A stretch of DNA of 64,000 nt from positions 4,960,001 to 5,024,000 of the forward strand of contig NZ_JAZHRV010000001.1 of NCBI RefSeq assembly GCF_036924595.1. The letters are read 5' to 3'. This DNA is from Bradyrhizobium algeriense. Lineage in GTDB: Bacteria > Pseudomonadota > Alphaproteobacteria > Rhizobiales > Xanthobacteraceae. The notes beneath the pieces were generated by a model that searched no databases, was not told where the DNA came from, and saw nothing but the letters and a program-made list of their open reading frames with translations. A program made the translations under genes and the position numbers. Position 1 is the first letter of the stretch. Every line of letters starts with the position of its first letter. Shown here piece by piece: positions 1 to 64,000 of this stretch.

Positions 1-1616
1 CCGATGCTGTCCGTCTGAGAGCGGCTGATCTGAAGGCCACGGAGCCGGCCTGGCTCGTGGCGTTGAAGACGACGCGGCTCCCTCTCTATGACGTTCACTG
101 GGAATCGGCGGTCGTCCTGGAGAATACGCGTGGCAAGCGCGGCCATGCGATCAACGTCGGTCTGACCGACGGAAGCATCCTGCCGCTGAACACCTGGAGC
201 GCCGCGATCGGGCGCGGCCTCAAGCCGTACGACGTGGTCTACGTGCAGGTGCGCGAAGCCAAGCCTAAGCAAGCGGCGCGTGCCGATCTGCGCATTCGAC
301 CGACCGTGCAGGGAGCGGCGCTCGTACTCGGGAACGAAACCGGCCGCATTCTCGCGATGGCCGGCGGCTTTTCGTATCCGGCAAGCCAGCTCAACCGCGT
401 GGTCCAGAGCCTGCGACAACCCGGCTCCACCTTCAAGCCGCTGACCTACCTCGCCGCCCTTCGGAAGGGATTGCAGCCCAACACGCTGGTGATGGACGAA
501 CCCATTACGCTGGCACCGATCGGCGCGACGGTCTCCGCGCGCCAGCGTGGTTTCTGGTCGCCGAAGAACTACGAGGGCGGCGCTTCGGGCGCCATTACAC
601 TGCGGCGCGCGCTGGAAAACTCCCGGAATCTCGCCACCGCGCAACTGCTCGCGACCGGTCTCGACGACAGCGCCGAGCGAGGCCTCGACCGGGTCTGCGA
701 GATCGCGATGGAAGCGCAGCTCTACAAAGAATGCATGCGCTACTACCCATTCGTGCTCGGTGCCCAAACCGTGCGGCTCATCGACCTTGCGGCGTTCTAT
801 GCAGCGATCGCCAACGAAGGCGCACGACCCCAGCCCCATGCGATCGAAACGATCGAACAGGACGGCCGCCCAATCTACCAGCACGATCCGCATGCGGTGT
901 CCTGGATCGGCTTCGCCGACCGCGCATCATTTTACCAGTTGAAATCAATGCTGCAGGGCGTGCTCGCGCGCGGAACCGCGCGCGCGGTGAAGCATCTCTC
1001 GCCCTATGTCGGCGGCAAGACCGGTACCACTGATAATTCGGCCGATGCCTGGTTCGTCGGTTTCACAAATGACGTCACCGTCGCCATCTGGGTCGGCTAC
1101 GACAACAGCGACGGCGGGCGCCGCACCCTTGGGCGCGGCCAGACCGGAGGGAAAGTCGCGCTGCCGATGTTCGAGCCGATCGTGCAGGCAGCCTGGGAGC
1201 TGCACGCTCCCAAGACGGCGTTGAACGGCCCTTCGCGCGAAGCCATGCATCAGCTCGTTGCTCTGTCGATCGATCCCTATACCGGCGATCCTGCACCGGC
1301 CGGCTCCGGGCGCGCTTTCACCGAGTACCTCAAGAGGGATCCGTCGGGCAGAATCGATGACACGCAATTTCGGATCGTCTCGCGTGCAGAAAGCTACGCC
1401 TATCGTGGCGTTTATGACGAAGACGACGGGCCATTCCAGCAGTGGTCCCGCGACAAGCGCCTTTACGGCGATAACCGGCTGCCCTTTCCATTCCCGAGCT
1501 GGCGTCTTGGTCCGCGCGAATATCCCTCCTGGCGCGGATATCCCGATGACGAGGACCGCCTCCCGCGACCGCCGCTCCGAGTCGATCCCGATTATTTCTG
1601 GCGGCGGCTGAATTGA
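1..1616 (+). CDS. Penicillin-binding protein 1A-type transpeptidase, 5' end outside window
   Basis: Class A penicillin-binding protein that cross-links peptidoglycan in the periplasm. The reading frame is open to the left edge, so only the transpeptidase half is visible; the glycosyltransferase and membrane anchor should lie upstream. The serine motif STFK is near base 426, the SRN motif near base 621 and KTGTT near base 1017, all in the usual order. The C-terminal 100 or so residues are Pro-, Arg- and Asp-rich and look like an extension beyond the catalytic domain. An exported protein of unknown function begins 10 bases downstream. Family assignment is secure; the exact paralogue is not. Confidence 0.9.
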   Translation, partial: DAVRLRAADLKATEPAWLVALKTTRLPLYDVHWESAVVLENTRGKRGHAINVGLTDGSILPLNTWSAAIGRGLKPYDVVYVQVREAKPKQAARADLRIRPTVQGAALVLGNETGRILAMAGGFSYPASQLNRVVQSLRQPGSTFKPLTYLAALRKGLQPNTLVMDEPITLAPIGATVSARQRGFWSPKNYEGGASGAITLRRALENSRNLATAQLLATGLDDSAERGLDRVCEIAMEAQLYKECMRYYPFVLGAQTVRLIDLAAFYAAIANEGARPQPHAIETIEQDGRPIYQHDPHAVSWIGFADRASFYQLKSMLQGVLARGTARAVKHLSPYVGGKTGTTDNSADAWFVGFTNDVTVAIWVGYDNSDGGRRTLGRGQTGGKVALPMFEPIVQAAWELHAPKTALNGPSREAMHQLVALSIDPYTGDPAPAGSGRAFTEYLKRDPSGRIDDTQFRIVSRAESYAYRGVYDEDDGPFQQWSRDKRLYGDNRLPFPFPSWRLGPREYPSWRGYPDDEDRLPRPPLRVDPDYFWRRLN

Positions 1617-1626
1617 GATTGACGCC

Positions 1627-2634
1627 ATGAGACTCCACCGTGCCGCTGCCCTCATCGCCGCCTGCGTGGCCACTTGCACGGGCGCGGCCGCGCAGGAATT
1701 CCAGCTGGAGGACGTGCCCGCAGCCGCCAGCGTTCCGATCGCACAGATCAAACCGCGCACGGTCATCTTCGCCGACCAACGCAACGACAAACTCGCCGAT
1801 TCCTCGACCGGGCTCATTCCTTTCGACGATTGGGCCCGCTCACGTCCGGTTCAGCGGCGCTTCCTCTCACTCTTCCCGAGCTTCGTTGAGCCCACGCTCA
1901 ACCAACAAACAAAGCTGAAGCTCTCGGTCTACCAGGCGGAGGCGCGGTTTCGACTTCCAAGACCGGCAGCGGCATTGGATCTATCGCGGTATGCGAATGT
2001 CGCGTTCCTCGAGCAGATCGATCCGGCAGTCAAGCACCGGCCGATTACGGCGGGCGATGTTGTTCCCAACAAGGACGCGGGCGCCGCGCACAACCGTGTG
2101 CCGAATCGCCGCTGGTGCGAGGACGCGAAGGCGATCTGCGTGCAGTCCCGCTACATGTTCGAAGGGAAAATTCCGGCGGGCATTCAGCTTGCCAACAAGC
2201 TGCGCGAGGAGAGCAAAAAGCCCATTCCGGATTTCATCGAGTTCCAGAGTGAGATGATGTTGGTCATGCAGCCGCACCTTGCCGAGCTGCCGAGCCTGAC
2301 AGGGCTCGACTCCACGGTTACCGGCGGGCTCGAGCAGAACATCTTTTGGGTCAACCAGGTCATCCAGTTCGGCAAGCTGCTTGCGGTTCTGCAACAGCAT
2401 CCGACCGAGCGGGAAGCCGCCATCGCGACGGTCTACATCCTGATTGCGGTCAGGAACGACGTGCTGAACAAGCAAAAGGAATACAGCAATACACCCATGC
2501 TGCGAAACCTCGTGCCCGCGCAACTGCTCATGGGCAACAGCTCCTTCAACAGCGGCGATTCGCTGAGCGCCGGCCTGCCGAAATACGCCAGAAGCCGCAT
2601 CAAGGCGATCGCCGACATGATGGAGCGGGAATGA
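1627..2634 (+). CDS. Exported protein of unknown function
   Basis: A 335-residue protein with a clear Sec signal peptide: basic start MRLHR, an alanine-rich core and a GAAAQ cleavage region near residue 23. The mature part is soluble-looking, with no membrane segment and no motif I recognise. Two cysteines about seven residues apart near residue 160 could form a disulfide. It begins 10 bases after the penicillin-binding protein gene on the same strand, so the two are probably co-transcribed and a cell-envelope role is possible, but this is inference from position only. Confidence 0.7.
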   Translation: MRLHRAAALIAACVATCTGAAAQEFQLEDVPAAASVPIAQIKPRTVIFADQRNDKLADSSTGLIPFDDWARSRPVQRRFLSLFPSFVEPTLNQQTKLKLSVYQAEARFRLPRPAAALDLSRYANVAFLEQIDPAVKHRPITAGDVVPNKDAGAAHNRVPNRRWCEDAKAICVQSRYMFEGKIPAGIQLANKLREESKKPIPDFIEFQSEMMLVMQPHLAELPSLTGLDSTVTGGLEQNIFWVNQVIQFGKLLAVLQQHPTEREAAIATVYILIAVRNDVLNKQKEYSNTPMLRNLVPAQLLMGNSSFNSGDSLSAGLPKYARSRIKAIADMMERE

Positions 2635-3000
2635 GCAGAGCGTGTGCGGCGACGAATGGACGCCGGTAGATGGACAAATCGCGTTTGCAGTCGACAGGCG
2701 TCTAACAAACTCTGCGAACTGGCAAACAGTCACCGAGCCAGGGGCAAGATTCCTGCCCACCACAGCTTGCAAGATCAGTCGATCGAGAGGCTGGCACTCC
2801 CGATCGACTCCCATCGCAAAATATCGCGGAATATCGTGCATTTTGGCGCGCCCAAGAGTTCGAACGCTGACCGATCAGATTCGTAGTTCAACGTTTGATT
2901 GCTCCCGTCAGAAGCAGGGGTCGTCGGCGACGCGAAATCGCGGTTTTCACAGAGCTTCTTTTCGGCCGCTATACCGTTCTGCAGGTCGCGCCCGGCACCA
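2635..3000. other. Intergenic stretch without a recognisable gene
   Basis: About 366 bases lie between two converging genes. Several short frames are open on both strands, but none has a ribosome-binding site plus a protein-like composition. A weak hairpin (GGGCA...TGCCC) occurs near 2741-2757. I see no clear terminator with a T-run and no RNA gene. Confidence 0.5.
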
Positions 3001-3945
3001 CTAGATTTCCGTTCGCAGGCCGGTGCGCTCGTGGCGGATACATTGCGGCCGGACGGGTGCGTTCAGCGCGTTCTTCACCACCTGACCAAGCGCCAGGAAG
3101 TCGACCTTGCGTGGAGACGTCCGGCGCCACGCAAGCCCGATACGGCGGCCGGGCTGCGGTTCGACAAAACGCAGGAGCTTCACTCGGTCGTCGCGCAGCT
3201 CGACATCGGCCGCGACTTCTGGCACCAGCGTGGCGCCATATCCACTCGCCACCATCTGCATGACCGTTGCAAGGCTCGTTGCACTCAGACTCGAGGCCAC
3301 AGTCCAACGCCCCTTGGCACAATAGTCGAGCGCCTGATCCCGCAGACAATGGCCTTCTTCCAGCAGAATAAGCTTACGCTTCTTCACCTCGCCGGGCGTC
3401 ACGCGCGCCGTTTCCGGAAGAGGGTCGTCGGCGGGAACAGCAAAGAGGAAGCGGTCTCTCATGAGATAGAAAACTTCAACCGCAGCCGCCTTGAGCGGCA
3501 ACGCCAACAACAATACTTCGAGAGCGCCACGCTCGAGATCCGCGAGCAGCACCTTGGTCTGTGCTTCCACCAAATCAAGGCGCAGATCGGGATACCCGAG
3601 TTCCAGTTGCGGCAGCAACCGCGGCAATAAATACGGCGCCAGCGTCGGGATGACGCCAAGGCGCAACGTTCCGCTCAGCACCTTGGCTCTGTGTTGAGCC
3701 AGGTCTGTCAGGTCGCGCACTGCACCAAGGACCACTCCGGCGCGTTGCGCGATCTCGATGCCAAGTTCGGTGAACATCGGCGCGCCCGGGCGCCGCTCGA
3801 TCAACTCTATGCCGAGAAGCCCTTCCAGTTCGTGGATCTGCATTGAAAGGGCGGGCTGGCTGACACAACACTCCGCCGCGGCTCGTCCGAAATGTTGATG
3901 ACGGGCAAGCGCATCAAGATAACATAGCTGCCGGGTCGTGATCAC
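3001..3945 (-). CDS. oxyR: Hydrogen-peroxide-responsive LysR-type regulator OxyR
   Basis: LysR-family transcription factor of 314 residues that senses peroxide through a reversible disulfide and activates antioxidant genes. The N-terminal winged helix-turn-helix occupies residues 1-60. The two redox cysteines are present as C200 and C209 in the context EEGHCLRDQALDYC, matching C199 and C208 of E. coli OxyR. It is divergent from the groEL gene, with a 232-base gap that may hold both promoters. No catalase or peroxiredoxin gene adjoins it here, which is less usual for alphaproteobacterial oxyR. Orthology is well supported by the cysteine spacing. Confidence 0.92.
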   Translation of the reverse strand: MITTRQLCYLDALARHQHFGRAAAECCVSQPALSMQIHELEGLLGIELIERRPGAPMFTELGIEIAQRAGVVLGAVRDLTDLAQHRAKVLSGTLRLGVIPTLAPYLLPRLLPQLELGYPDLRLDLVEAQTKVLLADLERGALEVLLLALPLKAAAVEVFYLMRDRFLFAVPADDPLPETARVTPGEVKKRKLILLEEGHCLRDQALDYCAKGRWTVASSLSATSLATVMQMVASGYGATLVPEVAADVELRDDRVKLLRFVEPQPGRRIGLAWRRTSPRKVDFLALGQVVKNALNAPVRPQCIRHERTGLRTEI

Positions 3946-4177
3946 CCCGATAAGATATTCTTAATGCCGCGGCAAAGCAAATTGATTGGCTTTTTGGCCG
4001 CCAGCTTAAAACACTGAACGGCTTGAAATCGTGTGGGTTGAAATCACCAGCGCAAGCGCGCCGCAGGTGCACGCTCCGAGGGTCGCTGTTGTGCGGACAA
4101 TCAAAGGGAGAACCGCAAATTCGGACTTAGACGCCCTCGGCGCCCGCGAGGTCACCTGATCAAATCGGGAGCCATCC

Positions 4178-5821
4178 ATGGTAGGCAAGCAAATCGCATT
4201 TTCCGGCAGGGCGCGTGAAAGCATGCTGCGCGGTATCGATATTCTCGCCAACGCGGTGCAGGTGACGCTCGGGCCCAAGGGCCGCAACGTCGTAATGGAA
4301 AAGTCGTTTGGGGCACCCCGCATTACCAAGGACGGTGTGACGGTCGCCGGAGATATCGAGCTCGAGAACAAATTCGAGAACATGGGGGCGCGGCTCGTGC
4401 GCGAGGTCGCGAGCAAGACCTCCTATACCGCCGGTGACGGCACAACCACTGCAATCGTGCTGGCGGCTTCCCTCGTTCGCGAAGGCACCAAGGCAGTCGT
4501 CGCCGGCATGAATCCGATGGACCTGAAGCGCGGCCTCGACCTTGCGGCCGGGGCGGTCGTCGAGGATCTCAAGAGGAACGCGAAGAAGATAACGTCCAAC
4601 GACGAGATCGCGCAGGTCGGCACCATCTCCGCCAATGGCGATGCCGAAATCGGCAAGTTGCTCGCCGAGGCCATGAAAAAGGTAGGCAATGAGGGCGTGA
4701 TCACGGCCGAAGAAGCGAAGTCGCTAGAGACGGAGCTCGACGTAGTCGAGGGCATGCAGTTCGATCGGGGTTATCTCTCGCCCTACTTCATCACCAATGC
4801 CGACAAGATGCGGGTCGATATGGAGAATCCCTACGTCCTTGCATATGAGAAGAAGCTCTCGGACTTGCGGGAACTGCTGCCACTGTTGGAAGCCCTGGCG
4901 CAGACGGGTAAGCCGCTGCTCATTATCGCCGAAGAGGTCGAAGGCGATGCACTTGCCACCCTCGTGGTCAACAAGCTGCGCGGCGGCCTCAAGGTCGCGG
5001 CGGTGAAAGCGCCCGGCTTTGGCGATCGCCGCAAGGCGATGCTGCAAGACATCGCCATCCTTACCGGTGGTACCGCCATCTTGGAAGATCTCGGCATGAA
5101 GCTTGAGAACGCCACGCTCGACATGCTCGGCCGCGCCAGAACGGCAGTGATCGACAAGAAGAGCACCATGATCGTCGGCGGCGCCGGCAAGAAGGCGGAC
5201 ATCGAGGCCCGCATCAACGAAATTAAGCAGCACATCGCGGAGACCACCTCCGACTATGACCGCGAGAAGCTAGAGGAGCGGCTTGCCAAGCTCGCCGGCG
5301 GGGTGGCAGTGATCCATGTCGGGGGAGCCACCGAGATCGACGCGAGGGAGCGCAAGGATCGTGTCGACGACGCGATGCATGCGACCCGTGCCGCGGTCGA
5401 AGAAGGCATCTTGCCGGGCGGCGGGGTGGCGCTGCTGCGCGCCGCCAAGGTGCTCGACCGGGTGAAGCCTGCCAACGAGGACCAGAAGCATGGCGTTGAC
5501 ATCGTCAAGAAGGCAATCAGCTGGCCAGCGCGCCAGATAGCACTAAACGCCGGCGCCGACGCCTCGGTGGTGATCGGCAAGATCCTGGAGAAGGAGCAGT
5601 ACAACTGGGGTTATGATGCCCAAACCGGCGAGTACGGCGACCTGGTCTCCAGGGGCATCATCGATCCAACCAAGGTGGTGCGAACCGCGCTGCAGGACGC
5701 GATCTCAGTCGCCGGCCTACTCATCACCACTGAGGCCATGGTTGCCGAGTTGCCGACGCCGCCGCCTCCACCTTTGCCGGGCCATGACCACGACCATCAT
5801 CGCGGCGACATGGAATTCTGA
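4178..5821 (+). CDS. groEL: Chaperonin GroEL, orphan copy with His-rich tail
   Basis: A 547-residue 60-kDa chaperonin, an ATP-driven protein-folding chamber in the cytoplasm. The nucleotide-binding signatures TLGPKGRN and GDGTTT and the apical and equatorial domains are intact end to end. Two things are unusual. No groES lies directly upstream (the 232-base gap to oxyR cannot hold a 95-codon gene in a sensible frame), and the Gly-Met tail typical of GroEL is replaced by a run of prolines followed by [13 protein letters not shown]. Rhizobia often carry several groEL copies, so this is probably a specialised paralogue using a GroES made elsewhere. The preferred start is the ATG at 4178. Confidence 0.95.
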
Positions 5822-5986
5822 GCCGATCGCGATCGCGCACACGCCCCCCTCGGCCGCGCCGACGGTCGCAGCCCCCCGCGAGGAGGAGGAGCCCGTCTTG
5901 TGAGAGCACCCATGGTAAGATTTTAACGTTAGAAACATCGAGCGCCCGCTTGGAGAGTTCCGCCTGTCGATAGCGAGGATCTCGCG

Positions 5987-6451
5987 TTGAAGATAAAACC
6001 AATTGGCGTTACGCGCCGAACCGTCTTGACCGCCGCCGTTGCGGGGAGCACCGGCTTTGCAAGCGCCGCTCTCGCCCTATCACCGCCGCTGGACGATTAC
6101 GCGGTGGATCTCGTCAAGCAACTGACCGGAAAAACCCCGACCGCATCCGATCGTCTGCATCTGGTGATGCCGCGGACCTTTCCGAATGGATACACGGTGC
6201 CGCTTACGCTCGCGATCGATAGTCCCATGACGGAAGCCGATCACGTCAGGCACGTTTCTGTGCTGGCGCCACGAAACCCGCTAATTGAGGTCGCCACGTT
6301 TCATTTCGTCCCGCAACGCAGCGAGCCGCGCGTGTCGACGCGCATTCGCCTTGCCGAACCGCAATATGTTCTGGCGGTGGCGGAGATGAACGACGGCACG
6401 TTGCTGATGACCGAGACCTGGGTCGAGGTCGCCACCAATGGATGCAAATGA
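5987..6451 (+). CDS. soxY: SoxY-like sulfur carrier subunit
   Basis: A 154-residue periplasmic protein of the SoxY family, which carries sulfur intermediates on a C-terminal cysteine in complex with SoxZ. A twin-arginine signal (TRRTVLTAAVAGS) is at the N-terminus. The start is a TTG preceded by GCGAGGAT. The carrier cysteine is the penultimate residue, but the usual GGCGG arm is replaced by NGCK. soxZ follows 21 bases later, then a cytochrome and a flavocytochrome c dehydrogenase subunit. No soxA, soxX, soxB or soxCD is present in the window, so this is a partial Sox set like those coupled to sulfide oxidation. Confidence 0.85.
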   Translation: MKIKPIGVTRRTVLTAAVAGSTGFASAALALSPPLDDYAVDLVKQLTGKTPTASDRLHLVMPRTFPNGYTVPLTLAIDSPMTEADHVRHVSVLAPRNPLIEVATFHFVPQRSEPRVSTRIRLAEPQYVLAVAEMNDGTLLMTETWVEVATNGCK

Positions 6452-6472
6452 CGTCCCGGAAGGAGGTGCGGA

Positions 6473-6799
6473 ATGTTCGCTCCGACACCCCGTGTACAAG
6501 TGCCAAGCACCGCCGCGAGCGGTGAGGTGTTTTTGGTCAAAACCCTGATCAGCCATCCGATGGAGACCGGGCTGCGGCACGATGACCAAGGCAACGTCAT
6601 CCCGCGCAAGATCGTCAACAAGTTTATTTGCCGCCACAATGACGTCGTGGTGTTCAGCGTCGATCTCCACGAAGCGATGGCGACGAATCCTTTTATCGAG
6701 TTCTACTTGCGCGCGACAGAGAGCGGCCGGCTCGAGTTCATTTGGGAAGAGGATGGCGGCGGCATCCATGTGTTGGAGCACCAGCTCACTGTCGCCTAA
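6473..6799 (+). CDS. soxZ: SoxZ, partner of the SoxY sulfur carrier
   Basis: A 108-residue immunoglobulin-fold protein with typical SoxZ blocks: VKTLISHPMETG near the N-terminus, IPRKIVNKF in the middle and a C-terminal strand rich in acidic residues and glycine. It lacks a signal peptide, as expected, because SoxZ is co-exported with SoxY by the Tat route. A perfect AGGAGG ribosome-binding site stands at 6461-6466, ahead of the ATG at 6473. It lies 21 bases after soxY and is certainly co-transcribed with it. Confidence 0.93.
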   Translation: MFAPTPRVQVPSTAASGEVFLVKTLISHPMETGLRHDDQGNVIPRKIVNKFICRHNDVVVFSVDLHEAMATNPFIEFYLRATESGRLEFIWEEDGGGIHVLEHQLTVA

Positions 6800-6890
6800 T
6801 GATCTCGTTGTCATGTTGCTATGCTCCTTTTCGCGGCCAATGAGCAAAGGGATCGGCGATCGAAAATACCGGGATGGAGCCGGTCTCTGC

Positions 6891-7208
6891 ATGCGCAAAA
6901 TGATCGCTATTTCGATTGCTGCAGGTTTGTTGATTATTGTCGCCGATTGCAGCCAGGCAGCGGATCGCGATGGTGGAGCCCAACTCGCTGCAATGTGCGC
7001 GTCGTGCCATCGTCTGGATGGCGGCGATGGTGGTATTCCGACGATCCTTGGCATGAGTCCGGAGATGCTCACCCGCACAATGCTTGCGTACAGATCGCAC
7101 GAGCGCCCAAGCCATATCATGCGCGCCATCGCCCTCTCGCTCAGTGATGAAGAAATCGCGACGGTGGCGCGCTATCTCGCAGCACTGAACAGGCAGGTCA
7201 GGCCATGA
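6891..7208 (+). CDS. Small c-type cytochrome, probable electron acceptor of the sulfide dehydrogenase
   Basis: A 105-residue exported monohaem cytochrome: a hydrophobic signal segment ends near residue 24 and the haem motif CASCH occupies residues 36-40. A conserved methionine follows in GMSPEML and may be the axial ligand. Its stop codon overlaps the start of the flavoprotein gene by 4 bases (ATGA), so the two are translationally coupled. This fits the cytochrome subunit (FccA/SoxE type) of flavocytochrome c sulfide dehydrogenase. The same frame is open further upstream, but the ATG at 6891 just before the signal peptide is the sensible start. Confidence 0.85.
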   Translation: MRKMIAISIAAGLLIIVADCSQAADRDGGAQLAAMCASCHRLDGGDGGIPTILGMSPEMLTRTMLAYRSHERPSHIMRAIALSLSDEEIATVARYLAALNRQVRP

Positions 7209-8485
7209 AGTCCTGGACGCGTCGAGAGTTCGGCCGCTCGACAGGAGCAATGGCCCTTGCAGGGCTCGGTCCTCGATTGGCTGCAAGCGAATCCAAGGCG
7301 AGGGTTGTCGTCGTCGGCGGCGGCATCGGCGGTGCCACGGCCGCCAAGTACCTGGCCGTCAGCGCGCCAACGATCGAGATCACGCTGGTTGAGCCAAAGC
7401 CGAACTATACGACCTGCTTTTTCAGCAACCTCTATCTCACTGGGCTATGCTCGCTCGAGTCGCTTACGCATGGGTACGAGACACTTGCACAACGACACGG
7501 CATCAATGTTATTCATGACTCCGTGGCAGCGGTTGATCCGGTCGCAAAAACCGTCGGGCTCAAGAGTGGTCCAAAATTACCTTACGACCGCGTGGTCGTT
7601 GCCCCTGGCATCACTTTCAATTACGACGCCATCGCCGGCTATGACGAGGCGGCAACGCAGGTCATTCCGCACGCCTGGAACGCGGGCCCGCAGACGCAGC
7701 TGCTGCGACGGCAACTCGAAAGCATGGAGGATGGCGGCGTCTTTGTGCTGGTCGCGCCCCCTAACCCGTTCCGCTGTCCGCCCGCCCCATACGAACGTGC
7801 CTCTCTGGTTGCTTATTATTTCAAACAGCATAAGCCGCGCTCGAGGATCCTGATCCTCGATGCGAAAGATAGCTTCAACGCGCAGGATCTATTTCTGGAT
7901 GCTTGGGAACGCCACTATAGGGGTATGATCGAATGGCTACCCGCCCAATTCACCGGTGGGATAAAGGCGATCGATGTGAAGGAGCGTTCTGTCGAGACCG
8001 CGAGCGAGACATTCAAGGCCGCGGTCGCAAATGTCATACCCCCGCAAATGGCCGGCCAGTTCGCGCAGCAAAACGGCCTCGTGGATCAATCTGGCTGGTG
8101 CCCGATCGACCCCATAACGTTCGAGTCGAAGCTACAGCCGGGAACCCATGTGGTGGGCGATGCGAGCAGTGCCGGCGATATGCCGAAATCGGCGTTCGTT
8201 GCGAATAGCCAGGCCAAGGCCTGCGCTTTTGCCATAGCCGCGGCGCTGACCGGGTCCGAGCGCCAATCGCCTCATTTGTTCAACACTTGCTATACTTTTC
8301 TTAGTCCCGACGATGCGGTGAGCAATGCTGTCAGCTTCAAGCCCGTGGCCGGAACGATCAAGATCGTCGACAATTTCGGCAGTCAGGTGCAGGAAAGCGC
8401 CGAAACCCGCCACCGGACCGCACGCGAGGCGCAAAGCTGGTACACTGCCTTTACGCGTGACACGTTCGGCTATGCCGCTTTCTGA
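7205..8485 (+). CDS. fccB: Flavocytochrome c sulfide dehydrogenase, flavoprotein subunit
   Basis: A 426-residue periplasmic FAD enzyme of the FccB/SoxF family, which oxidises sulfide to polysulfide or sulfur and passes electrons to its cytochrome partner. A Tat signal (RREFGRSTGAMALAG) precedes the Rossmann FAD site VVVGGGIGGATAAKYL. Cysteines in YTTCFFSN and in NPFRCPPAPYER fit the redox-active pair of this family. The C-terminal membrane or dimer region includes NTCYTFLSPDDAVS. It is fused by ATGA overlap to the cytochrome gene upstream. Its 3' end overlaps the converging copper-ATPase gene by 16 bases. Confidence 0.92.
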   Translation: MKSWTRREFGRSTGAMALAGLGPRLAASESKARVVVVGGGIGGATAAKYLAVSAPTIEITLVEPKPNYTTCFFSNLYLTGLCSLESLTHGYETLAQRHGINVIHDSVAAVDPVAKTVGLKSGPKLPYDRVVVAPGITFNYDAIAGYDEAATQVIPHAWNAGPQTQLLRRQLESMEDGGVFVLVAPPNPFRCPPAPYERASLVAYYFKQHKPRSRILILDAKDSFNAQDLFLDAWERHYRGMIEWLPAQFTGGIKAIDVKERSVETASETFKAAVANVIPPQMAGQFAQQNGLVDQSGWCPIDPITFESKLQPGTHVVGDASSAGDMPKSAFVANSQAKACAFAIAAALTGSERQSPHLFNTCYTFLSPDDAVSNAVSFKPVAGTIKIVDNFGSQVQESAETRHRTAREAQSWYTAFTRDTFGYAAF

Positions 8486-10629
8486 TTTGAAGTGGCCGTG
8501 CTGCGAGATGCAGGAGCGCTCTCCGCCGCGGCGGATGGAACTGGTTCGGGCAGCCGCTCCAGCCGCAGCGAATTCAGGACGACGACGATGCTTGAGCCGG
8601 CCATCACTGCCGCCGCCAGCACTGGCTGGAGGACTCCGACCATCGCCAGCCCAATGGCGATGAGATTATAGCCGAACGCCCACGCCAGGTTGGTGAGAAT
8701 GGTCGCGCGAACTGCGCGAGCGACGTCGATCACCCACGGCAGCGTCCGTAGCCCCTCGGGTGGGAGCACGACCGCTGCGGCCTCGCGAGCGAGGTCCGTC
8801 GCCGAACCGACGGCGATCCCGACATCGGCTCCAGCCAACACCGGCGCGTCATTGAGGCCGTCGCCTACCATCGCTGCCATGCCATGGTCATGCCGGCGGC
8901 GTCCCAGCGCTGCGCGTTTGGCCTCGGGTGTGAGGCCCGCCTCGATATCGCCGGTCTCAATTCCGACCGCAGCGGCAATCCGCACTGCGGCTGCCGGAAG
9001 ATCGCCGGTCAACAGCGTCACGCGCACCCCACGGCGGCGCAGCGCTTCGACGGTCGAGCGCGCCTCCGGCAGCGGCGTATCGTCAAGTGAAAGCGCAGCA
9101 TATGCCTGCTCGCCCCAGCCGACATAGATCACGGAATGGCTGCTCGCTTCACGCTGTCTCCCGTGCTCAGCCAGATTTGGCGTCAGCGACCAACCCAACT
9201 CCCGCATCAATGCGGCGCTGCCTGCCGCTACGATCCGACCGTCCGATTTGCCACGGATGCCACGCCCCGGCACGACTCGAACGTCGTGGATGGCGACTGG
9301 CTCGAGCCCGCGCGCAGCTGCCGCTGCAGCTATGGCGCGGGCCAAGCCGTGCTCGGAATGACGCTCCAGTCCGGCGGCATGCGCGAGCACCGCATCGGCG
9401 CTGGTTCCATCGCTGTCGATAGCGACAACGCGCGCCTGACCCGAGGTGAGCGTGCCGGTCTTGTCAAAGGCGATCAGCCGGATGCGCGCCAGCGCCTCAA
9501 GCGCGGCTGGGTCGCGCACCAGGCAGCCGTGTCGGGCCAGCCGTCCAATGCCCAGCGAGGTGGCCATCGGTGCCGCCAGCCCGACTGCGCAGGGACAGGC
9601 CACCACCAGTACCGCAAGGCCGATCAATAGCGCACGGTCGAACGATAAGTGCTGCGCCCAGTACACCGACGCTCCAATGCCCAGCACGAGGATAATCGGC
9701 ACGAAGACGCCTACAATGTTGTCGGCGAGACGCTGGCTCGGGCTGCGGCGGATCAATGCATCCCGTACCGATCGACAAATCTGCGCCCAGCGGGTCGCGT
9801 TTGCCACGCCGCGGCTTTGGATCAGGAGCGGCCCGTCAAGATTGATGCTGCCGGCGATCACATGCGAGCCGACGCCCTTGGCGATCTGCCGGCTTTCGCC
9901 TGTGAGCAGGGCCTCGTCAGTGTGCGATTCGCCCTCCATGATCACGCCGTCGACGGGAATGCGTTCGCCCGGCCGAACTCGAACCAGCACACCTGCGTCA
10001 ACCTCGCGCACCGGCCGGCGGTACTCTCCGTCGCCAATGACGACGGTGGCCCACTCACTTTCCGCGGCCAAGAGCGGCTGCAGGTCACGCGCCGCCCGTG
10101 CACGCCCGGCGGCGTCGAGATAGTAGCCCGCGGTGAACAGCATCAGCACCATGGTGGCCGTATCGAAGTAAACCTGCGGGCTGCCCTCGATGGTGGCAAA
10201 AGCGGAATAAAAGTAGGCGGCGCCGACGCCGAGCACGATGAGTGCCGAGGAGGTCAGGCGCCCCTCCATGCCGTGGAGCCACGCCTCGCGCAGAAACGGT
10301 CCGCCGAGAATGATCACTGCGGGTGTTGCGAACAGCCAGAGCAGAAGATGAATCCAGGGAAGCATCTCGGCATCCGCGCCGCTGAAGGCGTCGCTGTACA
10401 GGAGCAGGCTGAACAGCATGATATTCATGGAGAGAAAGCCGCCGACGCCGAGCCGAATCAGCAGCCAAGCGGCCTCCCATTCCTCGGTTTTGCCGTGCTT
10501 GACCTGGTAGGCGATACAGCAGCCGTAGCAGCAGAATGCGCAAGCCTCACCGTTCACCGTGAGTCGCATCGCCCGCCGCCCGATGGGTAACAGGCAGTGG
10601 CTGCACAGCGCATGGTCCTGGGCCGTCAT
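8470..10629 (-). CDS. fixI: FixI/CcoI-type copper-translocating P-type ATPase
   Basis: A 719-residue heavy-metal P1B-type ATPase that moves copper for assembly of the cbb3 oxidase. The N-terminus is very Cys-rich (C9, C12, C30, C33, C34, C37, C38), like CcoI and FixI. It carries the CPC metal motif (VACPCAVG), the phosphorylation site DKTGTLTSG and the hinge GDGLNDAP. The normal HP dipeptide is changed: SEHGLA replaces SEHPLA. The start is the ATG at 10629, which overlaps the stop of the SafE-like gene by 4 bases; the frame is open upstream but that part is not protein-like. It is the last gene of the oxidase operon. Confidence 0.92.
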   Translation of the reverse strand: MTAQDHALCSHCLLPIGRRAMRLTVNGEACAFCCYGCCIAYQVKHGKTEEWEAAWLLIRLGVGGFLSMNIMLFSLLLYSDAFSGADAEMLPWIHLLLWLFATPAVIILGGPFLREAWLHGMEGRLTSSALIVLGVGAAYFYSAFATIEGSPQVYFDTATMVLMLFTAGYYLDAAGRARAARDLQPLLAAESEWATVVIGDGEYRRPVREVDAGVLVRVRPGERIPVDGVIMEGESHTDEALLTGESRQIAKGVGSHVIAGSINLDGPLLIQSRGVANATRWAQICRSVRDALIRRSPSQRLADNIVGVFVPIILVLGIGASVYWAQHLSFDRALLIGLAVLVVACPCAVGLAAPMATSLGIGRLARHGCLVRDPAALEALARIRLIAFDKTGTLTSGQARVVAIDSDGTSADAVLAHAAGLERHSEHGLARAIAAAAAARGLEPVAIHDVRVVPGRGIRGKSDGRIVAAGSAALMRELGWSLTPNLAEHGRQREASSHSVIYVGWGEQAYAALSLDDTPLPEARSTVEALRRRGVRVTLLTGDLPAAAVRIAAAVGIETGDIEAGLTPEAKRAALGRRRHDHGMAAMVGDGLNDAPVLAGADVGIAVGSATDLAREAAAVVLPPEGLRTLPWVIDVARAVRATILTNLAWAFGYNLIAIGLAMVGVLQPVLAAAVMAGSSIVVVLNSLRLERLPEPVPSAAAESAPASRSTATSNQKAA

Positions 10630-11345
10630 GCTGGTTCTGTCCAGCCATGCGCGAAGTGCACCGCGAAGGGCAGGATGCCGCGGCCGACGGTAACGAGACC
10701 GAGCAGCAGGATGCAGCTGCCCGCTAGCCATACGCCCCGTTGCCGCCACGCTGGCGCCAGCGCTCGACCAACGCCGCCCATCAGCAGCAATGCGGGGAAG
10801 GTCCCGAGCCCGAACGCGGCCATGGTAAGAAAGCCGTGCAGTGCCCCGGCCGTGCTCGCCGCCTGCGCAGCAAAGGCGTAGACCAGCGGACAAGGCAGGA
10901 AGCCGTTGAATACGCCAAACGCGAGCGGGGCGGCATGTCCCGGCGCCGTCAACAGGCTGCGCAGCGATGCCGCGAGCGTACTGGCGCCGAAGCCGGCCGT
11001 GACGCGATGCAGGTGCGGCAGCAGGCCAAAGAACTGCAGCGCCATGGCGATCATCAGCAGTCCGGCGAGGATCGCGAGGATCCGCTGACCGGTGTCAAGC
11101 GGACCGCTCAGCAGCGGAACTGTCGCTCCCTGCGGCGTGCATATGACCTGGCCGAAGGCGCCCGCTAGTCCGCCGAGAAAGCAGTAGGTCGTCAATCGAC
11201 CGGTATTGTACAGCAGATGGCGCAGAACTGTCGCGCCGCGTCCCTGCGGATCGCGGCCCAGCGCACAAGCGAACCCGCCGCACATACCGATGCAGTGAAA
11301 GCTCCCTGCGAACCCTGCGACAAAGATCACGAGATAGGCGGCCAT
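10626..11345 (-). CDS. SafE/TauE-family membrane protein of the oxidase assembly operon
   Basis: A 239-residue polytopic membrane protein of the sulfite exporter TauE/SafE family. A Gly- and Cys-containing first segment (SFHCIGMCGGFACALG) is typical of the cbb3-linked branch, often found next to CcoI and thought to help copper handling. About six hydrophobic segments are visible. The start is set at the ATG at 11345; an in-frame TTG at 11369 would add eight residues. It is coupled to the downstream ATPase gene through an ATGA overlap. The role in oxidase biogenesis is inferred from location; a sulfite export role is not excluded. Confidence 0.82.
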   Translation of the reverse strand: MAAYLVIFVAGFAGSFHCIGMCGGFACALGRDPQGRGATVLRHLLYNTGRLTTYCFLGGLAGAFGQVICTPQGATVPLLSGPLDTGQRILAILAGLLMIAMALQFFGLLPHLHRVTAGFGASTLAASLRSLLTAPGHAAPLAFGVFNGFLPCPLVYAFAAQAASTAGALHGFLTMAAFGLGTFPALLLMGGVGRALAPAWRQRGVWLAGSCILLLGLVTVGRGILPFAVHFAHGWTEPA

Positions 11346-11402
11346 CGGCAGATTGCCCTGCCCATCCAACGCTTGTGCAGCGACGGCACCACTTCGCCGC
11401 CG

Positions 11403-11525
11403 CTACCCACGCACGAGATAGGCGACCCAAACGAGGAAGGCGACGGTGGCTATCGCGAAGCCGACTAACGCGATGATCTGGATCGCACTCGCATCGGCGA
11501 GCGAAAAAACCGGATTCTCGATCAT
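11403..11525 (-). CDS. 40-residue single-pass membrane peptide
   Basis: A short gene with a strong AGGAGG ribosome-binding site seven bases before the ATG at 11525. The product has a polar start (MIENPVFSL), one hydrophobic helix of about 22 residues and ends VAYLVRG. It sits inside the oxidase operon between a second 40-residue peptide and the SafE-like gene. Small single-helix subunits are common accessories of cbb3 oxidases (CcoQ, CcoM, CcoH), so an accessory role is plausible, but I do not recognise the family. Confidence 0.6.
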   Translation of the reverse strand: MIENPVFSLADASAIQIIALVGFAIATVAFLVWVAYLVRG

Positions 11526-11539
11526 GCGCGCCCTCCTGG

Positions 11540-11662
11540 TCAGCCGAAATAGACACGGACTACGTTTATGGCTAACTCGATGAACAGGAACAGCAGATTC
11601 AAGGCCACGAGGGCGAGAATGATCCTGGCTACCAGCACCTTCTGCTCCTTCAGAACCGGCAA
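11540..11662 (-). CDS. 40-residue membrane peptide, TTG start
   Basis: A second 40-residue peptide encoded 14 bases upstream of the previous one. It starts at a TTG preceded by AAGGAGCAGGA, a good ribosome-binding site. The product has a lysine-rich start (PVLKEQKVLVAR), then a single hydrophobic helix and the end VVRVYFG. The two peptides have the same length and topology but little residue identity. The good initiation signal and the operon setting argue that it is real. Function unknown; an oxidase accessory subunit is the natural guess. Confidence 0.5.
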   Translation of the reverse strand: MPVLKEQKVLVARIILALVALNLLFLFIELAINVVRVYFG

Positions 11663-11725
11663 TTCCTGCTCCTTTATTTCGAATCGGAATCAGTCAGTCA
11701 CCAGCTTGCACGTGGGTCGGGATCG

Positions 11726-11935
11726 CTAGACACGTCCCGGTCCCAGCCCACCCCAATAGACGACGAGATAATACAGCGCCCAGATGAAGAGGACGGCATA
11801 GACAACCAGCAGCCACATGGGAATGTAACCGTGACGAGACTGAATAGTGCCGCCGGCATACTCCTCCATCTCCTCCGTATCGGCGGGTGAGCTGTTATTC
11901 GCCGTCGTGTTTGGCGTTCGCGTCGGATCCGTCAT
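11726..11935 (-). CDS. Small membrane protein resembling the CcoP N-terminal anchor
   Basis: A 69-residue protein with a polar, Thr/Asn/Glu-rich first half and one membrane helix preceded by RHGYIPMWLL and followed by YWGGLGPG. This layout recalls the N-terminal transmembrane segment of CcoP/FixP (charged arm, PxWW-type entry, Tyr-rich helix, Tyr/Trp-Pro/Gly exit). It contains no haem motif. Its first 41 bases overlap the 3' end of the ccoS-like gene in another frame. Because the CcoP haem domains are fused to CcoO in this operon, this may be the detached CcoP anchor; that is inference. Confidence 0.65.
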   Translation of the reverse strand: MTDPTRTPNTTANNSSPADTEEMEEYAGGTIQSRHGYIPMWLLVVYAVLFIWALYYLVVYWGGLGPGRV

Positions 11936-12086
11936 CGCCGATCTCCCTCTGCAGGAAACGTATGGATGCATCGTTGGCGCCGCTAAAGGCGCCTGAGAGC
12001 ACGCCCCAAATGAAGACGCAGAGTGCACCGAGACTCATCATCAATGCTGCAATGTAGGGGCCGACGATCTCGAAATAGATGGTCAT
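11895..12086 (-). CDS. ccoS: CcoS/FixS-like oxidase maturation protein
   Basis: A 63-residue protein with one N-terminal membrane helix and the block FIWGVLSGAFSGANDASIRFL, here read in parts: FIWGVLSGAF resembles the CcoS signature (F-W-x-x-x-SGQF-D) and is followed by an Asp/Arg-rich tail. CcoS is needed to insert haem and copper into cbb3 oxidase subunit I. The start lies 7 bases after the stop of the CcoO-CcoP fusion gene. Most of the tail overlaps the next small gene in a different frame. The family call is from the short signature, so moderately sure. Confidence 0.72.
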   Translation of the reverse strand: MTIYFEIVGPYIAALMMSLGALCVFIWGVLSGAFSGANDASIRFLQREIGDDGSDANAKHDGE

Positions 12087-12092
12087 CGCTCA

Positions 12093-13772
12093 TTACTCCT
12101 TGGCGGCCCGTTGTTCGGCCGCACCGTTCCTGCTGCGACCGGCAAGGACGCTGGCGCGGCTCGCGGCACGGCCGCTTGGAACGTAGGCTTTGTCGGGCGT
12201 ACCGGCCTCGAGTGCGGGATCGTTAAGCGCCATGCGATCACTGGGGGCGATCGGCAGCGGTTCACCCGACAGCGGATCCTTGTAGGCCGACAGCGCAAGC
12301 ACGTAGTAGGAGAGCGCCCAGCGGTCCTCTTCCGAAAGCGGATCCCGGTAGGATGGCATGGGCGTGCCGCTCAGCCCGGTCGTCATGGTGCGGAAGATGT
12401 CCTCAACGGTAGGACCCGACTTGAACTGGCCGGCGGTAAGGTCCGCGGGCGGGCTTGGAAAGCCCAGATCGTCCTTCAGCCCGGGAGCCTTTTCGCCATC
12501 ACCCTTCCCGGTTCGACCATGGCATTCCCAACACTTCGCACTCTGCCACACATCCTTGGCGCGAGTGAGCATCTGCTCAGACGGAACAGGCGGCCGCCCG
12601 ATGTACAGGGGCGGACCTGGCGGTTCTTCCTTGAAATAGGCATAGGGCTTTGCCGGATCGGAACGGTCGACCGCCAGCTCGTACTTGATGTACTGAATGA
12701 CGGCGAGGCGGTCGATTATATGCAGTTCGTGCCAGGCTGGCATAGCCGTGCCCCGAACGCCGCGTGTAATGGTGCGCAGAAGGTCACCGTCGGTTGGCAA
12801 CGGCTCCTTGGTCAGCCTGAACTTGAAAACCGCCGCCGCGAAGCTCCTCGGGCGCTGCTTGTACATAAAGGTTGCAGCCGGTCCATTACCGTCGCCGCTG
12901 TCCCCGTGGCAGCCGAGACATCGCCGCTGATAGACCTCTTTGCCGTAGGCGATCCATTCGCTCGATCGCGGCACCGTAGCATCCGTAACTTCGAGCTTTT
13001 GCGGCTCAAACAGGTCCCGCCACTTGCCGCGATTCATGCCAAGTTTCTGGAGATAAGCGATGAGACCCTGCAGCGCTTCTGTCTCGGCGGCGACGTTGAC
13101 GGTGTCGCCTGTATATTCCTTGTTCGGTGTCCAAACGATCGGAGCTTTGCCGCGCGCCGCCATGGGCACAAACAGAAGTCCATCGGCGTTCGGCGTGAGC
13201 TTAACCTGCTCCTTGCTTTCGAATGCGAAGAGCTTCTCAGTAGCTGGCGTTCGTTCCAGGCTACGATTACCAGCTCCGTCATCGACAATCTTGACTCGTT
13301 CCGCGGACGTCTCGAACAGTCCCCGAAAAGGCGCCATATTCGAATCCGGCGAGAGCATTCGGGGATTCCAGAAATGCGCGAGATGCCATTCGTCGCTGAA
13401 CTTGAGCCCGACCCGCGTCAGATCCGGCCCGATACGCCGGGTGCCCCACAGGTGCGGCACATCGAAGGCGTATTCGCCGGCCTCGGAGACCGGACCCCAA
13501 CGGCGCGTCTCGCCGGTCACCGGACGCACGTATTGCGAATGGCAGTACCAACACCCCTCGCGCAGATAGACCTGGCGGCCGAGCTGCTGCAGCGGCGTAT
13601 AATCGGTGGCCTCGGTCACCATCCATTTGAGCTGACCAAAATCGGTCCGGACCACGGCGGTTACGTCGGTCGTCCGCGCCGTTGGCTCAATAAAGGGTAG
13701 GATGCCCTGGGTGACGACGGCGAGGAAGAAGAAGAAGACGCCGGCCACCAGAGCGACAAAGCGCGCACTCAT
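12093..13772 (-). CDS. Fused CcoO-CcoP triple-haem subunit of a cbb3-type oxidase
   Basis: A 559-residue protein that joins two normally separate cytochrome subunits. Residues 1-30 form one membrane anchor. The CcoO part carries the haem motif CWYCH at 74-78 with the family context HSQYVRPVTGE. Two class I cytochrome domains follow, with CLGCH at 285-289 and CWECH at 414-418, each with a later Met ligand (GTAMPAW, GTPMPSY). This corresponds to the dihaem part of CcoP without its own anchor. The C-terminus is an Ala/Arg-rich tail. The gene overlaps the 3' end of ccoN by 4 bases (ATGA). It should pass electrons from periplasmic cytochromes to CcoN. Confidence 0.88.
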   Translation of the reverse strand: MSARFVALVAGVFFFFLAVVTQGILPFIEPTARTTDVTAVVRTDFGQLKWMVTEATDYTPLQQLGRQVYLREGCWYCHSQYVRPVTGETRRWGPVSEAGEYAFDVPHLWGTRRIGPDLTRVGLKFSDEWHLAHFWNPRMLSPDSNMAPFRGLFETSAERVKIVDDGAGNRSLERTPATEKLFAFESKEQVKLTPNADGLLFVPMAARGKAPIVWTPNKEYTGDTVNVAAETEALQGLIAYLQKLGMNRGKWRDLFEPQKLEVTDATVPRSSEWIAYGKEVYQRRCLGCHGDSGDGNGPAATFMYKQRPRSFAAAVFKFRLTKEPLPTDGDLLRTITRGVRGTAMPAWHELHIIDRLAVIQYIKYELAVDRSDPAKPYAYFKEEPPGPPLYIGRPPVPSEQMLTRAKDVWQSAKCWECHGRTGKGDGEKAPGLKDDLGFPSPPADLTAGQFKSGPTVEDIFRTMTTGLSGTPMPSYRDPLSEEDRWALSYYVLALSAYKDPLSGEPLPIAPSDRMALNDPALEAGTPDKAYVPSGRAASRASVLAGRSRNGAAEQRAAKE

Positions 13773-15226
13773 TCGGCTGGCCCTCCAGCGGGAATTGGCG
13801 CAGCACCTGGGACTGGAACGGGCTCTCTTCCCTCGGCCGGGCGACTAAGTGCGGTCATCATAAGATTGAAGACGAGCAAGGACATCCCGATGTCCATCGT
13901 GATGCCGCTGAGCGTACGCACGAGCCAATAGGCTTTCATCCGGACCACCGTGTCGAGCCACTCGGTGCCATTCATCCATTCGAAGCCTTGCTGCAGACCT
14001 CCGGCAGTCAGCACCAGACCCATGGTCGTAATTCCGACGGTGATCAGCCAGAACGACCAGTTGCCAAGGGTCCATGACCAAAGCTCGCGTTTGACCGCGC
14101 GCGGCCACACGTAAATCAGACCGCCCATCGCCCAGACCACGAACGTGCCGAAAACGGTGAGGTGCGAGTGTGAGATGACGAAGTCGGTGAAATGGGTGGG
14201 CTGCTGGATCGAGCGCAACGCCTCGGTCGAGCCCTGGAAGCAACCCACCAGATACATCAGCGAGCCCATGATCAGGAACTTCGCGGGGAGATTCTTCCCG
14301 AATCCATCCCAGCGCCCCTTCACTGTACCGAAGAAGTTCACCAGCACGGTCCACACGGGAATTATCAGCAACATGGAGGTGATGATCGCGAGAGTCTCGG
14401 TCCAGTCGGCGATCGGGCTATACAGATAATGGTGGATGCCAACGAAGGGATAGAACAGCGCGAGCGACCAGAAACCCACCAACGATAGCTGGTGTGCGTA
14501 AAGCGGATTGCGCACAGCGACCGGTAGGAAATAGTAGATGAGCACGTAGCCTGCGGGCGTGAGCCACAGTCCGACGATGTAGTGGATGTAGAGGCCATGG
14601 AATGCGGCGCTATTAATGCCTGGAATCGTGTAGGGAAGGATGAAGCTACCCAGCAAGAGATTCATCGTCGTCCACACAAAGGCCCCTATAAGATACCAGA
14701 GCGCCACATAGAGCGGCGCCTCGAGCCGTCGTGCGATGGTGAGAAGGAACTGTGCCGTCGTCGCCGCGATGACGATGAAGATGGGAATCTCGGCGAAGAG
14801 CGGGAGCTCGCCCGCCTCCAGACCATGGTTCTGCGCAAAAGGCAGCGAGATCAGCCCCGCCGCCAGGCTGATGTTATAGAGCCATGCCAGCGGTACGCCC
14901 CATTGTGCCCATGGCACCCGCACCCCGCAGAGGCGCGGGACTAGATAGTGACATTCGCCAATGAAAAGGGCGGAAAAGGCGCCGAAGATGACGCCATTGA
15001 CATGCACCGGCCGCAGCCGGCCAAAAGTCAGCCCTAGATTACTGGTCCCAAGATAATCCGGATAGTTGAAGAGACCCGAGATCGCCACGCCGACCGATGG
15101 CATGACGAGGAGCCAGAACATGCCCCAATAAAGCCAGATTCGGACCACGCGCCAATCGACCAGATCATCCAAGTTGATGCCGCTGAACCTGCCGCGCAGT
15201 CTTTCTGCAGGAAACACCTCCGCCAT
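13769..15226 (-). CDS. ccoN: cbb3-type cytochrome oxidase catalytic subunit I
   Basis: A 485-residue haem-copper oxidase subunit with about twelve membrane helices. Haem and copper ligands are in place: RPVHVNG for low-spin haem, HYIVGLWLTPAG and GIHHYLYSP for CuB, and SHSHLTVFG for the high-spin and low-spin haems. The tyrosine in FWSLALFYPFVGIHH sits where the cross-linked Tyr of C-type oxidases lies. A strong AAGGGGGA site precedes the ATG at 15226. The C-terminus is Pro/Ala-rich. It is translationally coupled to the CcoO-CcoP fusion. The sequence is diverged from ordinary FixN, so it may be a separate lineage. Confidence 0.92.
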   Translation of the reverse strand: MAEVFPAERLRGRFSGINLDDLVDWRVVRIWLYWGMFWLLVMPSVGVAISGLFNYPDYLGTSNLGLTFGRLRPVHVNGVIFGAFSALFIGECHYLVPRLCGVRVPWAQWGVPLAWLYNISLAAGLISLPFAQNHGLEAGELPLFAEIPIFIVIAATTAQFLLTIARRLEAPLYVALWYLIGAFVWTTMNLLLGSFILPYTIPGINSAAFHGLYIHYIVGLWLTPAGYVLIYYFLPVAVRNPLYAHQLSLVGFWSLALFYPFVGIHHYLYSPIADWTETLAIITSMLLIIPVWTVLVNFFGTVKGRWDGFGKNLPAKFLIMGSLMYLVGCFQGSTEALRSIQQPTHFTDFVISHSHLTVFGTFVVWAMGGLIYVWPRAVKRELWSWTLGNWSFWLITVGITTMGLVLTAGGLQQGFEWMNGTEWLDTVVRMKAYWLVRTLSGITMDIGMSLLVFNLMMTALSRPAEGREPVPVPGAAPIPAGGPAE

Positions 15227-15334
15227 GGAGCATTCCCCCTTCTTGTCCGCTAATGCGTTCTCTCCTGTTCCCGGATAGACGCAGCTTCGACAGCAATGAC
15301 CCGCGCTAGAAGCCTCCGCTTCGCAGCATCGAAA

Positions 15335-15790
15335 TCAGAACTTGCCCGGGTTCAACACCGAGCCGCTCTGCGACCAATAGATGTACGCTTCCAGCGCCTT
15401 CATCGCGTCCGAGTCATCGGCGATCTTTTCGCCCTGGTTGGGCTTCTCGATGCACCAATTGATCATGTCGCGCAGCGTCGCAAACTTGGCCATCTGCGCT
15501 TGGTACTTCGGGAACGTGGCGGGGTGGGTATCGGCCGTCATGGGATGGCACATAGCGCAGGCCATTCCCGTCTTGGACAACACGACACCCATCGCCTCCT
15601 CGGTCGCTGCGTCACCGTGGAACAGCAGGTCGCCCTTGCGGACCTGCTCCATGAACACTTGCTGGTAGGAGTTCAGCAGCTGCGGCGTCACCGGATCCTT
15701 GTGCGCACCCGCAGGGCCGACCAGGACGGCAAGCGCTACCGCCGGGGCAGCGCGGAACAGAATGAAACGGCATGTTATCGACGCGGTCAT
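15335..15790 (-). CDS. Exported monohaem cytochrome c, TsdA/SoxA-like
   Basis: A 151-residue exported cytochrome. The signal peptide ends near GPAGAHKD, and the haem motif CAMCHP is followed by a SoxA/TsdA-like C-terminal block (LRDMINWCIEK ... MKALEAYIYW). The additional cysteine in NWCIEK is one residue of that block. The start is placed at the ATG at 15790 because AGGAGG lies seven bases before it; an ATG at 15796 is too close to that site. It lies 108 bases upstream of ccoN on the same strand and is a likely electron donor to the oxidase or a sulfur-compound cytochrome. Confidence 0.8.
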   Translation of the reverse strand: MTASITCRFILFRAAPAVALAVLVGPAGAHKDPVTPQLLNSYQQVFMEQVRKGDLLFHGDAATEEAMGVVLSKTGMACAMCHPMTADTHPATFPKYQAQMAKFATLRDMINWCIEKPNQGEKIADDSDAMKALEAYIYWSQSGSVLNPGKF

Positions 15791-15801
15791 GCCCATTCCT
15801 C

Positions 15802-16932
15802 CTAATATGGCCAGATACCATCAGCGATCCGGGGTCGCAAAACCTCGGGAATGCTCTTCGCATAGTCATCTGGAGACTGCGCGTACACTTGCTTGCGCCA
15901 CATTACGTATTCGGCGTCGACTTTGTCCTGGGCACTGACGTCGATCTTGGCCCAACCGACCCCGTCAAAGTGATCACCGGGGTCGACCCGGATCATCGGC
16001 TTTGTAAGCTTCGGCACCCCCTCCGGCGCGTAAGGCCAAGGCCATGAGGTTGCCAGCATGCCGATCGAGCGCATGGTGCCAATCTCGTTGTAGAGCACCT
16101 GATGCGTGTGACCGTGAATGTTGGTGACTTTGGTGTAGGGCTTGAGCACCTCGTTTACCTCGCGCCAGTCGCGCACCCAGAAGTTCCATGGCGGATAGTA
16201 CTCGTACAGCGGATTGTGGCTGAAGATGACGACCGGCCGGTTCCGATCCCAATTGGCAAGCGTCTTCTGCAGCCAGTCGAGCTGATCGCGGCCGACGCCC
16301 GCCCACGGCCCAGCGACGGTGCCGTCGAGCGTGGCCATGTGCCCCATCCGCTCCTCGGGACTCATCTTCTTCGCCGTCCAATAGTCCGGACCGCGACTGA
16401 CGGTGTCGAGCCCGACAAAGCGCACGCCCTTATGGTCGAATGTCCAGTTGGGCTGACCGAACAGTTCGCCCCACTTCTTACCCATGTCGAGGTACCAATC
16501 GTGCTCGCCCGGAATGTAGACCTTGCGGATGTTGACTTCTTTCAAGATCTCCACACCGAGCTCAAGTTCTTCGACCTTGCCAAGCTGGGCCAGGTCGCCG
16601 CCGAAAATCAGGAAGTCGGCCGGCGGACTCATGGCCTGTACCTCCTTGGCGGCGCGCACTGTCTTCTCGACGAAGCGCGTATTGAGGGACTTCGGATAGA
16701 GATGGGTGTCGGAGATCCAGGCAAACTTGAATGGCGCCTCGGCCGCATAAGCGACGTCGAGAGTGTTGAGCAGCGGCCACCAGGCGAAGGTCTCGGCTAC
16801 TGTCGCCGCCCCGACCAGACATGATCTGTGCACGAAGGTGCGCCGGGTAATCCGCAGCGAGGGGTCAGGACGCACTCCGGGCTGTTGGAGTACCGCGGCT
16901 ATTTCACGCCGATCGCGCTCAAGCTCGGACAT
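15802..16932 (-). CDS. Tat-exported metallophosphoesterase
   Basis: A 376-residue calcineurin-like phosphoesterase with a twin-arginine signal (TRRTFVHRSCLVGAA) near residue 30. Metal-site motifs run in order: WISDTHLY, FGGDLAQLG, PGEHDWY, FSHNPLY and NIHGHTHQ. The third motif normally reads GNHD or GNHE; here Asn is replaced by Glu. The start at 16932 follows a GGGAGG site. It ends 12 bases before the start of the cytochrome c gene, inside the sulfur/oxidase block, so a periplasmic role linked to that block is likely. The substrate is unknown. Confidence 0.85.
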   Translation of the reverse strand: MSELERDRREIAAVLQQPGVRPDPSLRITRRTFVHRSCLVGAATVAETFAWWPLLNTLDVAYAAEAPFKFAWISDTHLYPKSLNTRFVEKTVRAAKEVQAMSPPADFLIFGGDLAQLGKVEELELGVEILKEVNIRKVYIPGEHDWYLDMGKKWGELFGQPNWTFDHKGVRFVGLDTVSRGPDYWTAKKMSPEERMGHMATLDGTVAGPWAGVGRDQLDWLQKTLANWDRNRPVVIFSHNPLYEYYPPWNFWVRDWREVNEVLKPYTKVTNIHGHTHQVLYNEIGTMRSIGMLATSWPWPYAPEGVPKLTKPMIRVDPGDHFDGVGWAKIDVSAQDKVDAEYVMWRKQVYAQSPDDYAKSIPEVLRPRIADGIWPY

Positions 16933-17060
16933 GAGTTTCCTCCCTTGCGATAGGTCGTAACAAGACGTCACTCCTCTAACGCGATGCGAATCCGGCTCTT
17001 CGCGACCTCGCTACATTCTTTTCTTTGGCTCGATTGTCGCGTGTCGAGCCGAAGACGTCG

Positions 17061-17816
17061 TTACTTCCCGGAGCCGCCTTGCACTGAAGAGGCGCCCTTC
17101 TTCAGTTCGATATTCAGATCGCTCGGCTTCCCCGCCGCAACGGTCACCGCCTGCTCGTTCGGACCGGTGAAGGGGTGGTACGCGACCAGCTTGTAGTTTC
17201 CGGCCGGAACGTCGGGGATGGTGAATTTGCCGTCGGCGCCGGTGACGGCAAAGTAGGGATTGTCGGCGACATAGATAAACGCTTCCATCCAGCCATGTGC
17301 GTCACAATCGATGCGCACCTCGCCCGGCCGCGGCAACTCGACGGGAATTCGCTGACCCTGGTTGGGAAGAGCGAGGTTGAACACGGTGCGCTTGCCGTAA
17401 TAGCCGTGCGTGTTGTGGAGCATCGGATCGCTATTGACGACGTCCAGTCCCCCCACGCGTATCACCTGAATGTTGGGTTCGAATTTGCACTTGTTGTTGT
17501 TGATCTCCGGCTTCTTGGCTTCCGCCGGCCAGGCCTTTCCTTTCGTGATATCGGCCAGATACACGACGGCGTTCTGCACGCTCTTGTCCGGCCCGACTTG
17601 AATGAGCGTCTCCTCGTAGGGACCGCCGCACACCTCGATGTCCTTGGTCGGAATGACCTTGCGGGTGCCGGGGGTTCCGTTGAACACGACCTTGCCGGTG
17701 ATCGATCCGCCGCCCGCGACCGCGCTCGCTTCGTAGGCTGGCGCCGGGAGCGGCGTTGCCACCGCCGCGAGCACCGACGACACCCCGATCAGCCACTTCA
17801 TGGCTAAGCCCGTCAT
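17061..17816 (-). CDS. Exported cupredoxin-like / carboxypeptidase-regulatory-like protein
   Basis: A 251-residue exported protein. After the signal peptide comes a beta-sandwich opening (GSITGKVVFNG), then a region resembling methylamine-utilisation MauL-like blue copper proteins (HNTHGYYG, LPRPGEVRIDCDAHGWM), and last a carboxypeptidase regulatory-like fold (GADGKFTIPDVPAGNY). The His, Cys and His/Met residues in that middle part could bind copper. A nine-fold GA repeat immediately upstream supplies the only purine-rich site for the ATG at 17816; an ATG at 17801 is the alternative. Divergent from the sco gene. A copper or electron-transfer role is inferred. Confidence 0.75.
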   Translation of the reverse strand: MTGLAMKWLIGVSSVLAAVATPLPAPAYEASAVAGGGSITGKVVFNGTPGTRKVIPTKDIEVCGGPYEETLIQVGPDKSVQNAVVYLADITKGKAWPAEAKKPEINNNKCKFEPNIQVIRVGGLDVVNSDPMLHNTHGYYGKRTVFNLALPNQGQRIPVELPRPGEVRIDCDAHGWMEAFIYVADNPYFAVTGADGKFTIPDVPAGNYKLVAYHPFTGPNEQAVTVAAGKPSDLNIELKKGASSVQGGSGK

Positions 17817-17821
17817 CACAG

Positions 17822-17839
17822 CTCTCTCTCTCTCTCTCT
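17822..17839. repeat. Nine-copy CT/GA dinucleotide repeat in a 5' leader
   Basis: Eighteen bases of uninterrupted CT on the plus strand read as GA on the transcribed strand, five bases ahead of the ATG at 17816. It occupies the ribosome-binding-site position of the cupredoxin-like gene. Such tracts can change length by slippage. Confidence 0.85.
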
Positions 17840-18032
17840 TGATCCTTGATGTACGCAAGAAAATTCGTCGAGAGCTAACCGCCATTTGTAGGGACTAGGA
17901 AAATCAGAACTGCTTTGCGAGACCTTAAGCAAAGCTTATGAAGCTCGAGGGCAAAAATCGTCTAAGAAATACCCGCTGAAACAAGAGGGAAGTTTGTGGC
18001 GGCTAAGCACCGCCGCCGCGGGGAGGCATTTG

Positions 18033-18638
18033 ATGCGTCGCCGTCCCACATTTTCGGAACTCGGACGGGCAATTCCTTTCGGCATTGCTGTCGCGACCGC
18101 GTTGGTATTGAGCCAACCGCTCGTGCGCGCAGCCAACTCGCCGGTGACGATCGGTGGTCCGTTCACACTCACCTCACCTGACGGCACGTCAGTCACCGAG
18201 CAGACCTACCGTGGCAAATGGCTGCTGGTGTTCTTCGGCTACACCTCTTGTCCCGATGCCTGCCCCACGGCGCTCCTCGAGATTGCCGCCGCGCTCACAA
18301 GGCTCGGCCCCCACGCCGACAAGCTACAACCGCTGTTCATTACGGTCGATCCGCTGCGCGATACGGCGGCCGTAATGGGGAACTACACTCAGTCATTTGA
18401 TTCGAGAATCGTCGGACTCACCGGCACGCCGCAACAGATCGCTGCCGTTGCCCACGATTATGGGGTCTACTACACAGCCCGTCAGAACGGGCCAGGCGCC
18501 GATGACTACGTCATGGACCACAGCACCTATCTCTACCTGATGGACCCTGAAGGCAATTTTGTGCGCGGTTTTGACGCCGACACGACAGGCGAGCGCATTG
18601 CCGAGGCGGTGCGCGGCGCCATGGCAAAGGCTCGCTAG
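18033..18638 (+). CDS. Sco1/SenC/PrrC copper chaperone
   Basis: A 201-residue membrane-anchored thioredoxin-fold protein that delivers copper to oxidase CuA or CuB centres. The copper-binding cysteines C73 and C77 are in GYTSCPDACP and the third ligand is H163 in MDHSTYLYLMD, so all ligands are intact. A single hydrophobic segment at residues 14-34 anchors it in the inner membrane. The GGGGAGG site at 18020-18025 sets the start at 18033. It is divergent from the cupredoxin-like gene and closes the oxidase assembly block. Family assignment is firm. Confidence 0.92.
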   Translation: MRRRPTFSELGRAIPFGIAVATALVLSQPLVRAANSPVTIGGPFTLTSPDGTSVTEQTYRGKWLLVFFGYTSCPDACPTALLEIAAALTRLGPHADKLQPLFITVDPLRDTAAVMGNYTQSFDSRIVGLTGTPQQIAAVAHDYGVYYTARQNGPGADDYVMDHSTYLYLMDPEGNFVRGFDADTTGERIAEAVRGAMAKAR

Positions 18639-20045
18639 AATTCAAGTCATCGGGGACGATCAACGCAATGAAGCCCCCCGTAAATCCTGAAATCCATTTG
18701 TTCTGTGCGCGCGTGATGTGGTCTCCGACCCCGGCGGCCCAGAACCTGCTCGCCTTTAGCGCAGATCCCGGTGTTGCCTTCGACTTTTGAAGCAGCCTCG
18801 GCGACCGCGACGATCCCATTACGTGGCCCAATACATACCCTGCACGCTTGCTGTCTACGCTTGGTCCTGCCGTTACCGGTTCAGACCCAAGACTCGCTAC
18901 GAGGCGTCTGGCTAAGACCTACCTCGTCAGAACTTTCATCCGCTAGACATCATGAGCTTCTCCTGATGCACTTCAAATCCCGGAGGCGCAACCACCGATA
19001 CCGACATTCACTGAAAGTTCCGATCCGGCCGAGTTACGTCTCTCATAAATACAAACCTGACACCCCGCTCAATCGGTGCACTCAAGAAGGCTCGCCACGC
19101 GGCGGACCTAATCTACGGTGAATCCGGCCTTTATAACGTGACCGCGCTGGAGCGCGACCAAGTTCCCTTAAGCAAGCCTGGACCTGAGATACGGCGCAAG
19201 CACCCTCCTCCAGAAACGGCATACCAACCCGGATCGGATTCGTCCCGCAACACCGGCTTTTCCTTACCGGAGGCGAGTGGGTGATGGACGGGCTGAAGAT
19301 GGCCGTCGAATATTCAGCCAACTGGGACTACCCGGTGAGCGTCGGCGGGACGGGCAAAGTCGCGCATGGCTGGTTCGGATTGATCCAGCTCAATTTTTGA
19401 TCCGTCTGCGTCCGGCGCCTAGAGAACGAGCCAAAATCCTGGAAGCATCGTCACGACAGATGGAGTGAGCAGGCCGATTCCGGCCGCCCCTCACCATGAA
19501 CGCAAGAAGATTGCTGACTTCCGGTTAGCAGCAAAATGCAGTTGCGTTTTCGGTCGGAGCGATGGTGCGCGTTCCCACGCGCCAGCATAGAGCGCAGCCG
19601 CAGCGAATTGCGAAAGGTAGGCGGGCCGCAGTTCACCGACAGCGACATATGGCGGCTCGCGAGCAACAGCCGAACTCGATCACCCCCTGCGATCACAGAG
19701 TTCTTGCCAGCGACGCGCTCCCAGATGTCTCAGTGATCGCGAGCGAACGCTATCGTGCGCCATTCGCGGGGTGGCAGTCGCAATGATGTCCAGCAAGGCC
19801 GTGATGATATCGCTAACGGTGGAGTAGATATCGACCTGCTGAGCAGCGTGGCCCGATCCGCCACGAAAAGTGCTCACCTGCCGTGAACTGTGATGCGCCG
19901 GCATAACGATGCAAGAGCTTGCTGCGGCGAAGGACCGGCGTTTAAGGAGCAGTTAATACTTTTGCGCAAATGATAGACAACCAGCGCAACATTAGATCGT
20001 CGTAAGAAGTACGAGCAGAACTCAGGCCCCTCATGAGGGATTAGC
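18639..20045. other. 1.4-kb gene-poor stretch
   Basis: No complete gene is convincing in this interval. Short frames on both strands lack ribosome-binding sites and protein-like composition. One 40-codon frame at 18668-18790 opens with an ATG but has no other support. The segment near 19248-19400 looks like the 3' end of a decayed outer-membrane-protein gene. No tRNA or hairpin terminator was recognised. The stretch separates the respiratory block from the lipoprotein and secretion block and may be a site of past rearrangement. Confidence 0.5.
19248..19400 (+). pseudogene. Possible 3' remnant of an outer-membrane beta-barrel gene
   Basis: One frame reads ...FLTGGEWVMDGLKMAVEY..., continues with alternating polar and hydrophobic residues, and ends GWFGLIQLNF followed by a stop. 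A terminal phenylalanine in an amphipathic strand is the signature of outer-membrane beta-barrels. A neighbouring frame just upstream (LRYGASTLLQK) could be the continuation across a frameshift. No start codon or 5' part is found. This is a pattern reading only; it could be chance. Confidence 0.3.
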
Positions 20046-20654
20046 ATGAGAACGCTTCTCATTGGTGTTCTGGCTGCGACCCTGGTTGGCTGTAGCTGCC
20101 TTTTACCGCCGCAAGCGAGCATGGACGCGTGCATGGACGCGAGCGGGTCCGGCTGTCCCAACGGGATGGCGGTCAGTCGGTCGATTGAACCGGCGCCAGC
20201 GTCATCCAGGACCAATTCCGCGACAACAAAAGTCAAGTCCACGATCGCGACGAAGACGGAAAAGCCGTCGATTGCCGACGTCCGCGACAGGCCCCAACCC
20301 GCTGAGAAAAAGGCGAAGTCCTCCATGATCGAAGCGAAAGTCGAGGCTCCGGCATCTGGTCGGCCCGCTGAGACGTCCGATCCGGTAATTAGCAAGGCGA
20401 AGACCACGATTGCCGCGAAGTTGGAGGACCCGACATCTGCCGAGTTCGGTGAGATGAAACGGGCCATCCGCAAAAATACGCTCGGAAAATCCGTCGACAC
20501 CATTTGCGGCCGTGTCAAAGGAAAGAAAGCGTCGGGCGAAGATACTGGAGATAGGCCGTTTCTATATCTCGTGACGGAAGATGAAGCATACGTCGTCGAT
20601 GGTCCCGCGAATTCGGCGGCGGCGAGCGCGTATCGCAATATTTGCAGCAGCTAG
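20046..20654 (+). CDS. Putative lipoprotein, Ala/Lys/Thr-rich
   Basis: A 202-residue protein with a lipoprotein signal: MRTLLIGVLAATLVGC, where the lipobox LVGC places the acylated cysteine at residue 16. A low-complexity middle part rich in Ser, Ala, Lys, Thr and Pro follows. It contains two related blocks (KVKSTIATKTEKPS and KAKTTIAAKLEDPTS), suggesting a short internal repeat. The C-terminal 70 residues are more globular, with two cysteines (TICGRV, RNICSS) that may pair. Function unknown. It precedes the LuxR-type regulator on the same strand. Confidence 0.75.
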   Translation: MRTLLIGVLAATLVGCSCLLPPQASMDACMDASGSGCPNGMAVSRSIEPAPASSRTNSATTKVKSTIATKTEKPSIADVRDRPQPAEKKAKSSMIEAKVEAPASGRPAETSDPVISKAKTTIAAKLEDPTSAEFGEMKRAIRKNTLGKSVDTICGRVKGKKASGEDTGDRPFLYLVTEDEAYVVDGPANSAAASAYRNICSS

Positions 20655-20854
20655 CCCGGAACAACGGAACCGCTGCCAAGATCTGTTGCAACGGACCAGA
20701 AGGTCCCTGACGACGTTCCTGACGAACTTGAAAGTCGGAAGCACGTCGCGATCAGCAGCAATTCGCTGCAGAGTGTGTGGGGCAGACTTGCTCCATGGAA
20801 AATGGAAATCAAAACTGGTGGAGTACTCAGCGTTTCTCTGAACTCGAGGATATC

Positions 20855-21628
20855 ATGGACGATCTTATTAATCTCGCCGAACTAACCCAGGGGTCACCGC
20901 CGGTGCTCGTGATCATCGAGCAACATGTCCTGGCGCGTACGTGCATCCTCAATATCCTCAAGAGAGAACTCACTGGATTCGAGATCGTCGAGATGGCGAC
21001 GACGAGTGGCCTGAACTCATTATCCGGCAGAGATATCCGCTTGATTGCGCTGAATATCGGGGACAAGCAGATCACCGACCCTTCGATCGAGGAAAGCCTT
21101 GCCCTCCTCGCAGAATCCTGCCCGAAAGCGTCTGTTGCCGTGTTGTCAAATCGCAACGACGATGCGACGGCTTCAGCTGCGATGCAACGGGGAGTGCGCG
21201 GCTTTTTTCCGACATCGATCCCGGTCGAAGTCGCTGTTGCCGGATTACGGCTTGTCCTTGCCGGTGGGGTCTACCGACCGTTACCGATCGTTGGGCAAAA
21301 TGGAGCGTCGAGCCTCAAGGCGATATCGGAATGTCCCGACGCGCCCGAGCTATTCGGAGCTAACGAGGGTAACGGCGCCACCAGGATTGTGCCGGAGAAG
21401 GCGATGGTCGACCTTACGCCACGCGAACAACATGTGCTCGAGGCGCTGCAGCTCGGCCTTCCCAACAAGTTGATTGCCGTCAGGCTCAACCTTTCGGAAA
21501 ACACTGTAAAAATGCACATTCAACGCATCATGCGAAAATGCTCCGCGCATAACCGCACCGAGGCGGTCATTCGCTGGAGCCGGCGAGCCAACGGCCATGC
21601 GCAGCCCTCACGCGTGCGGTCATCCTGA
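20855..21628 (+). CDS. LuxR/NarL-type regulator with degenerate receiver domain
   Basis: A 257-residue response-regulator-like protein. The C-terminal LuxR helix-turn-helix is canonical (LTPREQHVLEAL ... NLSENTVKMHIQ). The N-terminal receiver keeps the fold but not the chemistry: the acidic pair is EQ, the phospho-acceptor position reads ALNIGD (Asn instead of Asp) and the conserved Lys is absent (GFFPTS). It is therefore unlikely to be regulated by ordinary phosphorylation. GAGG five bases before the ATG at 20855 sets the start; a GTG at 20777 and an ATG at 20795 are in frame. It converges with the type I secretion genes and may regulate them. Confidence 0.82.
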   Translation: MDDLINLAELTQGSPPVLVIIEQHVLARTCILNILKRELTGFEIVEMATTSGLNSLSGRDIRLIALNIGDKQITDPSIEESLALLAESCPKASVAVLSNRNDDATASAAMQRGVRGFFPTSIPVEVAVAGLRLVLAGGVYRPLPIVGQNGASSLKAISECPDAPELFGANEGNGATRIVPEKAMVDLTPREQHVLEALQLGLPNKLIAVRLNLSENTVKMHIQRIMRKCSAHNRTEAVIRWSRRANGHAQPSRVRSS

Positions 21629-21660
21629 GGGCTGCCTGCGCTCGCCGTTCCGGTCGCAGC

Positions 21661-23169
21661 TTAATCTTCGCGGAACGCGCCGTGGAAGCTGTCGAGCAGA
21701 GGCCTGAGAGCGTAGAGCGCCACGGTGCCGCGACCCGTCTTGATGAACACCTGGGCCGGCATTCCCGGAATAATCTGGACACCATCGATCCCCGCGCCTG
21801 CCGGATCCTGAACTCGAATCTTCGTTGCGTAGTAGGGCTGATCCGTGCGCTTGTCGACCAGACGGTCGGCAGAAACGTGCGTCACAGTCCCATGGAGCCG
21901 TGGCACGCGGCGCTGATTGTAGGGCAGGAGATTCACATCTGCGCTCAGTCCGGGACGGACCACATCGATGTCCTCGGGCCTGATGCGCGCAATAACGATG
22001 AGCCGATCCTGCCGGGGAACCAGATCCATAAGAGGTGCGCCGGCGCCAATGACGCCGCCTGGGGTATGGACCTTCAGGTCGGTTACCACGCCGTCCTGGG
22101 GCGCCTTGACCGCCGTTCGTGACAGTTGGTCGTCCGCCGCCTGCAGTCGCTCGCGTATTTGAAAAATCTGGTTTTGCACCTCGCGCAGCGACTGCGCGAT
22201 CTCGTTCTGACGGTCGTTATCGAGCTTGAGAAGAGTCGCCTGCGATTCGTTGATAACCTGCCCGGCGCGCGATATCTGCGCGACAATCTCACCCCGCCGC
22301 CCCTCGATGTCAGCCATCTCCCGCTCGAGGTTCAGAAGGCGCGGACGCCGCTCAAGTCCCTTGTTAACGAGCATCGCAACGGTCGCCGCCTCCTCGCGGA
22401 CGATTTCGATGCGCCTTGAGGCCGCGCTTTCCTGCGCCCTGAGGCCCTCGATCTCTTTCTCCACCTGCGACCTTTTCTCCCGATTTACGGCCGCTTGCGA
22501 TTGAAAGACCTGACGACGCGTTTCGAAGATGGCTTGCTGCCCCGCAAGGACATCTGCGACCGACGAACTAGCATACTGCGCCATCTCCAAGCTGGCCGAA
22601 AACAACACTTGTTCCTCTCCATGCTGTTCCGCCTGCAGCCGTGCTTCTCGCGCCGTCGCCTCCCACAACTGGCCTTGGAGGCCCTGCGCTTCGGCGCGCG
22701 CCTTGGTGTCCTCCAGCGAGATCAGCGTTTGTCCGGCGCGGACAACGTCGCCGTCCGCGACCAGAATTTCCCTGATGATGCCACCCTCGAGGTGCTGAAT
22801 CGTCTTGCGGCTCGACTCGGATTCGACGGTGCCGATCGCAATCGCGGCGCTCTCAAGGGGGGCATAGGTTGACCAGGTGCCGAGACCAACGACAAAACCC
22901 CAAACCAGCAAGTTTCCGGTCCAGGTGACGCCGCGAAGTCGGTCGCGGAGCGCCGGCGGCGCCGATCTCAACCACCGTGGGACCTCCCAAATCTCGACCT
23001 GAGCGAATGCAATTTTCAGGCGAGCCCATCCCCTTTGGGCAAAGAGACCGTGAGAACGTTTGATGCGGATCCAGGTGACACCGCGAAGCCGGTCGCAGAG
23101 CGCGGACGCCGCCGATCTCAACCATCGTGGAGCCTCTCGTATGTTGACGTGAGCGACTGAGATTTTCAT
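21661..23169 (-). CDS. prsE: HlyD/PrsE-type membrane fusion protein of a type I secretion system
   Basis: A 502-residue periplasmic adaptor linking the ABC exporter to an outer-membrane channel. It has one membrane helix near residues 86-105, a long coiled coil (residues about 170-340) and C-terminal barrel motifs (VKAPQDGVVTDLKVHTPGGV, IPGMPAQVFIKTG). The N-terminal cytoplasmic arm is unusual: residues 2-33 and 52-83 are near-identical copies separated by exactly 50 codons. The ATG at 23169 overlaps the stop of the ABC gene by 4 bases. Its 3' end faces the LuxR-type gene, 32 bases away. The symbol follows the PrsD/PrsE systems of rhizobia. Confidence 0.9.
   Translation of the reverse strand: MKISVAHVNIREAPRWLRSAASALCDRLRGVTWIRIKRSHGLFAQRGWARLKIAFAQVEIWEVPRWLRSAPPALRDRLRGVTWTGNLLVWGFVVGLGTWSTYAPLESAAIAIGTVESESSRKTIQHLEGGIIREILVADGDVVRAGQTLISLEDTKARAEAQGLQGQLWEATAREARLQAEQHGEEQVLFSASLEMAQYASSSVADVLAGQQAIFETRRQVFQSQAAVNREKRSQVEKEIEGLRAQESAASRRIEIVREEAATVAMLVNKGLERRPRLLNLEREMADIEGRRGEIVAQISRAGQVINESQATLLKLDNDRQNEIAQSLREVQNQIFQIRERLQAADDQLSRTAVKAPQDGVVTDLKVHTPGGVIGAGAPLMDLVPRQDRLIVIARIRPEDIDVVRPGLSADVNLLPYNQRRVPRLHGTVTHVSADRLVDKRTDQPYYATKIRVQDPAGAGIDGVQIIPGMPAQVFIKTGRGTVALYALRPLLDSFHGAFRED
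22921..23166. repeat. Tandem 150-base in-frame duplication inside the HlyD-type gene
   Basis: The DNA at 22921-23016 and 23071-23166 aligns almost base for base (for example CCGATCTCAACCA in both), offset by 150 bases. In protein it duplicates a block containing PRWLRSA and DRLRGVTW. The duplication keeps the frame and extends the arm before the membrane helix by 50 residues. Confidence 0.9.
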
Positions 23170-24902
23170 GAGACAGGCTCGCGCGAAGCAACTTGGGGGC
23201 GTGTCAAACACCTTTCGAAAATTTCCCTGCTCTCACCGAATGCGCTGACCACACCGCCTTGCATGATGGCAAGCTTGTTCGTTGCACCGAGGATCCCTAT
23301 CCGGTGGGTGATGATGATGACAGTTGTATTGGCCGCCTTCATCCGCTCAATGGCGTCGAAGAGCATGCGCTCGCCGAGAGCGTCCAGGCTGGAGTTCGGC
23401 TCGTCGAGGACCACAAGGTGCGGGTCGCCAAAGAACGCCCGTGCAAGGCCGAGGCGCTGGCGAAACCCACGCGGGAGATTGACCCCGCCGCCAACGACGA
23501 CCGTATCGTACGACTGCGGAAGCCGAATGATCGTCTCGTGAAGGCCGGCCAGCTTTGCTGCTTCAATGACCTGCTGCAAATCGGCGTCGTCCAGCCGGCC
23601 AATGATGTCCTTTACCGTCTCTCCGAAGAGATCGATATCCTGCGGCAGATATCCGAGGCGCCGGCCGCCGCCCGAATCGCGCACGGCTAAAACGTCGATG
23701 CCATCGAGCGAGACCGAACCTACCGTCGGAGCGGAGATTCCGGCAATGATTTTGCCGAGCGTGGATTTGCCGGAGCCGGAGGGACCAATGATGCCAAGAC
23801 ATTCACCGGGTGCGAGGTAAAACGACACGCCTTTCAGCATCAAATGGTCCGATCCTGGCAGGGCGGCGCCAACATTGTTAACGATGAGGTTACCCTTCGG
23901 CCGCTCCGGGAAGGCCTTGATGTTTTTAACCGGGGTGACAGCAGACATGATGTCGTTGAGCCGGCGGTAGGCGGCCAGGGCCATCGCGAAAGCCTTCCAT
24001 CCTGCAATCGCTCCTTCAATGGGCGCGAGCGCGCGTCCGAACAGCATGCTCGTGGCAAAGATGATGGCGGGACTTCTGCTCTGCTCCAGGACGAGCCAGG
24101 CGGCAGTGCCCATAATCAGTACCTGCGCCAGCGCCCGCACAGGTTTGGAGATCAGCATGATGGTCTCGTGGCGGCGTTGCACCACCGCTTGCTCGCTCCT
24201 TGCATCATGTGCAGCCTGGCCGATGAAGCGCGCGGCGCCGTCGAGCATTCCCATCGCCCTGATGACGTGGAGATTTCCGACGGCCATGGCGAACCACCCC
24301 TGGCTCCTCGTCAGTGCGGCAGCCGAGCGCGCCAGCGGGCCTTCCGTGAGCCTGTCTCCGGCAAACCCGAGACCCAGCAGGAGAAGCGCGCTGAGCGCGC
24401 CTATCACTCCCAGCAACGGATGCACAAGGAAAAGGACGCCGAGAAAGAGCGGCGTCCAGAGCGCGTCAAACAGCGTCGAGCTAGCTCCGGACTGAGCGAA
24501 CTGACGCAGGCTAGTAAGATCGCGATATGCTTCCGATGACCGCGCCCGATCGGCTTCATAGGCGTATTTGAAGCATGCGACGAGCGTAACCGGATGGAGT
24601 TCTTCCTCAAGCCACTCGCCCATCCGGCCCAATGCAGCGCGGCGCAGTGCGTCAAGCACTCCGCCAACTACGACGGCAAACGCAACGATCAGCGTCAGCA
24701 TCAGGAGCGTATCGCTGCTGCGGCTCGACAGAACGCGATCATAGATCTGAAGCAGATAGATGGAAGGCGCGAGAAGAAGGAGATTATAGCTGCAGCTATA
24801 CGCGAAAACGAGTCCAAGCGACCCTACGCAGGCCCGCAAGGCCGTCTTCAACGGCGTCCGTGGTGGTGACATCGTTTGCAGCCGGAGCGGTGGCATCAGC
24901 AT
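23166..24902 (-). CDS. prsD: PrsD-type ABC exporter ATPase/permease of a type I secretion system
   Basis: A 578-residue half-transporter: six membrane helices in residues 25-310, then the nucleotide-binding domain with Walker [10 protein letters not shown] at 373-381 and Walker B LVVLDE at 496-501, followed by PNSSLD as in PrsD/AprD exporters. The ABC signature is changed: LSGGQ is replaced by LPRGF at 476-480, while the flanking RQRLGLARA is normal. There is no N-terminal C39 peptidase domain, as expected for exporters of proteins with C-terminal signals. Overlaps the HlyD gene by 4 bases. An alternative start is the ATG at 24872. Confidence 0.92.
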   Translation of the reverse strand: MLMPPLRLQTMSPPRTPLKTALRACVGSLGLVFAYSCSYNLLLLAPSIYLLQIYDRVLSSRSSDTLLMLTLIVAFAVVVGGVLDALRRAALGRMGEWLEEELHPVTLVACFKYAYEADRARSSEAYRDLTSLRQFAQSGASSTLFDALWTPLFLGVLFLVHPLLGVIGALSALLLLGLGFAGDRLTEGPLARSAAALTRSQGWFAMAVGNLHVIRAMGMLDGAARFIGQAAHDARSEQAVVQRRHETIMLISKPVRALAQVLIMGTAAWLVLEQSRSPAIIFATSMLFGRALAPIEGAIAGWKAFAMALAAYRRLNDIMSAVTPVKNIKAFPERPKGNLIVNNVGAALPGSDHLMLKGVSFYLAPGECLGIIGPSGSGKSTLGKIIAGISAPTVGSVSLDGIDVLAVRDSGGGRRLGYLPQDIDLFGETVKDIIGRLDDADLQQVIEAAKLAGLHETIIRLPQSYDTVVVGGGVNLPRGFRQRLGLARAFFGDPHLVVLDEPNSSLDALGERMLFDAIERMKAANTTVIIITHRIGILGATNKLAIMQGGVVSAFGESREIFERCLTRPQVASREPVS

Positions 24903-24946
24903 TGCGGTCCCGCCAGAGATCTGAAGTCCGAACCTTCCGCCCCATT

Positions 24947-24998
24947 ATTCGTCGACTTCGCGACGAATTGAGACCGGCGGCGTTCAACCGCCGGTCTC
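24947..24998 (-). terminator. Two tandem hairpins between the cargo gene and the exporter genes
   Basis: An 11-base perfect stem (GAGACCGGCGG, 24970-24980, with CCGCCGGTCTC, 24988-24998) closes a 7-base loop. Next to it an 8-base stem (ATTCGTCG / CGACGAAT, 24947-24968) closes a 6-base loop. They lie just downstream of the 173-residue repeat-protein gene in the minus direction. There is no T-run, so a partial terminator or mRNA-stabilising element is as likely as a full terminator. Confidence 0.6.
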
Positions 24999-25016
24999 AC
25001 CCCTCACAGGCATCGA

Positions 25017-25538
25017 TCAGCTGAACATGCCTGAATCGTCGATATGGAAGTGCTCGGAATCGTTAAGCACGTCGTTCAGGTTCACGGATTCGATGCTAGC
25101 CTTGAAGTAAACATCTCCGCCTTCCGCCTTATTGTTGTTTCCGCCGTCGCCGCCGACGCCGGCCATCACCGTCTGACTCTGATCCGCAGCAAGCCAGTTT
25201 TCCTGATAGGCCGTCGTGTTGGCATCCACGTCGGATTTGTTATGGCCGCTCTCAGATTCCTGGTCGCCATTCGAGACGGCCTTTCCGCCCTCAGCCTTGG
25301 AATACTTCTCCGCCTTCGCATTCGCGCCCCCGGCGTCCCAGTATGCCTTCTGGTAAACGTCATCGCCGTTTTTGACGTGGACGTCGGCGCCTTCCGCCTT
25401 GTTGGTCGGCTCGAACTTGATACTCGGGTTGCTGATGATATTGCCCTCGTTGTAACCGTCTCCACCGTTACCTGCGCTGTTGCCGCCGGTCGATGCCTTG
25501 AACATGATCGTGTCTGAAGGAAATGATGCCTTTGCCAT
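25017..25538 (-). CDS. Gly/Asn-rich repeat protein, probable type I secretion cargo
   Basis: A 173-residue acidic, Gly/Asn/Lys-rich protein without a signal peptide. Residues 18-28 (GGNSAGNGGDG) and 118-141 (core DQSQTVMAGVGGDGG) are the two ends of the repeat module that is present four times in the neighbouring larger protein. Here there is one module with a lysine-rich insert containing KAEG repeats. The C-terminus HFHIDDSGMFS is acidic and hydrophobic, as in type I secretion signals. A GGGAGA site precedes the ATG at 25538. It stands directly upstream of the exporter genes, separated by hairpins. Cargo status is inferred. Confidence 0.75.
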   Translation of the reverse strand: MAKASFPSDTIMFKASTGGNSAGNGGDGYNEGNIISNPSIKFEPTNKAEGADVHVKNGDDVYQKAYWDAGGANAKAEKYSKAEGGKAVSNGDQESESGHNKSDVDANTTAYQENWLAADQSQTVMAGVGGDGGNNNKAEGGDVYFKASIESVNLNDVLNDSEHFHIDDSGMFS

Positions 25539-25699
25539 GTGAGTCTCCCTGATGTGGTTTGCACACTGTGCGTCCCAATGTGGACAGCAACGATCTTGGA
25601 TTTGGACACCGGATCGGTCTAGCCGCCAAAGCTGATGCCACCCTGTGGCAACGGTGTACGCCCGAAATGCTACGGTCCCGCCGCCGAGATCCGGCGAGC

Positions 25700-25840
25700 T
25701 TCAATGCCGCTGGAGCGTTTTCGAGCGAAGCATGCCCTGGGACTTGATCCGTGGGTAGAGACCGGTCCGCGTCAAGAAACTGCGTCAAATGAAAAATCGA
25801 GAGCTCCGTTTCGATTCTATCGAAACGGAAAAGGCTCTAG
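25700..25840. repeat. Bradyrhizobium-type dispersed intergenic repeat with hairpin
   Basis: The stretch containing GGAGCGTTTTCGAGCGAAGC, then GAGACCGGT, GCGTCAAGAAA and GCGTCAAA, and ending in a hairpin and AAAAGGCTCTAG, matches the layout of a dispersed intergenic repeat I know from Bradyrhizobium and relatives. The hairpin is a perfect 10-base stem (CCGTTTCGAT 25806-25815 with ATCGAAACGG 25819-25828) around a 3-base loop. It lies just after the stop of the 393-residue repeat protein and may terminate that transcript. Together with 25539-25699, where no gene is seen, it fills the gap between the two cargo genes. Confidence 0.6.
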
Positions 25841-27022
25841 CTAGGCATGATCCAGCAAGTGAAGGTCCGACAACAGGTGCATGGCGAAATCGCCGCCCAA
25901 CGCAGCGTTGCCGTGGCCGCCGTCACCACCGATTCCGGAAATCTGGATCGCGCTCTGATCGAACACGACATTGTTGCTCTGATGAGCATCGGCTGTTGAA
26001 TTGTAGCCGGCGACCGCAATGTTGATCGGGGCGTAGATCGCTACGTCGATGTCGACCATGCTTCCCGAGAAATGGCCGTTGCCGCCGTTGCCGGCGCTGT
26101 TGTTGCCGGTCGCAATTACGTCAGAGCCAATTAACTCGAAGATGGAAGAGAAAATGTCTGCAGTTCCGCCAACCGCGTGATTACCGTTCCCGCCGTCACC
26201 CCCCACGCCGGCCATCTGAAAAGCGGATTGATCGAACACCACATTGTTTGTCTGTTCGGCGTTGGCGGTGGAATTGTATCCGGCCACCGCGATGTTGATC
26301 GGATAGTAGAGCGCAAAGGTCGCGTGAACGATGCCCCCGTAGGCGTATCCGTCGCCACCATTGCCGGCGCTGTTGTCGCCGGTACCGGGCGCGTCAGAGC
26401 CGGTGGACCCGATCGCACTGACATTTCCACCCGATGCGGCATTTCCGTTGCCGCCATCGCCGCCAACTCCCGCGATCTGGGTCGCGGATTGATCGAACAC
26501 CACGTTGTTCGTCTGATGAGCGTCGGCCGTCGCATGCGGACCCGCCACCGCAATATTGATCGGGTTATAGACCGCGACAGGAGCATGCACCATTGCTCCG
26601 GAGAAGTAACCATCGCCACCGTTGCCGGCACTGTTGCCGCCGGTGGCAATCACGCCAAGGCCGGCAGGCCCGAGCGCGCCGACGCTTCCGCCCGATGCGG
26701 CGTTCCAATTGCCGCCATCACCGCCAACTCCCGCGATCTGGCTTGCGGACTGATCAAAATAGGCGATGTTCGTCTGATGGGCGAGAGCTGTCGCATGGAC
26801 GCCCGGCCACGCCACGTTGAGCGGCTCGAAACCAGCGTAGCTGCTATGGATCAGGCTCCCGGCAAAATAGCCGTTGCCGCCATTGCCGGCGCTGTTATCT
26901 CCCGTGTGGGTCGGGAAGTTTGGCCACGAATCCGCGGAAAGCCACCACGAGCCTGATGCATCGTACCCGAGCGGATACTTGATGCCGAGGTGAGCGCCGT
27001 CCGATACACTCCGAACACCCAT
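25841..27022 (-). CDS. Four-repeat Gly/Asn-rich protein, probable type I secretion cargo
   Basis: A 393-residue protein made almost wholly of four repeats of 87-91 residues starting at residues 41, 128, 215 and 306. Each begins G-x-NSAGNGG-x-G, continues through a PINIAVAG-like strand and a NVVFDQSA block, and closes with GVGGDGGNGN plus AASGG. There is no signal peptide and almost no lysine or cysteine. The C-terminus is LLSDLHLLDHA. AGGG upstream of the ATG at 27022 supports that start; a TTG at 27073 is in frame but lacks a site. The PrsDE-type exporter nearby suggests secretion without cleavage. I do not recognise a named family. Confidence 0.75.
   Translation of the reverse strand: MGVRSVSDGAHLGIKYPLGYDASGSWWLSADSWPNFPTHTGDNSAGNGGNGYFAGSLIHSSYAGFEPLNVAWPGVHATALAHQTNIAYFDQSASQIAGVGGDGGNWNAASGGSVGALGPAGLGVIATGGNSAGNGGDGYFSGAMVHAPVAVYNPINIAVAGPHATADAHQTNNVVFDQSATQIAGVGGDGGNGNAASGGNVSAIGSTGSDAPGTGDNSAGNGGDGYAYGGIVHATFALYYPINIAVAGYNSTANAEQTNNVVFDQSAFQMAGVGGDGGNGNHAVGGTADIFSSIFELIGSDVIATGNNSAGNGGNGHFSGSMVDIDVAIYAPINIAVAGYNSTADAHQSNNVVFDQSAIQISGIGGDGGHGNAALGGDFAMHLLSDLHLLDHA
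25892..26902 (-). repeat. Four tandem coding repeats (about 261-273 bases each)
   Basis: Repeat starts on the minus strand are at 26902, 26641, 26380 and 26107; the last, partial copy ends near 25892. The copies share the DNA words for NSAGNGG and for GVGGDGG, but differ in the middle, so this is an old, selected protein repeat rather than a recent expansion. It is coding and is not a CRISPR or satellite array. Confidence 0.85.
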
Positions 27023-27199
27023 GGCTGCTGCCCTACCGAAATCGCTTCGCGCCGACTGGACGGACGCTCCCAAACTCGAGAAAGAATGTCACCGCGGCAA
27101 GCCAAAAGCCGAGTCGTCAATTCGGATCGCAAACGTTCGGATGGTTGACATGATATCGGTTACGCCCATTCGGGCGTGGGTAGTGGTGCCTTGCCGTGA

Positions 27200-27457
27200 G
27201 TCTTGGAGACCACCGCGCTGCCGCAGATATTCGTGGCGCTGCGGCTTGCTTCGTCGCTTAGCCTCGTCGGCGCGATCGTCGGCGAATGGTTCGGCGACAC
27301 CACGGGTCTTGGCGTATTGCTGCTGCAGGCCATGTTCACCGAGAACGTGGTCGCGATCTGGGGCGCGCTGCTGGCCGCGGCGCTGCTTGGCACCGGCTTC
27401 TACGCCCTCGTCGCCGCGGCCGAACGGTGGCTGGTATTCTGGAGCGCGGAGCAATGA
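27200..27457 (+). pseudogene. 3' fragment of an ABC transporter permease gene
   Basis: The fragment encodes only the last 80 or so residues of a SsuC/TauC-type permease (LPQIFVALRLASSLSLVGA, the EAA-loop exit and final helices). A stop codon lies directly upstream in frame at 27197, and no 5' part is found in the preceding 170 bases. Full-length relatives have about 250-270 residues. The end overlaps the start of the intact permease gene by ATGA, the normal arrangement for a two-permease operon. The 5' part has evidently been lost where the repeat-protein block now abuts. Confidence 0.75.
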
Positions 27458-28215
27458 GCGGATCGCCCCTCGCCTCTTCTCCGCTTGCCGTACAACGGGG
27501 CATCCTCGGCGCGGTTCTACTGGTGGTGTGCTGGGAAGGGCTCGCGCGCGGACTGCATCTGCCGTCCTACGTTCTTCCCGCCGTCAGCGAGATTCTGGCC
27601 GGCGCCTGGTCCAAGCGCGCGCTACTGGGTGAGGCTGCGGGCTACACCGTGCTCGAAGCGCTGGTGGGCTACGGGCTCGGCTGTCTCATCGGCATTGGCC
27701 TTGCGGTCGCCATCACCATGCTCCCGACGCTCCGCGCCGTGATCCTGCCTGCAGCCACCGCCATCAACTCGGTGCCAGTGGTCGCCTATTCGCCGTTGAT
27801 CCTGCTCTGGTTTGGCATCGGCGTTGCGTCGAAGATGGTGATGGTGGCCATGGCGGTGAGCTTCACCGTCTTCCTGTCGACGCTCGCCGGGCTCGACCGC
27901 GTCGATCGCCGCGCCATCGATCTCATGCGCAGCTTCGGTGCGGGGCGGCTGAGCATCCTGTGGCGCCTGCGCCTGCCGACCGCCCTGCCGCTGCTGCTTG
28001 CCGGGATGCGCGTCTCCACCGTCCGCAGCCTCATCGTGGCGATTATCACCGAAATGCTTGGCGCCTATGGAGGGCTCGGCTGGGTGATCTACCAGGCAGT
28101 GCTGCAGATCGACTTCGTGCAGGTCTGGTCGGCGATCTTCGTTGCTTCGGCGGCGAGCCTGAGCTTCTTCGGCCTGATCGGCTTTCTCGAACGCAAAATC
28201 CTGTTTTGGAAATGA
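27454..28215 (+). CDS. ABC transporter permease, SsuC/TauC/RibX-type
   Basis: A 253-residue inner-membrane permease of the binding-protein-dependent transport family, with about six helices and the conserved EAA-type loop (RSFGAGRLSILWRLRLPTAL). Such permeases import sulfonates, riboflavin or pyrimidine precursors. It starts at the ATG at 27454 inside the stop of the truncated permease. A flavin monooxygenase gene begins 5 bases downstream, which suggests uptake of a compound that is then oxidised. With its partner permease truncated and no ATPase or binding protein adjacent, it may not be functional. Confidence 0.85.
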   Translation: MSGSPLASSPLAVQRGILGAVLLVVCWEGLARGLHLPSYVLPAVSEILAGAWSKRALLGEAAGYTVLEALVGYGLGCLIGIGLAVAITMLPTLRAVILPAATAINSVPVVAYSPLILLWFGIGVASKMVMVAMAVSFTVFLSTLAGLDRVDRRAIDLMRSFGAGRLSILWRLRLPTALPLLLAGMRVSTVRSLIVAIITEMLGAYGGLGWVIYQAVLQIDFVQVWSAIFVASAASLSFFGLIGFLERKILFWK

Positions 28216-28219
28216 TGCG

Positions 28220-29515
28220 ATGAAACGACAGATGCATCTTGGGCTGTTCATCCTGGGGACCGGCAGCCATGTTGCCGGCTGGCGCTACCCTGGTGCGGTG
28301 GACAGCTTCCAGAACTTTCCCGCGATTCAAGAGATCGGCCGCATCGCCGAGCGCGGCAAATTCGACCTGATCTTCATGGGCGACAACCTCTACGCGGATG
28401 CTACCGCCCATCCCTCCTACACGCTGCGGCTCGAACCGCTTACGATGCTGGCTGCGCTTTCCACCTCGACCAGCCATATTGGATTAGGTGCCACCGTTTC
28501 CACCACCTACAGTGATCCGTTCATGGTGGCGCGCGTGTTCGCCTCGCTCGATCACATCAGCAACGGCCGCGCCGCGTGGAATGCGGTGACGACAGCAAAT
28601 CCCGCGACCGCAGCCAATTTCGGCACCACCCATCCCGACCACGCCCGCCGCTACGAGATGGCCGGCGAATTCCTCGACGTCGTGAAGGGCCTCTGGGACA
28701 GCTGGGCTGATGACGCCATCGTTGCCGACCGCGCGAGCGGGCTCTATATCGATCCGGCGAAGTTGCGCTCGATCGACCATGACGGCGCCTTCTTCAAGGT
28801 GAAGGGCCCGCTCAATATCGGCCGTAGCCCGCAAGGCCATCCGGTGGTGCTGCAGGCCGGCGGCTCCGAGGCAGGCCAGGCACTCGCCGCACGCACCGCG
28901 GACATCGTATTCTCTGTTGTGCAGGACATAGACGAGGCCAAGGCCGGCTATGCGTCGCTGAAAAACCGCCTGCCGGCCCTCGGCCGCAGCGCAGAGGATG
29001 TGACGATGCTGCCGGGCGTCATGCCGATCGTCGGCCGCACCGACAAGGAGGCTTTCGAAAAGCTCAACGTGCTGCAGAGCTTCGTCAGCGGCACCAACGC
29101 AATCGCCATTCTCTCCGATCGCTTCGGCCGCGACATGTCAGCCTACGATCTGGATGGACCGGTTCCCGACATCGAGCCGTCCGACAGCTATCACAGCTTC
29201 GCCAGTGTCATGCTCGCCAAGGCGCGCCGCGAGAACATGACGTTGCGCGACCTCTATAATCTCACCGCCGCCGCGCGCGGCCATTGGGTGCTGTGCGGCT
29301 CGGCGATCAGCATCGCCGACACCCTGCAGCACTGGTTCGATGAATATGCCGCCGACGGCTTCAACGTGATGCCGCCATATTTCCATGAAGGTTTTGAGGA
29401 TTTCGTGCAGCTCGTGGTACCGATCCTGCAGGAGCGCGGCCTGTTCCGCGCCGACTATGAGGGGACGACGCTGCGCGATCATCTCGGCCTGCGGCGGCCG
29501 GAGAACACCTTCTAG
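28220..29515 (+). CDS. NtaA/SnaA/DszA-family flavin-dependent monooxygenase
   Basis: A 431-residue luciferase-like monooxygenase using reduced FMN, of the group that attacks nitrilotriacetate, alkanesulfonates, dibenzothiophene sulfone and similar compounds. Family marks include the opening MHLGLFILGTGSHVAGWRYP, HISNGRAAWNAVT, the FMN region GHPVVLQAGGSEAG and FAARTADI-like ALAARTADIVFS. It lies 5 bases after the ABC permease gene and is probably co-transcribed. The substrate cannot be told from sequence. A gap of 250 bases with no visible gene follows. Confidence 0.9.
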   Translation: MKRQMHLGLFILGTGSHVAGWRYPGAVDSFQNFPAIQEIGRIAERGKFDLIFMGDNLYADATAHPSYTLRLEPLTMLAALSTSTSHIGLGATVSTTYSDPFMVARVFASLDHISNGRAAWNAVTTANPATAANFGTTHPDHARRYEMAGEFLDVVKGLWDSWADDAIVADRASGLYIDPAKLRSIDHDGAFFKVKGPLNIGRSPQGHPVVLQAGGSEAGQALAARTADIVFSVVQDIDEAKAGYASLKNRLPALGRSAEDVTMLPGVMPIVGRTDKEAFEKLNVLQSFVSGTNAIAILSDRFGRDMSAYDLDGPVPDIEPSDSYHSFASVMLAKARRENMTLRDLYNLTAAARGHWVLCGSAISIADTLQHWFDEYAADGFNVMPPYFHEGFEDFVQLVVPILQERGLFRADYEGTTLRDHLGLRRPENTF

Positions 29516-29765
29516 CTGGTACCGGACGATCACCTCAACCTGCACGAAATCGTCATATCTGAATTATCACTGCACACATCCCTCAATTGGATTTGGTGCG
29601 ACTATGCTGCGCCGAACCGATCCGCCGACTGGTTGAAGTAGAGTGCGGCCGCCTGCGTTGCAGGATCGTGCCAGTGTACAATCGTCGCGCTGACGTAGAA
29701 TTGGTGCAACCACGGATTCATGCGGCGCCGGTCAGTCTTTCCGGTTCGTGAGCGAGAGCCACGAA

Positions 29766-30545
29766 CTAATGAAGGATCTGGTCGAGGAATGTCCTTGCCC
29801 GCTCGGACGCCGGATGATTGAAGAAGTCCTTCGGAGCTGCTTGCTCGACTATTTTTCCCTCATTCATGAACACGATCCGGTCCGCGACCTCGCGGGCGAA
29901 GCCCATCTCGTGGGTGACGCAGAGCATGGTCATGCCCTCTTCCGCCAGCTTCTTCATCGTCTCAAGCACTTCCTTGACCATTTCCGGATCGAGCGCCGAC
30001 GTCGGCTCGTCGAACAGCATGATCTTCGGCTGCATGCAGAGCGCGCGCGCAATGGCGACGCGCTGCTGCTGTCCGCCTGACAACTGCCCCGGAAACTTTT
30101 CGGCCTGCTCCGGGATCCGGACCTTGGTCAGGAAGTGCATGGCGAGATCCCTCGCCTCCTCCTTCGCCATTCCGTTCACCGTCATCGGCGCCAGGATACA
30201 GTTCTCCAGGGTCGTCATGTGCGGAAACAGGTTGAAGCTCTGGAAAACCATACCGGTGTCCCGCCGGATGGCATCGATGTTCTTCCGCTGATCATCCAGC
30301 TCGGTGCCGTTGATGTAGATCAGCCCCTGGTCGTGCTTTTCGATATGATTGATGCAGCGGATCAGGGTCGACTTCCCCGAACCGGACGGACCGCAGATGA
30401 CGATCTTCTCACCCCTGGCCACCTTGAGATCGATCTCGTTCAAGGCGGTAAAATCGCCGTAATATTTGTAGACCGCCTCCATTTGAACCGCGGCGACCTC
30501 GCGCATGCGCGGCTGGCCCTGTCCACCTTCAATATCGGCTGCCAT
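29766..30545 (-). CDS. Amino-acid-type ABC transporter ATP-binding protein
   Basis: A 259-residue ATPase of the GlnQ/HisP polar amino acid family: Walker [12 protein letters not shown]-loop [11 protein letters not shown], signature LSGGQQQR, Walker [15 protein letters not shown] and switch His in CVTHEMGF. The start at 30545 follows AAGGA; the frame is open 23 codons further but that part is Arg/Pro-rich and not protein-like. The cognate permease gene is 87 bases upstream on the same strand. It is the last gene of a minus-strand operon that begins with two DapA-family genes. Confidence 0.93.
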
Positions 30546-30632
30546 CGATCCGTTCCTTGGTGGCGCGCGCACCGGAGCTGCGCCTCGCGGTCGCAGCTTC
30601 GTTCCTCGCAACAAAATCTTCCCTCGGCACTT

Positions 30633-31364
30633 TCATGCCCTGGCCTCGAGGCCGGCTTGCGGCGACGACGCCGTTGCGGTGGTTCTTCGCGATCTTGTCG
30701 CGCTCGACCGGCCAAAGTGTTTTTCAAGGCGGCGCTGGACCACATCCCAGACCGAGGTGAGGATCAGGTAATAGGCGGTGGCGGCCGCATAGACTTCGAG
30801 GATCTGAAAATGCTCCTGCATCAGCATGTCGCTCCGGCGCATGATTTCCTCGACCGAGATGACGGAGGCGAGCGACGTCGCCTTCAGGAGCGAATTGATG
30901 GAGTTGCCGAGCGGTGGGATCATCAGGCGAAAGGCTTGCGGAAGCGTGATGCGCCGGAACGTCACCCATCTCGACAGACTTAGCGCCCAGGCGGCCTCCC
31001 GTTGCCCGGCAGATACGGCCATGAAACCGCTGCGAACGATTTCAGCAAGATACGCAGCCTCATTGAGGATCAATCCGATCAGGGCGCAGGTGATCACGTC
31101 AAACTTGATGCCCAGCTGCGGCAGGCCGCTGTAGATCACCACGAGCTGGATCAGGAGCGGCGTGCCGCGAAAGAACCAGATGTAGAACCGGGCGAAGCCG
31201 CTGAGCACAGGATTGGATGACATGCGCATCAGCGCAATGCCCATCCCCAGAATAAGCCCACCAACGACTCCGGCAACCGTCAAGCCGATGGTGACGAGTA
31301 CCCCCTTCATCAGGAAGAAATTGAAAAAGTAGTCGACGCTGGCCGCCAGATTGAAATGGGTCAT
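30633..31364 (-). CDS. Amino-acid-type ABC transporter permease
   Basis: A 243-residue permease of the HisM/GlnP family with five or so helices, the N-terminal family block FFRGTPLLIQL and the EAA loop (AWALSLSRWVTFRRITLPQA). The C-terminal 25 residues are Arg/Thr/Ala-rich and not membrane-spanning. Its ATG overlaps by 4 bases the stop of a decayed binding-protein gene, showing that the original operon order was binding protein, permease, ATPase. Only one permease is present, so it probably forms a homodimer. Confidence 0.92.
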   Translation of the reverse strand: MTHFNLAASVDYFFNFFLMKGVLVTIGLTVAGVVGGLILGMGIALMRMSSNPVLSGFARFYIWFFRGTPLLIQLVVIYSGLPQLGIKFDVITCALIGLILNEAAYLAEIVRSGFMAVSAGQREAAWALSLSRWVTFRRITLPQAFRLMIPPLGNSINSLLKATSLASVISVEEIMRRSDMLMQEHFQILEVYAAATAYYLILTSVWDVVQRRLEKHFGRSSATRSRRTTATASSPQAGLEARA

Positions 31365-31554
31365 CGGCTCATCTCCGTGTGGTATTCGGCAGCAATTTTC
31401 ATGCCGCCGTCGGGAGCGACGAAAACCGAGATCGCCTGCACAGCACGAGCCACCATGTACATCAGCTTCGAGCGCTCCTCGAACCCAAGCATGTCGCTAT
31501 CAATTCCGTCGGTCCGACCTGCCGAACGATAGGAATGAAGGCCTCGTCGGACAT
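31361..31554 (-). pseudogene. Frameshifted remnant of a periplasmic amino-acid-binding protein gene
   Basis: One frame (from 31554) reads MSDEAFIPIVRQV; after a one-base shift another reads GRTDGIDSDMLGFEERSK and continues with VQAISVFVAPDGG to a stop at 31361. The same series of blocks occurs in the intact binding protein encoded at 38456-39292 (GRFDTINTGLFWTEERSK, QQAISIYTDPASS). Only about 60 of an expected 270 residues remain, with both ends missing. It sits exactly where the binding-protein gene of this operon should be, so a large internal deletion is likely. Confidence 0.6.
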
Positions 31555-31564
31555 GACGGAGCCC

Positions 31565-32518
31565 TCAAGTCAGGTGAATGTCGCCGGCGCAGCGCGCCGC
31601 ACCGAGCGTCGTTGCGATGGCGTCGCAAAGATCAGGCAGAACCGGCAACAACGGCGGCCGCGGATCCGCATTGCGGATCAGCCCCAATGCCTTGAGGCCC
31701 ACCTTCATGCGCGTATGCATGTCGACGATCGGCGCCGGGCCGTAAATCGCCCGGACGATCGGGTGGAGCCGCTCGTTCACGACGCGCATCGCCTTGAGGT
31801 CGTCAGCGACCGACGCCTGCCAGAGTTCGATAAACAGATGCGGAGCCAGGCTGACGAGCCCGGACAGGATACCGTCGCCACCGACAGCGAGCTGCGGCAA
31901 AAACCAGTTGTAATTCGACGGCAAGACCGCGACCTCCGGATCGGCTTCTTTCACGGCCCGTCGGTTCTCGTCATAGGCGAGCATCGTGTCGCTACCCTCC
32001 TTGACGGCGATGACGCGGTCGATAGTCGCTATTTCTGCGAGCGTCTGCGTCGAATAGCCGAAGCCGGACGCCACCGGATACTGGAAGATAGACACCGGGA
32101 TTGCGATTGCCTCGCTAACCGCCCGCACGAAGGCGACCGGCGCGCGCGGTGTGGCCGATGCACCGCCACCAATGGCAGCAGGCGGAAACAGGACCGCGCA
32201 AGCCGCACCGGCAGCCTCGGCGAGCCGGGCCTGCCGGATGGCCTCTGCGGTCGAGTGCGCGATGATGCCGGCAAGCAGCGGCTTGCCGGCGATATGGGCC
32301 CGGGTCCGCGCGATGACCGCCTGACGCTCTTCGTCCGACAGCGAGGCGCCCTCGCCCGCATGCCCGTTGACGAAGACAGCCGCGATGCCGTCGGGACAGG
32401 CACAATAATCCAGCAGCCGGGCATAGCCGTCCCAGTCAATCGACAGGTCGTCCTTGAACGGCAGCACGGTGGCGACGGTGACGCCGCGCAGATCGAGTTT
32501 TTTCATCAGATCGCTCAT
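31565..32518 (-). CDS. DapA-family lyase/aldolase (first copy)
   Basis: A 317-residue class I aldolase-fold enzyme of the dihydrodipicolinate synthase / N-acetylneuraminate lyase superfamily. The Schiff-base lysine is in VIAVKEGSD and the proton-relay tyrosine in IFQYPV. The usual GTTGE substrate loop is changed to NGHAGEGAS, which argues against true DapA function and for a keto-acid lyase or hydratase role. Its start is 64 bases after the second DapA-family gene. It belongs to a minus-strand operon running into the ABC transporter. Confidence 0.9.
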   Translation of the reverse strand: MSDLMKKLDLRGVTVATVLPFKDDLSIDWDGYARLLDYCACPDGIAAVFVNGHAGEGASLSDEERQAVIARTRAHIAGKPLLAGIIAHSTAEAIRQARLAEAAGAACAVLFPPAAIGGGASATPRAPVAFVRAVSEAIAIPVSIFQYPVASGFGYSTQTLAEIATIDRVIAVKEGSDTMLAYDENRRAVKEADPEVAVLPSNYNWFLPQLAVGGDGILSGLVSLAPHLFIELWQASVADDLKAMRVVNERLHPIVRAIYGPAPIVDMHTRMKVGLKALGLIRNADPRPPLLPVLPDLCDAIATTLGAARCAGDIHLT

Positions 32519-32582
32519 GACGGTTTGCGCCGCCGAACTGTACGACCACGAAGAACGGATGCGATCATGCTGCGCCCTTTCC

Positions 32583-33500
32583 TCATCCGGCGTTCTGCCT
32601 TGATGCCGCGGTCACGCCCGGCCACACCAGACCGAACTTCGCCACCAGTGCGCGCGCGGCTGCATCCTGCGGGCCCGGCAAGGGCAGACGGGGCGGACGC
32701 GGCACGCCCGCGGAAAAGCCCATGTGACCGAGCAACGCCTTGGTGCCGGCAACGTAAGCCTGGCCACCGACGAATTCGATCACCGGCAAATAGTCGAGAT
32801 AGAGCTTGCGCGCCGCATTGATCCCGCCTTCATCCGCGACGAGGCTGAAGATGCGCGCCATGGGCTGGGGTACGACGTTGGAGGCAACCGCCACCCAGCC
32901 CTGCGCACCCTCCACGAAAGATTCGAAACCGAGGATGCCGCCGAACACGGTCATCCGATCACCGCACAGCCGGATGATGTCGCGCACGCGCGTCACCTCG
33001 AGCGTCGACTCCTTGATGTAAAGACAGTTGTCGATCTCGGCGAGTCGCGCCACCAATGCCGGCTTGAGATCGACATTGGCGGTCGCGGGATTGTTGTAGA
33101 CCATGATGGGCAGTGAGATCGCATCGGCCACTGTCTTGTAGTGCTGGACGACCTCGTCGTCGGTCGGCGTCGAATAGAACGGCGGGATAATCATCACGCC
33201 GTCGGCGCCCAATTTTTCGGCACGGCGGCTGAGGCGCACCACTTCCCGCGTATCCTCCGCGCCGGTCCCGATCAGCACAGGCACGCGCCCCGCCGCCTGG
33301 GTGATGACCGTCTCGGCCACCAGAACCTTCTCGTCATCGTCGAGCGAGAGGAACTCGCCGGTCGAGCCGAGCGGAATCAGCCCGTGGATGCCCTGCCCGA
33401 TCTGCCAATCGACAAACCCCCGCAACGCCTCGGCATCAACCTCACCGGCCGGCGTGAACGGCGTGATCATGACCGTGTAGGTACCGCGAAATGTCTTCAT
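32583..33500 (-). CDS. DapA-family lyase/aldolase (second copy)
   Basis: A 305-residue member of the same superfamily, closer to the classical pattern: GSTGEFLSL loop, tyrosine in MVYNNP and Schiff-base lysine in LYIKEST. It shares only the fold pattern with the neighbouring copy, so the two probably act on different intermediates. It is the first gene of the minus-strand operon. A perfect LacI-type operator lies 66 bases before its ATG, so it is very likely controlled by the divergent LacI-family regulator. Confidence 0.9.
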   Translation of the reverse strand: MKTFRGTYTVMITPFTPAGEVDAEALRGFVDWQIGQGIHGLIPLGSTGEFLSLDDDEKVLVAETVITQAAGRVPVLIGTGAEDTREVVRLSRRAEKLGADGVMIIPPFYSTPTDDEVVQHYKTVADAISLPIMVYNNPATANVDLKPALVARLAEIDNCLYIKESTLEVTRVRDIIRLCGDRMTVFGGILGFESFVEGAQGWVAVASNVVPQPMARIFSLVADEGGINAARKLYLDYLPVIEFVGGQAYVAGTKALLGHMGFSAGVPRPPRLPLPGPQDAAARALVAKFGLVWPGVTAASRQNAG

Positions 33501-33565
33501 CGAAGAACTTCCAGTTGCTCAGGTGAACTCGGGCAGCGGCCTCTGCCGCACACCTCCATGTGCGC

Positions 33566-33579
33566 TGCAATCGATTGCA
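33566..33579. promoter_or_regulatory. LacI-family operator, site 1
   Basis: TGCAATCGATTGCA is a perfect 14-base palindrome centred on CG and fits the LacI/GalR-family pattern TGnAAnCGnTTnCA. It lies between the divergent DapA-family gene and the LacI-type regulator gene, 66 bases before the start of the former. Confidence 0.75.
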
Positions 33580-33652
33580 GAACTGACGCTGATTTGGGCA
33601 GAACCCATCTCTAATTTAGGCTTGCACACGTAAATTTCCGCCAATAATGTTT

Positions 33653-33666
33653 TGCAATCGTTTCCA
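33653..33666. promoter_or_regulatory. LacI-family operator, site 2
   Basis: TGCAATCGTTTCCA also fits TGnAAnCGnTTnCA at every fixed position. It ends 17 bases before the regulator start codon and shares the half-site TGCAATCG with site 1, 87 bases away. Autoregulation and looping between the two sites are plausible. Confidence 0.7.
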
Positions 33667-33683
33667 TTTTAGCGGCGAGATTG

Positions 33684-34742
33684 ATGAGCGTCACGCTCAA
33701 AGATGTGGCACTGGCGGCCCGCGTTTCGATCAGCACAGCCTCGCGCGCGCTGGGCGGCAGCGGATTGACGAGCGAGCGCACCCAGCAGCGCTTGACGCGC
33801 ATTGCGCGCGAGCTCGGTTACCGTCCCAACCCGATCGCGCGCGGACTCAAGACCGGACAGTCGCGGCTGGTGGGGCTGTTGGTCCACAACCTCGCCAACG
33901 CGTCGTTCCAGGTGATGGCCGAGGTGGTGCAGGCGCGGCTGAAGGCGCTCGGCTACCAGATGCTGCTGTGCATCGCCGGCGATGATCCGCAGCTCGAAAG
34001 CGACACGCTGACGACACTTGCCGACCATCGTGTCGATGGACTGATCGTTGTGCCCACGGGCAAGAACGGCGCCCGCCTCACCGCTCTGGCAAATGAAATC
34101 CCGATCGTCTGCCTGGTGCGCCGCGACGACGGGACAGACCTCGAGACCGTGCTCGCCGACGATTCGGAAGGCGCCTTTGTGGGCACGCGGTACCTGACCG
34201 GGCTCGGGCACCGGCGGATCGGCCTTATTGTCGGCCGTCCAGATACGACTTCGGGACGCGAACGACTGTCGGGATATGTCCGCGCATTGCGCGAGGCGTC
34301 GATACCCGTGGACGATACGTTGATCCATGCTGGCCATTTCGAGCCGGAAACCGGCGCCGCCTCCTGTCGCAAGCTGCTGGATCTCACCGAACCCCCCAGT
34401 GCGATCTTCGTCGCCAACCACGAAGCGACGCTCGGCGTCCTGCGCGTGACGGCGGAGCGTGGCCTGTCGATTCCCGATGATCTGTCGTTACTCTGTTACG
34501 AGCATTCGCCCTGGTTCGAATGGCATCGCCCGGCCATCAGCATCGTCGATAACGGCGCGCGCGACCTTGCCAATCTCGCGGTCGACCGGCTGCTGCACCG
34601 TATGGACGCCAAGGGGAATGGCGCCGATAGCGTACGCGAATATCGCGTCGGCGCCCGGCTGGTGATCCGCGATTCCTGCCGCCCGTTCGATCCGGCCGCG
34701 CGCGGATCTTCCGCAACCAAATTGTCCAGATCGAAGGCCTGA
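33684..34742 (+). CDS. LacI/GalR-family transcriptional regulator
   Basis: A 352-residue repressor-type protein. The N-terminal helix-turn-helix (LKDVALAARVSISTASRALGG) and hinge helix (NPIARGLKTGQS) are intact, followed by a periplasmic-binding-protein-like effector domain. The ATG at 33684 is preferred over the TTG one codon upstream. It is divergent from the DapA-family operon, with two matching operators in the gap, and it heads a plus-strand gene run (tautomerase, acyl-CoA dehydrogenase and others) starting 3 bases after its stop. The effector is unknown. Confidence 0.92.
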   Translation: MSVTLKDVALAARVSISTASRALGGSGLTSERTQQRLTRIARELGYRPNPIARGLKTGQSRLVGLLVHNLANASFQVMAEVVQARLKALGYQMLLCIAGDDPQLESDTLTTLADHRVDGLIVVPTGKNGARLTALANEIPIVCLVRRDDGTDLETVLADDSEGAFVGTRYLTGLGHRRIGLIVGRPDTTSGRERLSGYVRALREASIPVDDTLIHAGHFEPETGAASCRKLLDLTEPPSAIFVANHEATLGVLRVTAERGLSIPDDLSLLCYEHSPWFEWHRPAISIVDNGARDLANLAVDRLLHRMDAKGNGADSVREYRVGARLVIRDSCRPFDPAARGSSATKLSRSKA

Positions 34743-34745
34743 CCG

Positions 34746-35114
34746 ATGCCCTATGTCGAAATTCTTGCGCCGCCTGCCCCACCGCAAAGCAAGGCCTCGT
34801 TGGCAAAGTCCATCACCGACGGTCTGATGTCGGCCTTCGGCGTCGATGCGCAGACGATCACACTCTACTTCCTGCCAATCGCTCCCTGCGACTACGCCCA
34901 TGCCGGCGAGATGGGACCGCAAGGCACCGGCCAGCGTATCCTGCTCAAGGTGCACGCGTTCCGCCGCAGCGCGGCCGAGCGCCGCGCCGCCGCGGCCGCG
35001 CTGACGCGCAGCGTCTGCAGCGCCTATGGCGTGCCGGGTACTGATGTCGCCACGTACTTCCTCGACCGGGAGAAGGACGAGGTCGCCCACGATTCCAAGC
35101 TCGCCAGCGACTGA
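34746..35114 (+). CDS. 4-Oxalocrotonate-tautomerase-family protein
   Basis: A 122-residue protein of the tautomerase superfamily, whose catalytic base is the N-terminal proline exposed after Met removal; here the protein begins MPYVEI. It is about twice the length of a classical 60-residue tautomerase, resembling the fused or MIF-like members. It starts 3 bases after the LacI-type regulator gene and precedes the acyl-CoA dehydrogenase gene by 15 bases. It may isomerise an enol intermediate of the pathway encoded here. Family call is by Pro-1 and beta-alpha-beta pattern. Confidence 0.75.
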   Translation: MPYVEILAPPAPPQSKASLAKSITDGLMSAFGVDAQTITLYFLPIAPCDYAHAGEMGPQGTGQRILLKVHAFRRSAAERRAAAAALTRSVCSAYGVPGTDVATYFLDREKDEVAHDSKLASD

Positions 35115-35129
35115 GGGAAGCGTCACGCC

Positions 35130-36272
35130 ATGGACCGTTTCTACACCGAGGACCAGAAGGCGCTGCGAGACACCGCGCGGCGCTTCGCGCAAGCCGAGAT
35201 CCTGCCGCGCGCGGCCGCGATCGATCGCGACGACCGCTTCGACCGTTCGCTTTACAAGGGTATGGCCGACCTCGGCCTGTTCGGCATCTGCTTGCGCGAA
35301 GGCGCGGGCGGCGCAGGGCTCGACGCGGTCGCGGCCTGCATCGCCATGGAAGAGCTGGCGCGTTGTTCGGGCGCGGTGGCCAACGCTTTCGCCATTCCCG
35401 TCGAGGCGGTGCTGTTTTTCGACCAGCACGGCACCGAGACGCACAAGACGCTGATCCCGCAGATCCTGAGTGGCGAAATTATCCCCGCCACCGCCGTCTC
35501 CGAACCCGACCACGGCTCTGATGTCGCCGGCATCAGAACGACCGCGGTGCGCGACGGCAACGGTTGGCTGCTCGATGGCACCAAGGCCTGGGTGACGCTC
35601 GGCGGCGTCGCCGACCGCATCATGGTGTTCGCCCGCACCGGCGCGGAGGGTGGACACCGCGCCATCTCCTGCCTGCTCGTCGATGGCACGTTGCCGGGCA
35701 TCGCGCGCGGCAAGAACGAGGAGCTTCTGGGCATGCACGGCCTGGAGGATTGCCAGATCACCTTCTCCGGCGTGCGTCTGCCGGCCGACAGCGTGATGGG
35801 ACCCGAGAACCAGGCCTTCAAGATGGCCATGAGCAACTTCAATTTCAGCCGCCTGATGATGGCGTCGATGGCGCTCGGCATGGCACAGGCCGCTTTCGAG
35901 GATGCCACCGCCTACGCAAAGGACCGCAAGCAGTTCGGCCAGCCGATCATCGGTTTTCAAGCGGTTCAGTTCATGCTGGCCGACATGGCCACCGACATCG
36001 CCGCCGCCCGTCTTCTGATCCACCACGCCGCGCGCCTGCACGACGCCCGCGAGCCGATCGCCAAGGAAGCCGCACAGGCAAAGCTGTTCACCACCGACAT
36101 GGCGATGAAGCACGTCTCCAACGCGCTGCAGATCCATGGCGGCAACGGCTATTCACGCGACTACCGCATCGAGCGGCTGTTCCGCGACGTGCGCCTCGCG
36201 CAGATTTATGAGGGCACCAACCAGATCCAGCGCCTCATCATCGCCCGCCAGGTCGAGAAGGAGGCCGCATGA
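35130..36272 (+). CDS. Acyl-CoA dehydrogenase
   Basis: A 380-residue FAD enzyme introducing a double bond into an acyl-CoA. Family signatures are present: substrate/FAD loop TAVSEPDHGSDVAGI, GTKAWVTLGG, and the C-terminal catalytic glutamate in IYEGTNQIQR. Residues spanning QIHGGNGYSRDYRIERLFRD, read in parts as IHGGNGYS and RLFRDVR, are also typical. It is the third gene of the plus-strand catabolic run and is followed by a CoA-transferase, which could make its substrate, and a MaoC hydratase, which could use its product. Confidence 0.95.
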   Translation: MDRFYTEDQKALRDTARRFAQAEILPRAAAIDRDDRFDRSLYKGMADLGLFGICLREGAGGAGLDAVAACIAMEELARCSGAVANAFAIPVEAVLFFDQHGTETHKTLIPQILSGEIIPATAVSEPDHGSDVAGIRTTAVRDGNGWLLDGTKAWVTLGGVADRIMVFARTGAEGGHRAISCLLVDGTLPGIARGKNEELLGMHGLEDCQITFSGVRLPADSVMGPENQAFKMAMSNFNFSRLMMASMALGMAQAAFEDATAYAKDRKQFGQPIIGFQAVQFMLADMATDIAAARLLIHHAARLHDAREPIAKEAAQAKLFTTDMAMKHVSNALQIHGGNGYSRDYRIERLFRDVRLAQIYEGTNQIQRLIIARQVEKEAA

Positions 36273-36288
36273 ATTGGAGCGTGCAACC

Positions 36289-37872
36289 ATGCTGAGTGTC
36301 ATCACCGCGACGCAGGCCGCGAACTTGGTTCGCGATGCCGATACGCTGATCGTCGGCGGCAATGGCGGCACCGGCGTGGCGGAAGCCATTCTCGATGCGC
36401 TGGAGCAGCGTTTCCTCGGCGGCGGTGGGCCGCACGGGTTAACGCTGATCAACATCACAGGCGTCGGCGCGGTGACCGAGAAGGGTCTATGCCATCTTGC
36501 CCATGAGGGCCTGATCGCGCGGGTGGTCGGCGGCAATTTCGGGCTGCAGGTGCCGTTCATGCGCCTGGTGCGCGACGAACTGATCGACGCCTATAATTTC
36601 CCTCAAGGCGTGATGAGCCAGCTCTGCCGCGCCATGGCCGCGAAGCATCCCGGCGTGCTGACCCATGTCGGCCTCAACACCTATATGGATCCGCGCCAGG
36701 ACGGCGGGCGCATGAACGCGCGCACCACCCCGCCACTGGTCGACCTCGTCGAGCTGCAGGGCCAGCCATGGCTGCTCTACCGCGCGCCCTCGCCTCCAAA
36801 CATCGCCATCATCCGCGGCACCTCGGCCGACGAAGACGGCTATATCAGCATGGAGCACGAAGGCACGACACGCGAGGATCTCTCGATCGCGCAGGCCGTG
36901 CACAATGCCGGCGGCACGGTGGTTTGCCAGGTGAAACGGATCGTCAAGCGCGGCTCGATCCATCCGCAGATGGTCAAGATCCCCGGCTTTCTGATCGACC
37001 ATGTGGTGCTCGAACCCGACCAGATGCAGACCTACGGCACGGTCCACGATGCCGCCCGCTGCGGCGAGACCCGCGTACCGGTCGCAATGATCACGCCCGA
37101 CCCGCTCACCGAACGGCGAGTGATCGCCCGCCGCGCTACTTTCGAGCTGCGCCCGCGCGACGTGGTCAATCTCGGCGTCGGCATCTCCGCGATGATCCCC
37201 AACGTCGCAGCTGAGGAAGGCATCGCGGATCTGATCACGCTGACGGTTGAATCCGGCGTGGTCGGCGGCGTGCCGGGCCATGCGCGCGAGTTCGGCACCG
37301 CCATCAATCCCCGCGCCATCCTCGATCAAGCCTACCAGTTCGATTTCTACGACGGCGGCGGCCTCTCTTGCGCCTTCCTCTCCTTCGCGGAAGTGGACGA
37401 AACCGGCAATGTCAATGTCACCCGTTTCGGCGACCGTCGCGACGGCTCGGGCGGCTTCATCGACATCACCCAGAACGCCAAACGGCTGATCTTCAGCGGC
37501 ACCATGACCGGCGGCAAGTTCGACATCGCCGTTGAGAACGGCCGGCTGGCGATCCGCCGCGACGGCGCCTTCCGTAAATTCGTGCCGCAGGTCGGCCAGA
37601 TCAGCTTCAGCGCAGCGCTGGCCGCGCAGCGCGGTCAGGAAGTGTCCTACGTCACCGAACGCGCCGTGTTCCAACTGGAGAATGGCGGCATCACGCTGAC
37701 CGAGATCGCCCCGGGCGTACGCCTGGAGCAGGACGTGCTGGCGCATATGGGTTTCCGGCCGCGCATCAGCCCCGACCTCCGGGATATGGACCCGCGCATC
37801 TTCCGGCCCGGGCCGATGGGAATCGGACAGAGCTTCGTTGAGCTGCCGGCTCGCCCGCGCAAGGTCGCCTGA
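36289..37872 (+). CDS. Family I CoA-transferase, YdiF / propionate CoA-transferase type
   Basis: A 527-residue enzyme fusing the alpha and beta halves of a CoA-transferase. The N-terminal half opens with LIVGGNGGTG and the C-terminal half holds the catalytic glutamate in TVESGVVGG followed by GHAREFGTAINP. GGAG at 36276 precedes the ATG at 36289; the frame is open further upstream through the end of the dehydrogenase gene but that is not real coding. It probably activates an acid intermediate with CoA taken from another acyl-CoA, upstream of the dehydrogenase step. Confidence 0.93.
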   Translation: MLSVITATQAANLVRDADTLIVGGNGGTGVAEAILDALEQRFLGGGGPHGLTLINITGVGAVTEKGLCHLAHEGLIARVVGGNFGLQVPFMRLVRDELIDAYNFPQGVMSQLCRAMAAKHPGVLTHVGLNTYMDPRQDGGRMNARTTPPLVDLVELQGQPWLLYRAPSPPNIAIIRGTSADEDGYISMEHEGTTREDLSIAQAVHNAGGTVVCQVKRIVKRGSIHPQMVKIPGFLIDHVVLEPDQMQTYGTVHDAARCGETRVPVAMITPDPLTERRVIARRATFELRPRDVVNLGVGISAMIPNVAAEEGIADLITLTVESGVVGGVPGHAREFGTAINPRAILDQAYQFDFYDGGGLSCAFLSFAEVDETGNVNVTRFGDRRDGSGGFIDITQNAKRLIFSGTMTGGKFDIAVENGRLAIRRDGAFRKFVPQVGQISFSAALAAQRGQEVSYVTERAVFQLENGGITLTEIAPGVRLEQDVLAHMGFRPRISPDLRDMDPRIFRPGPMGIGQSFVELPARPRKVA

Positions 37873-37882
37873 GGACACGCCA

Positions 37883-38383
37883 ATGGAAACCACGGCCACC
37901 GCGTCGATCAATCTCCGCTACGAGGACATCGAACCCGGCACGCAGTTCGAAAGCGCGACGCATACCGTAACACCGGCCGATATCGAGGCCTTCGCCGACG
38001 TCACGCGCGATCATCATCCGCTGCATGTCGATGCTACTTACGCAAAATCCCGCGGCTTCCCGGCAGTGATCGCGCACGGGCTGTATGGCCTGTCACTGAT
38101 GGAAGGGCTGAAGTCGGAATTGAAGCTCTATGAAGAGACTTCAGTCGCCTCGCTCGGCTGGGACGGAGTGCGCTTCAAGGCGCCGGTCGTCGCTGGCGAC
38201 CGGCTCCGCGTGCGCTTTCGCTTCGTCGAGAAGCGGCCGACCCGCAACCCCGCACGCGGCGTCGTCATCGAAGCACTCGACCTGATCAACCAGCGCGACG
38301 AGGTAGTGACGGAAGCCCGCCATACTTCGCTGATCCTGACCCGCCAGCCGGATCGCGCATCCAGTATGCCGGACGCGACATAA
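37883..38383 (+). CDS. MaoC-family enoyl-CoA hydratase
   Basis: A 166-residue hot-dog-fold hydratase. The hydratase-2 motif is visible: the catalytic Asp and His in DVTRDHHPLHVD, followed by GFPAVIAHGLYGLSL. The ATG at 37883 lies 10 bases after the CoA-transferase stop. In the series acid activation, dehydrogenation and hydration it would add water to the enoyl-CoA. The final 15 residues are polar and loosely conserved in the family. Confidence 0.92.
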   Translation: METTATASINLRYEDIEPGTQFESATHTVTPADIEAFADVTRDHHPLHVDATYAKSRGFPAVIAHGLYGLSLMEGLKSELKLYEETSVASLGWDGVRFKAPVVAGDRLRVRFRFVEKRPTRNPARGVVIEALDLINQRDEVVTEARHTSLILTRQPDRASSMPDAT

Positions 38384-38455
38384 CGAGACAACGAAAAGAC
38401 GACCAGACCCGGGAACGCCGCCTTACCCATTCACTTTTACACAGGGGTTTACGTC

Positions 38456-39292
38456 ATGCGACTTCTCAATATCTTCTCCGCCCTGGCCGTCCTGATCGGC
38501 CTCGTCCCAACAGCTCACGCGCAGAGCTGCACGCCGAAAGTGCCGGCATCCAGCCTGATCGAAGCCGGCAAATGGCAGATGTCGATCAACCCGACCCTGC
38601 CGCCGCAGCAATTCATCGACGACAAGGGCGAACTGCAGGGGCTCAATGTCGAATTGGCCCGCGAAATCGCCAAACGGATCTGCATCGAGCCGGTGTTCCT
38701 GCGGATGGACTTCCCGCCGATGATCCCGGGTCTGCGCTCCGGCCGCTTCGACACCATCAATACCGGCCTGTTCTGGACCGAGGAGCGCTCGAAGATGCTG
38801 TACCTCGTGCCCTACGCGCAGCAGGCGATCAGCATCTACACCGATCCCGCTTCCTCCCTGAAGCTGGAGAAGTTCGAAGATCTCGCCGGCCGTGTCGTCG
38901 GCGTTGAGTCGGCAACCTATACCGAGCGCAAGGCGCGCGAATTCAGCGCCGCGATGGTGGCGAAAGGACTCAAGGAAGTCGAGTTGCGCACGTTCACGAC
39001 CGTTACCGCGACCTCGGCGGCCTTGCGCGCCGGACAGCTCGAAGCGGCGCTCAACATCAACGAGACCGCCAACTCGCTCGAACAGCGTGGCATCGCCAAG
39101 ATCTGGGTCAGGGACATTGCCGGCACCGACATTACCTTCGCCTTCCGCGACAAGCTGCTGGCGCAGGCGACGGCGGATGCTCTGACGGCCATCCGCACCG
39201 ACGGTACCTATGACAAACTGTTCGACAAGTTCGGCATGACCAAGCTGAAAGCCACCACTTTCGTCATTCGCGGCGACGGTCCAACCAACTGA
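38456..39292 (+). CDS. Periplasmic amino-acid-type ABC substrate-binding protein
   Basis: A 278-residue exported binding protein of the bacterial extracellular solute-binding family 3. The Sec signal ends at AHAQS near residue 23. Ligand-site blocks include LQGLNVELAREIAKR, the arginine in LRSGRFDTI and GVESATYTERKA. It lies at the far end of the plus-strand catabolic run. The minus-strand transporter (permease and ATPase at 29766-31364) has lost its own binding-protein gene, and this one is related to the remnant, so it may now serve that transporter. Confidence 0.9.
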   Translation: MRLLNIFSALAVLIGLVPTAHAQSCTPKVPASSLIEAGKWQMSINPTLPPQQFIDDKGELQGLNVELAREIAKRICIEPVFLRMDFPPMIPGLRSGRFDTINTGLFWTEERSKMLYLVPYAQQAISIYTDPASSLKLEKFEDLAGRVVGVESATYTERKAREFSAAMVAKGLKEVELRTFTTVTATSAALRAGQLEAALNINETANSLEQRGIAKIWVRDIAGTDITFAFRDKLLAQATADALTAIRTDGTYDKLFDKFGMTKLKATTFVIRGDGPTN

Positions 39293-39339
39293 CGGCAAGC
39301 GCCGCGGCCATTCGCTAACCGGCCCGACGGGAGCGCGAC

Positions 39340-40749
39340 ATGACATTCGACACCGTCATCCGCGGCGGCACAGTCGCGACGGCGTCCGACACCTTCGCCT
39401 GCGACGTCGGAATATCAGACGGTCGGATTGCAGCACTCGGCCACGACCTCGGCGATGCGGGACAGACGATCGATGCTACCGGCCGGCTGGTCCTGCCCGG
39501 CGGCATCGACAGCCATGTCCACTTTTCCCAGCCGAGCGGACCGGGCATCGTCATGGCCGATGATTTCGAAAGCGGCACACGCGCCGCCGCCTTTGGCGGC
39601 AACACCACGGTGCTGCCGTTCTGCCTGCAGGAACGCGGACAGAGCCTGCGTCAGGCGGTGCGGGACTATCACGCCAAGGCTGACGGCAACTGCTACATCG
39701 ACGTCAGTTTCCATTTGATCATCTCCGATCCAACCGAGCAGGTTCTCGGCCAGGATCTCCCGGCACTGATCAAGGACGGCTACACCTCGTTCAAGGTGTT
39801 CATGACCTATGAAGACCTGGCGCTGAGCGACCGCCAGATCCTTGAGGTGATGGCAGTCGCCCGCGAAACCGGTGCGCTGGTCATGGTCCATGCCGAGAAT
39901 TTCGACGCCATCCGCTTCCTCACGGATCGCCTCGAGCAAGCTGGCCATACCGCACCGCATTTCCACGGGGCATCCCGGCCGATTGCCGTCGAACGGGAAG
40001 CCACCCACCGCGCCATTGCGCTTGCAGAACTCATCGACGTCCCGGTGATGATCGTCCACGTCTCCAACCGGCAGGCGATGGAGGAAATCCGCCGCGCGCA
40101 GCAGCGTGGCCTGAAGGTGTTTGGCGAAACCTGCCCGCAATATCTCGTCTTGACCGAGAAGGACATGGAAGGGCTCAACATGGAGGGCACCAAATACGTC
40201 TGTAGCCCACCGCCACGCGATGTCCCAAGCCAGGTCGCCTGCTGGGAAGGATTGCAGCAAGGCACCTTCAGCGTTTTCTCCTCCGATCATTGCGCGTTCC
40301 GTTACGACACGACCGGAAAGCTCGCCCCGAAAGGCCGTACCAGTTTTCGTTGGGTGCCGAATGGCATTCCCGGCGTCGAGACGCGCCTGCCGATCCTGTT
40401 TTCGGAAGGTGTGGTCAAGGGTCGTATCGATCTGAACCGGTTCGTTGCCCTATCGGCGACCAACCATGCCAAGACGTACGGCCTCTATCCGCGCAAGGGC
40501 ACGATCGCAATCGGCTCGGACGCAGACATTGCGATCTGGGATCCGGCGCGTGAGGTTACGATCAGCCAGGACATCCTGCATCACGGCCCCGATTACACAC
40601 CCTATGAGGGTTTTCGTGTCACCGGCTGGCCGATGACCACACTGGTACGCGGTGAGGTCGTCGTCGCGAATGGCACCCTGGTCGGCCGCAAGGGAGCCGG
40701 CCAACATCTGGCGCGCGACGCTTCGCTGTTCGCCTCCGCCCGCGACTAA
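39340..40749 (+). CDS. Hydantoinase / dihydropyrimidinase-type cyclic amidohydrolase
   Basis: A 469-residue binuclear-metal amidohydrolase. Metal ligands are in place: GGIDSHVHF (HxH), the lysine to be carboxylated in YTSFKVFMTY, histidines in MVHAENFD and MIVHVSNR, and the aspartate in FSSDHCAF. It opens cyclic amide rings such as hydantoins or dihydropyrimidines; the true substrate is not visible. It is the last gene of the catabolic run. A 200-base gap with no gene seen separates it from galE, which converges on it. Confidence 0.93.
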   Translation: MTFDTVIRGGTVATASDTFACDVGISDGRIAALGHDLGDAGQTIDATGRLVLPGGIDSHVHFSQPSGPGIVMADDFESGTRAAAFGGNTTVLPFCLQERGQSLRQAVRDYHAKADGNCYIDVSFHLIISDPTEQVLGQDLPALIKDGYTSFKVFMTYEDLALSDRQILEVMAVARETGALVMVHAENFDAIRFLTDRLEQAGHTAPHFHGASRPIAVEREATHRAIALAELIDVPVMIVHVSNRQAMEEIRRAQQRGLKVFGETCPQYLVLTEKDMEGLNMEGTKYVCSPPPRDVPSQVACWEGLQQGTFSVFSSDHCAFRYDTTGKLAPKGRTSFRWVPNGIPGVETRLPILFSEGVVKGRIDLNRFVALSATNHAKTYGLYPRKGTIAIGSDADIAIWDPAREVTISQDILHHGPDYTPYEGFRVTGWPMTTLVRGEVVVANGTLVGRKGAGQHLARDASLFASARD

Positions 40750-40949
40750 CGTGACCCGCAGTTTTCGTTGGTTGTCGCCAAACTTTCTTTGGTCTCCCGG
40801 TGCACGGCTGACTGCGACCCCCCTTCGGGACATTCCGCCCCTTCCTTGGTCAGACGATAGGACGCGCGCATCAAGTAACCCCCTTTTCCGTCCCGACCTC
40901 GGCGGTCCTTCGTAATGTGTCTTAAAACCAACACCGTAAGTAAGTCTGA

Positions 40950-41981
40950 TCATGCCGGAACGCCGAATTTCAGCTGCCGCTCCCAGCTCAGTGCGTGCTG
41001 CACGATCTGCTCGAGATGGTCGTGACACGATCTCCACCGCAGGATGGACTTCGCCTTTGCGTTGGATGCCACGAGGATAGCCGGATCGCCGGGCCTGCGT
41101 TCGCGCGTCCTCACGTCGAAATCGACGCGGCACACGCGCTTGACGACATCGATCACATCCAGGACCGAGTAGCCGCGGCCATACCCCACATTGCAGGTCA
41201 GGGACTCTCCCCCGCTTCGCAGATACGTCAGCGCATCGACGTGCGCCTGCGCGAGATCGGTGACGTGCACATAGTCCCGAATGCAGGATCCATCCGAGGT
41301 TGGATAATCGCTGCCAAACACGTCCATGCCCTGCCGCCGACCCAGCGCCGCCTGCACCGCGACGTGTATGAGATGAAATGCCTCTCGCGTGGACTGCCCC
41401 GAACGCCCCGCCGGATCGGCCCCTGCGACATTGAAGTAGCGCAGCGCACAATACCTGAGCGAGGTCGATGCTGCTGCATCCCGTAGCATCCATTCGATGG
41501 CAAGCTTCGAACGGCCGTATGGGTTGATTGGGAGCGTCGCGTTTTCCTCCTCAATTGGGATCGTTCGCGGCTCTCCGTAAACAGCGGCCGTCGACGAAAA
41601 TATGAAGTGTAAAACGCCAGCGCGCTCAGCCTGGGAGATCAGCGCATGCGTATTCACGGTATTGTTCAAATAGTATTTTCCAGGATCACGAACTGACTCA
41701 GCGACCGATATGCTGCCGGCAAAATGCATGATCGTATCGACAGCGTGGTTCTGCAGGATCTTGGCGACCATCGCAGTGTCGCCGCAGCTTGCACGATAGA
41801 AGGGCACGCCTTCCGGGACGGCGGCCTGCAGACCCGTGGATAGATCGTCGATTACGACGGCTCGCTCGCCCGCATCCAGCAGGGCCAGGACCGCGTGGCT
41901 TCCAATGTAGCCGGCTCCGCCGGTGACCAGCACGCTGCTGCCATTCATCAATCGCGTCGCCCGGAAGTCCTGCATCGTCAT
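40950..41981 (-). CDS. galE: UDP-glucose 4-epimerase
   Basis: A 343-residue extended SDR enzyme interconverting UDP-glucose and UDP-galactose for polysaccharide synthesis. The NAD site is VTGGAGYIGSH, the catalytic pair is in YGRSK, the serine block is IFSSTAAVYGEP, and RYFNVAGADP is typical of GalE. GAAGGTGA precedes the ATG at 41981; an ATG at 41948 just before the Rossmann strand is an alternative. It is the last minus-strand gene of the exopolysaccharide locus, set apart from the main run by two small genes. Confidence 0.94.
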   Translation of the reverse strand: MTMQDFRATRLMNGSSVLVTGGAGYIGSHAVLALLDAGERAVVIDDLSTGLQAAVPEGVPFYRASCGDTAMVAKILQNHAVDTIMHFAGSISVAESVRDPGKYYLNNTVNTHALISQAERAGVLHFIFSSTAAVYGEPRTIPIEEENATLPINPYGRSKLAIEWMLRDAAASTSLRYCALRYFNVAGADPAGRSGQSTREAFHLIHVAVQAALGRRQGMDVFGSDYPTSDGSCIRDYVHVTDLAQAHVDALTYLRSGGESLTCNVGYGRGYSVLDVIDVVKRVCRVDFDVRTRERRPGDPAILVASNAKAKSILRWRSCHDHLEQIVQHALSWERQLKFGVPA

Positions 41982-42068
41982 TCACCTTCTGTCCGTGCTG
42001 ATCCTGGCCGCGGCCGTAAAACGGGTGGTCACACGCCCCTCTCGTCCCTTCCTGAGCAGAACTGGTCT

Positions 42069-42263
42069 TCAATCTTCCCAACAAGCAGGGCCGATGGCGA
42101 TTTCGCCTGCATCGTCGGCGCCGAGGAGCCTGTAGACTTTCCAGGTCATCAGAACTTTCTTGCAGTGCTGGCACCTGACCTCGTCGCTATCGCCCAGCCT
42201 TGGTGGAGGCGCGATAGAGGCAGAGCCGCACGTGTCGCATGCAAAGTCTCTTGCGATCTTCAT
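42069..42263 (-). CDS. Small zinc-ribbon protein of unknown function
   Basis: A 64-residue protein with two Cys pairs, FACDTCGS and RCQHCKKV, spaced as in a zinc ribbon, followed by a short tail ending PACWED. GAGG eight bases before the ATG at 42263 sets the start; the frame is open upstream but without a site. It lies between galE and a small membrane protein gene. Similar ribbons bind nucleic acid or other proteins; nothing more can be said. Confidence 0.65.
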   Translation of the reverse strand: MKIARDFACDTCGSASIAPPPRLGDSDEVRCQHCKKVLMTWKVYRLLGADDAGEIAIGPACWED

Positions 42264-42496
42264 TACGACCTCTTCGTTTCCCGGTGGAACCGGCAATCGC
42301 TCTGCTCCTGCCCCGGATCCCATTCTGTTCCTCGAGCTCTCGAAGGTGGCCTCCTGCCCATTTTTTAGGCGCGACTTATTGATTTGTTCATGCATCTTGA
42401 CGCTAATATTTGTCGGATAGAACGCAGCTTATCGACAGAGATCGGGGCGCGTTCCGATTGGATCGCCGACGCGACCGACCGCAAAGGTAGCTCAGA

Positions 42497-42808
42497 ATGC
42501 TCGCGGGCATGTTGTTCACGGCCGCAGGCTTTGCCTGCGGCGTCGTTTTTCGACTCGGCGCTTTTGCAATCGGCGTCGCGGCACTCATTGCCGGATACGC
42601 ACTGCTGCTCGGCTTGGCCAACGCCTCCTGGAACGTGCTTGCCATCGAGTTGCTGTTGGCGCTGCTTTTTCTGCAAGTCGGATACGTGGGAGCCGTCGTC
42701 GCACGAATATGTCTCATAAAGCTGAAGGCTCGTTCGCCCGGATTTGCCCGGCTGCATGCGATTCTGCATGTCGCGCGCGCGAGCAAGACCGACCATTCCA
42801 CAAGCTGA
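42497..42808 (+). CDS. Small membrane protein in the exopolysaccharide locus
   Basis: A 103-residue protein with three hydrophobic segments (about residues 1-20, 22-42 and 45-70) and a basic C-terminal tail. AAGG nine bases before the ATG at 42497 supports the start. It is one of only two plus-strand genes among the exopolysaccharide genes and converges on the export-protein gene, with 25 bases between stops. No family recognised. Confidence 0.6.
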   Translation: MLAGMLFTAAGFACGVVFRLGAFAIGVAALIAGYALLLGLANASWNVLAIELLLALLFLQVGYVGAVVARICLIKLKARSPGFARLHAILHVARASKTDHSTS

Positions 42809-42833
42809 AGCCCGTTTGATTGCATGCTCCGCT

Positions 42834-44186
42834 CTACTGCTCACCCGATTGCGAAACGATGGTGGCGTAGTTCCCCGCGTTGAATGCCGTTGTCGCGACA
42901 CCCTTGCGTGAGACTGACGCTGCAGCACCCGGCGCGCGATTGACCTCGACGCGAACAACGTCGCCAGGTTCCACAAGCGCTCCGTCGTCAGCCGGGAATG
43001 TTGCCATCGCGCCGTCCTTGCGCCGCTGTATCCAGTAGGAAAGCGACTTCCCGCCGCCCTCATTTTGAGCCGTCCGCGGCGACGTCGCTGTCTCGGCGAC
43101 AAGCGTTTCAGACGTACTCATTCGATTGATCAGCTGCTCGATGCTGGCCTTGGCCTCCCGCAGTTCGGACGAGGCTTTCGCCTTGCCGTCTTTGACCAGA
43201 TCGGTCGCATCGCGCTCCGTCTTCCGCACTTCCTGCTGCGCCCGCACTAACGCGGTTTGCACATCAAGCATTCCGCTTTGAATATCTGCGGTCGTGCGCT
43301 CCAGCGCGAACTGCCGCGACGTGACTGCAAGCCCCTTATCGACAAGCGCGCCAACGGTACTCAGCTCGCGCTGGGCCAGGGCGACCTGCTTCTCCTGTGT
43401 CGCCAGCTTGCTCTGCAGCGAGGTAATCTCCTTCTCATACAGCGATCGCAGTTCCGACAAGGCCGCGAGCTGCGATTGCTGCGCGTCGCGCCGGGTTATC
43501 AGGATCGTTGCCTCCTCTGCCAGGAGACTTCCGATATCCTTCTCGTTAGCGAGCTCGGGCGGGAGAGTGATTGTGTTCTGCTCGGCAAGCTCAGCTTCGA
43601 GCCGAGCGCGGCGGATGTAGGTCCGCCACAGTTCCAGACGTGCAGCTTCGACGTTTCCTGCCGCGTTGATCTGCTCCCGCATCCCGGCTTCGCTTGGCCG
43701 ATGCAAGCCGCCAGCTACGCCGACTGCCTGCAAGACGCTTAAGCCGGGACGAAAGCTGAATTCACCGGGGCGCTCCACATCGCCAAGCACGTAGAACGGG
43801 CGATACTGGACTATCTCGACCGCCGCTTCCTGCGCGCCCATAAAGCCGGTGCGCTTGTACAGTTCTGCCGTGATCGCACGAGCGAGTTGGTCGCTGGTCC
43901 GCCCTTCCGCGGCGATTTCGCCGATCATCGGCAAAGAGACGCGACCAGCAGGATTTACGGTGTATTCCGCGCCAAGCGGTGTCCACTCGTAGTATTCGGC
44001 CTTGCCGGCGCGCCATTCGACGACCTTCAGGCGCAGTTTGTCCTGAGGGCCAAGAAGATATTCAGCGCTGAAAGCCGGTGCGGCGAGAAGTTGAAGCACG
44101 CAAAGAGCCGCAAGCGATGCGCCGATCCTCGGCGGCGCGACGCGATGGCTCCAGGTCGAAGCCGTAGTCCATGTCTCCATCGGCAT
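42834..44186 (-). CDS. ExoF-like outer-membrane polysaccharide export protein
   Basis: A 450-residue exported protein of the polysaccharide biosynthesis/export (OPX) family. After the signal peptide, the Poly_export block begins YLLGPQDKLRLKVVEW and continues with AAVEIVQYRPFYVLGDVERP, then SLBB-like repeats (RPGEFSFRPGLSVLQAVGVAGG). A long coiled coil at about residues 230-350 is as in rhizobial ExoF. AGAAGAGGA before the ATG at 44186 sets the start; an ATG at 44210 overlapping the flippase stop is an alternative. It guides polymer through the periplasm. Confidence 0.88.
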   Translation of the reverse strand: MPMETWTTASTWSHRVAPPRIGASLAALCVLQLLAAPAFSAEYLLGPQDKLRLKVVEWRAGKAEYYEWTPLGAEYTVNPAGRVSLPMIGEIAAEGRTSDQLARAITAELYKRTGFMGAQEAAVEIVQYRPFYVLGDVERPGEFSFRPGLSVLQAVGVAGGLHRPSEAGMREQINAAGNVEAARLELWRTYIRRARLEAELAEQNTITLPPELANEKDIGSLLAEEATILITRRDAQQSQLAALSELRSLYEKEITSLQSKLATQEKQVALAQRELSTVGALVDKGLAVTSRQFALERTTADIQSGMLDVQTALVRAQQEVRKTERDATDLVKDGKAKASSELREAKASIEQLINRMSTSETLVAETATSPRTAQNEGGGKSLSYWIQRRKDGAMATFPADDGALVEPGDVVRVEVNRAPGAAASVSRKGVATTAFNAGNYATIVSQSGEQ

Positions 44187-44206
44187 ACGGTGGTCCTCTT
44201 CTGATC

Positions 44207-45760
44207 TCATGGCGGCAGCATTCTTTCATTCCGCTTCGTTGCACTTACGAAAGCTGCAAGACGAGCAGCGATCTCCGCGAGAGCCGGCGGCAGCGATCGC
44301 GTAAGATTAGTCAGGAAAGCTACATCACCAGGCTCGACCGCGTTCACTACGCGCAGCCCAACCACGTAGACCGCCGCTCCTGCGGCAATCGCCAACGGTA
44401 TGCTTGAAGGATGGCCGACAACCCTGATGCCGACGGATGCCGCCGCAGCGCTGGCGAGTGCAACTGCACAGAGCTTCAGCACCGCAACCACCGGAATGGT
44501 GAACCCGAGCCGCTGCACTACGAACCAGCAACCCAGGCCGATCATCAAGATCTGAATTGCCACCCGCGCGGAAGCGGCGCCTATCACGCCGAATTCGGGG
44601 ATCAGCAGAAAACCAGCGGCCAGCGCACATGCGGCACCACAGAGGGAGCTTACGAATACGAAGTCGCTTCGCTCGAGCGCCTGCACCAAGCTGGTGGCGA
44701 TTGTCGACAACACGCTCAGCGCTGCAACGGAAACAAGGACCATTGCCGCCGGCACGGCAGCGACGAACTTGTCGCCATAGAGAGCCGGCAGCAGCTCTGG
44801 AATAATGGCAGCGGTGCCAAAACATATCGGAAATACGAGTGCCGCCAGAAGCCGGACCGCGGCAGCGAACTGCCCTCTCATGCCATCCAGATCGTCGCGC
44901 CCGCGTTTCTCGGCAAGCGACGCGAGCACTGCGCTTGTCAGCAACATGGGGCCCTGAACGGCGAGCTGGGTCAGCGCCAGGGCAACCGCGAACATCGCCA
45001 CCGAATCCATTCCCCAGTAGCGTTCAAGGAAGAACAGCTCGATCCGCGACCAGACAATGGCACTGGTGACATTGGCGCCCCAACAGTAGAGGGCAAACGA
45101 GGTCACGCGCCGGCTCAGCGTGCGATCGATTGACGCCGGCCCGAACATCGCTGACAGGCACACCACTGAAGGAACCAGCATCCCCGCAGCGTAACCAGCC
45201 AATGCGCCCGTGATCCCGAACAACAGTGAACCGCCGATCACGGCGAAGACCTGAAGCAACAGCGAAACGCCAGCGATGCGCGCCGCCATTAAAAATTCTT
45301 GCCGTCCCCTCAAGCGAGCATAGGTGTAAGTGGTCAACGCCTGGCCGACGACAAGCAGGATCATGAGGACGACCAGCGGCATTGATGCGCCCTTCGCCGC
45401 ATCGCCACTGAGGAACTCTGCAACGGATCGCTGACCATACATCCACACCATCGTGCCAGAACAGATGGCCGCGATAAGCGCCGCAATCACGAGCCGTCGC
45501 GAGAGGTTTCTGTCCAGATGTGCCGCCACGCTGGACTGTCCGCTCCCGTGCAGGAACGGCAGGAACCGTCCAACAGCGGACGATAGACCCAGATCGACGA
45601 AGGGCGCGGCCATCCAAACAAGCCAGATAACATAGGCGACCGATCCCGTCTCGTTCACGCCAAGTGTACGAGCCACGGCAATGCTGCTGAGGAAGCTCGC
45701 AAGCGCAATTGCACCTCCCGCCAGCGCGCCAAGCATCGAGTTCTTCACGAACCTAGACAT
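44207..45760 (-). CDS. Wzx-type polysaccharide flippase
   Basis: A 517-residue integral membrane protein with about twelve to fourteen helices, of the polysaccharide synthesis / MOP flippase family that moves lipid-linked repeat units to the periplasmic face. The family opening is seen in NSMLGALAGGAIALASFLSS. AAGGGCGC before the ATG at 45760 marks the start; the open frame extends 35 codons upstream without membrane or protein character. It lies directly upstream of the export-protein gene. Confidence 0.9.
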   Translation of the reverse strand: MSRFVKNSMLGALAGGAIALASFLSSIAVARTLGVNETGSVAYVIWLVWMAAPFVDLGLSSAVGRFLPFLHGSGQSSVAAHLDRNLSRRLVIAALIAAICSGTMVWMYGQRSVAEFLSGDAAKGASMPLVVLMILLVVGQALTTYTYARLRGRQEFLMAARIAGVSLLLQVFAVIGGSLLFGITGALAGYAAGMLVPSVVCLSAMFGPASIDRTLSRRVTSFALYCWGANVTSAIVWSRIELFFLERYWGMDSVAMFAVALALTQLAVQGPMLLTSAVLASLAEKRGRDDLDGMRGQFAAAVRLLAALVFPICFGTAAIIPELLPALYGDKFVAAVPAAMVLVSVAALSVLSTIATSLVQALERSDFVFVSSLCGAACALAAGFLLIPEFGVIGAASARVAIQILMIGLGCWFVVQRLGFTIPVVAVLKLCAVALASAAAASVGIRVVGHPSSIPLAIAAGAAVYVVGLRVVNAVEPGDVAFLTNLTRSLPPALAEIAARLAAFVSATKRNERMLPP

Positions 45761-45923
45761 GCAGTGCGCCCTTTTGGACTTCCAGCTTGCATGCCGACGG
45801 CCACTGCATAATAGGTCCAGACCTGTCGAGCCACCGATACTTGCGATGCATGACATCGTCATCAAGCATCGCTATGGTTCTTTCGGGTCGGAGGCCTTCC
45901 CCTTTAGGGTATGAGGCGTTGAC

Positions 45924-46715
45924 ATGGTTACACGAGTTCTTTTGCTCCTTCTTGTACTGGCTGGATTTCCGACGCTCGGGCGCGCCGACACCGGCGACGA
46001 ACTCAATCTTTCGGATCTCATACAAACCTTCAGCGAGGATTTTGACGCGTTGGACGTGTCCGCGTGGGGACCGGGAACGCGCTGGATCGCTCACACGCCG
46101 TGGAACGGCGACTTTGGGAGCGCGGCCTTCGCGGATCCGAAGCCGGGCTTTCCATTCACTACGCAGAACGGCCAGCTCCGCATCGAAGCCGCCAAAGGCG
46201 CAGATGGGAAGTGGCGCGGCGGGCTTCTGGCGTCCGTCGATCGGGAAGGCAAGGGCTTTGCGCAGCAGTTCGGGTACTTTGAAATGCGAGCCAGGTTTCC
46301 AGCGGGCAAGGGCCTTTGGCCCGCCTTCTGGCTGATCGGTCTCGATCGGTCTACTCATACGTCCGAGGTCGACGTGGTCGAGCACTACGGCCATATTCCC
46401 GCGCGTTACACCGCTTCGGTTCACGTGTGGGATCGCAAGGAGCCGAAAAAATCGCGCACGACGCACAAGTTCGTCGCGGTGCCGCCCAACTCCCTCTACG
46501 CAGACTTCCACACCTATGGTGTAAAGATCGACGGCGAGTGGACGCGATTCTATTTCGATCGTCGTGAGGTCGGGAGCGTGCCGACGGCCGCCGAACATCA
46601 TCAGCCGATGTACATGCTGATCGATCTCGGGCTTGGCGCCGGATGGCCTATCGACGAGGCGCCGAGCCCGTCCTACATGTATGTCGACTATGTCCGGGCG
46701 TGGCAGAAGCGCTGA
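45924..46715 (+). CDS. Secreted glycoside hydrolase family 16 endo-beta-glycanase
   Basis: A 263-residue exported enzyme resembling ExoK, the glycanase that trims succinoglycan-type polymers. The signal peptide ends at GRADT near residue 22. The GH16 catalytic motif ExDxxE is complete as E148-V-D150-V-V-E153 in SEVDVVEHYG. A Trp-rich substrate cleft is seen in GLWPAFWLIG. It is on the plus strand against the locus, divergent from the flippase gene, and ends 5 bases from the converging glycosyltransferase stop. It probably controls polymer length during or after synthesis. Confidence 0.93.
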   Translation: MVTRVLLLLLVLAGFPTLGRADTGDELNLSDLIQTFSEDFDALDVSAWGPGTRWIAHTPWNGDFGSAAFADPKPGFPFTTQNGQLRIEAAKGADGKWRGGLLASVDREGKGFAQQFGYFEMRARFPAGKGLWPAFWLIGLDRSTHTSEVDVVEHYGHIPARYTASVHVWDRKEPKKSRTTHKFVAVPPNSLYADFHTYGVKIDGEWTRFYFDRREVGSVPTAAEHHQPMYMLIDLGLGAGWPIDEAPSPSYMYVDYVRAWQKR

Positions 46716-46720
46716 GGCAG

Positions 46721-47785
46721 TCATGCCGCAATCCTCGTGGCAACTGCCAGAAAGGCGTCGATCTGCTGCTTGAAGTCGAGTTCCGGGCGACGCGAATGCG
46801 CCAGCGCTGCCTGCTGCAGATGCCGGTAATACAGATCGTCGGACCACATCCGCCTCAACTCGGTGGCCCAGGTGCAGGCAGGCGCGTCATACTTGATGAT
46901 GGCCCCGCCTGCACCGACCGTCTCCGGCAATGCGCCGCGATCGCTCGCCAGCACGGGAATTCCGCTGAACTGTGCCTCTGAGACGACGCGGCCCCAGGTC
47001 TCCGCCTCCCATTGGCTCGGCACCAGCAATACACGTGTCGAAGCATAGATCGGCGACATGTCGTCGCTGCGCTCGACAAGTTCGACATTGGCCAGCCTGT
47101 GGATGCGCCCCTTCAGCAACGCGGCCTGGCGCATTCTCAGCGGCCACCCCTTCACGAAGCGGAACGGAATGTCCGGACACTGCTCGGCAATCGCGAGGGC
47201 GACATCGACGCCCTTCTCGGCCACCGGATTGATGAAAGTGACATAACGACGATCACCGGCCAGGCGATAGCGCTCGGCCCGGAACACAGGCGGAATGACG
47301 CAGGCATGAATCCCGAACCGTTCGCGGAACCTTCCCGCAGTAAACTCCGAGTTGGCTATATAGGCGTGAAAAGGAAGACCTCCGCTGGAGGCGGTCCAAC
47401 GCCTGCGACCGATTTCAAACTCCAGCCCGTGCAGATAGGCGATCGCCGGCACGCCGCGGCGGACGAACGCCTTGGCGATCTCAACCATCTTCCCGTTCTG
47501 AACCACGACCAGACGAGGCAGAGGCAGCCCGTCTAGACTGTCCCACGGCTTGCGCGATCGGTAGACATCGTAGCCAAGCTGCCGGTCCACGCATACGTCG
47601 GTCCCGCGAAGAAAGTTGGCGGCAGCTCGCAATACTCCATCCACGCGCCGTAGCGGTAACCGCGACAACACGGAGGTCTTGACTCCGCGGCGATTCAGTT
47701 CGAGCGCGAGCTCGTGCGTATTGACTTCCAAACCACCGACGACGTGGGGAAGGTACGACGTGCCACTGGCGAGTAGAATACTCAC
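46721..47785 (-). CDS. Family 4 glycosyltransferase
   Basis: A 354-residue GT-B fold glycosyltransferase. The N-terminal acceptor domain has the GGLEVNTHELALEL motif, and the nucleotide-sugar domain has VPSQWEAETWGRVVSEAQFSG, the extended E-x7-E region of GT4 enzymes. The start codon is a GTG at 47785 overlapping the FkbM methyltransferase stop by 4 bases (GTGA). One of several transferases building the repeat unit; the sugar is not identifiable. Confidence 0.9.
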   Translation of the reverse strand: MSILLASGTSYLPHVVGGLEVNTHELALELNRRGVKTSVLSRLPLRRVDGVLRAAANFLRGTDVCVDRQLGYDVYRSRKPWDSLDGLPLPRLVVVQNGKMVEIAKAFVRRGVPAIAYLHGLEFEIGRRRWTASSGGLPFHAYIANSEFTAGRFRERFGIHACVIPPVFRAERYRLAGDRRYVTFINPVAEKGVDVALAIAEQCPDIPFRFVKGWPLRMRQAALLKGRIHRLANVELVERSDDMSPIYASTRVLLVPSQWEAETWGRVVSEAQFSGIPVLASDRGALPETVGAGGAIIKYDAPACTWATELRRMWSDDLYYRHLQQAALAHSRRPELDFKQQIDAFLAVATRIAA

Positions 47786-48678
47786 AAATTGCCTCTGTCC
47801 GAATTTGATTTCTCCTCAACTCCAACAGCCTCGACTTCCGGCTGCCGTTTTGCGGTGAGATAGAGCCACATCTGCGTTCCGGTGCGCCGTTCGTTCATGA
47901 GTTCGACAGCGGTGCGCGGCATGAACTTCGAAAGTTCGGGGATAATCGCCTTGGGGAAGTCTGCAAGGGAACGTGGCCGCGCGACAATCTGCTCAACGTT
48001 GTGCGTTCCGGAAAATCGCGCCTTCAACTTTTCGGTACAGTTGGGCACGAAGGCGTCATGCGTTTCCACGAGGATGTCGACGGACGACAAGCGTGGGACC
48101 TTGATGAGGTCGAGCATATCAAGCTCTCCGCCTTCGATGTCGGCAAGCACCAGGGTCGGACCGGGGAGTTCGGCGAGTTCGGCCCCGAGGTCATCCGGAT
48201 GGCAGAAGCCCTTCAGCGTAAAACGGGCGCAAACGCCGTTCAGAACAGCCGTCCGCAGCAGGCCGGCGTGATGCTCCAGGGCACCTTCGAAGGCTGTAAC
48301 CTCCGTCCGTGGCATCTGCCGCAAGAATCCGATGGCGTAGTAGCCATCAGCCGCACCGACGTTAATGATGCGCGGATAGTCACGCGCAATCACCTGACGC
48401 ACAACGTCATGCAGCTCGATCTCCTGCGTGCCGAGAAGATAACCGAGCAGATTCCGACTGGAGACCGGGGTCAGGCTCAAGTGCATTCCCCTAAACGGGC
48501 CGGACAGCACTGTGTTGGCAGCGCGATGACGGACCAGGGCCGCAGCCGCATTCCAGCGGGGCATCGCAAGCCAGCGCAGCAGGGCTCGGGCTGATGACGG
48601 AAGCAGCCTCCGATAGGAGCGGTAAACGCTCATCGCGACCGAGGAGGATTCGATGGCGTTCCACGTTGCGTGCTGCAT
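47782..48678 (-). CDS. FkbM-family methyltransferase
   Basis: A 298-residue SAM-dependent methyltransferase. The SAM site is IINVGAADGYYAIGFL near residue 105, followed by TAFEGALEH and the acidic block LVLADIEGGELDML of FkbM enzymes. Such proteins in polysaccharide loci O-methylate sugars. It starts 2 bases after the acyltransferase stop and is coupled by overlap to the following glycosyltransferase. The last 15 residues are polar and may be disordered. Confidence 0.85.
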   Translation of the reverse strand: MQHATWNAIESSSVAMSVYRSYRRLLPSSARALLRWLAMPRWNAAAALVRHRAANTVLSGPFRGMHLSLTPVSSRNLLGYLLGTQEIELHDVVRQVIARDYPRIINVGAADGYYAIGFLRQMPRTEVTAFEGALEHHAGLLRTAVLNGVCARFTLKGFCHPDDLGAELAELPGPTLVLADIEGGELDMLDLIKVPRLSSVDILVETHDAFVPNCTEKLKARFSGTHNVEQIVARPRSLADFPKAIIPELSKFMPRTAVELMNERRTGTQMWLYLTAKRQPEVEAVGVEEKSNSDRGNL

Positions 48679-48680
48679 GA

Positions 48681-49922
48681 CTAGCGTCTCCTGTGGACCA
48701 TGTCGGCGCGGAAGGGCGTGCCGGATGACACCTCTGAACGCGATGGCTCCAAAGGCGATGCAACTCCGTTCCAGGTCACAGTTACATCACCAGGCATCCC
48801 GCTCATCGGAATTCGGACGGTTTCGGTTCGAACAAATCGACGCTTATTGAACAACGCACTGAAGCGTCGCAATTGCCTGCCGATCGGTTGCTCGACGAAA
48901 TTGTGGATCGCTATGGTTGCCATGATGGCCGCGACGGCAGAGAGGGGGACAAACATCCATGACTCGCTTTTCCCAAAGAACCACCACCAAAGCTTCTCCG
49001 CGGCAATGATCGTAAAGAAATGGAACAGATAGAGGCTGTAGGATGCGTCCCCCAACTGCACGAGTCTTTGGGTGAGCCATCGCGTGTCGTCTATCCGTAC
49101 TGTGACACAAAGGGCGACACAAATCGCACTGATGACCCAGAAGGTAGCGTTCCACTCGACGTCAACTGGATGAGTGCCAACGAAGGCTGCAAACAACATG
49201 ACATCAACAACGAGAAACATGGCCAGCGCGATCAAAAGGAAAGCGTTGCTGCGAACGGCATGCGCGCTCTTGAGCCAGCGGGCGGCAGCTCCGAGCAAGA
49301 CGCCGGCACCGAACAGCAGGATGATGGGATCGGAATAGAACGTGATCAGGCTCGTGGGAGCGCGCGTATCGGCAATCGGCTTGAAGAACGTCCCGGTCAA
49401 GACAACTCCTGTCATCAGAACAATCAGCAGCGTCAGTCCTTTCCTGCGCGACAGCAACAGCACCGACGCAAAAGCCGCGTAGAACATCATCTCGTAGTTC
49501 AACGTCCAGCCTACGCCGAGCGTCGGACGCATCGCCGCCATCGGGCCTGGCTCGACCGCAACCGGAATGAAGAACAGCGAGCAGATCAGCTTGTGGACGT
49601 CCAGCCCGGCGCCGTGATGAAGGCGCAGCACAACTTCAAGCGCGGTGGCCAACCAATAGATCGGAACGATCCGGATGATGCGGCTGGCGATGAACTGCCC
49701 CGCGGCGCCGGGAACAGCAAAGTTGTCGTAGTAAGTGTACGACATGATGAAGCCGCTGATGATGAAGAAGATCCAGACGCCAAGGAGGCCGATGTGTATC
49801 GCGATCTGACTGGTCAATGGATCGGTCGGAGCCCATTCGGCTTGCCGCAAGATTGCATGAGAAACAACGACCAGGAGCGCCGCAACGGCACGCAGAATCT
49901 GGATCGCAGCAAGCCTGTTCAT
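48681..49922 (-). CDS. Acyltransferase family 3 membrane protein
   Basis: A 413-residue polytopic membrane acyltransferase (OafA/ExoZ type) adding acetyl or similar groups to sugars. The family opening is present: IQILRAVAALLVVVSHA with the catalytic His, then GVWIFFIISGFIMSY, and the second motif RIIRIVPIYWLA. About ten helices are visible, followed by a soluble tail of 60 residues. The ATG at 49922 overlaps the preceding stop by one base (TGATG); a GTG at 49925 is also possible. Coupled to the methyltransferase gene downstream. Confidence 0.9.
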   Translation of the reverse strand: MNRLAAIQILRAVAALLVVVSHAILRQAEWAPTDPLTSQIAIHIGLLGVWIFFIISGFIMSYTYYDNFAVPGAAGQFIASRIIRIVPIYWLATALEVVLRLHHGAGLDVHKLICSLFFIPVAVEPGPMAAMRPTLGVGWTLNYEMMFYAAFASVLLLSRRKGLTLLIVLMTGVVLTGTFFKPIADTRAPTSLITFYSDPIILLFGAGVLLGAAARWLKSAHAVRSNAFLLIALAMFLVVDVMLFAAFVGTHPVDVEWNATFWVISAICVALCVTVRIDDTRWLTQRLVQLGDASYSLYLFHFFTIIAAEKLWWWFFGKSESWMFVPLSAVAAIMATIAIHNFVEQPIGRQLRRFSALFNKRRFVRTETVRIPMSGMPGDVTVTWNGVASPLEPSRSEVSSGTPFRADMVHRRR

Positions 49923-51205
49923 CACGCTACGGCCTCCTGCAGGGCGTCGCTATAGTACGAAACAAGCCGCTGCGCCCACTCGCTCGGGGTCAGCGAGAAG
50001 CGAGCGGCATTGGCGTACGCCAGATCGCTCATCGAAGCGGTCAGTTCGTTGTTGGATGCCAGAATCGACAGGGCTTTGCTGAATGCATCCCGATCGTAAG
50101 GATCGCAGGATATGCCTGCTCCGACCTCCGATAGCTCGTCGGCGATCATCGCAGAACTGGAGACGACGACCGGCAGGCCGCTGGCGAGCGCCTCGAACGC
50201 CACCAGGCCGAACGGCTCACGGTAGCGGCTCGGCATGACCAGGGCCCTGGCATCGCGGACGAGTGCGGGCATGTCATTTGCGCTCTTCCATCCGGTGAAC
50301 TCCACCTCGGGGTAGATCCCGGCAAGCTTGCCCTCGAGCGGACCGCTACCTATCACACGAACGCGCACGTTCGCATCGCGGGCTGCCGCAAGAAGAAGGT
50401 CGACACCCTTGTCCTCCTCGAGTCTGCCAACGAACAGGAACACCTTGTTTCGTTCGGCTTCGATGCGTCGTGGGCACCACGGCGTAACCGGGTTGCGCAG
50501 GGTCGCAAGCCTCGCCCGCGGAATTCCGCCGCGTTCGAGATGCGGCAGCATGCCTTCATGAACCGCCAGAACCCTGGCGCCCGACGCAAAATCGAAGACC
50601 GCGCGACGAATTTCCTGGCGGGCCGATCGCCAGAGCTTGTGGGCATAGTTGCGCCGGTCGCACGAGCTGAGCAGGCACGACGCGCTCATCGGCCGCAGCT
50701 CGCAGGGACTTTCGCTGCGGAAGTTGAAATAGCCGCCGTTCGGACAAACCAGGAAAAAGTCATGAGCATTGACGATCAGGCGCTTTGCGACTGGACGCAG
50801 CGCACGGAAGACCGAAGGTGATAGTATCTTCGACCAGCCATGCAGATGATAGATCGTGCCCGGCGTATCGTTGGCGGCAATCCAGGCGGCCAACCTCTGT
50901 TCGGCCGACACGTTGTAGAGCCCGTCCAGTGCCGCGCGCGGCAATGCCGTTCGGAGGATATGTTTACCGCCGACAGCCACGACATCTGCATTGCGCAGCC
51001 GGGGCTCGGAGTGCAAGCCATGGTCGCCGGTGAAATAGGTAACCGGAATGCCGCTGTCACCCAGCAATGCCGCGGAATGCAACGCCACATTCGTGGCGCC
51101 TCCACGCACTTGGGATACATCGTTGATGATGACGACACGATCCGGCGCCGGCTGCGTTTGTTGCGACCCGGATGCCGGACGAATTTGGTCAATCACCTGC
51201 AACAT
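49922..51205 (-). CDS. Family 4 glycosyltransferase
   Basis: A 427-residue GT-B glycosyltransferase. The N-terminal domain has SQVRGGATNVALHSA, the middle has NAHDFFLVCPNGGYF, and the donor site reads FVGRLEEDKGVDLLL and PSRYREPFGLVAFEALASG with the paired glutamates of GT4 enzymes. It starts 9 bases after the stop of the family 2 transferase. Several cysteines in the middle (SPCELRPMSASCLLSSC) recall a group of alphaproteobacterial transferases. Sugar specificity unknown. Confidence 0.9.
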   Translation of the reverse strand: MLQVIDQIRPASGSQQTQPAPDRVVIINDVSQVRGGATNVALHSAALLGDSGIPVTYFTGDHGLHSEPRLRNADVVAVGGKHILRTALPRAALDGLYNVSAEQRLAAWIAANDTPGTIYHLHGWSKILSPSVFRALRPVAKRLIVNAHDFFLVCPNGGYFNFRSESPCELRPMSASCLLSSCDRRNYAHKLWRSARQEIRRAVFDFASGARVLAVHEGMLPHLERGGIPRARLATLRNPVTPWCPRRIEAERNKVFLFVGRLEEDKGVDLLLAAARDANVRVRVIGSGPLEGKLAGIYPEVEFTGWKSANDMPALVRDARALVMPSRYREPFGLVAFEALASGLPVVVSSSAMIADELSEVGAGISCDPYDRDAFSKALSILASNNELTASMSDLAYANAARFSLTPSEWAQRLVSYYSDALQEAVA

Positions 51206-51214
51206 ACATGAATC

Positions 51215-52138
51215 TCACAAACTCAAAACGCGCTTCGGTGACAGCCGGCCGGCCAGCAGGTCGAGCAACGCACGAATGTTTCCTTTCAGTCGACCGGCGC
51301 GATCGATGTAGGGTTCCGGGCGAAACGTCTTGGCGACGTTGGCCACGACGTTGCGGCTCATCAGCTTCAGCGCCTTGCTGCTCGAGCAGGTGCCCTTGCG
51401 AATCAGATAGAGAGGGTTGGAAACCTGCGAGTAGCCGAGCCGGCGACCCGATTGACGGCTGGACTTCACGCCGAGGTGGACGCCGCGCGCGGCATCGATC
51501 TTCACAATCCGGCCATATGCCGCCATGCGACGGCTGAAGTCGACATCCTCCAGCCAGCCGTAGAGTGGCAGGGTCTCGTCAAACTCCAGCCCCCTCGCGC
51601 GGACCACGTCGATGCGTATCGCCATGTTGCAGCCGTAGGCGCTATAGACGTTCTCGATCTCCCGCGTCGGCTCCGCCTGACCGTCTTGCTGCAGCGTCTT
51701 GAGCGCATCCTCGAAGGCGAGTCCGGGACCACGAATGCCGTCGGCGACAACATGTCCGGTGCCAACGACGACATCGGGCCTTGTCATAAAGGTCCGTTCG
51801 ACAGCCTGAAGATAACCGGGACAAGGCACGAAATCGTCGTCGAGGAAGACGACGAGGTCGAAGGCCGCGCCCGCCCTGAGGATTGCATTACGCTGTATCG
51901 TCAGGCCCCGATCACTCGTGATGCAGCGAAGTCCCGGATGTGCTGACTCGATCCCTGATACGTCGGCTGGCGATGCGCCGCAAACGATGACCGCGTCGGC
52001 AATACGCGTCTGCACGCGCAAGCGTTCCAGCAGGCGCGCAAGAATGAGGGGGCGACCCGACGTTGCAATACCCACTACAATCCTGAGCGGCGGATGGTGC
52101 ACGCGTTCTTCGGACCAATTGGAGCCTGTGCCATTCAT
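51215..52138 (-). CDS. Family 2 glycosyltransferase
   Basis: A 307-residue GT-A fold transferase: IVVGIATSGRPLILARLLE at the start, the metal-binding DDD in VVFLDDDFVP, and the later acidic motif GWLEDVDFSRR for acceptor activation. No membrane segments, so it acts at the cytoplasmic membrane face. The ATG at 52138 overlaps the upstream methyltransferase stop by 4 bases; the frame is open 35 codons upstream but those belong to the shadow of that gene. Confidence 0.9.
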   Translation of the reverse strand: MNGTGSNWSEERVHHPPLRIVVGIATSGRPLILARLLERLRVQTRIADAVIVCGASPADVSGIESAHPGLRCITSDRGLTIQRNAILRAGAAFDLVVFLDDDFVPCPGYLQAVERTFMTRPDVVVGTGHVVADGIRGPGLAFEDALKTLQQDGQAEPTREIENVYSAYGCNMAIRIDVVRARGLEFDETLPLYGWLEDVDFSRRMAAYGRIVKIDAARGVHLGVKSSRQSGRRLGYSQVSNPLYLIRKGTCSSSKALKLMSRNVVANVAKTFRPEPYIDRAGRLKGNIRALLDLLAGRLSPKRVLSL

Positions 52139-52812
52139 TCGGTTGCCTCCGCGGGTCCGAGCGGCTTTCTGGCGTACGCCCACACCATGATGGGAACATC
52201 CGGCTCGTTGCGCAGCGAGCCGAAGAAACCGCGCTTGCGCCATGCTGACAGGTTAGCCTTAAGGCACGAACGATTGCCCCAGGCGAAGGTCTGGATCCCG
52301 GCTTCGGGAAACCCTGCCTCCTGCAAGAGGCAGGAAAGCCCCTCGGACGTCCACCGGTTACAGTCTATCGGCGATGGGTGATAGCGAACCAGAAACGGCG
52401 TAGCGATGAGGAAGTGGCCGCCTGGCCGCACCATCTCATATACATTGCGGGCAGCACGTGTCGGCCACTTCAAATGCTCAAAGACCTGGTCGGCGATGAC
52501 CAGATCAAACTGATCCGGCAAGACATCCTTGCAGATATCGAAAGTCGGATAGCTCGTCCCCATGAATGACTCGAAGGCAAACCTGCTTTTCCATTGCGAG
52601 CCGGCCGACACCTCCAAAACACGAAGTCGCTCCGGTCCCAACCGCGTGATGAACTCGAACGCATGCCGATACATCGCCACACGCACCCAGTCGGTCGTGT
52701 CATAGCCAATCGCTTCGAGGTACCTTTTCATCGCTGCCTTGAGTCGGGGACGACTTCGAATGGCTGACAACACAGGAGTTGCTGAAGGTTCGGCAAACGC
52801 GCTAGTGGTCAT
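52135..52812 (-). CDS. Class I SAM-dependent methyltransferase
   Basis: A 225-residue methyltransferase. The SAM motif is worn (RVLEVSAGSQWKSRF), but later motifs are clear: DLVIADQVFEHLKWP and MVRPGGHFLIATPF. GAGAGG five bases before the ATG at 52812 is the better start; an ATG at 52842 would overlap the co-polymerase stop by 4 bases. Probably modifies a sugar or nucleotide-sugar in the exopolysaccharide pathway. Confidence 0.85.
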   Translation of the reverse strand: MTTSAFAEPSATPVLSAIRSRPRLKAAMKRYLEAIGYDTTDWVRVAMYRHAFEFITRLGPERLRVLEVSAGSQWKSRFAFESFMGTSYPTFDICKDVLPDQFDLVIADQVFEHLKWPTRAARNVYEMVRPGGHFLIATPFLVRYHPSPIDCNRWTSEGLSCLLQEAGFPEAGIQTFAWGNRSCLKANLSAWRKRGFFGSLRNEPDVPIMVWAYARKPLGPAEATE

Positions 52813-52838
52813 CACTACCTCTCTCTGCCCGGCAATCG

Positions 52839-54608
52839 TCATGACCAGGTCTTCCGAGCAATTGCAGGAACGCGATTGAGAACGGCACCGAGCACCTTGC
52901 GGCCTGCAAGATTGAGTTCGATCACGCCGTCTCTTGCCTGGTCGACTGTCGTTTTCCCGAAGTCGACCACGATGATCACCTGGTCAATGTGGGAACTGAG
53001 CAGCTTCCAATGATCCGACGACAGCAGCGCTGGCAGATCGACGATGATCCGTTCGAACTCCAGCCGGGATTGCGTGAGTACTTCCGTCGTCCGTTCCATC
53101 AGGAGCCGATTGGTTTCGCCCGGCTCGAGGTAACTTTCGGCAGACGGCAACAATGCCAATGCAAGAGCACCAGGCCCGACCGCTCGCTCGGACTCCTGTC
53201 GTCCATCCGGCTGCGACTTTGTCGTCGTTCCGGCAGCCAGCTCCTGACTCAGTGTCCGGCTGTCAGCGCAGCTATCGACCAGAATGGTTCGTGCGCCGCT
53301 CCGCGCGTATTCATTGGCCAGGCATGCCGCAACCGTCGTCGACCCCTCTCCTTCGCAACAGGCGATCACGCCGATGCACAAGACATCCGGATTCGCCGTC
53401 AGCGACGCGATAGTCGTTCTTAGCCTTCGAAGATCGGTCTTCACCGAAGCGCTCAGGCGGCCGGCCGCAATCCTGCTCAAGGTACCCGCAGCGTCTCGGG
53501 CCGCCGCGCTCCTGCTGAACCACCGCAGCTTCCCTTCCCGCCAGATGCCCGCCTCTGAAAGATCATTGATCGCACCAAGGGGGGCTATTCCGACATTCGT
53601 GTTCAGCTGCGCCAGGGAGCGAACGGCGCGATCGCCAGTGAGGCGTACCGCCGCAAACGCCGTTCCACTCAGTCCTCCCAGAACAACCGCGAATGCAAGA
53701 ACGAGCGAGGTGCGTGGGCTGCTCTTTCCCAGCGGGGCCGACGCCCGGGAAATGATTCTTACATCAGCGTCCGGATAGCTGATGCGCTGCAGCGTCTCGT
53801 TATATTGGCGCTGGAAATCATCGTACATCTTGCGATAACTGGTCGCGATGCTCTCGAGTTCTTCGAGCTTTGCTCGAGCGTCCTGGCTGGAAAGGGAGTC
53901 GCCGACGGAGCGGAAGCGGTTAACCCTGCGCGCCGCCTCGAACGCCTGCTGCTGCAGGGTCTCCAATCGCTCCGAGAGCCACTTGCCCTGCTCCTCTGCG
54001 AGTTTGGACTTGGCCTCGACTATCGTTCTGATAAACGATTCGGCGATTTCATTGGCGATCTCTGCGGACGAGTTCGGATCGGCGGACGAGAAGGCAATCT
54101 CTATGACTAAAGACTGTCCGATTCGTTTCGTTGACAGTTTGCCAGCAAAGCGTGACGCAACCTCACGAAATTCCGTCGTATCTGGAGGACCGGCCTCTCC
54201 TGCTGCGGAAGCCGTCGAAGTTGGAGTAAGCCGGGCCAGGACAGTTTGGAAAAGCGAAGGTCCGGTCGCGAACTCCGTCCGCTGCTCAAGTTTCAGCCGT
54301 GAAATAACCGAATTGGCGACCCGGTCCGACTTGATTACCTCCATCTGGCTCTCAACGCGCGACTGATCCGACGTCATCGTCGGAGGCATTGGCGCTGCAT
54401 TGAACAGTTCCGCTCCCCGGTTGGGGTCAATGATGACACTGGTCGTAGCCACGAATATCGGCGTCGCCAGCAGAAGATAGACCACAGCGGCAGAAACGGT
54501 CGCTGCGATGAAAGCAGCAATCGTCTTGCGGTTCTCCAGGAGAAAGGCGGCAATGTCCCAGACGCCGAACACCTTGTCATTCGATTCCGGATAGTGCGGC
54601 TGTCTCAT
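52839..54608 (-). CDS. Wzz/ExoP-like polysaccharide co-polymerase with defective kinase domain
   Basis: A 589-residue co-polymerase with two membrane helices (about 29-50 and 300-322) flanking a periplasmic coiled-coil chain-length domain. The cytoplasmic part resembles bacterial tyrosine kinases, but the P-loop reads CCEGEGSTTVA (residues 417-427), with Ser at the position of the catalytic Lys. The Walker B-like IIVDLPA and A'-like ILVDSCADS are kept. There is no tyrosine cluster at the C-terminus. It probably controls chain length without autokinase activity. Overlaps the polymerase gene by 4 bases. Confidence 0.88.
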   Translation of the reverse strand: MRQPHYPESNDKVFGVWDIAAFLLENRKTIAAFIAATVSAAVVYLLLATPIFVATTSVIIDPNRGAELFNAAPMPPTMTSDQSRVESQMEVIKSDRVANSVISRLKLEQRTEFATGPSLFQTVLARLTPTSTASAAGEAGPPDTTEFREVASRFAGKLSTKRIGQSLVIEIAFSSADPNSSAEIANEIAESFIRTIVEAKSKLAEEQGKWLSERLETLQQQAFEAARRVNRFRSVGDSLSSQDARAKLEELESIATSYRKMYDDFQRQYNETLQRISYPDADVRIISRASAPLGKSSPRTSLVLAFAVVLGGLSGTAFAAVRLTGDRAVRSLAQLNTNVGIAPLGAINDLSEAGIWREGKLRWFSRSAAARDAAGTLSRIAAGRLSASVKTDLRRLRTTIASLTANPDVLCIGVIACCEGEGSTTVAACLANEYARSGARTILVDSCADSRTLSQELAAGTTTKSQPDGRQESERAVGPGALALALLPSAESYLEPGETNRLLMERTTEVLTQSRLEFERIIVDLPALLSSDHWKLLSSHIDQVIIVVDFGKTTVDQARDGVIELNLAGRKVLGAVLNRVPAIARKTWS

Positions 54609-56041
54609 GAACCACGTCCCTGCAGCGTGAAATGACCCACGGCGATCAATGGATTGCTTTTCACCAACGCCGGAGCCGCACGCTCACGCAGTTGTCGCCC
54701 GCTAGCGGCAAGCGCAAAGAAGATGAAAAAGAGAAATCCAAGATCGACGCTACCAGCCGATATGCAGGCTGAGCCAAAGAGAGCGAGGCATGCATGCAGG
54801 CCTGCACGCGCGACAACATCCTCAAAAGAAATCGGCCTTCCCATAGTGAACACCGATGCCAGCGTCACGACGAACAGGAGCAAGCCGAGAACGCCCGTAT
54901 TGGCGAGCAAGGCGACCACAAAGCTGGACGCCCGGACACTCCCGAGCCCGGCGCCGAAGCCCGAAGTGTCCCAAAAGTTCTGCAGCGCGAAGTAATTCCA
55001 GCGCATGCGCTCAATCCCGGACTGGCTTGCCAGCTTGTTGAAGACGGCTGCATCGTACAGGCCCGCCACAGCCGACCAGATCGAAGGCACGAACAAGATG
55101 ACCACTAAAAGCAGGAACGGGATCATCGAGACGATAAAAAGATAACTGCAGTCCCTGCCGGTGGCCTGTCCGTTGGCGAGCTTCACAAGCGCACCGACCA
55201 GCATGAGCGACGAGAACATCGCCAAGGATCCATAGGCCGTCGTCGAAGTCGATAACAACAGCGATACTGCGAGAAGCAGCGCGAGCGATCCGGTGATGCG
55301 AGTGCGGAACCCGTACAGCCAAAGGCTCAGGGTAAATGCGTGGAAGCCCAGCGCCGCATAGCCGAAGGCGCCGGCTTCGGTGAATGTGCCGACGATGCGT
55401 TTGAATCCGCCGATTTCACCGGACTCGAGCATCCGGTAGTTGGCATTGCGGAGCCAGGAGAGCAAGAATCCGGTGTCGGTATAATGTGTGGCGACGTCGG
55501 CCACGGCCGAGGCGAGCAAGACCACCGCACACACGATCAACGCATTTGTGATACCCCTCGCCTGATCCCGGACCATAAGCGCCCAGGTGCTCATGAAGCA
55601 TCCGAGATCCGCGATGAGATAGAAGGCCTGCGTCGCATTGGCGGCCCGAGGCTTCAACGGAAGACTGACGATACCAATGTCGGCGTCGTTTCGCGCGAGC
55701 GAGTAGGCGTAGGTCAGGCCTTGAAACAGCCGCGGCATGAAAAATGCGGTTGCAACTGCGTAGATCGTGAACAGCAGAACCCAGAAACCGGGCCCCGCCG
55801 GCGCAAGACTCTCGAGCGCTGCCGTGCGCAGACGCAGCCGCAGTGCGAACGTCATCGCAAGAAAGATGGCGACTACCACGACCGGTGGGACGCTTGCGTC
55901 GCCCAGCGCCGGAACCTTGAACGCAGCCGCTGCCCCCAGCAGGGTAGCCAGGGCCATCACCCAGAACGCCGCGATTGGGCCCTGCCACAGCACCCAGAGG
56001 CCCGCCAAAATTGTGCCAATGCCGATAATCTCGATGGTCAT
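54605..56041 (-). CDS. Wzy/ExoQ-like polysaccharide polymerase
   Basis: A 478-residue membrane protein with about ten to twelve helices and one large periplasmic loop, as in O-antigen-ligase/polymerase proteins. A Wzy-type loop is seen in FWDTSGFGAGLGSVRASS. Sequence identity in this family is low, so the call rests on topology, this loop and its position between the co-polymerase and pyruvyltransferase genes. Overlaps of 4 bases at both ends show tight coupling. Confidence 0.82.
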   Translation of the reverse strand: MTIEIIGIGTILAGLWVLWQGPIAAFWVMALATLLGAAAAFKVPALGDASVPPVVVVAIFLAMTFALRLRLRTAALESLAPAGPGFWVLLFTIYAVATAFFMPRLFQGLTYAYSLARNDADIGIVSLPLKPRAANATQAFYLIADLGCFMSTWALMVRDQARGITNALIVCAVVLLASAVADVATHYTDTGFLLSWLRNANYRMLESGEIGGFKRIVGTFTEAGAFGYAALGFHAFTLSLWLYGFRTRITGSLALLLAVSLLLSTSTTAYGSLAMFSSLMLVGALVKLANGQATGRDCSYLFIVSMIPFLLLVVILFVPSIWSAVAGLYDAAVFNKLASQSGIERMRWNYFALQNFWDTSGFGAGLGSVRASSFVVALLANTGVLGLLLFVVTLASVFTMGRPISFEDVVARAGLHACLALFGSACISAGSVDLGFLFFIFFALAASGRQLRERAAPALVKSNPLIAVGHFTLQGRGS

Positions 56042-57279
56042 GCGCGAACCTTGCTGAGACGCATTGGGTTCAAGGCCCGTTCGGAATGTTCGATCAGCTT
56101 TGGCCGCGTCTCCCCCTTGAGCAGCCCCACCAGACCATCGATCGATGCCCCCGTTAATGTGAGTACACGCTTATGCTGGACCTCGCAGATCGTCTCGGCC
56201 CGCGCAGCGGCCAGGAGCTCCGGCATTATCTGCACAGCGTCATCGCTGAACTCCACCAGGTACCGGCTCCGTCCGACATTCGCAAAGAACGCCGCGAGCT
56301 TTGGGTCCCAACTCAATCCGACGTGCGCTACGCGGTAGGAGTATGCCAGGATGCATGCGTGCAGCCGGTGCGCGATGACCGCATCGAAGCTCCCCACCAG
56401 CTCCGCGAGTTCCCGGGGTGTCCTGCAGTCTGGCGCGCGCGTCAGCCCATCGTCACCACGGAACGAACCAACGACACGGTCCAGGCAAGTCCGGTCTTCC
56501 CGAGCTCCGTTCGAGAAGCAGGTGACGTCGTATCCCGATGCCAGCAGTCGCCTGATCAAGCTTCGATAGAGACCCATAACGGTCGTATCATCAGACTTTC
56601 CCTCCCCGTGATGTTGCAGAATGACCGGATGGGTCATCCCGACGCCAATAACAGGGCGCTTGCGCTGTCGCCGCACACTTGATGGCCACACCTGAGACGC
56701 CATCAGGCCGGGATCCGGCGTCACGACGACGCCCTTCACGCGACGCTGGCGTAGCCGTCTCGCAGAATCGCTGTCGCGCACGCCTGCGAATACCAGCAGG
56801 TCCGCATGCAACAGTGACGAGATCAGTGCTGCACCTCGTCCGGAGCGGCTTTCGGCGACACCTAGCCCAAACAAGGCGATCGGAACATTGTTGCGCTTGC
56901 ACTCCGCCGCCACAATCGACAGCTTGACCGGGAAGTTGAGGTCGCCGTCCTGGATTAGCTGGCCGCCACCGACAATCGCGAGATCGGCATCGCGTAGCGC
57001 TTCGCGCCAGACCGGTCGGCATTTCCTCCATATCTGAAGGCGAAGGATTGCCTCTACCAAAACATCGCGCAGCAAGGCGGGCATCATCTGCAGTGCCTTC
57101 AAGGCAAGGACACGACGGCCTGACCTCGCCGGACTGTCGCGATCGGTGCGTCCGGCAAGATCCAGAGCTTCAATGCCGACATCGGGTAGCCGCCGCCGAA
57201 GCTCGGCTTCGAGGCATTCGGCAATCACCCCATCACCGAGGTTCGGGCTGTACTTAACGTTGAAGGTGACAACCTTCAT
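56038..57279 (-). CDS. Polysaccharide pyruvyl transferase family protein
   Basis: A 413-residue protein of the PS_pyruv_trans family, which adds ketal-linked pyruvate to sugars. The opening NVKYSPNLGDGVIAECLEAEL, read in parts as NLGDGVIAECL, and IVGGGQLIQDGD and AHRLHACILAYSYR are the family blocks. The ATG at 57279 begins the protein-like part; upstream codons in the same frame are the shadow of the next gene. Pyruvylation would give the polymer a negative charge. Overlaps the polymerase gene by 4 bases. Confidence 0.88.
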   Translation of the reverse strand: MKVVTFNVKYSPNLGDGVIAECLEAELRRRLPDVGIEALDLAGRTDRDSPARSGRRVLALKALQMMPALLRDVLVEAILRLQIWRKCRPVWREALRDADLAIVGGGQLIQDGDLNFPVKLSIVAAECKRNNVPIALFGLGVAESRSGRGAALISSLLHADLLVFAGVRDSDSARRLRQRRVKGVVVTPDPGLMASQVWPSSVRRQRKRPVIGVGMTHPVILQHHGEGKSDDTTVMGLYRSLIRRLLASGYDVTCFSNGAREDRTCLDRVVGSFRGDDGLTRAPDCRTPRELAELVGSFDAVIAHRLHACILAYSYRVAHVGLSWDPKLAAFFANVGRSRYLVEFSDDAVQIMPELLAAARAETICEVQHKRVLTLTGASIDGLVGLLKGETRPKLIEHSERALNPMRLSKVRA

Positions 57280-57313
57280 GATACTACCACTCAACATCGT
57301 AACAGAGTGCGAT

Positions 57314-58489
57314 TCATCCGCCCCAGAACCTGCTCGCATGGACAACGCGCGCTCCGGCGCCGGACGGATTCTGATTCTGGTGGCCGCTAGCAACTGTCGC
57401 GTTTTCGCGCAATGCCCGTTCAACCGAACGCCTCATTTGGCGCTTGAAGCGCTCCTTACTGAAGCCGGCTGCATGCCGAACGATGTCGGTGGCGGAGAAG
57501 CTGATCGTCTCGGCGCGCGTGATCGCCTTCCCAAGCGCCTCCGTGGTCTGCTCCGAGAACAGCACGCCAGTAACGCCGTCGATAACTGTTTCGGTGGCGC
57601 CGCCGCGGCCGAATGCGATGACGGGCCGGCCGCTCGCCATCGCTTCGACCGGAACGATGCCAAAGTCCTCTTCACCGGGGAAAATCAAAGCAAGGCAACG
57701 CGCATAGTGATGCCGAAGGACTGCAAATGGCTGCGGTCCCATAATCGTGACGTTGGGCCGCGCGTGCCGCTTGAGAGTATCCAGCATCTCACCGCCGCCT
57801 ATAACGATGAGCCTCTTGCCAGACGCGTTGAAGGCGTCAACGACCAGGTCGGCCCGCTTATAGGCAACCAGTTCCCCCACCATCAGATAGTAGTCGCCGA
57901 CATCAGAAGCCGTAACCTGCTCGAAGGCGTCGACATCGACTGGTGGAAAGACAACATCGGATTCGCGGCGAAAGTATTTCCGGATACGCGATGAAACATT
58001 GTGGGAGTTGGCAACGAACAAGTCGACCCGAGCAGATGACCCCTGATCCCAGTTGCGCAGGTAGTGAGAGAACAGCGTCATCGCGGCGCGCGTCAGCAGG
58101 CCGGACGCGGATCTGTAGTCGTGGTACATGTTCCAGATGTACCGCATCGGGGAATGGCAATAGCAGACATGCACCGCATGCGCGGGAGGAATGATGCCCT
58201 TCGCGGGACCGGACTCGCTGCTGATGATCAAGTCGTAGCCGCGAAGGTCGATCTGCTCGAGCGCAAGCGGCATTAGCGGCAGATACTTCTTGTACCATAA
58301 CTTTGCCCGCGGCAGCTTGGCGATGAACGACGTGACGATTCGATGGTTGGCAATCGCCGGGGAGATGGACTCCGGCACCACTACATGCGTGAAGATGTCG
58401 GCCGATGGATAGAGTTCGCAGATGGCTTCGAGGACCTTCTCGCCGCCGCGCATCCCGACAAGCCAATAGTGGACTATTGCGACCCGCAT
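57314..58489 (-). CDS. Family 4 glycosyltransferase
   Basis: A 391-residue transferase with the N-terminal GMRGGEKVLEAICELYP motif and YCHSPMRYIWNMYHDY, typical of mannosyl- or rhamnosyl-type GT4 enzymes near ExoY-like initiators. The donor region reads FPGEEDFGIVPVEAMASGRPV with the two glutamates. The start overlaps the ExoY-like stop by one base. It probably adds the second sugar to the lipid carrier. A short 34-base gap separates it from the pyruvyltransferase gene. Confidence 0.92.
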   Translation of the reverse strand: MRVAIVHYWLVGMRGGEKVLEAICELYPSADIFTHVVVPESISPAIANHRIVTSFIAKLPRAKLWYKKYLPLMPLALEQIDLRGYDLIISSESGPAKGIIPPAHAVHVCYCHSPMRYIWNMYHDYRSASGLLTRAAMTLFSHYLRNWDQGSSARVDLFVANSHNVSSRIRKYFRRESDVVFPPVDVDAFEQVTASDVGDYYLMVGELVAYKRADLVVDAFNASGKRLIVIGGGEMLDTLKRHARPNVTIMGPQPFAVLRHHYARCLALIFPGEEDFGIVPVEAMASGRPVIAFGRGGATETVIDGVTGVLFSEQTTEALGKAITRAETISFSATDIVRHAAGFSKERFKRQMRRSVERALRENATVASGHQNQNPSGAGARVVHASRFWGG

Positions 58490-59223
58490 CAGTATGTGCC
58501 CTTGGCCGTAATCAGCACCGGCACAGTCTTCGCGATGATCTTTATGTCATTCCAGAACGACCAGTTCTCGACATAGTCCCGATCGATGGAAACGCGGCGC
58601 TCGTAGGAAACATCGTTGCGTCCGCTGACCTGCCACGCGCCGGTTAGACCAGGACGCGTCAGCAGATAGTGCCCCGCGCTCGGTCCGTACATTGTGATCT
58701 CTTCGACGACCACCGGCCGCGGACCCACGATGCTCATGTCGCCTCGAAGAACATTCCAGAGCTGTGGCAATTCATCCAGACTGGTTTGACGCAACACCAG
58801 GCCAACCGCAGTCACGCGCGGATCGCACTTTAGCTTGCGCGTTTCGGCCCACTCCCTCGCAGCCTCGGGATAATCACGAAGGTGCCGCGCCAGCACCGCG
58901 TCGCCATCCATTGCCATTGTCCTGAACTTCAGACAGCCGAAAGTGGAAGAACGAAAGCCGACGCGTGGTTGCCGGTAAAGAATGTTACCGCGATCCATGA
59001 CCTTCAGAAGCAATGCAATGAGGAGAAAGAGCGGTGCGAAGGCCAGAAGCGCAGACGAAGAAACGAGAATATCAAGTAACCGTTTCGGTACGCCCCCGAT
59101 CGGGTACCTTGCCGATCTCTGCTTGATGCGCCTGTCGATGAGTAGGCCGACTTCTGTGGTCGCACTCTTCGGCAACTGATACAACTGCATTAGCTTAAGC
59201 TCCAATGAGGGACCTTCATGCAA
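58489..59223 (-). CDS. exoY: ExoY-like undecaprenyl-phosphate sugar-1-phosphate transferase
   Basis: A 244-residue initiating transferase (bacterial sugar transferase family) that places the first sugar phosphate, probably galactose or glucose, on undecaprenyl phosphate. One membrane helix lies near residues 50-75. Signatures are complete: [40 protein letters not shown] and [14 protein letters not shown]. Two starts have plausible ribosome-binding sites (59223 and 59190). It is the first gene of the main minus-strand exopolysaccharide run, right behind the AT-rich leader, so its promoter probably drives the whole operon. Confidence 0.93.
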
Positions 59224-59723
59224 GCCGTCCTCATTCCGCGGCTCGCGCCGCGGTCACGAGTGGGTCTCGCTAGTTGGTCTCGCTTAATCGGCAGTACCGG
59301 GAACAAATCTCTCGGTCAGCCCGCATCGCTAATAAGTGCGCAACTATTGTTGTTAATTAATGCGTAACTATTGGTGCATCGCAACTTGATTATTCTAACC
59401 CACTAATGCGCGATGCTTGTGCATATTGATCGCTCAGTGTGCACGCACCGCCATCGATCTCACGCTCGGGAGCTAGCGCATTCGCGGTAGAGTGATCACG
59501 TACACGCTGTATCAAAAATTTTTATTCCGAGAGAAACCGATCCAAAATCAGCTCGAAACTGAACTGAAGCTTGGTCTGCAATCCGCATTTGCGATCCGCA
59601 CCTAGCTTCATTCGTGAACTGGTACGGTTCTCGCATGCCATAAGCGCGCGTAAAAATTTCTGAGAATGAAATCGGGGGGAGTGGAACGTCTCGACGACGT
59701 TTTGGACGTAAACGAGGCCCCGT
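59224..59723. promoter_or_regulatory. AT-rich divergent leader region of the exopolysaccharide operon
   Basis: No gene is convincing in these 500 bases. From about 59300 to 59450 the sequence is much richer in A and T than its surroundings. It contains a near-perfect 13-base direct repeat, TGCGCAACTATTG (59337-59349) and TGCGTAACTATTG (59361-59373), and a partial third copy CGCAACTTG near 59380. The position just upstream of the first gene of the operon and the AT bias suggest a regulated promoter. I cannot assign -35 and -10 boxes with confidence. Confidence 0.5.
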
Positions 59724-60218
59724 ATGCGTACCGACCTCTCTCGCTGCTTCAAAGACGAGTGTGCTGCGCTCGAACTTGTCGAGGCCTGCATCTGGCCGAA
59801 CGGGGTTGTGTGTCCACATTGCGGCGAAAATAGTCGAACTAGTCTCCTAAGAGGATCCAGCACCAAGACCGGCACGCGCAAGTGTTATGGCTGCCGAAAG
59901 CTGTTCTCGGTGCGAACAGGCACAATGTTCGAGTGCAGCCACGTCCCATTTCACAAATGGCTGAAGGCTCTCTTCCTGACCGGGTGCGGCACGGAACCTA
60001 TCAAGCCATTTCAGCTCAGCCGGGCTATCGATGTCTCCTTCAAGACCGCCGCCCTTATGATCGCGCAGATCAACCAGTCTGCCGTCGCGTGCGGAATACG
60101 AACTTCTGAAGATAAAGCCGAGACTACTCTGCCTGCGCACGAGCGCTCCACGCTGGTTCCGTCGGAGTTCCCAACGGCTGGAGAACCGCAAATCTCGACC
60201 GTGAACTCACACGCATAG
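59724..60218 (+). CDS. IS1595-type zinc-ribbon protein, truncated before the transposase core
   Basis: A 164-residue protein that matches only the N-terminal part of IS1595-family transposases: a zinc ribbon with VVCPHCGEN and RKCYGCRKLFSVRTGT, then HKWLKALFL and a helix-turn-helix-like stretch. The DDE catalytic domain is absent; after about residue 125 the sequence is polar and unrelated. No terminal inverted repeats were recognised. Either a decayed insertion sequence or a domesticated DNA-binding protein. It is divergent from the exopolysaccharide operon. Confidence 0.65.
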   Translation: MRTDLSRCFKDECAALELVEACIWPNGVVCPHCGENSRTSLLRGSSTKTGTRKCYGCRKLFSVRTGTMFECSHVPFHKWLKALFLTGCGTEPIKPFQLSRAIDVSFKTAALMIAQINQSAVACGIRTSEDKAETTLPAHERSTLVPSEFPTAGEPQISTVNSHA

Positions 60219-60240
60219 GCCTCCGCAGGAGCCAGCCTCG

Positions 60241-60435
60241 ATGCAAAAGCTACCTGAGGTCCCGGATTTCGAGCCAGAGAAGCAAGATAGCGACACAAGC
60301 TCGGAACTTTATAACGACGATCTTATTGCGCAGTTCAAAAGCCGCCTGGGGCAACTCCTGCGGGCTGGCCGGCCACGAAAGCGCTCGCCCCGCAAGCAGA
60401 ACGACAAGTCAAACGGGGTGGGCAGGAATGACTGA
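60241..60435 (+). CDS. Small protein, acidic start and basic tail, unknown function
   Basis: A 64-residue frame with GGAG nine bases before its ATG, 22 bases after the zinc-ribbon gene. The first half is acidic (PEVPDFEPEKQDSD) and the last third is strongly basic (RPRKRSPRKQ). The composition and site suggest a real gene co-transcribed with the zinc-ribbon protein, but no family is recognised. Confidence 0.45.
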   Translation: MQKLPEVPDFEPEKQDSDTSSELYNDDLIAQFKSRLGQLLRAGRPRKRSPRKQNDKSNGVGRND

Positions 60436-60550
60436 CCGCCAATGCGATGTGATCGTCGGCCGGAGGCCGTCGAACTACAATAAAGCTTCTCGGCGATGAG
60501 CACTTTGCGCCAATACATTGCCATGACACGCACCTGGCGGGCGCAATTTC

Positions 60551-61513
60551 TCATCCGAGCCCATCCGACAAAAGACGAGATAAGGCGGCGCCGACATCCG
60601 ATTGGCGCGGCGGATCGGCCCCGGCCCGCCCGCATGTGAAGGCCGCGCAAATCGAGGCAAACGACAGCACTCGACAAAGCTCATCGGAATTCATCTGCGA
60701 CAGGGGGCGGGTTTTGATCCTTCCGATCGCACGCAAAGCGAATAGGAGCGCCGCTTGAAAACTGTCGCCAGCCCCAATGCTGTCCACCACATCTACGGCG
60801 GGGGCCTGAACCTCAACTGCGCCTACACTTCCATGCCACGCCTGCGCTCCCTTGATCCCACGGGTGACAACAACCAGGCCGGCGCCCGCCTCGATGAGCG
60901 ACCTGGCCTTTCCCGCATAGTCGTTGCCGCCGTATAGAAATTCAAAATCGACATCCGACATTCGCACGATGTCTGCAGCGGCCGCAAAAGCATTCATCTG
61001 ATCGACGTAGTGCGCCTTATGCCTGACCAGATTGGGCCGGCAATTTGGATCGAAGGAGATGGTGATCGAGCCGGCTGCGTCTTCGATCATCGCCAGCGCC
61101 TGGGCTGCCCCGTTGTCGTTGGCAAGCGTGGTCGATCCGACATGAATCGCTTCGATCTCGTCGAAGGGGATGGAGCCCTGCCGATAGGTCCAGTTTCGGG
61201 ACGCCGTCGCCTCGTCATAGAACGCATATTGCGGCTCGCCCGCGATAGTGCGGACGAAGGCAAGGGTCGTCTGGCAATCGCTGCGCGTCACGTAGCGAAG
61301 GTCGACCTGCGAGGCCGACGCATGATCGGCAATCATGCGGCCGAAGAGATCGGTGGAGATGCCGCCCACAAACCCCGCCGGCGCGCCGAGACGCGCCATG
61401 CCGACGGCGATGTTGAGACAGGATCCTCCGACAACTGGCACAGTCGCGTCGCGTCCATCCACGGACTTGACCGGCAGGAAATCGACCAGGGCATCTCCGC
61501 AACTCAGCAGCAT
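60551..61513 (-). CDS. PfkB-family carbohydrate kinase
   Basis: A 320-residue ribokinase/fructokinase-fold enzyme. The N-terminal signature GGSCLNIAVGMARLG and the catalytic C-terminal motif DSIGAGDSFQAA with the base Asp are intact. The ATG at 61513 opens the first strand (MLLSCGDALVDFLP). The sugar is not identifiable, though fructokinase-like members look similar. It lies 4 bases after the FGGY kinase gene and ends a minus-strand run of SDR, FGGY kinase and PfkB kinase. Confidence 0.92.
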   Translation of the reverse strand: MLLSCGDALVDFLPVKSVDGRDATVPVVGGSCLNIAVGMARLGAPAGFVGGISTDLFGRMIADHASASQVDLRYVTRSDCQTTLAFVRTIAGEPQYAFYDEATASRNWTYRQGSIPFDEIEAIHVGSTTLANDNGAAQALAMIEDAAGSITISFDPNCRPNLVRHKAHYVDQMNAFAAAADIVRMSDVDFEFLYGGNDYAGKARSLIEAGAGLVVVTRGIKGAQAWHGSVGAVEVQAPAVDVVDSIGAGDSFQAALLFALRAIGRIKTRPLSQMNSDELCRVLSFASICAAFTCGRAGADPPRQSDVGAALSRLLSDGLG

Positions 61514-61517
61514 GGCT

Positions 61518-63182
61518 TTAGTTCTTCGTATCACGTCTGGCGATCGATGCGATCCCCTGCATCGCATGACGGCTGTCTTGCTCCAGCTTTCGCATCAGCC
61601 CGTGAACCCGCCGCTTTGTCCGGTGGAAATCGGCTAGTCCCGGCGGTGTCTGTTCGCTCAGCCGGCCGATCGCGGACATTGAGGCCATCGCCTCACCGAT
61701 TGACCCGCAAGACTTCGCCGCAACCGCGCCCAGCATGGCGGCGCCGAGCAGCACGGGCTCCTGCGTTTCGGGGACCGCAACGGTCAGGCCGGTTGTATCC
61801 GCCATGATCTGGCGAACCAGCGGACTTCGTCCTGCGCCACCGCTGATCACCATCATATCGCTGTCCACGCCGTGCGCTCGAAAAGCTTCGACGACATCGG
61901 CAAGTCCATACGCAAGCCCGCACAGCCCGGCCACGAACAGCCGCTCCATCGAGCCGATGTCGACGTCGAGATCCATGCCTGCAACGACCGCGCGGGAATA
62001 GGGATCGGCAAAGGGCGACCGGTTGCCGAGAAACTCGGGCAGAACGTGGATGTCACGGGCCAGCAACGCCGCCCCACCCAGGCTCGCGACGCCCGAGACG
62101 ATGCGCCGTTCGAGAAATTCCAGAACTTCCATGCCGGCGGAGTGCGCGGTCGCGACGGCCTCGCTGTAAGCGGGATGAGACCTGACGAGATGATCGATGG
62201 CGGCACCGGCTGCGGACTGTCCGCCCTCGTTGAGCCAGAAGCCGGGCACCATTCCCGAATAGTAAGGACCCCAGACGCCAGGGACGAAGCACGGCTCACG
62301 CGTCGTTGCCATGATGCAAGCCGAGGTCCCCATAATGTAGGCAAGGCGACGACACACATCGACCGGCTCACCCGACTTCCCGCGCCCACCGATCGTGCCC
62401 ACGCCGCCGGCGTGCGCGTCGATCAGCGACGCGGCGACCGGCGTGCCTTCGAGAAGTCCCAAATCCCGTGCCGCGGACTTCGTCAGGCCGGCACCCAGCG
62501 ACGTGCCGGGTGCGACGATCTCCCTTCCGATTCGCGCATATTCGTCCGAGGCAAGATCGCCAAGACCAACGCGCTCGAAATAGCCGCGGCTCCAGCGCTG
62601 ATCCTGGGCAAGATAATTCCATTTGCAGACGACCGTGCATATCGACCGGGCCGTTGATCCGGTGGCGTGAAACGAAAGATAGTCGGCAAGGTCGAAGAAA
62701 TGGCCCGCGGACCGATAGGTCGATGGCAGGTGCCGTTTAAGCCAAAGCAGTTTTGGAATTTCCATTTCCGGTGAGATCGAGCCGCCGACATAGCGCAGGA
62801 CCTCGTCCTGCGTCTCGTTCACCTCGCGCGCTTCGGCCATAGCGCGATGGTCCATCCAGACGATGACGTTCCTTCGGTCGTCGCCGGAGCCACTTACGGT
62901 CAGCGGATGGCCGCCGGCATCGAGCACCACGAGCGAGCAGGTCGCGTCAAAACCCAGGCCCTTGACCGTGGAAGGCGGAATGGCTGCCTCTCCCATCGCG
63001 GCGCGAACCGACGCGGCGCATGCTGACCATATCTCGGACGACGACTGTTCGACGACACCGCCCGCTTCGTGCCATAGCGTGATCGGATGCCGGGCGGTCG
63101 CCAGCAAGGTTCCTTTCTCGTCAAACACTCCGGCGCGGGCACTCGACGTTCCGACGTCGATGCCGATGAAGGCCTGCTGCAT
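61518..63182 (-). CDS. FGGY-family pentulose kinase, ribulokinase-like
   Basis: A 554-residue sugar kinase of the actin-like ATPase fold. The phosphate-1 motif GIDVGTSSARAGVFD and the C-terminal adenosine motif VISGGAGRSPLVRQIMAD are clear. WMDHRAMAEA and the ASLIDAHAGGVG region place it with D-ribulokinase and related YpCarbK-type enzymes. It lies 28 bases downstream of the SDR gene. A pathway in which a polyol is oxidised to a ketose and phosphorylated would use SDR and FGGY kinase in turn; the polyol is not known. Confidence 0.92.
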   Translation of the reverse strand: MQQAFIGIDVGTSSARAGVFDEKGTLLATARHPITLWHEAGGVVEQSSSEIWSACAASVRAAMGEAAIPPSTVKGLGFDATCSLVVLDAGGHPLTVSGSGDDRRNVIVWMDHRAMAEAREVNETQDEVLRYVGGSISPEMEIPKLLWLKRHLPSTYRSAGHFFDLADYLSFHATGSTARSICTVVCKWNYLAQDQRWSRGYFERVGLGDLASDEYARIGREIVAPGTSLGAGLTKSAARDLGLLEGTPVAASLIDAHAGGVGTIGGRGKSGEPVDVCRRLAYIMGTSACIMATTREPCFVPGVWGPYYSGMVPGFWLNEGGQSAAGAAIDHLVRSHPAYSEAVATAHSAGMEVLEFLERRIVSGVASLGGAALLARDIHVLPEFLGNRSPFADPYSRAVVAGMDLDVDIGSMERLFVAGLCGLAYGLADVVEAFRAHGVDSDMMVISGGAGRSPLVRQIMADTTGLTVAVPETQEPVLLGAAMLGAVAAKSCGSIGEAMASMSAIGRLSEQTPPGLADFHRTKRRVHGLMRKLEQDSRHAMQGIASIARRDTKN

Positions 63183-63210
63183 TGCAACCCCGCTTCAGTT
63201 CAGCGCCAGC

Positions 63211-63984
63211 TCACCAGCACGTATAGCCTCCGTCAACGAGAACAACACTCCCGGTCATCAGGCTGGCGGCGTCAGACGCCAGAAACAGGACGACCGATGC
63301 GATCTCGTCGACCTCCCCCATTCGGGCCATCGGCGTACCACCGATCCAGGCATCGTACATCTTCGGGTTGCTTTTGACGAATGCATTGAGAGGCGTGGTG
63401 ACATAAGTCGGCGCCACGGCGTTGACACGGACGCCGCGTGCCCCCCACTCGGCCGCGAGCGATTTGGTGAGATGGTGCACCGCGGCCTTGGAAGCGTTGT
63501 AGTAGCACTGCTCCTGCGGTTTGTTGACAATGAAGCCTGACATCGACCCGATGTTCACGATGGAACCGGACTTTGCGTCCAGCATGTGCTTGCCGAAGGC
63601 GCGACAGCACCAGAACGTGCCGTTGAGATTGACGTCGATGACATTGTTCCAGTGTTCGTCGGCAACTTCTTCGGCCGGCGTCTCGCTTCGCGCAATGCCG
63701 GCATTGTTGACAAGGATATCGATGCCGCCGTAGCGGGCTGCCAATTGGTCGGCGACCTCGGTAACGCGCTTCGAGTCCGTTACGTCCATGATGACGATCT
63801 CGGCATCCAGGCCTTTCGCCTTCAGGCTCGCGCACCCGGCATCGGCAAGTTGGGGGTCGCGATCGGCGATCACGACCTTCGCTCCGGCCTCCGCCAAGGC
63901 CTCCGCGCAGGCAAGGCCGATTCCCTGGCCGGCGCCTGTAACAACCGCCGTTTTTCGGTCCAGTTTGAATTTTTCCAGATACAT
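63211..63984 (-). CDS. Short-chain dehydrogenase/reductase, probable polyol dehydrogenase
   Basis: A 257-residue classical SDR. The NAD site is TGAGQGIG, structural NNAG is in LVNNAGIA, the catalytic Ser is in NIGSMSG, and Tyr-Lys in YYNASKAAV. The C-terminus GYTCW is less common. Aspartate after the second strand (IADRD) favours NAD over NADP. Together with the two sugar kinases downstream it suggests oxidation of a sugar alcohol. More genes of this operon may lie beyond the right edge. Confidence 0.92.
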   Translation of the reverse strand: MYLEKFKLDRKTAVVTGAGQGIGLACAEALAEAGAKVVIADRDPQLADAGCASLKAKGLDAEIVIMDVTDSKRVTEVADQLAARYGGIDILVNNAGIARSETPAEEVADEHWNNVIDVNLNGTFWCCRAFGKHMLDAKSGSIVNIGSMSGFIVNKPQEQCYYNASKAAVHHLTKSLAAEWGARGVRVNAVAPTYVTTPLNAFVKSNPKMYDAWIGGTPMARMGEVDEIASVVLFLASDAASLMTGSVVLVDGGYTCW

Positions 63985-64000
63985 CTTCTTGTTATTCCTG

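Follow-up and report, generated by a model that had tools for sequence, protein, structure and literature searches.

The window analysed here, a stretch of 64,000 nucleotides from Bradyrhizobium algeriense, carries at 20046-27022 a block of six genes encoding two repeat proteins, an exporter, an adaptor, a LuxR-type regulator and a 202-residue protein. The best explanation of this block, to which we give just short of an even chance, is a dedicated type I system whose exported product is a matrix protein folded as a stacked beta-solenoid and probably forming fibres. The genome carrying the window is a single contig of 8.1 Mb, and the organism-named close relatives of the block proteins belong to Bradyrhizobium.

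The block and its repeat proteins

Four genes lie on the (-) strand and encode, from upstream to downstream, the 393-residue protein, the 173-residue protein, the ABC exporter and the HlyD-type adaptor; the genes of the 202-residue protein and of the LuxR-type regulator lie on the (+) strand and face them. The presumed major cargo of 393 residues (25841..27022, (-)) starts with an ATG at 27022, and the presumed minor cargo of 173 residues lies at 25017..25538 (-). By eye, a putative terminator-like hairpin with a stem of 10 bp and a weak T run is located 3' of the 393-residue gene (25791..25831, (-)). Comparison of the regions upstream of this gene (27023..27160, (-) in the window) revealed conserved words, among which ATCCGAA, found in 47 of the 52 regions upstream of genes of the 393-residue type and in two copies in that of the window, is possibly a regulator site. 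A promoter word common to the genes of both repeat proteins was also sought, and for the 173-residue gene no 7-mer passed the filter in both groups.

The module HMM, with 73 positions and built from 20 modules, finds four full copies of approximately 73 residues in the 393-residue protein (residues ~40-112, 127-199, 214-286 and 305-377). Four copies in the larger protein and a single one in the smaller agree with the original prediction; in the 173-residue protein, a Lys/Glu/Asn-rich insert of ~55 residues divides the copy into halves that match profile positions 1-40 and 37-73. Concerning the predicted boundaries of the module, G-x-NSAGNGG is present in each of the four copies of the large protein and in that of the small protein; GVGGDGG is present in the small protein and in three of the four copies of the large protein, the fourth reading GIGGDGG, so that this second boundary holds in part. 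The 393-residue protein contains 19% Gly, 9% Asn, no Cys and two K/R residues in total, both within the first 15, and its C-terminal end is HLLSDLHLLDHA.

The same architecture was observed in the homologues. All 54 large proteins examined contain either four modules (49 proteins) or five (5 proteins), and of the 52 small proteins that the HMM matched at all, 51 contain both module halves; 54 small proteins had been picked, those outside the 51 being L106 (wrong open reading frame), L126 (no HMM match) and L047 (overlapping pieces). Since it recurs across large and small homologues, this architecture is not due to chance. Among the large proteins, that of L121 has five full modules, and those of L110, L112, L113 and L125 carry at their N-terminal end an additional module of weaker score. 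A Tyr/Gly-rich open reading frame near the block of Bradyrhizobium sp. URHD0069 (L106, 8856-9467, (-)) is unrelated to the module.

Six residues of the module, Asn30, Gln44, Asn46, Gln52, Gln56 and Asn68, are 97-100% conserved among 220 modules. Conservation alternates along positions 12-58, with a mean entropy of 0.81 bits at even and 1.96 bits at odd positions (rank test, p 1.4e-5; none of 20000 column shuffles gave so large a difference), the columns and not the sequences being permuted and the modules, coming from related proteins, being non-independent samples. The alternation is not significant at positions 1-11 (p 0.12) and 59-73 (p 0.39). Such a pattern of even and odd positions points to beta-strands with one buried face.

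The original prediction knew no named family for the module, and indeed neither protein has a Pfam or NCBIfam match at E<=1. Weak Pfam matches were obtained among 50 large homologues, to PF13605 DUF4141 (best 0.0012, 6 members), to PF15999 DUF4774 (best 0.003, 8 members) and, weaker still, to six further families; the window protein itself has none of them, and they were read as composition-driven. As had also been predicted, signal peptides appear to be absent, no N-terminal hydrophobic signal being visible by eye in either protein.

The export machinery and its putative regulator

The PrsDE-like exporter predicted beside the two same-module proteins was confirmed by family profiles. The ABC protein (23166..24902, (-)) passes TIGR01842 type_I_sec_PrtD with 535.6 bits against a cut-off of 510.15 (E 1.2e-160), and the HlyD-type periplasmic adaptor of 516 residues (21661..23211, (-)) passes TIGR01843 type_I_hlyD with 373.2 bits against 208.65 (E 1.6e-111). 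Many orthologues of the adaptor align across no more than about 430-460 of its 516 residues, so the start at 23211 may lie too far upstream. The N-terminus of this protein shows by eye an internal duplication, PRWLRSA..ALxDRLRGVTW occurring twice, and the true start may be further in. For the TolC-type channel, PF02321 matches at three sites of the genome, none of them inside the window.

The LSGGQ signature is a general feature of ABC ATPases. The window exporter has LPRGF at the place where LSGGQ is canonical, and in the alignment of 53 block exporters LSGGQ is found in none and [FL][SP]RG[YFL] in 50, the remaining three having LLRAQ, LLLGH and one broken row (LSPAPRAC, misaligned or broken). 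LLRAQ, together with DDP instead of DEP at Walker B, is found in six Rhizobium/Sinorhizobium plasmid loci (L138-L142, L144) and in the genome G058 (locus L047). The five other related type I exporters of the window's genome have LSGGQ or LSAGQ. As the family profile cut-off is passed, we kept the non-LSGGQ protein as a type I exporter, with a deviation inside its family. No second ABC gene of the system was found inside the block, so a homodimer would carry two altered ATP sites.

The LuxR-type regulator (20777..21628, (+)), found as an open reading frame, has a receiver-like N-terminus with a weak Pfam match (E 0.18), and N, S or T occupies the presumed phosphorylatable-Asp column in at least 49 of 53 rows. 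CsgD, which controls curli, is a regulator of LuxR type; the protein of the block may, in a CsgD-like and phosphorylation-independent manner, switch the system on. The 202-residue protein (20046..20654, (+)), an open reading frame conserved among blocks of the Bradyrhizobium version, has no Pfam or NCBIfam match at E<=1. Its N-terminus is short and hydrophobic, with a lipobox-like LVGC that is absent from some relatives.

Pairing of exporter and cargo across genomes

The repeat profile matches 16 of 60 related genomes, the window's own counted. Exporters with 54-100% identity to that of the window are found in the same 16 genomes and in no other, and they always adjoin the repeats; the other exporters of the 60 genomes are at most 41% identical to it among the matches listed, the best candidates having been scored at E<=1e-60. 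Block exporters are at least 52% identical to the window's exporter. Full reading of 15 neighbourhoods showed the six genes in 14, the exception being G058, which has no 202-residue gene.

In a collection of named genomes, 52 loci were obtained, 51 from Bradyrhizobium and one from Microvirga puerhi. The complete six-gene set is present in 50 of them, in a single order and orientation, the two incomplete loci being L095, cut by a contig end, and that of Microvirga, without the 202-residue gene. Nine plasmid records also match. The eight that were read (Bradyrhizobium 2, Rhizobium 4, Sinorhizobium 2) all encode both repeat proteins, the exporter, the adaptor and a response-regulator-type gene; the 202-residue gene is present in the two Bradyrhizobium plasmids and absent from the six others. 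Three plasmids, two from Bradyrhizobium and one from Sinorhizobium, were typed as conjugative. Since the whole six-gene set is found on conjugative-typed Bradyrhizobium plasmids (L137 and L143), the block is probably mobile. The genome G058, assigned to a different family within the order, is 87-98% identical to a Rhizobium plasmid over five genes and is on this ground probably Rhizobium-like. Phage records gave no match.

Broader draws gave repeat carriers in 6 of 296 genomes for the family and 4 of 297 for the order (both at E<=1e-6), 1 of 289 for the class and 5 of 299 for the phylum, the last figure including one weak half-module match (G968, E 2.5e-4), for which no open reading frame passed the filter in a second search. 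These draws count the window's own genome and, as samples, may overlook carriers, among them Rhizobium and Sinorhizobium.

The exporter adjoins the cargo at every readable locus save one, ended by a contig end. The repeats are therefore not found mainly away from type I exporters, the arrangement that the original prediction had named as counting against it. Taken from these comparisons of sequences, it is very probable that the exporter and the repeat cargo form a dedicated pair.

Beyond the block, no gene is widely common to the loci within about 10 kb. Among the window's open reading frames of at least 150 residues at 5001-20000 and 27031-42000, three have a match of at least 50% identity in the 52 loci, two being short or antisense stretches and one an ABC gene, each in 1-2 of the 52. 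With five loci as queries, open reading frames clearly outside the block are common to at most six other loci. From the translations, an exopolysaccharide-type cluster was recognised by eye at 40950-59223, with a UDP-glucose epimerase, an export protein, a flippase, a chain-length regulator, glycosyltransferases and an initiating sugar transferase; a secreted glycanase-like gene lies within it on the other strand (45924-46715, by eye). The cluster begins ~14 kb from the block and the compared loci extend to 10 kb at most. The suggestion that the repeat proteins are made together with this exopolysaccharide locus is thus unsupported so far, rather than excluded, and the near neighbours are not common to the 52 loci.

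Predicted fold, alternative readings and known systems

The fold of the module obtained by structure prediction consists of beta-strands. Its structural matches are weak and include curli CsgA, FapC and beta-solenoids: the top Foldseek row is FapC, the VIA Z to FapC is only 2.5, in a list from which a missing family is not thereby excluded, and adhesin beta-helices are listed by both. When PDB sequences were searched with a profile, the matches were limited to light-harvesting proteins (E 0.04-0.25) and were set aside as glycine-driven. The beta-solenoid that the original prediction expected is the best structural reading of these weak matches, and, as far as the models go, a layered beta-solenoid is the probable fold of the cargo module.

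Under the preferred explanation, the exporter and adaptor would dock to a TolC-type channel encoded elsewhere, and the two repeat proteins would pass in one step, by C-terminal signals instead of a signal peptide and without RTX calcium repeats. The candidate signal is the ending of the large protein, of the type HLLSDLHL in Bradyrhizobium and LVDDILSF-like in Rhizobium; the C-terminus of the small protein varies between groups. Outside the cell, each module of ~73 residues would form one beta-solenoid layer, with small residues and the invariant Asn/Gln on the inward face (even positions), a variable outward face, and Gly/Asn-rich turns joining the layers. The four-layer protein may be the building unit, probably stacking end to end as FapC and CsgA do; the one-layer protein, with its charged insert, would probably be nucleator, cap or anchor of the stack. 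The 393-residue cargo may form fibres, although we lean slightly against it. It is doubtful, though possible, that the cargo is a further kind of functional amyloid besides curli and Fap: a cross-beta fibre with 73-residue Asn/Gln layers, exported in one step by a dedicated type I system of legume-associated bacteria, some copies of which lie on conjugative plasmids. The motor of this exporter would have lost LSGGQ and, in the Rhizobium version, also the catalytic Glu of Walker B.

In an unlikely but serious alternative, the dedicated system exports adhesins or lectins of beta-solenoid fold, soluble or cell-bound, that bind polysaccharide or plant surfaces and form no fibres. PrsDE belongs to the PrtD/HlyD type I exporter family, the same family as the block exporter, and the adhesin beta-helices among the structural matches fit such a role. 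Rap proteins, according to PMC9298526, are rhizobial type I cargo binding exopolysaccharide. Pfam nevertheless detects neither a cadherin-like nor an RTX domain in the block cargo (for the cadherin-like domain of Rap type, no match at E<=1, general Pfam models only), and an outward face that varies, with conservation on the inward one, would be expected of a scaffold more than of a conserved binding site. The adjacency of the exporter could also reflect another cargo, the repeat proteins being cytoplasmic or unexpressed, as the apparent absence of a signal peptide would allow. We consider this improbable, since one exporter clade co-occurs with and adjoins the repeats in Bradyrhizobium, Microvirga, Rhizobium and Sinorhizobium, and the sole other conserved candidate cargo, the 202-residue protein, is absent from six plasmid loci and from Microvirga.

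RTX proteins, with the nonapeptide GGxGxDxUx, are the usual type I cargo, and AGNGGDGYF resembles one such nonapeptide; a calcium-folded beta-roll could then be a degenerate RTX variant with GNGGDGY in its place. This is very improbable, as the motif is not in tandem, the Asp at module position 11 is unconserved (D 0.53, N 0.22, S 0.15) and PF00353 is not listed for 104 homologues (50 + 54) at E<=10 with the filters of HMMER in force, in line with the lack of classical RTX repeats originally noted; an RTX origin of the cargo was rejected on the last two grounds. The least credit goes to a contact- or diffusion-based antibacterial or effector cargo with a type I system to itself. Bacteriocins can leave the cell through small dedicated type I systems, and the patchy distribution and the presence on conjugative-typed plasmids would suit one, but no enzymatic or pore-forming domain was detected with Pfam and NCBIfam, no gene of the block is an obvious immunity gene, although that of the 202-residue protein could be one, and the architecture of four repeats has been kept rather than diversified.

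Compared with known systems, the block resembles those of PrtD/PrsD type, such as rhizobial PrsDE with its Rap/Ply cargo, by the ABC permease/ATPase and HlyD adaptor beside the cargo and by an outer-membrane channel that is not encoded in the block. It differs from them by a cargo without detected RTX or cadherin-like domain and by exporters that form a separate group with [FL][SP]RG[YFL] and not LSGGQ. Curli repeats have about 22 residues, compared with 73 in the block cargo; the curlin repeat family is not listed among the Pfam matches of the 104 homologues at E<=10, and none of the six block genes matches CsgG/E/F in Pfam or NCBIfam. With Fap of Pseudomonas, as described in PMC12392863 and PMC12822426, the cargo shares imperfect repeats, invariant Asn/Gln, Gly-rich linkers and two repeat proteins side by side (FapC and FapB). 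FapC has three repeats (PMC12392863), whereas the large block protein has four and the small one a single split copy; Fap has its own operon, fapABCDEF (PMC12822426), in contrast to the type I ABC system of the block. Sequence homology between the block cargo and Fap was not detected. Some annotation pipelines give cargo-type proteins the label PE-PGRS. Gly/Asn-rich stretches are indeed common to both, but the block cargo has no PE domain match and the mycobacterial PE-PGRS proteins belong to other organisms and another export route; this name looks composition-driven.

In agreement with the proposal of an undescribed system, the open-licence papers searched yielded no description of a system with this cargo. 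The type I machinery is already known; neither the cargo class nor the exporter subgroup has a precedent in the libraries searched. If the preferred explanation is right, type I secretion would gain a new class of cargo, with an unusual exporter motor having altered ATP sites in a presumed homodimer, and, if experiments confirm it, bacteria would have a new mode of protein-matrix formation. Rhizobia would then own a conserved, self-contained protein-matrix system, whose repeat proteins the databases searched record only as hypothetical or PE-PGRS, and likely a new extracellular scaffold relevant to root colonisation.
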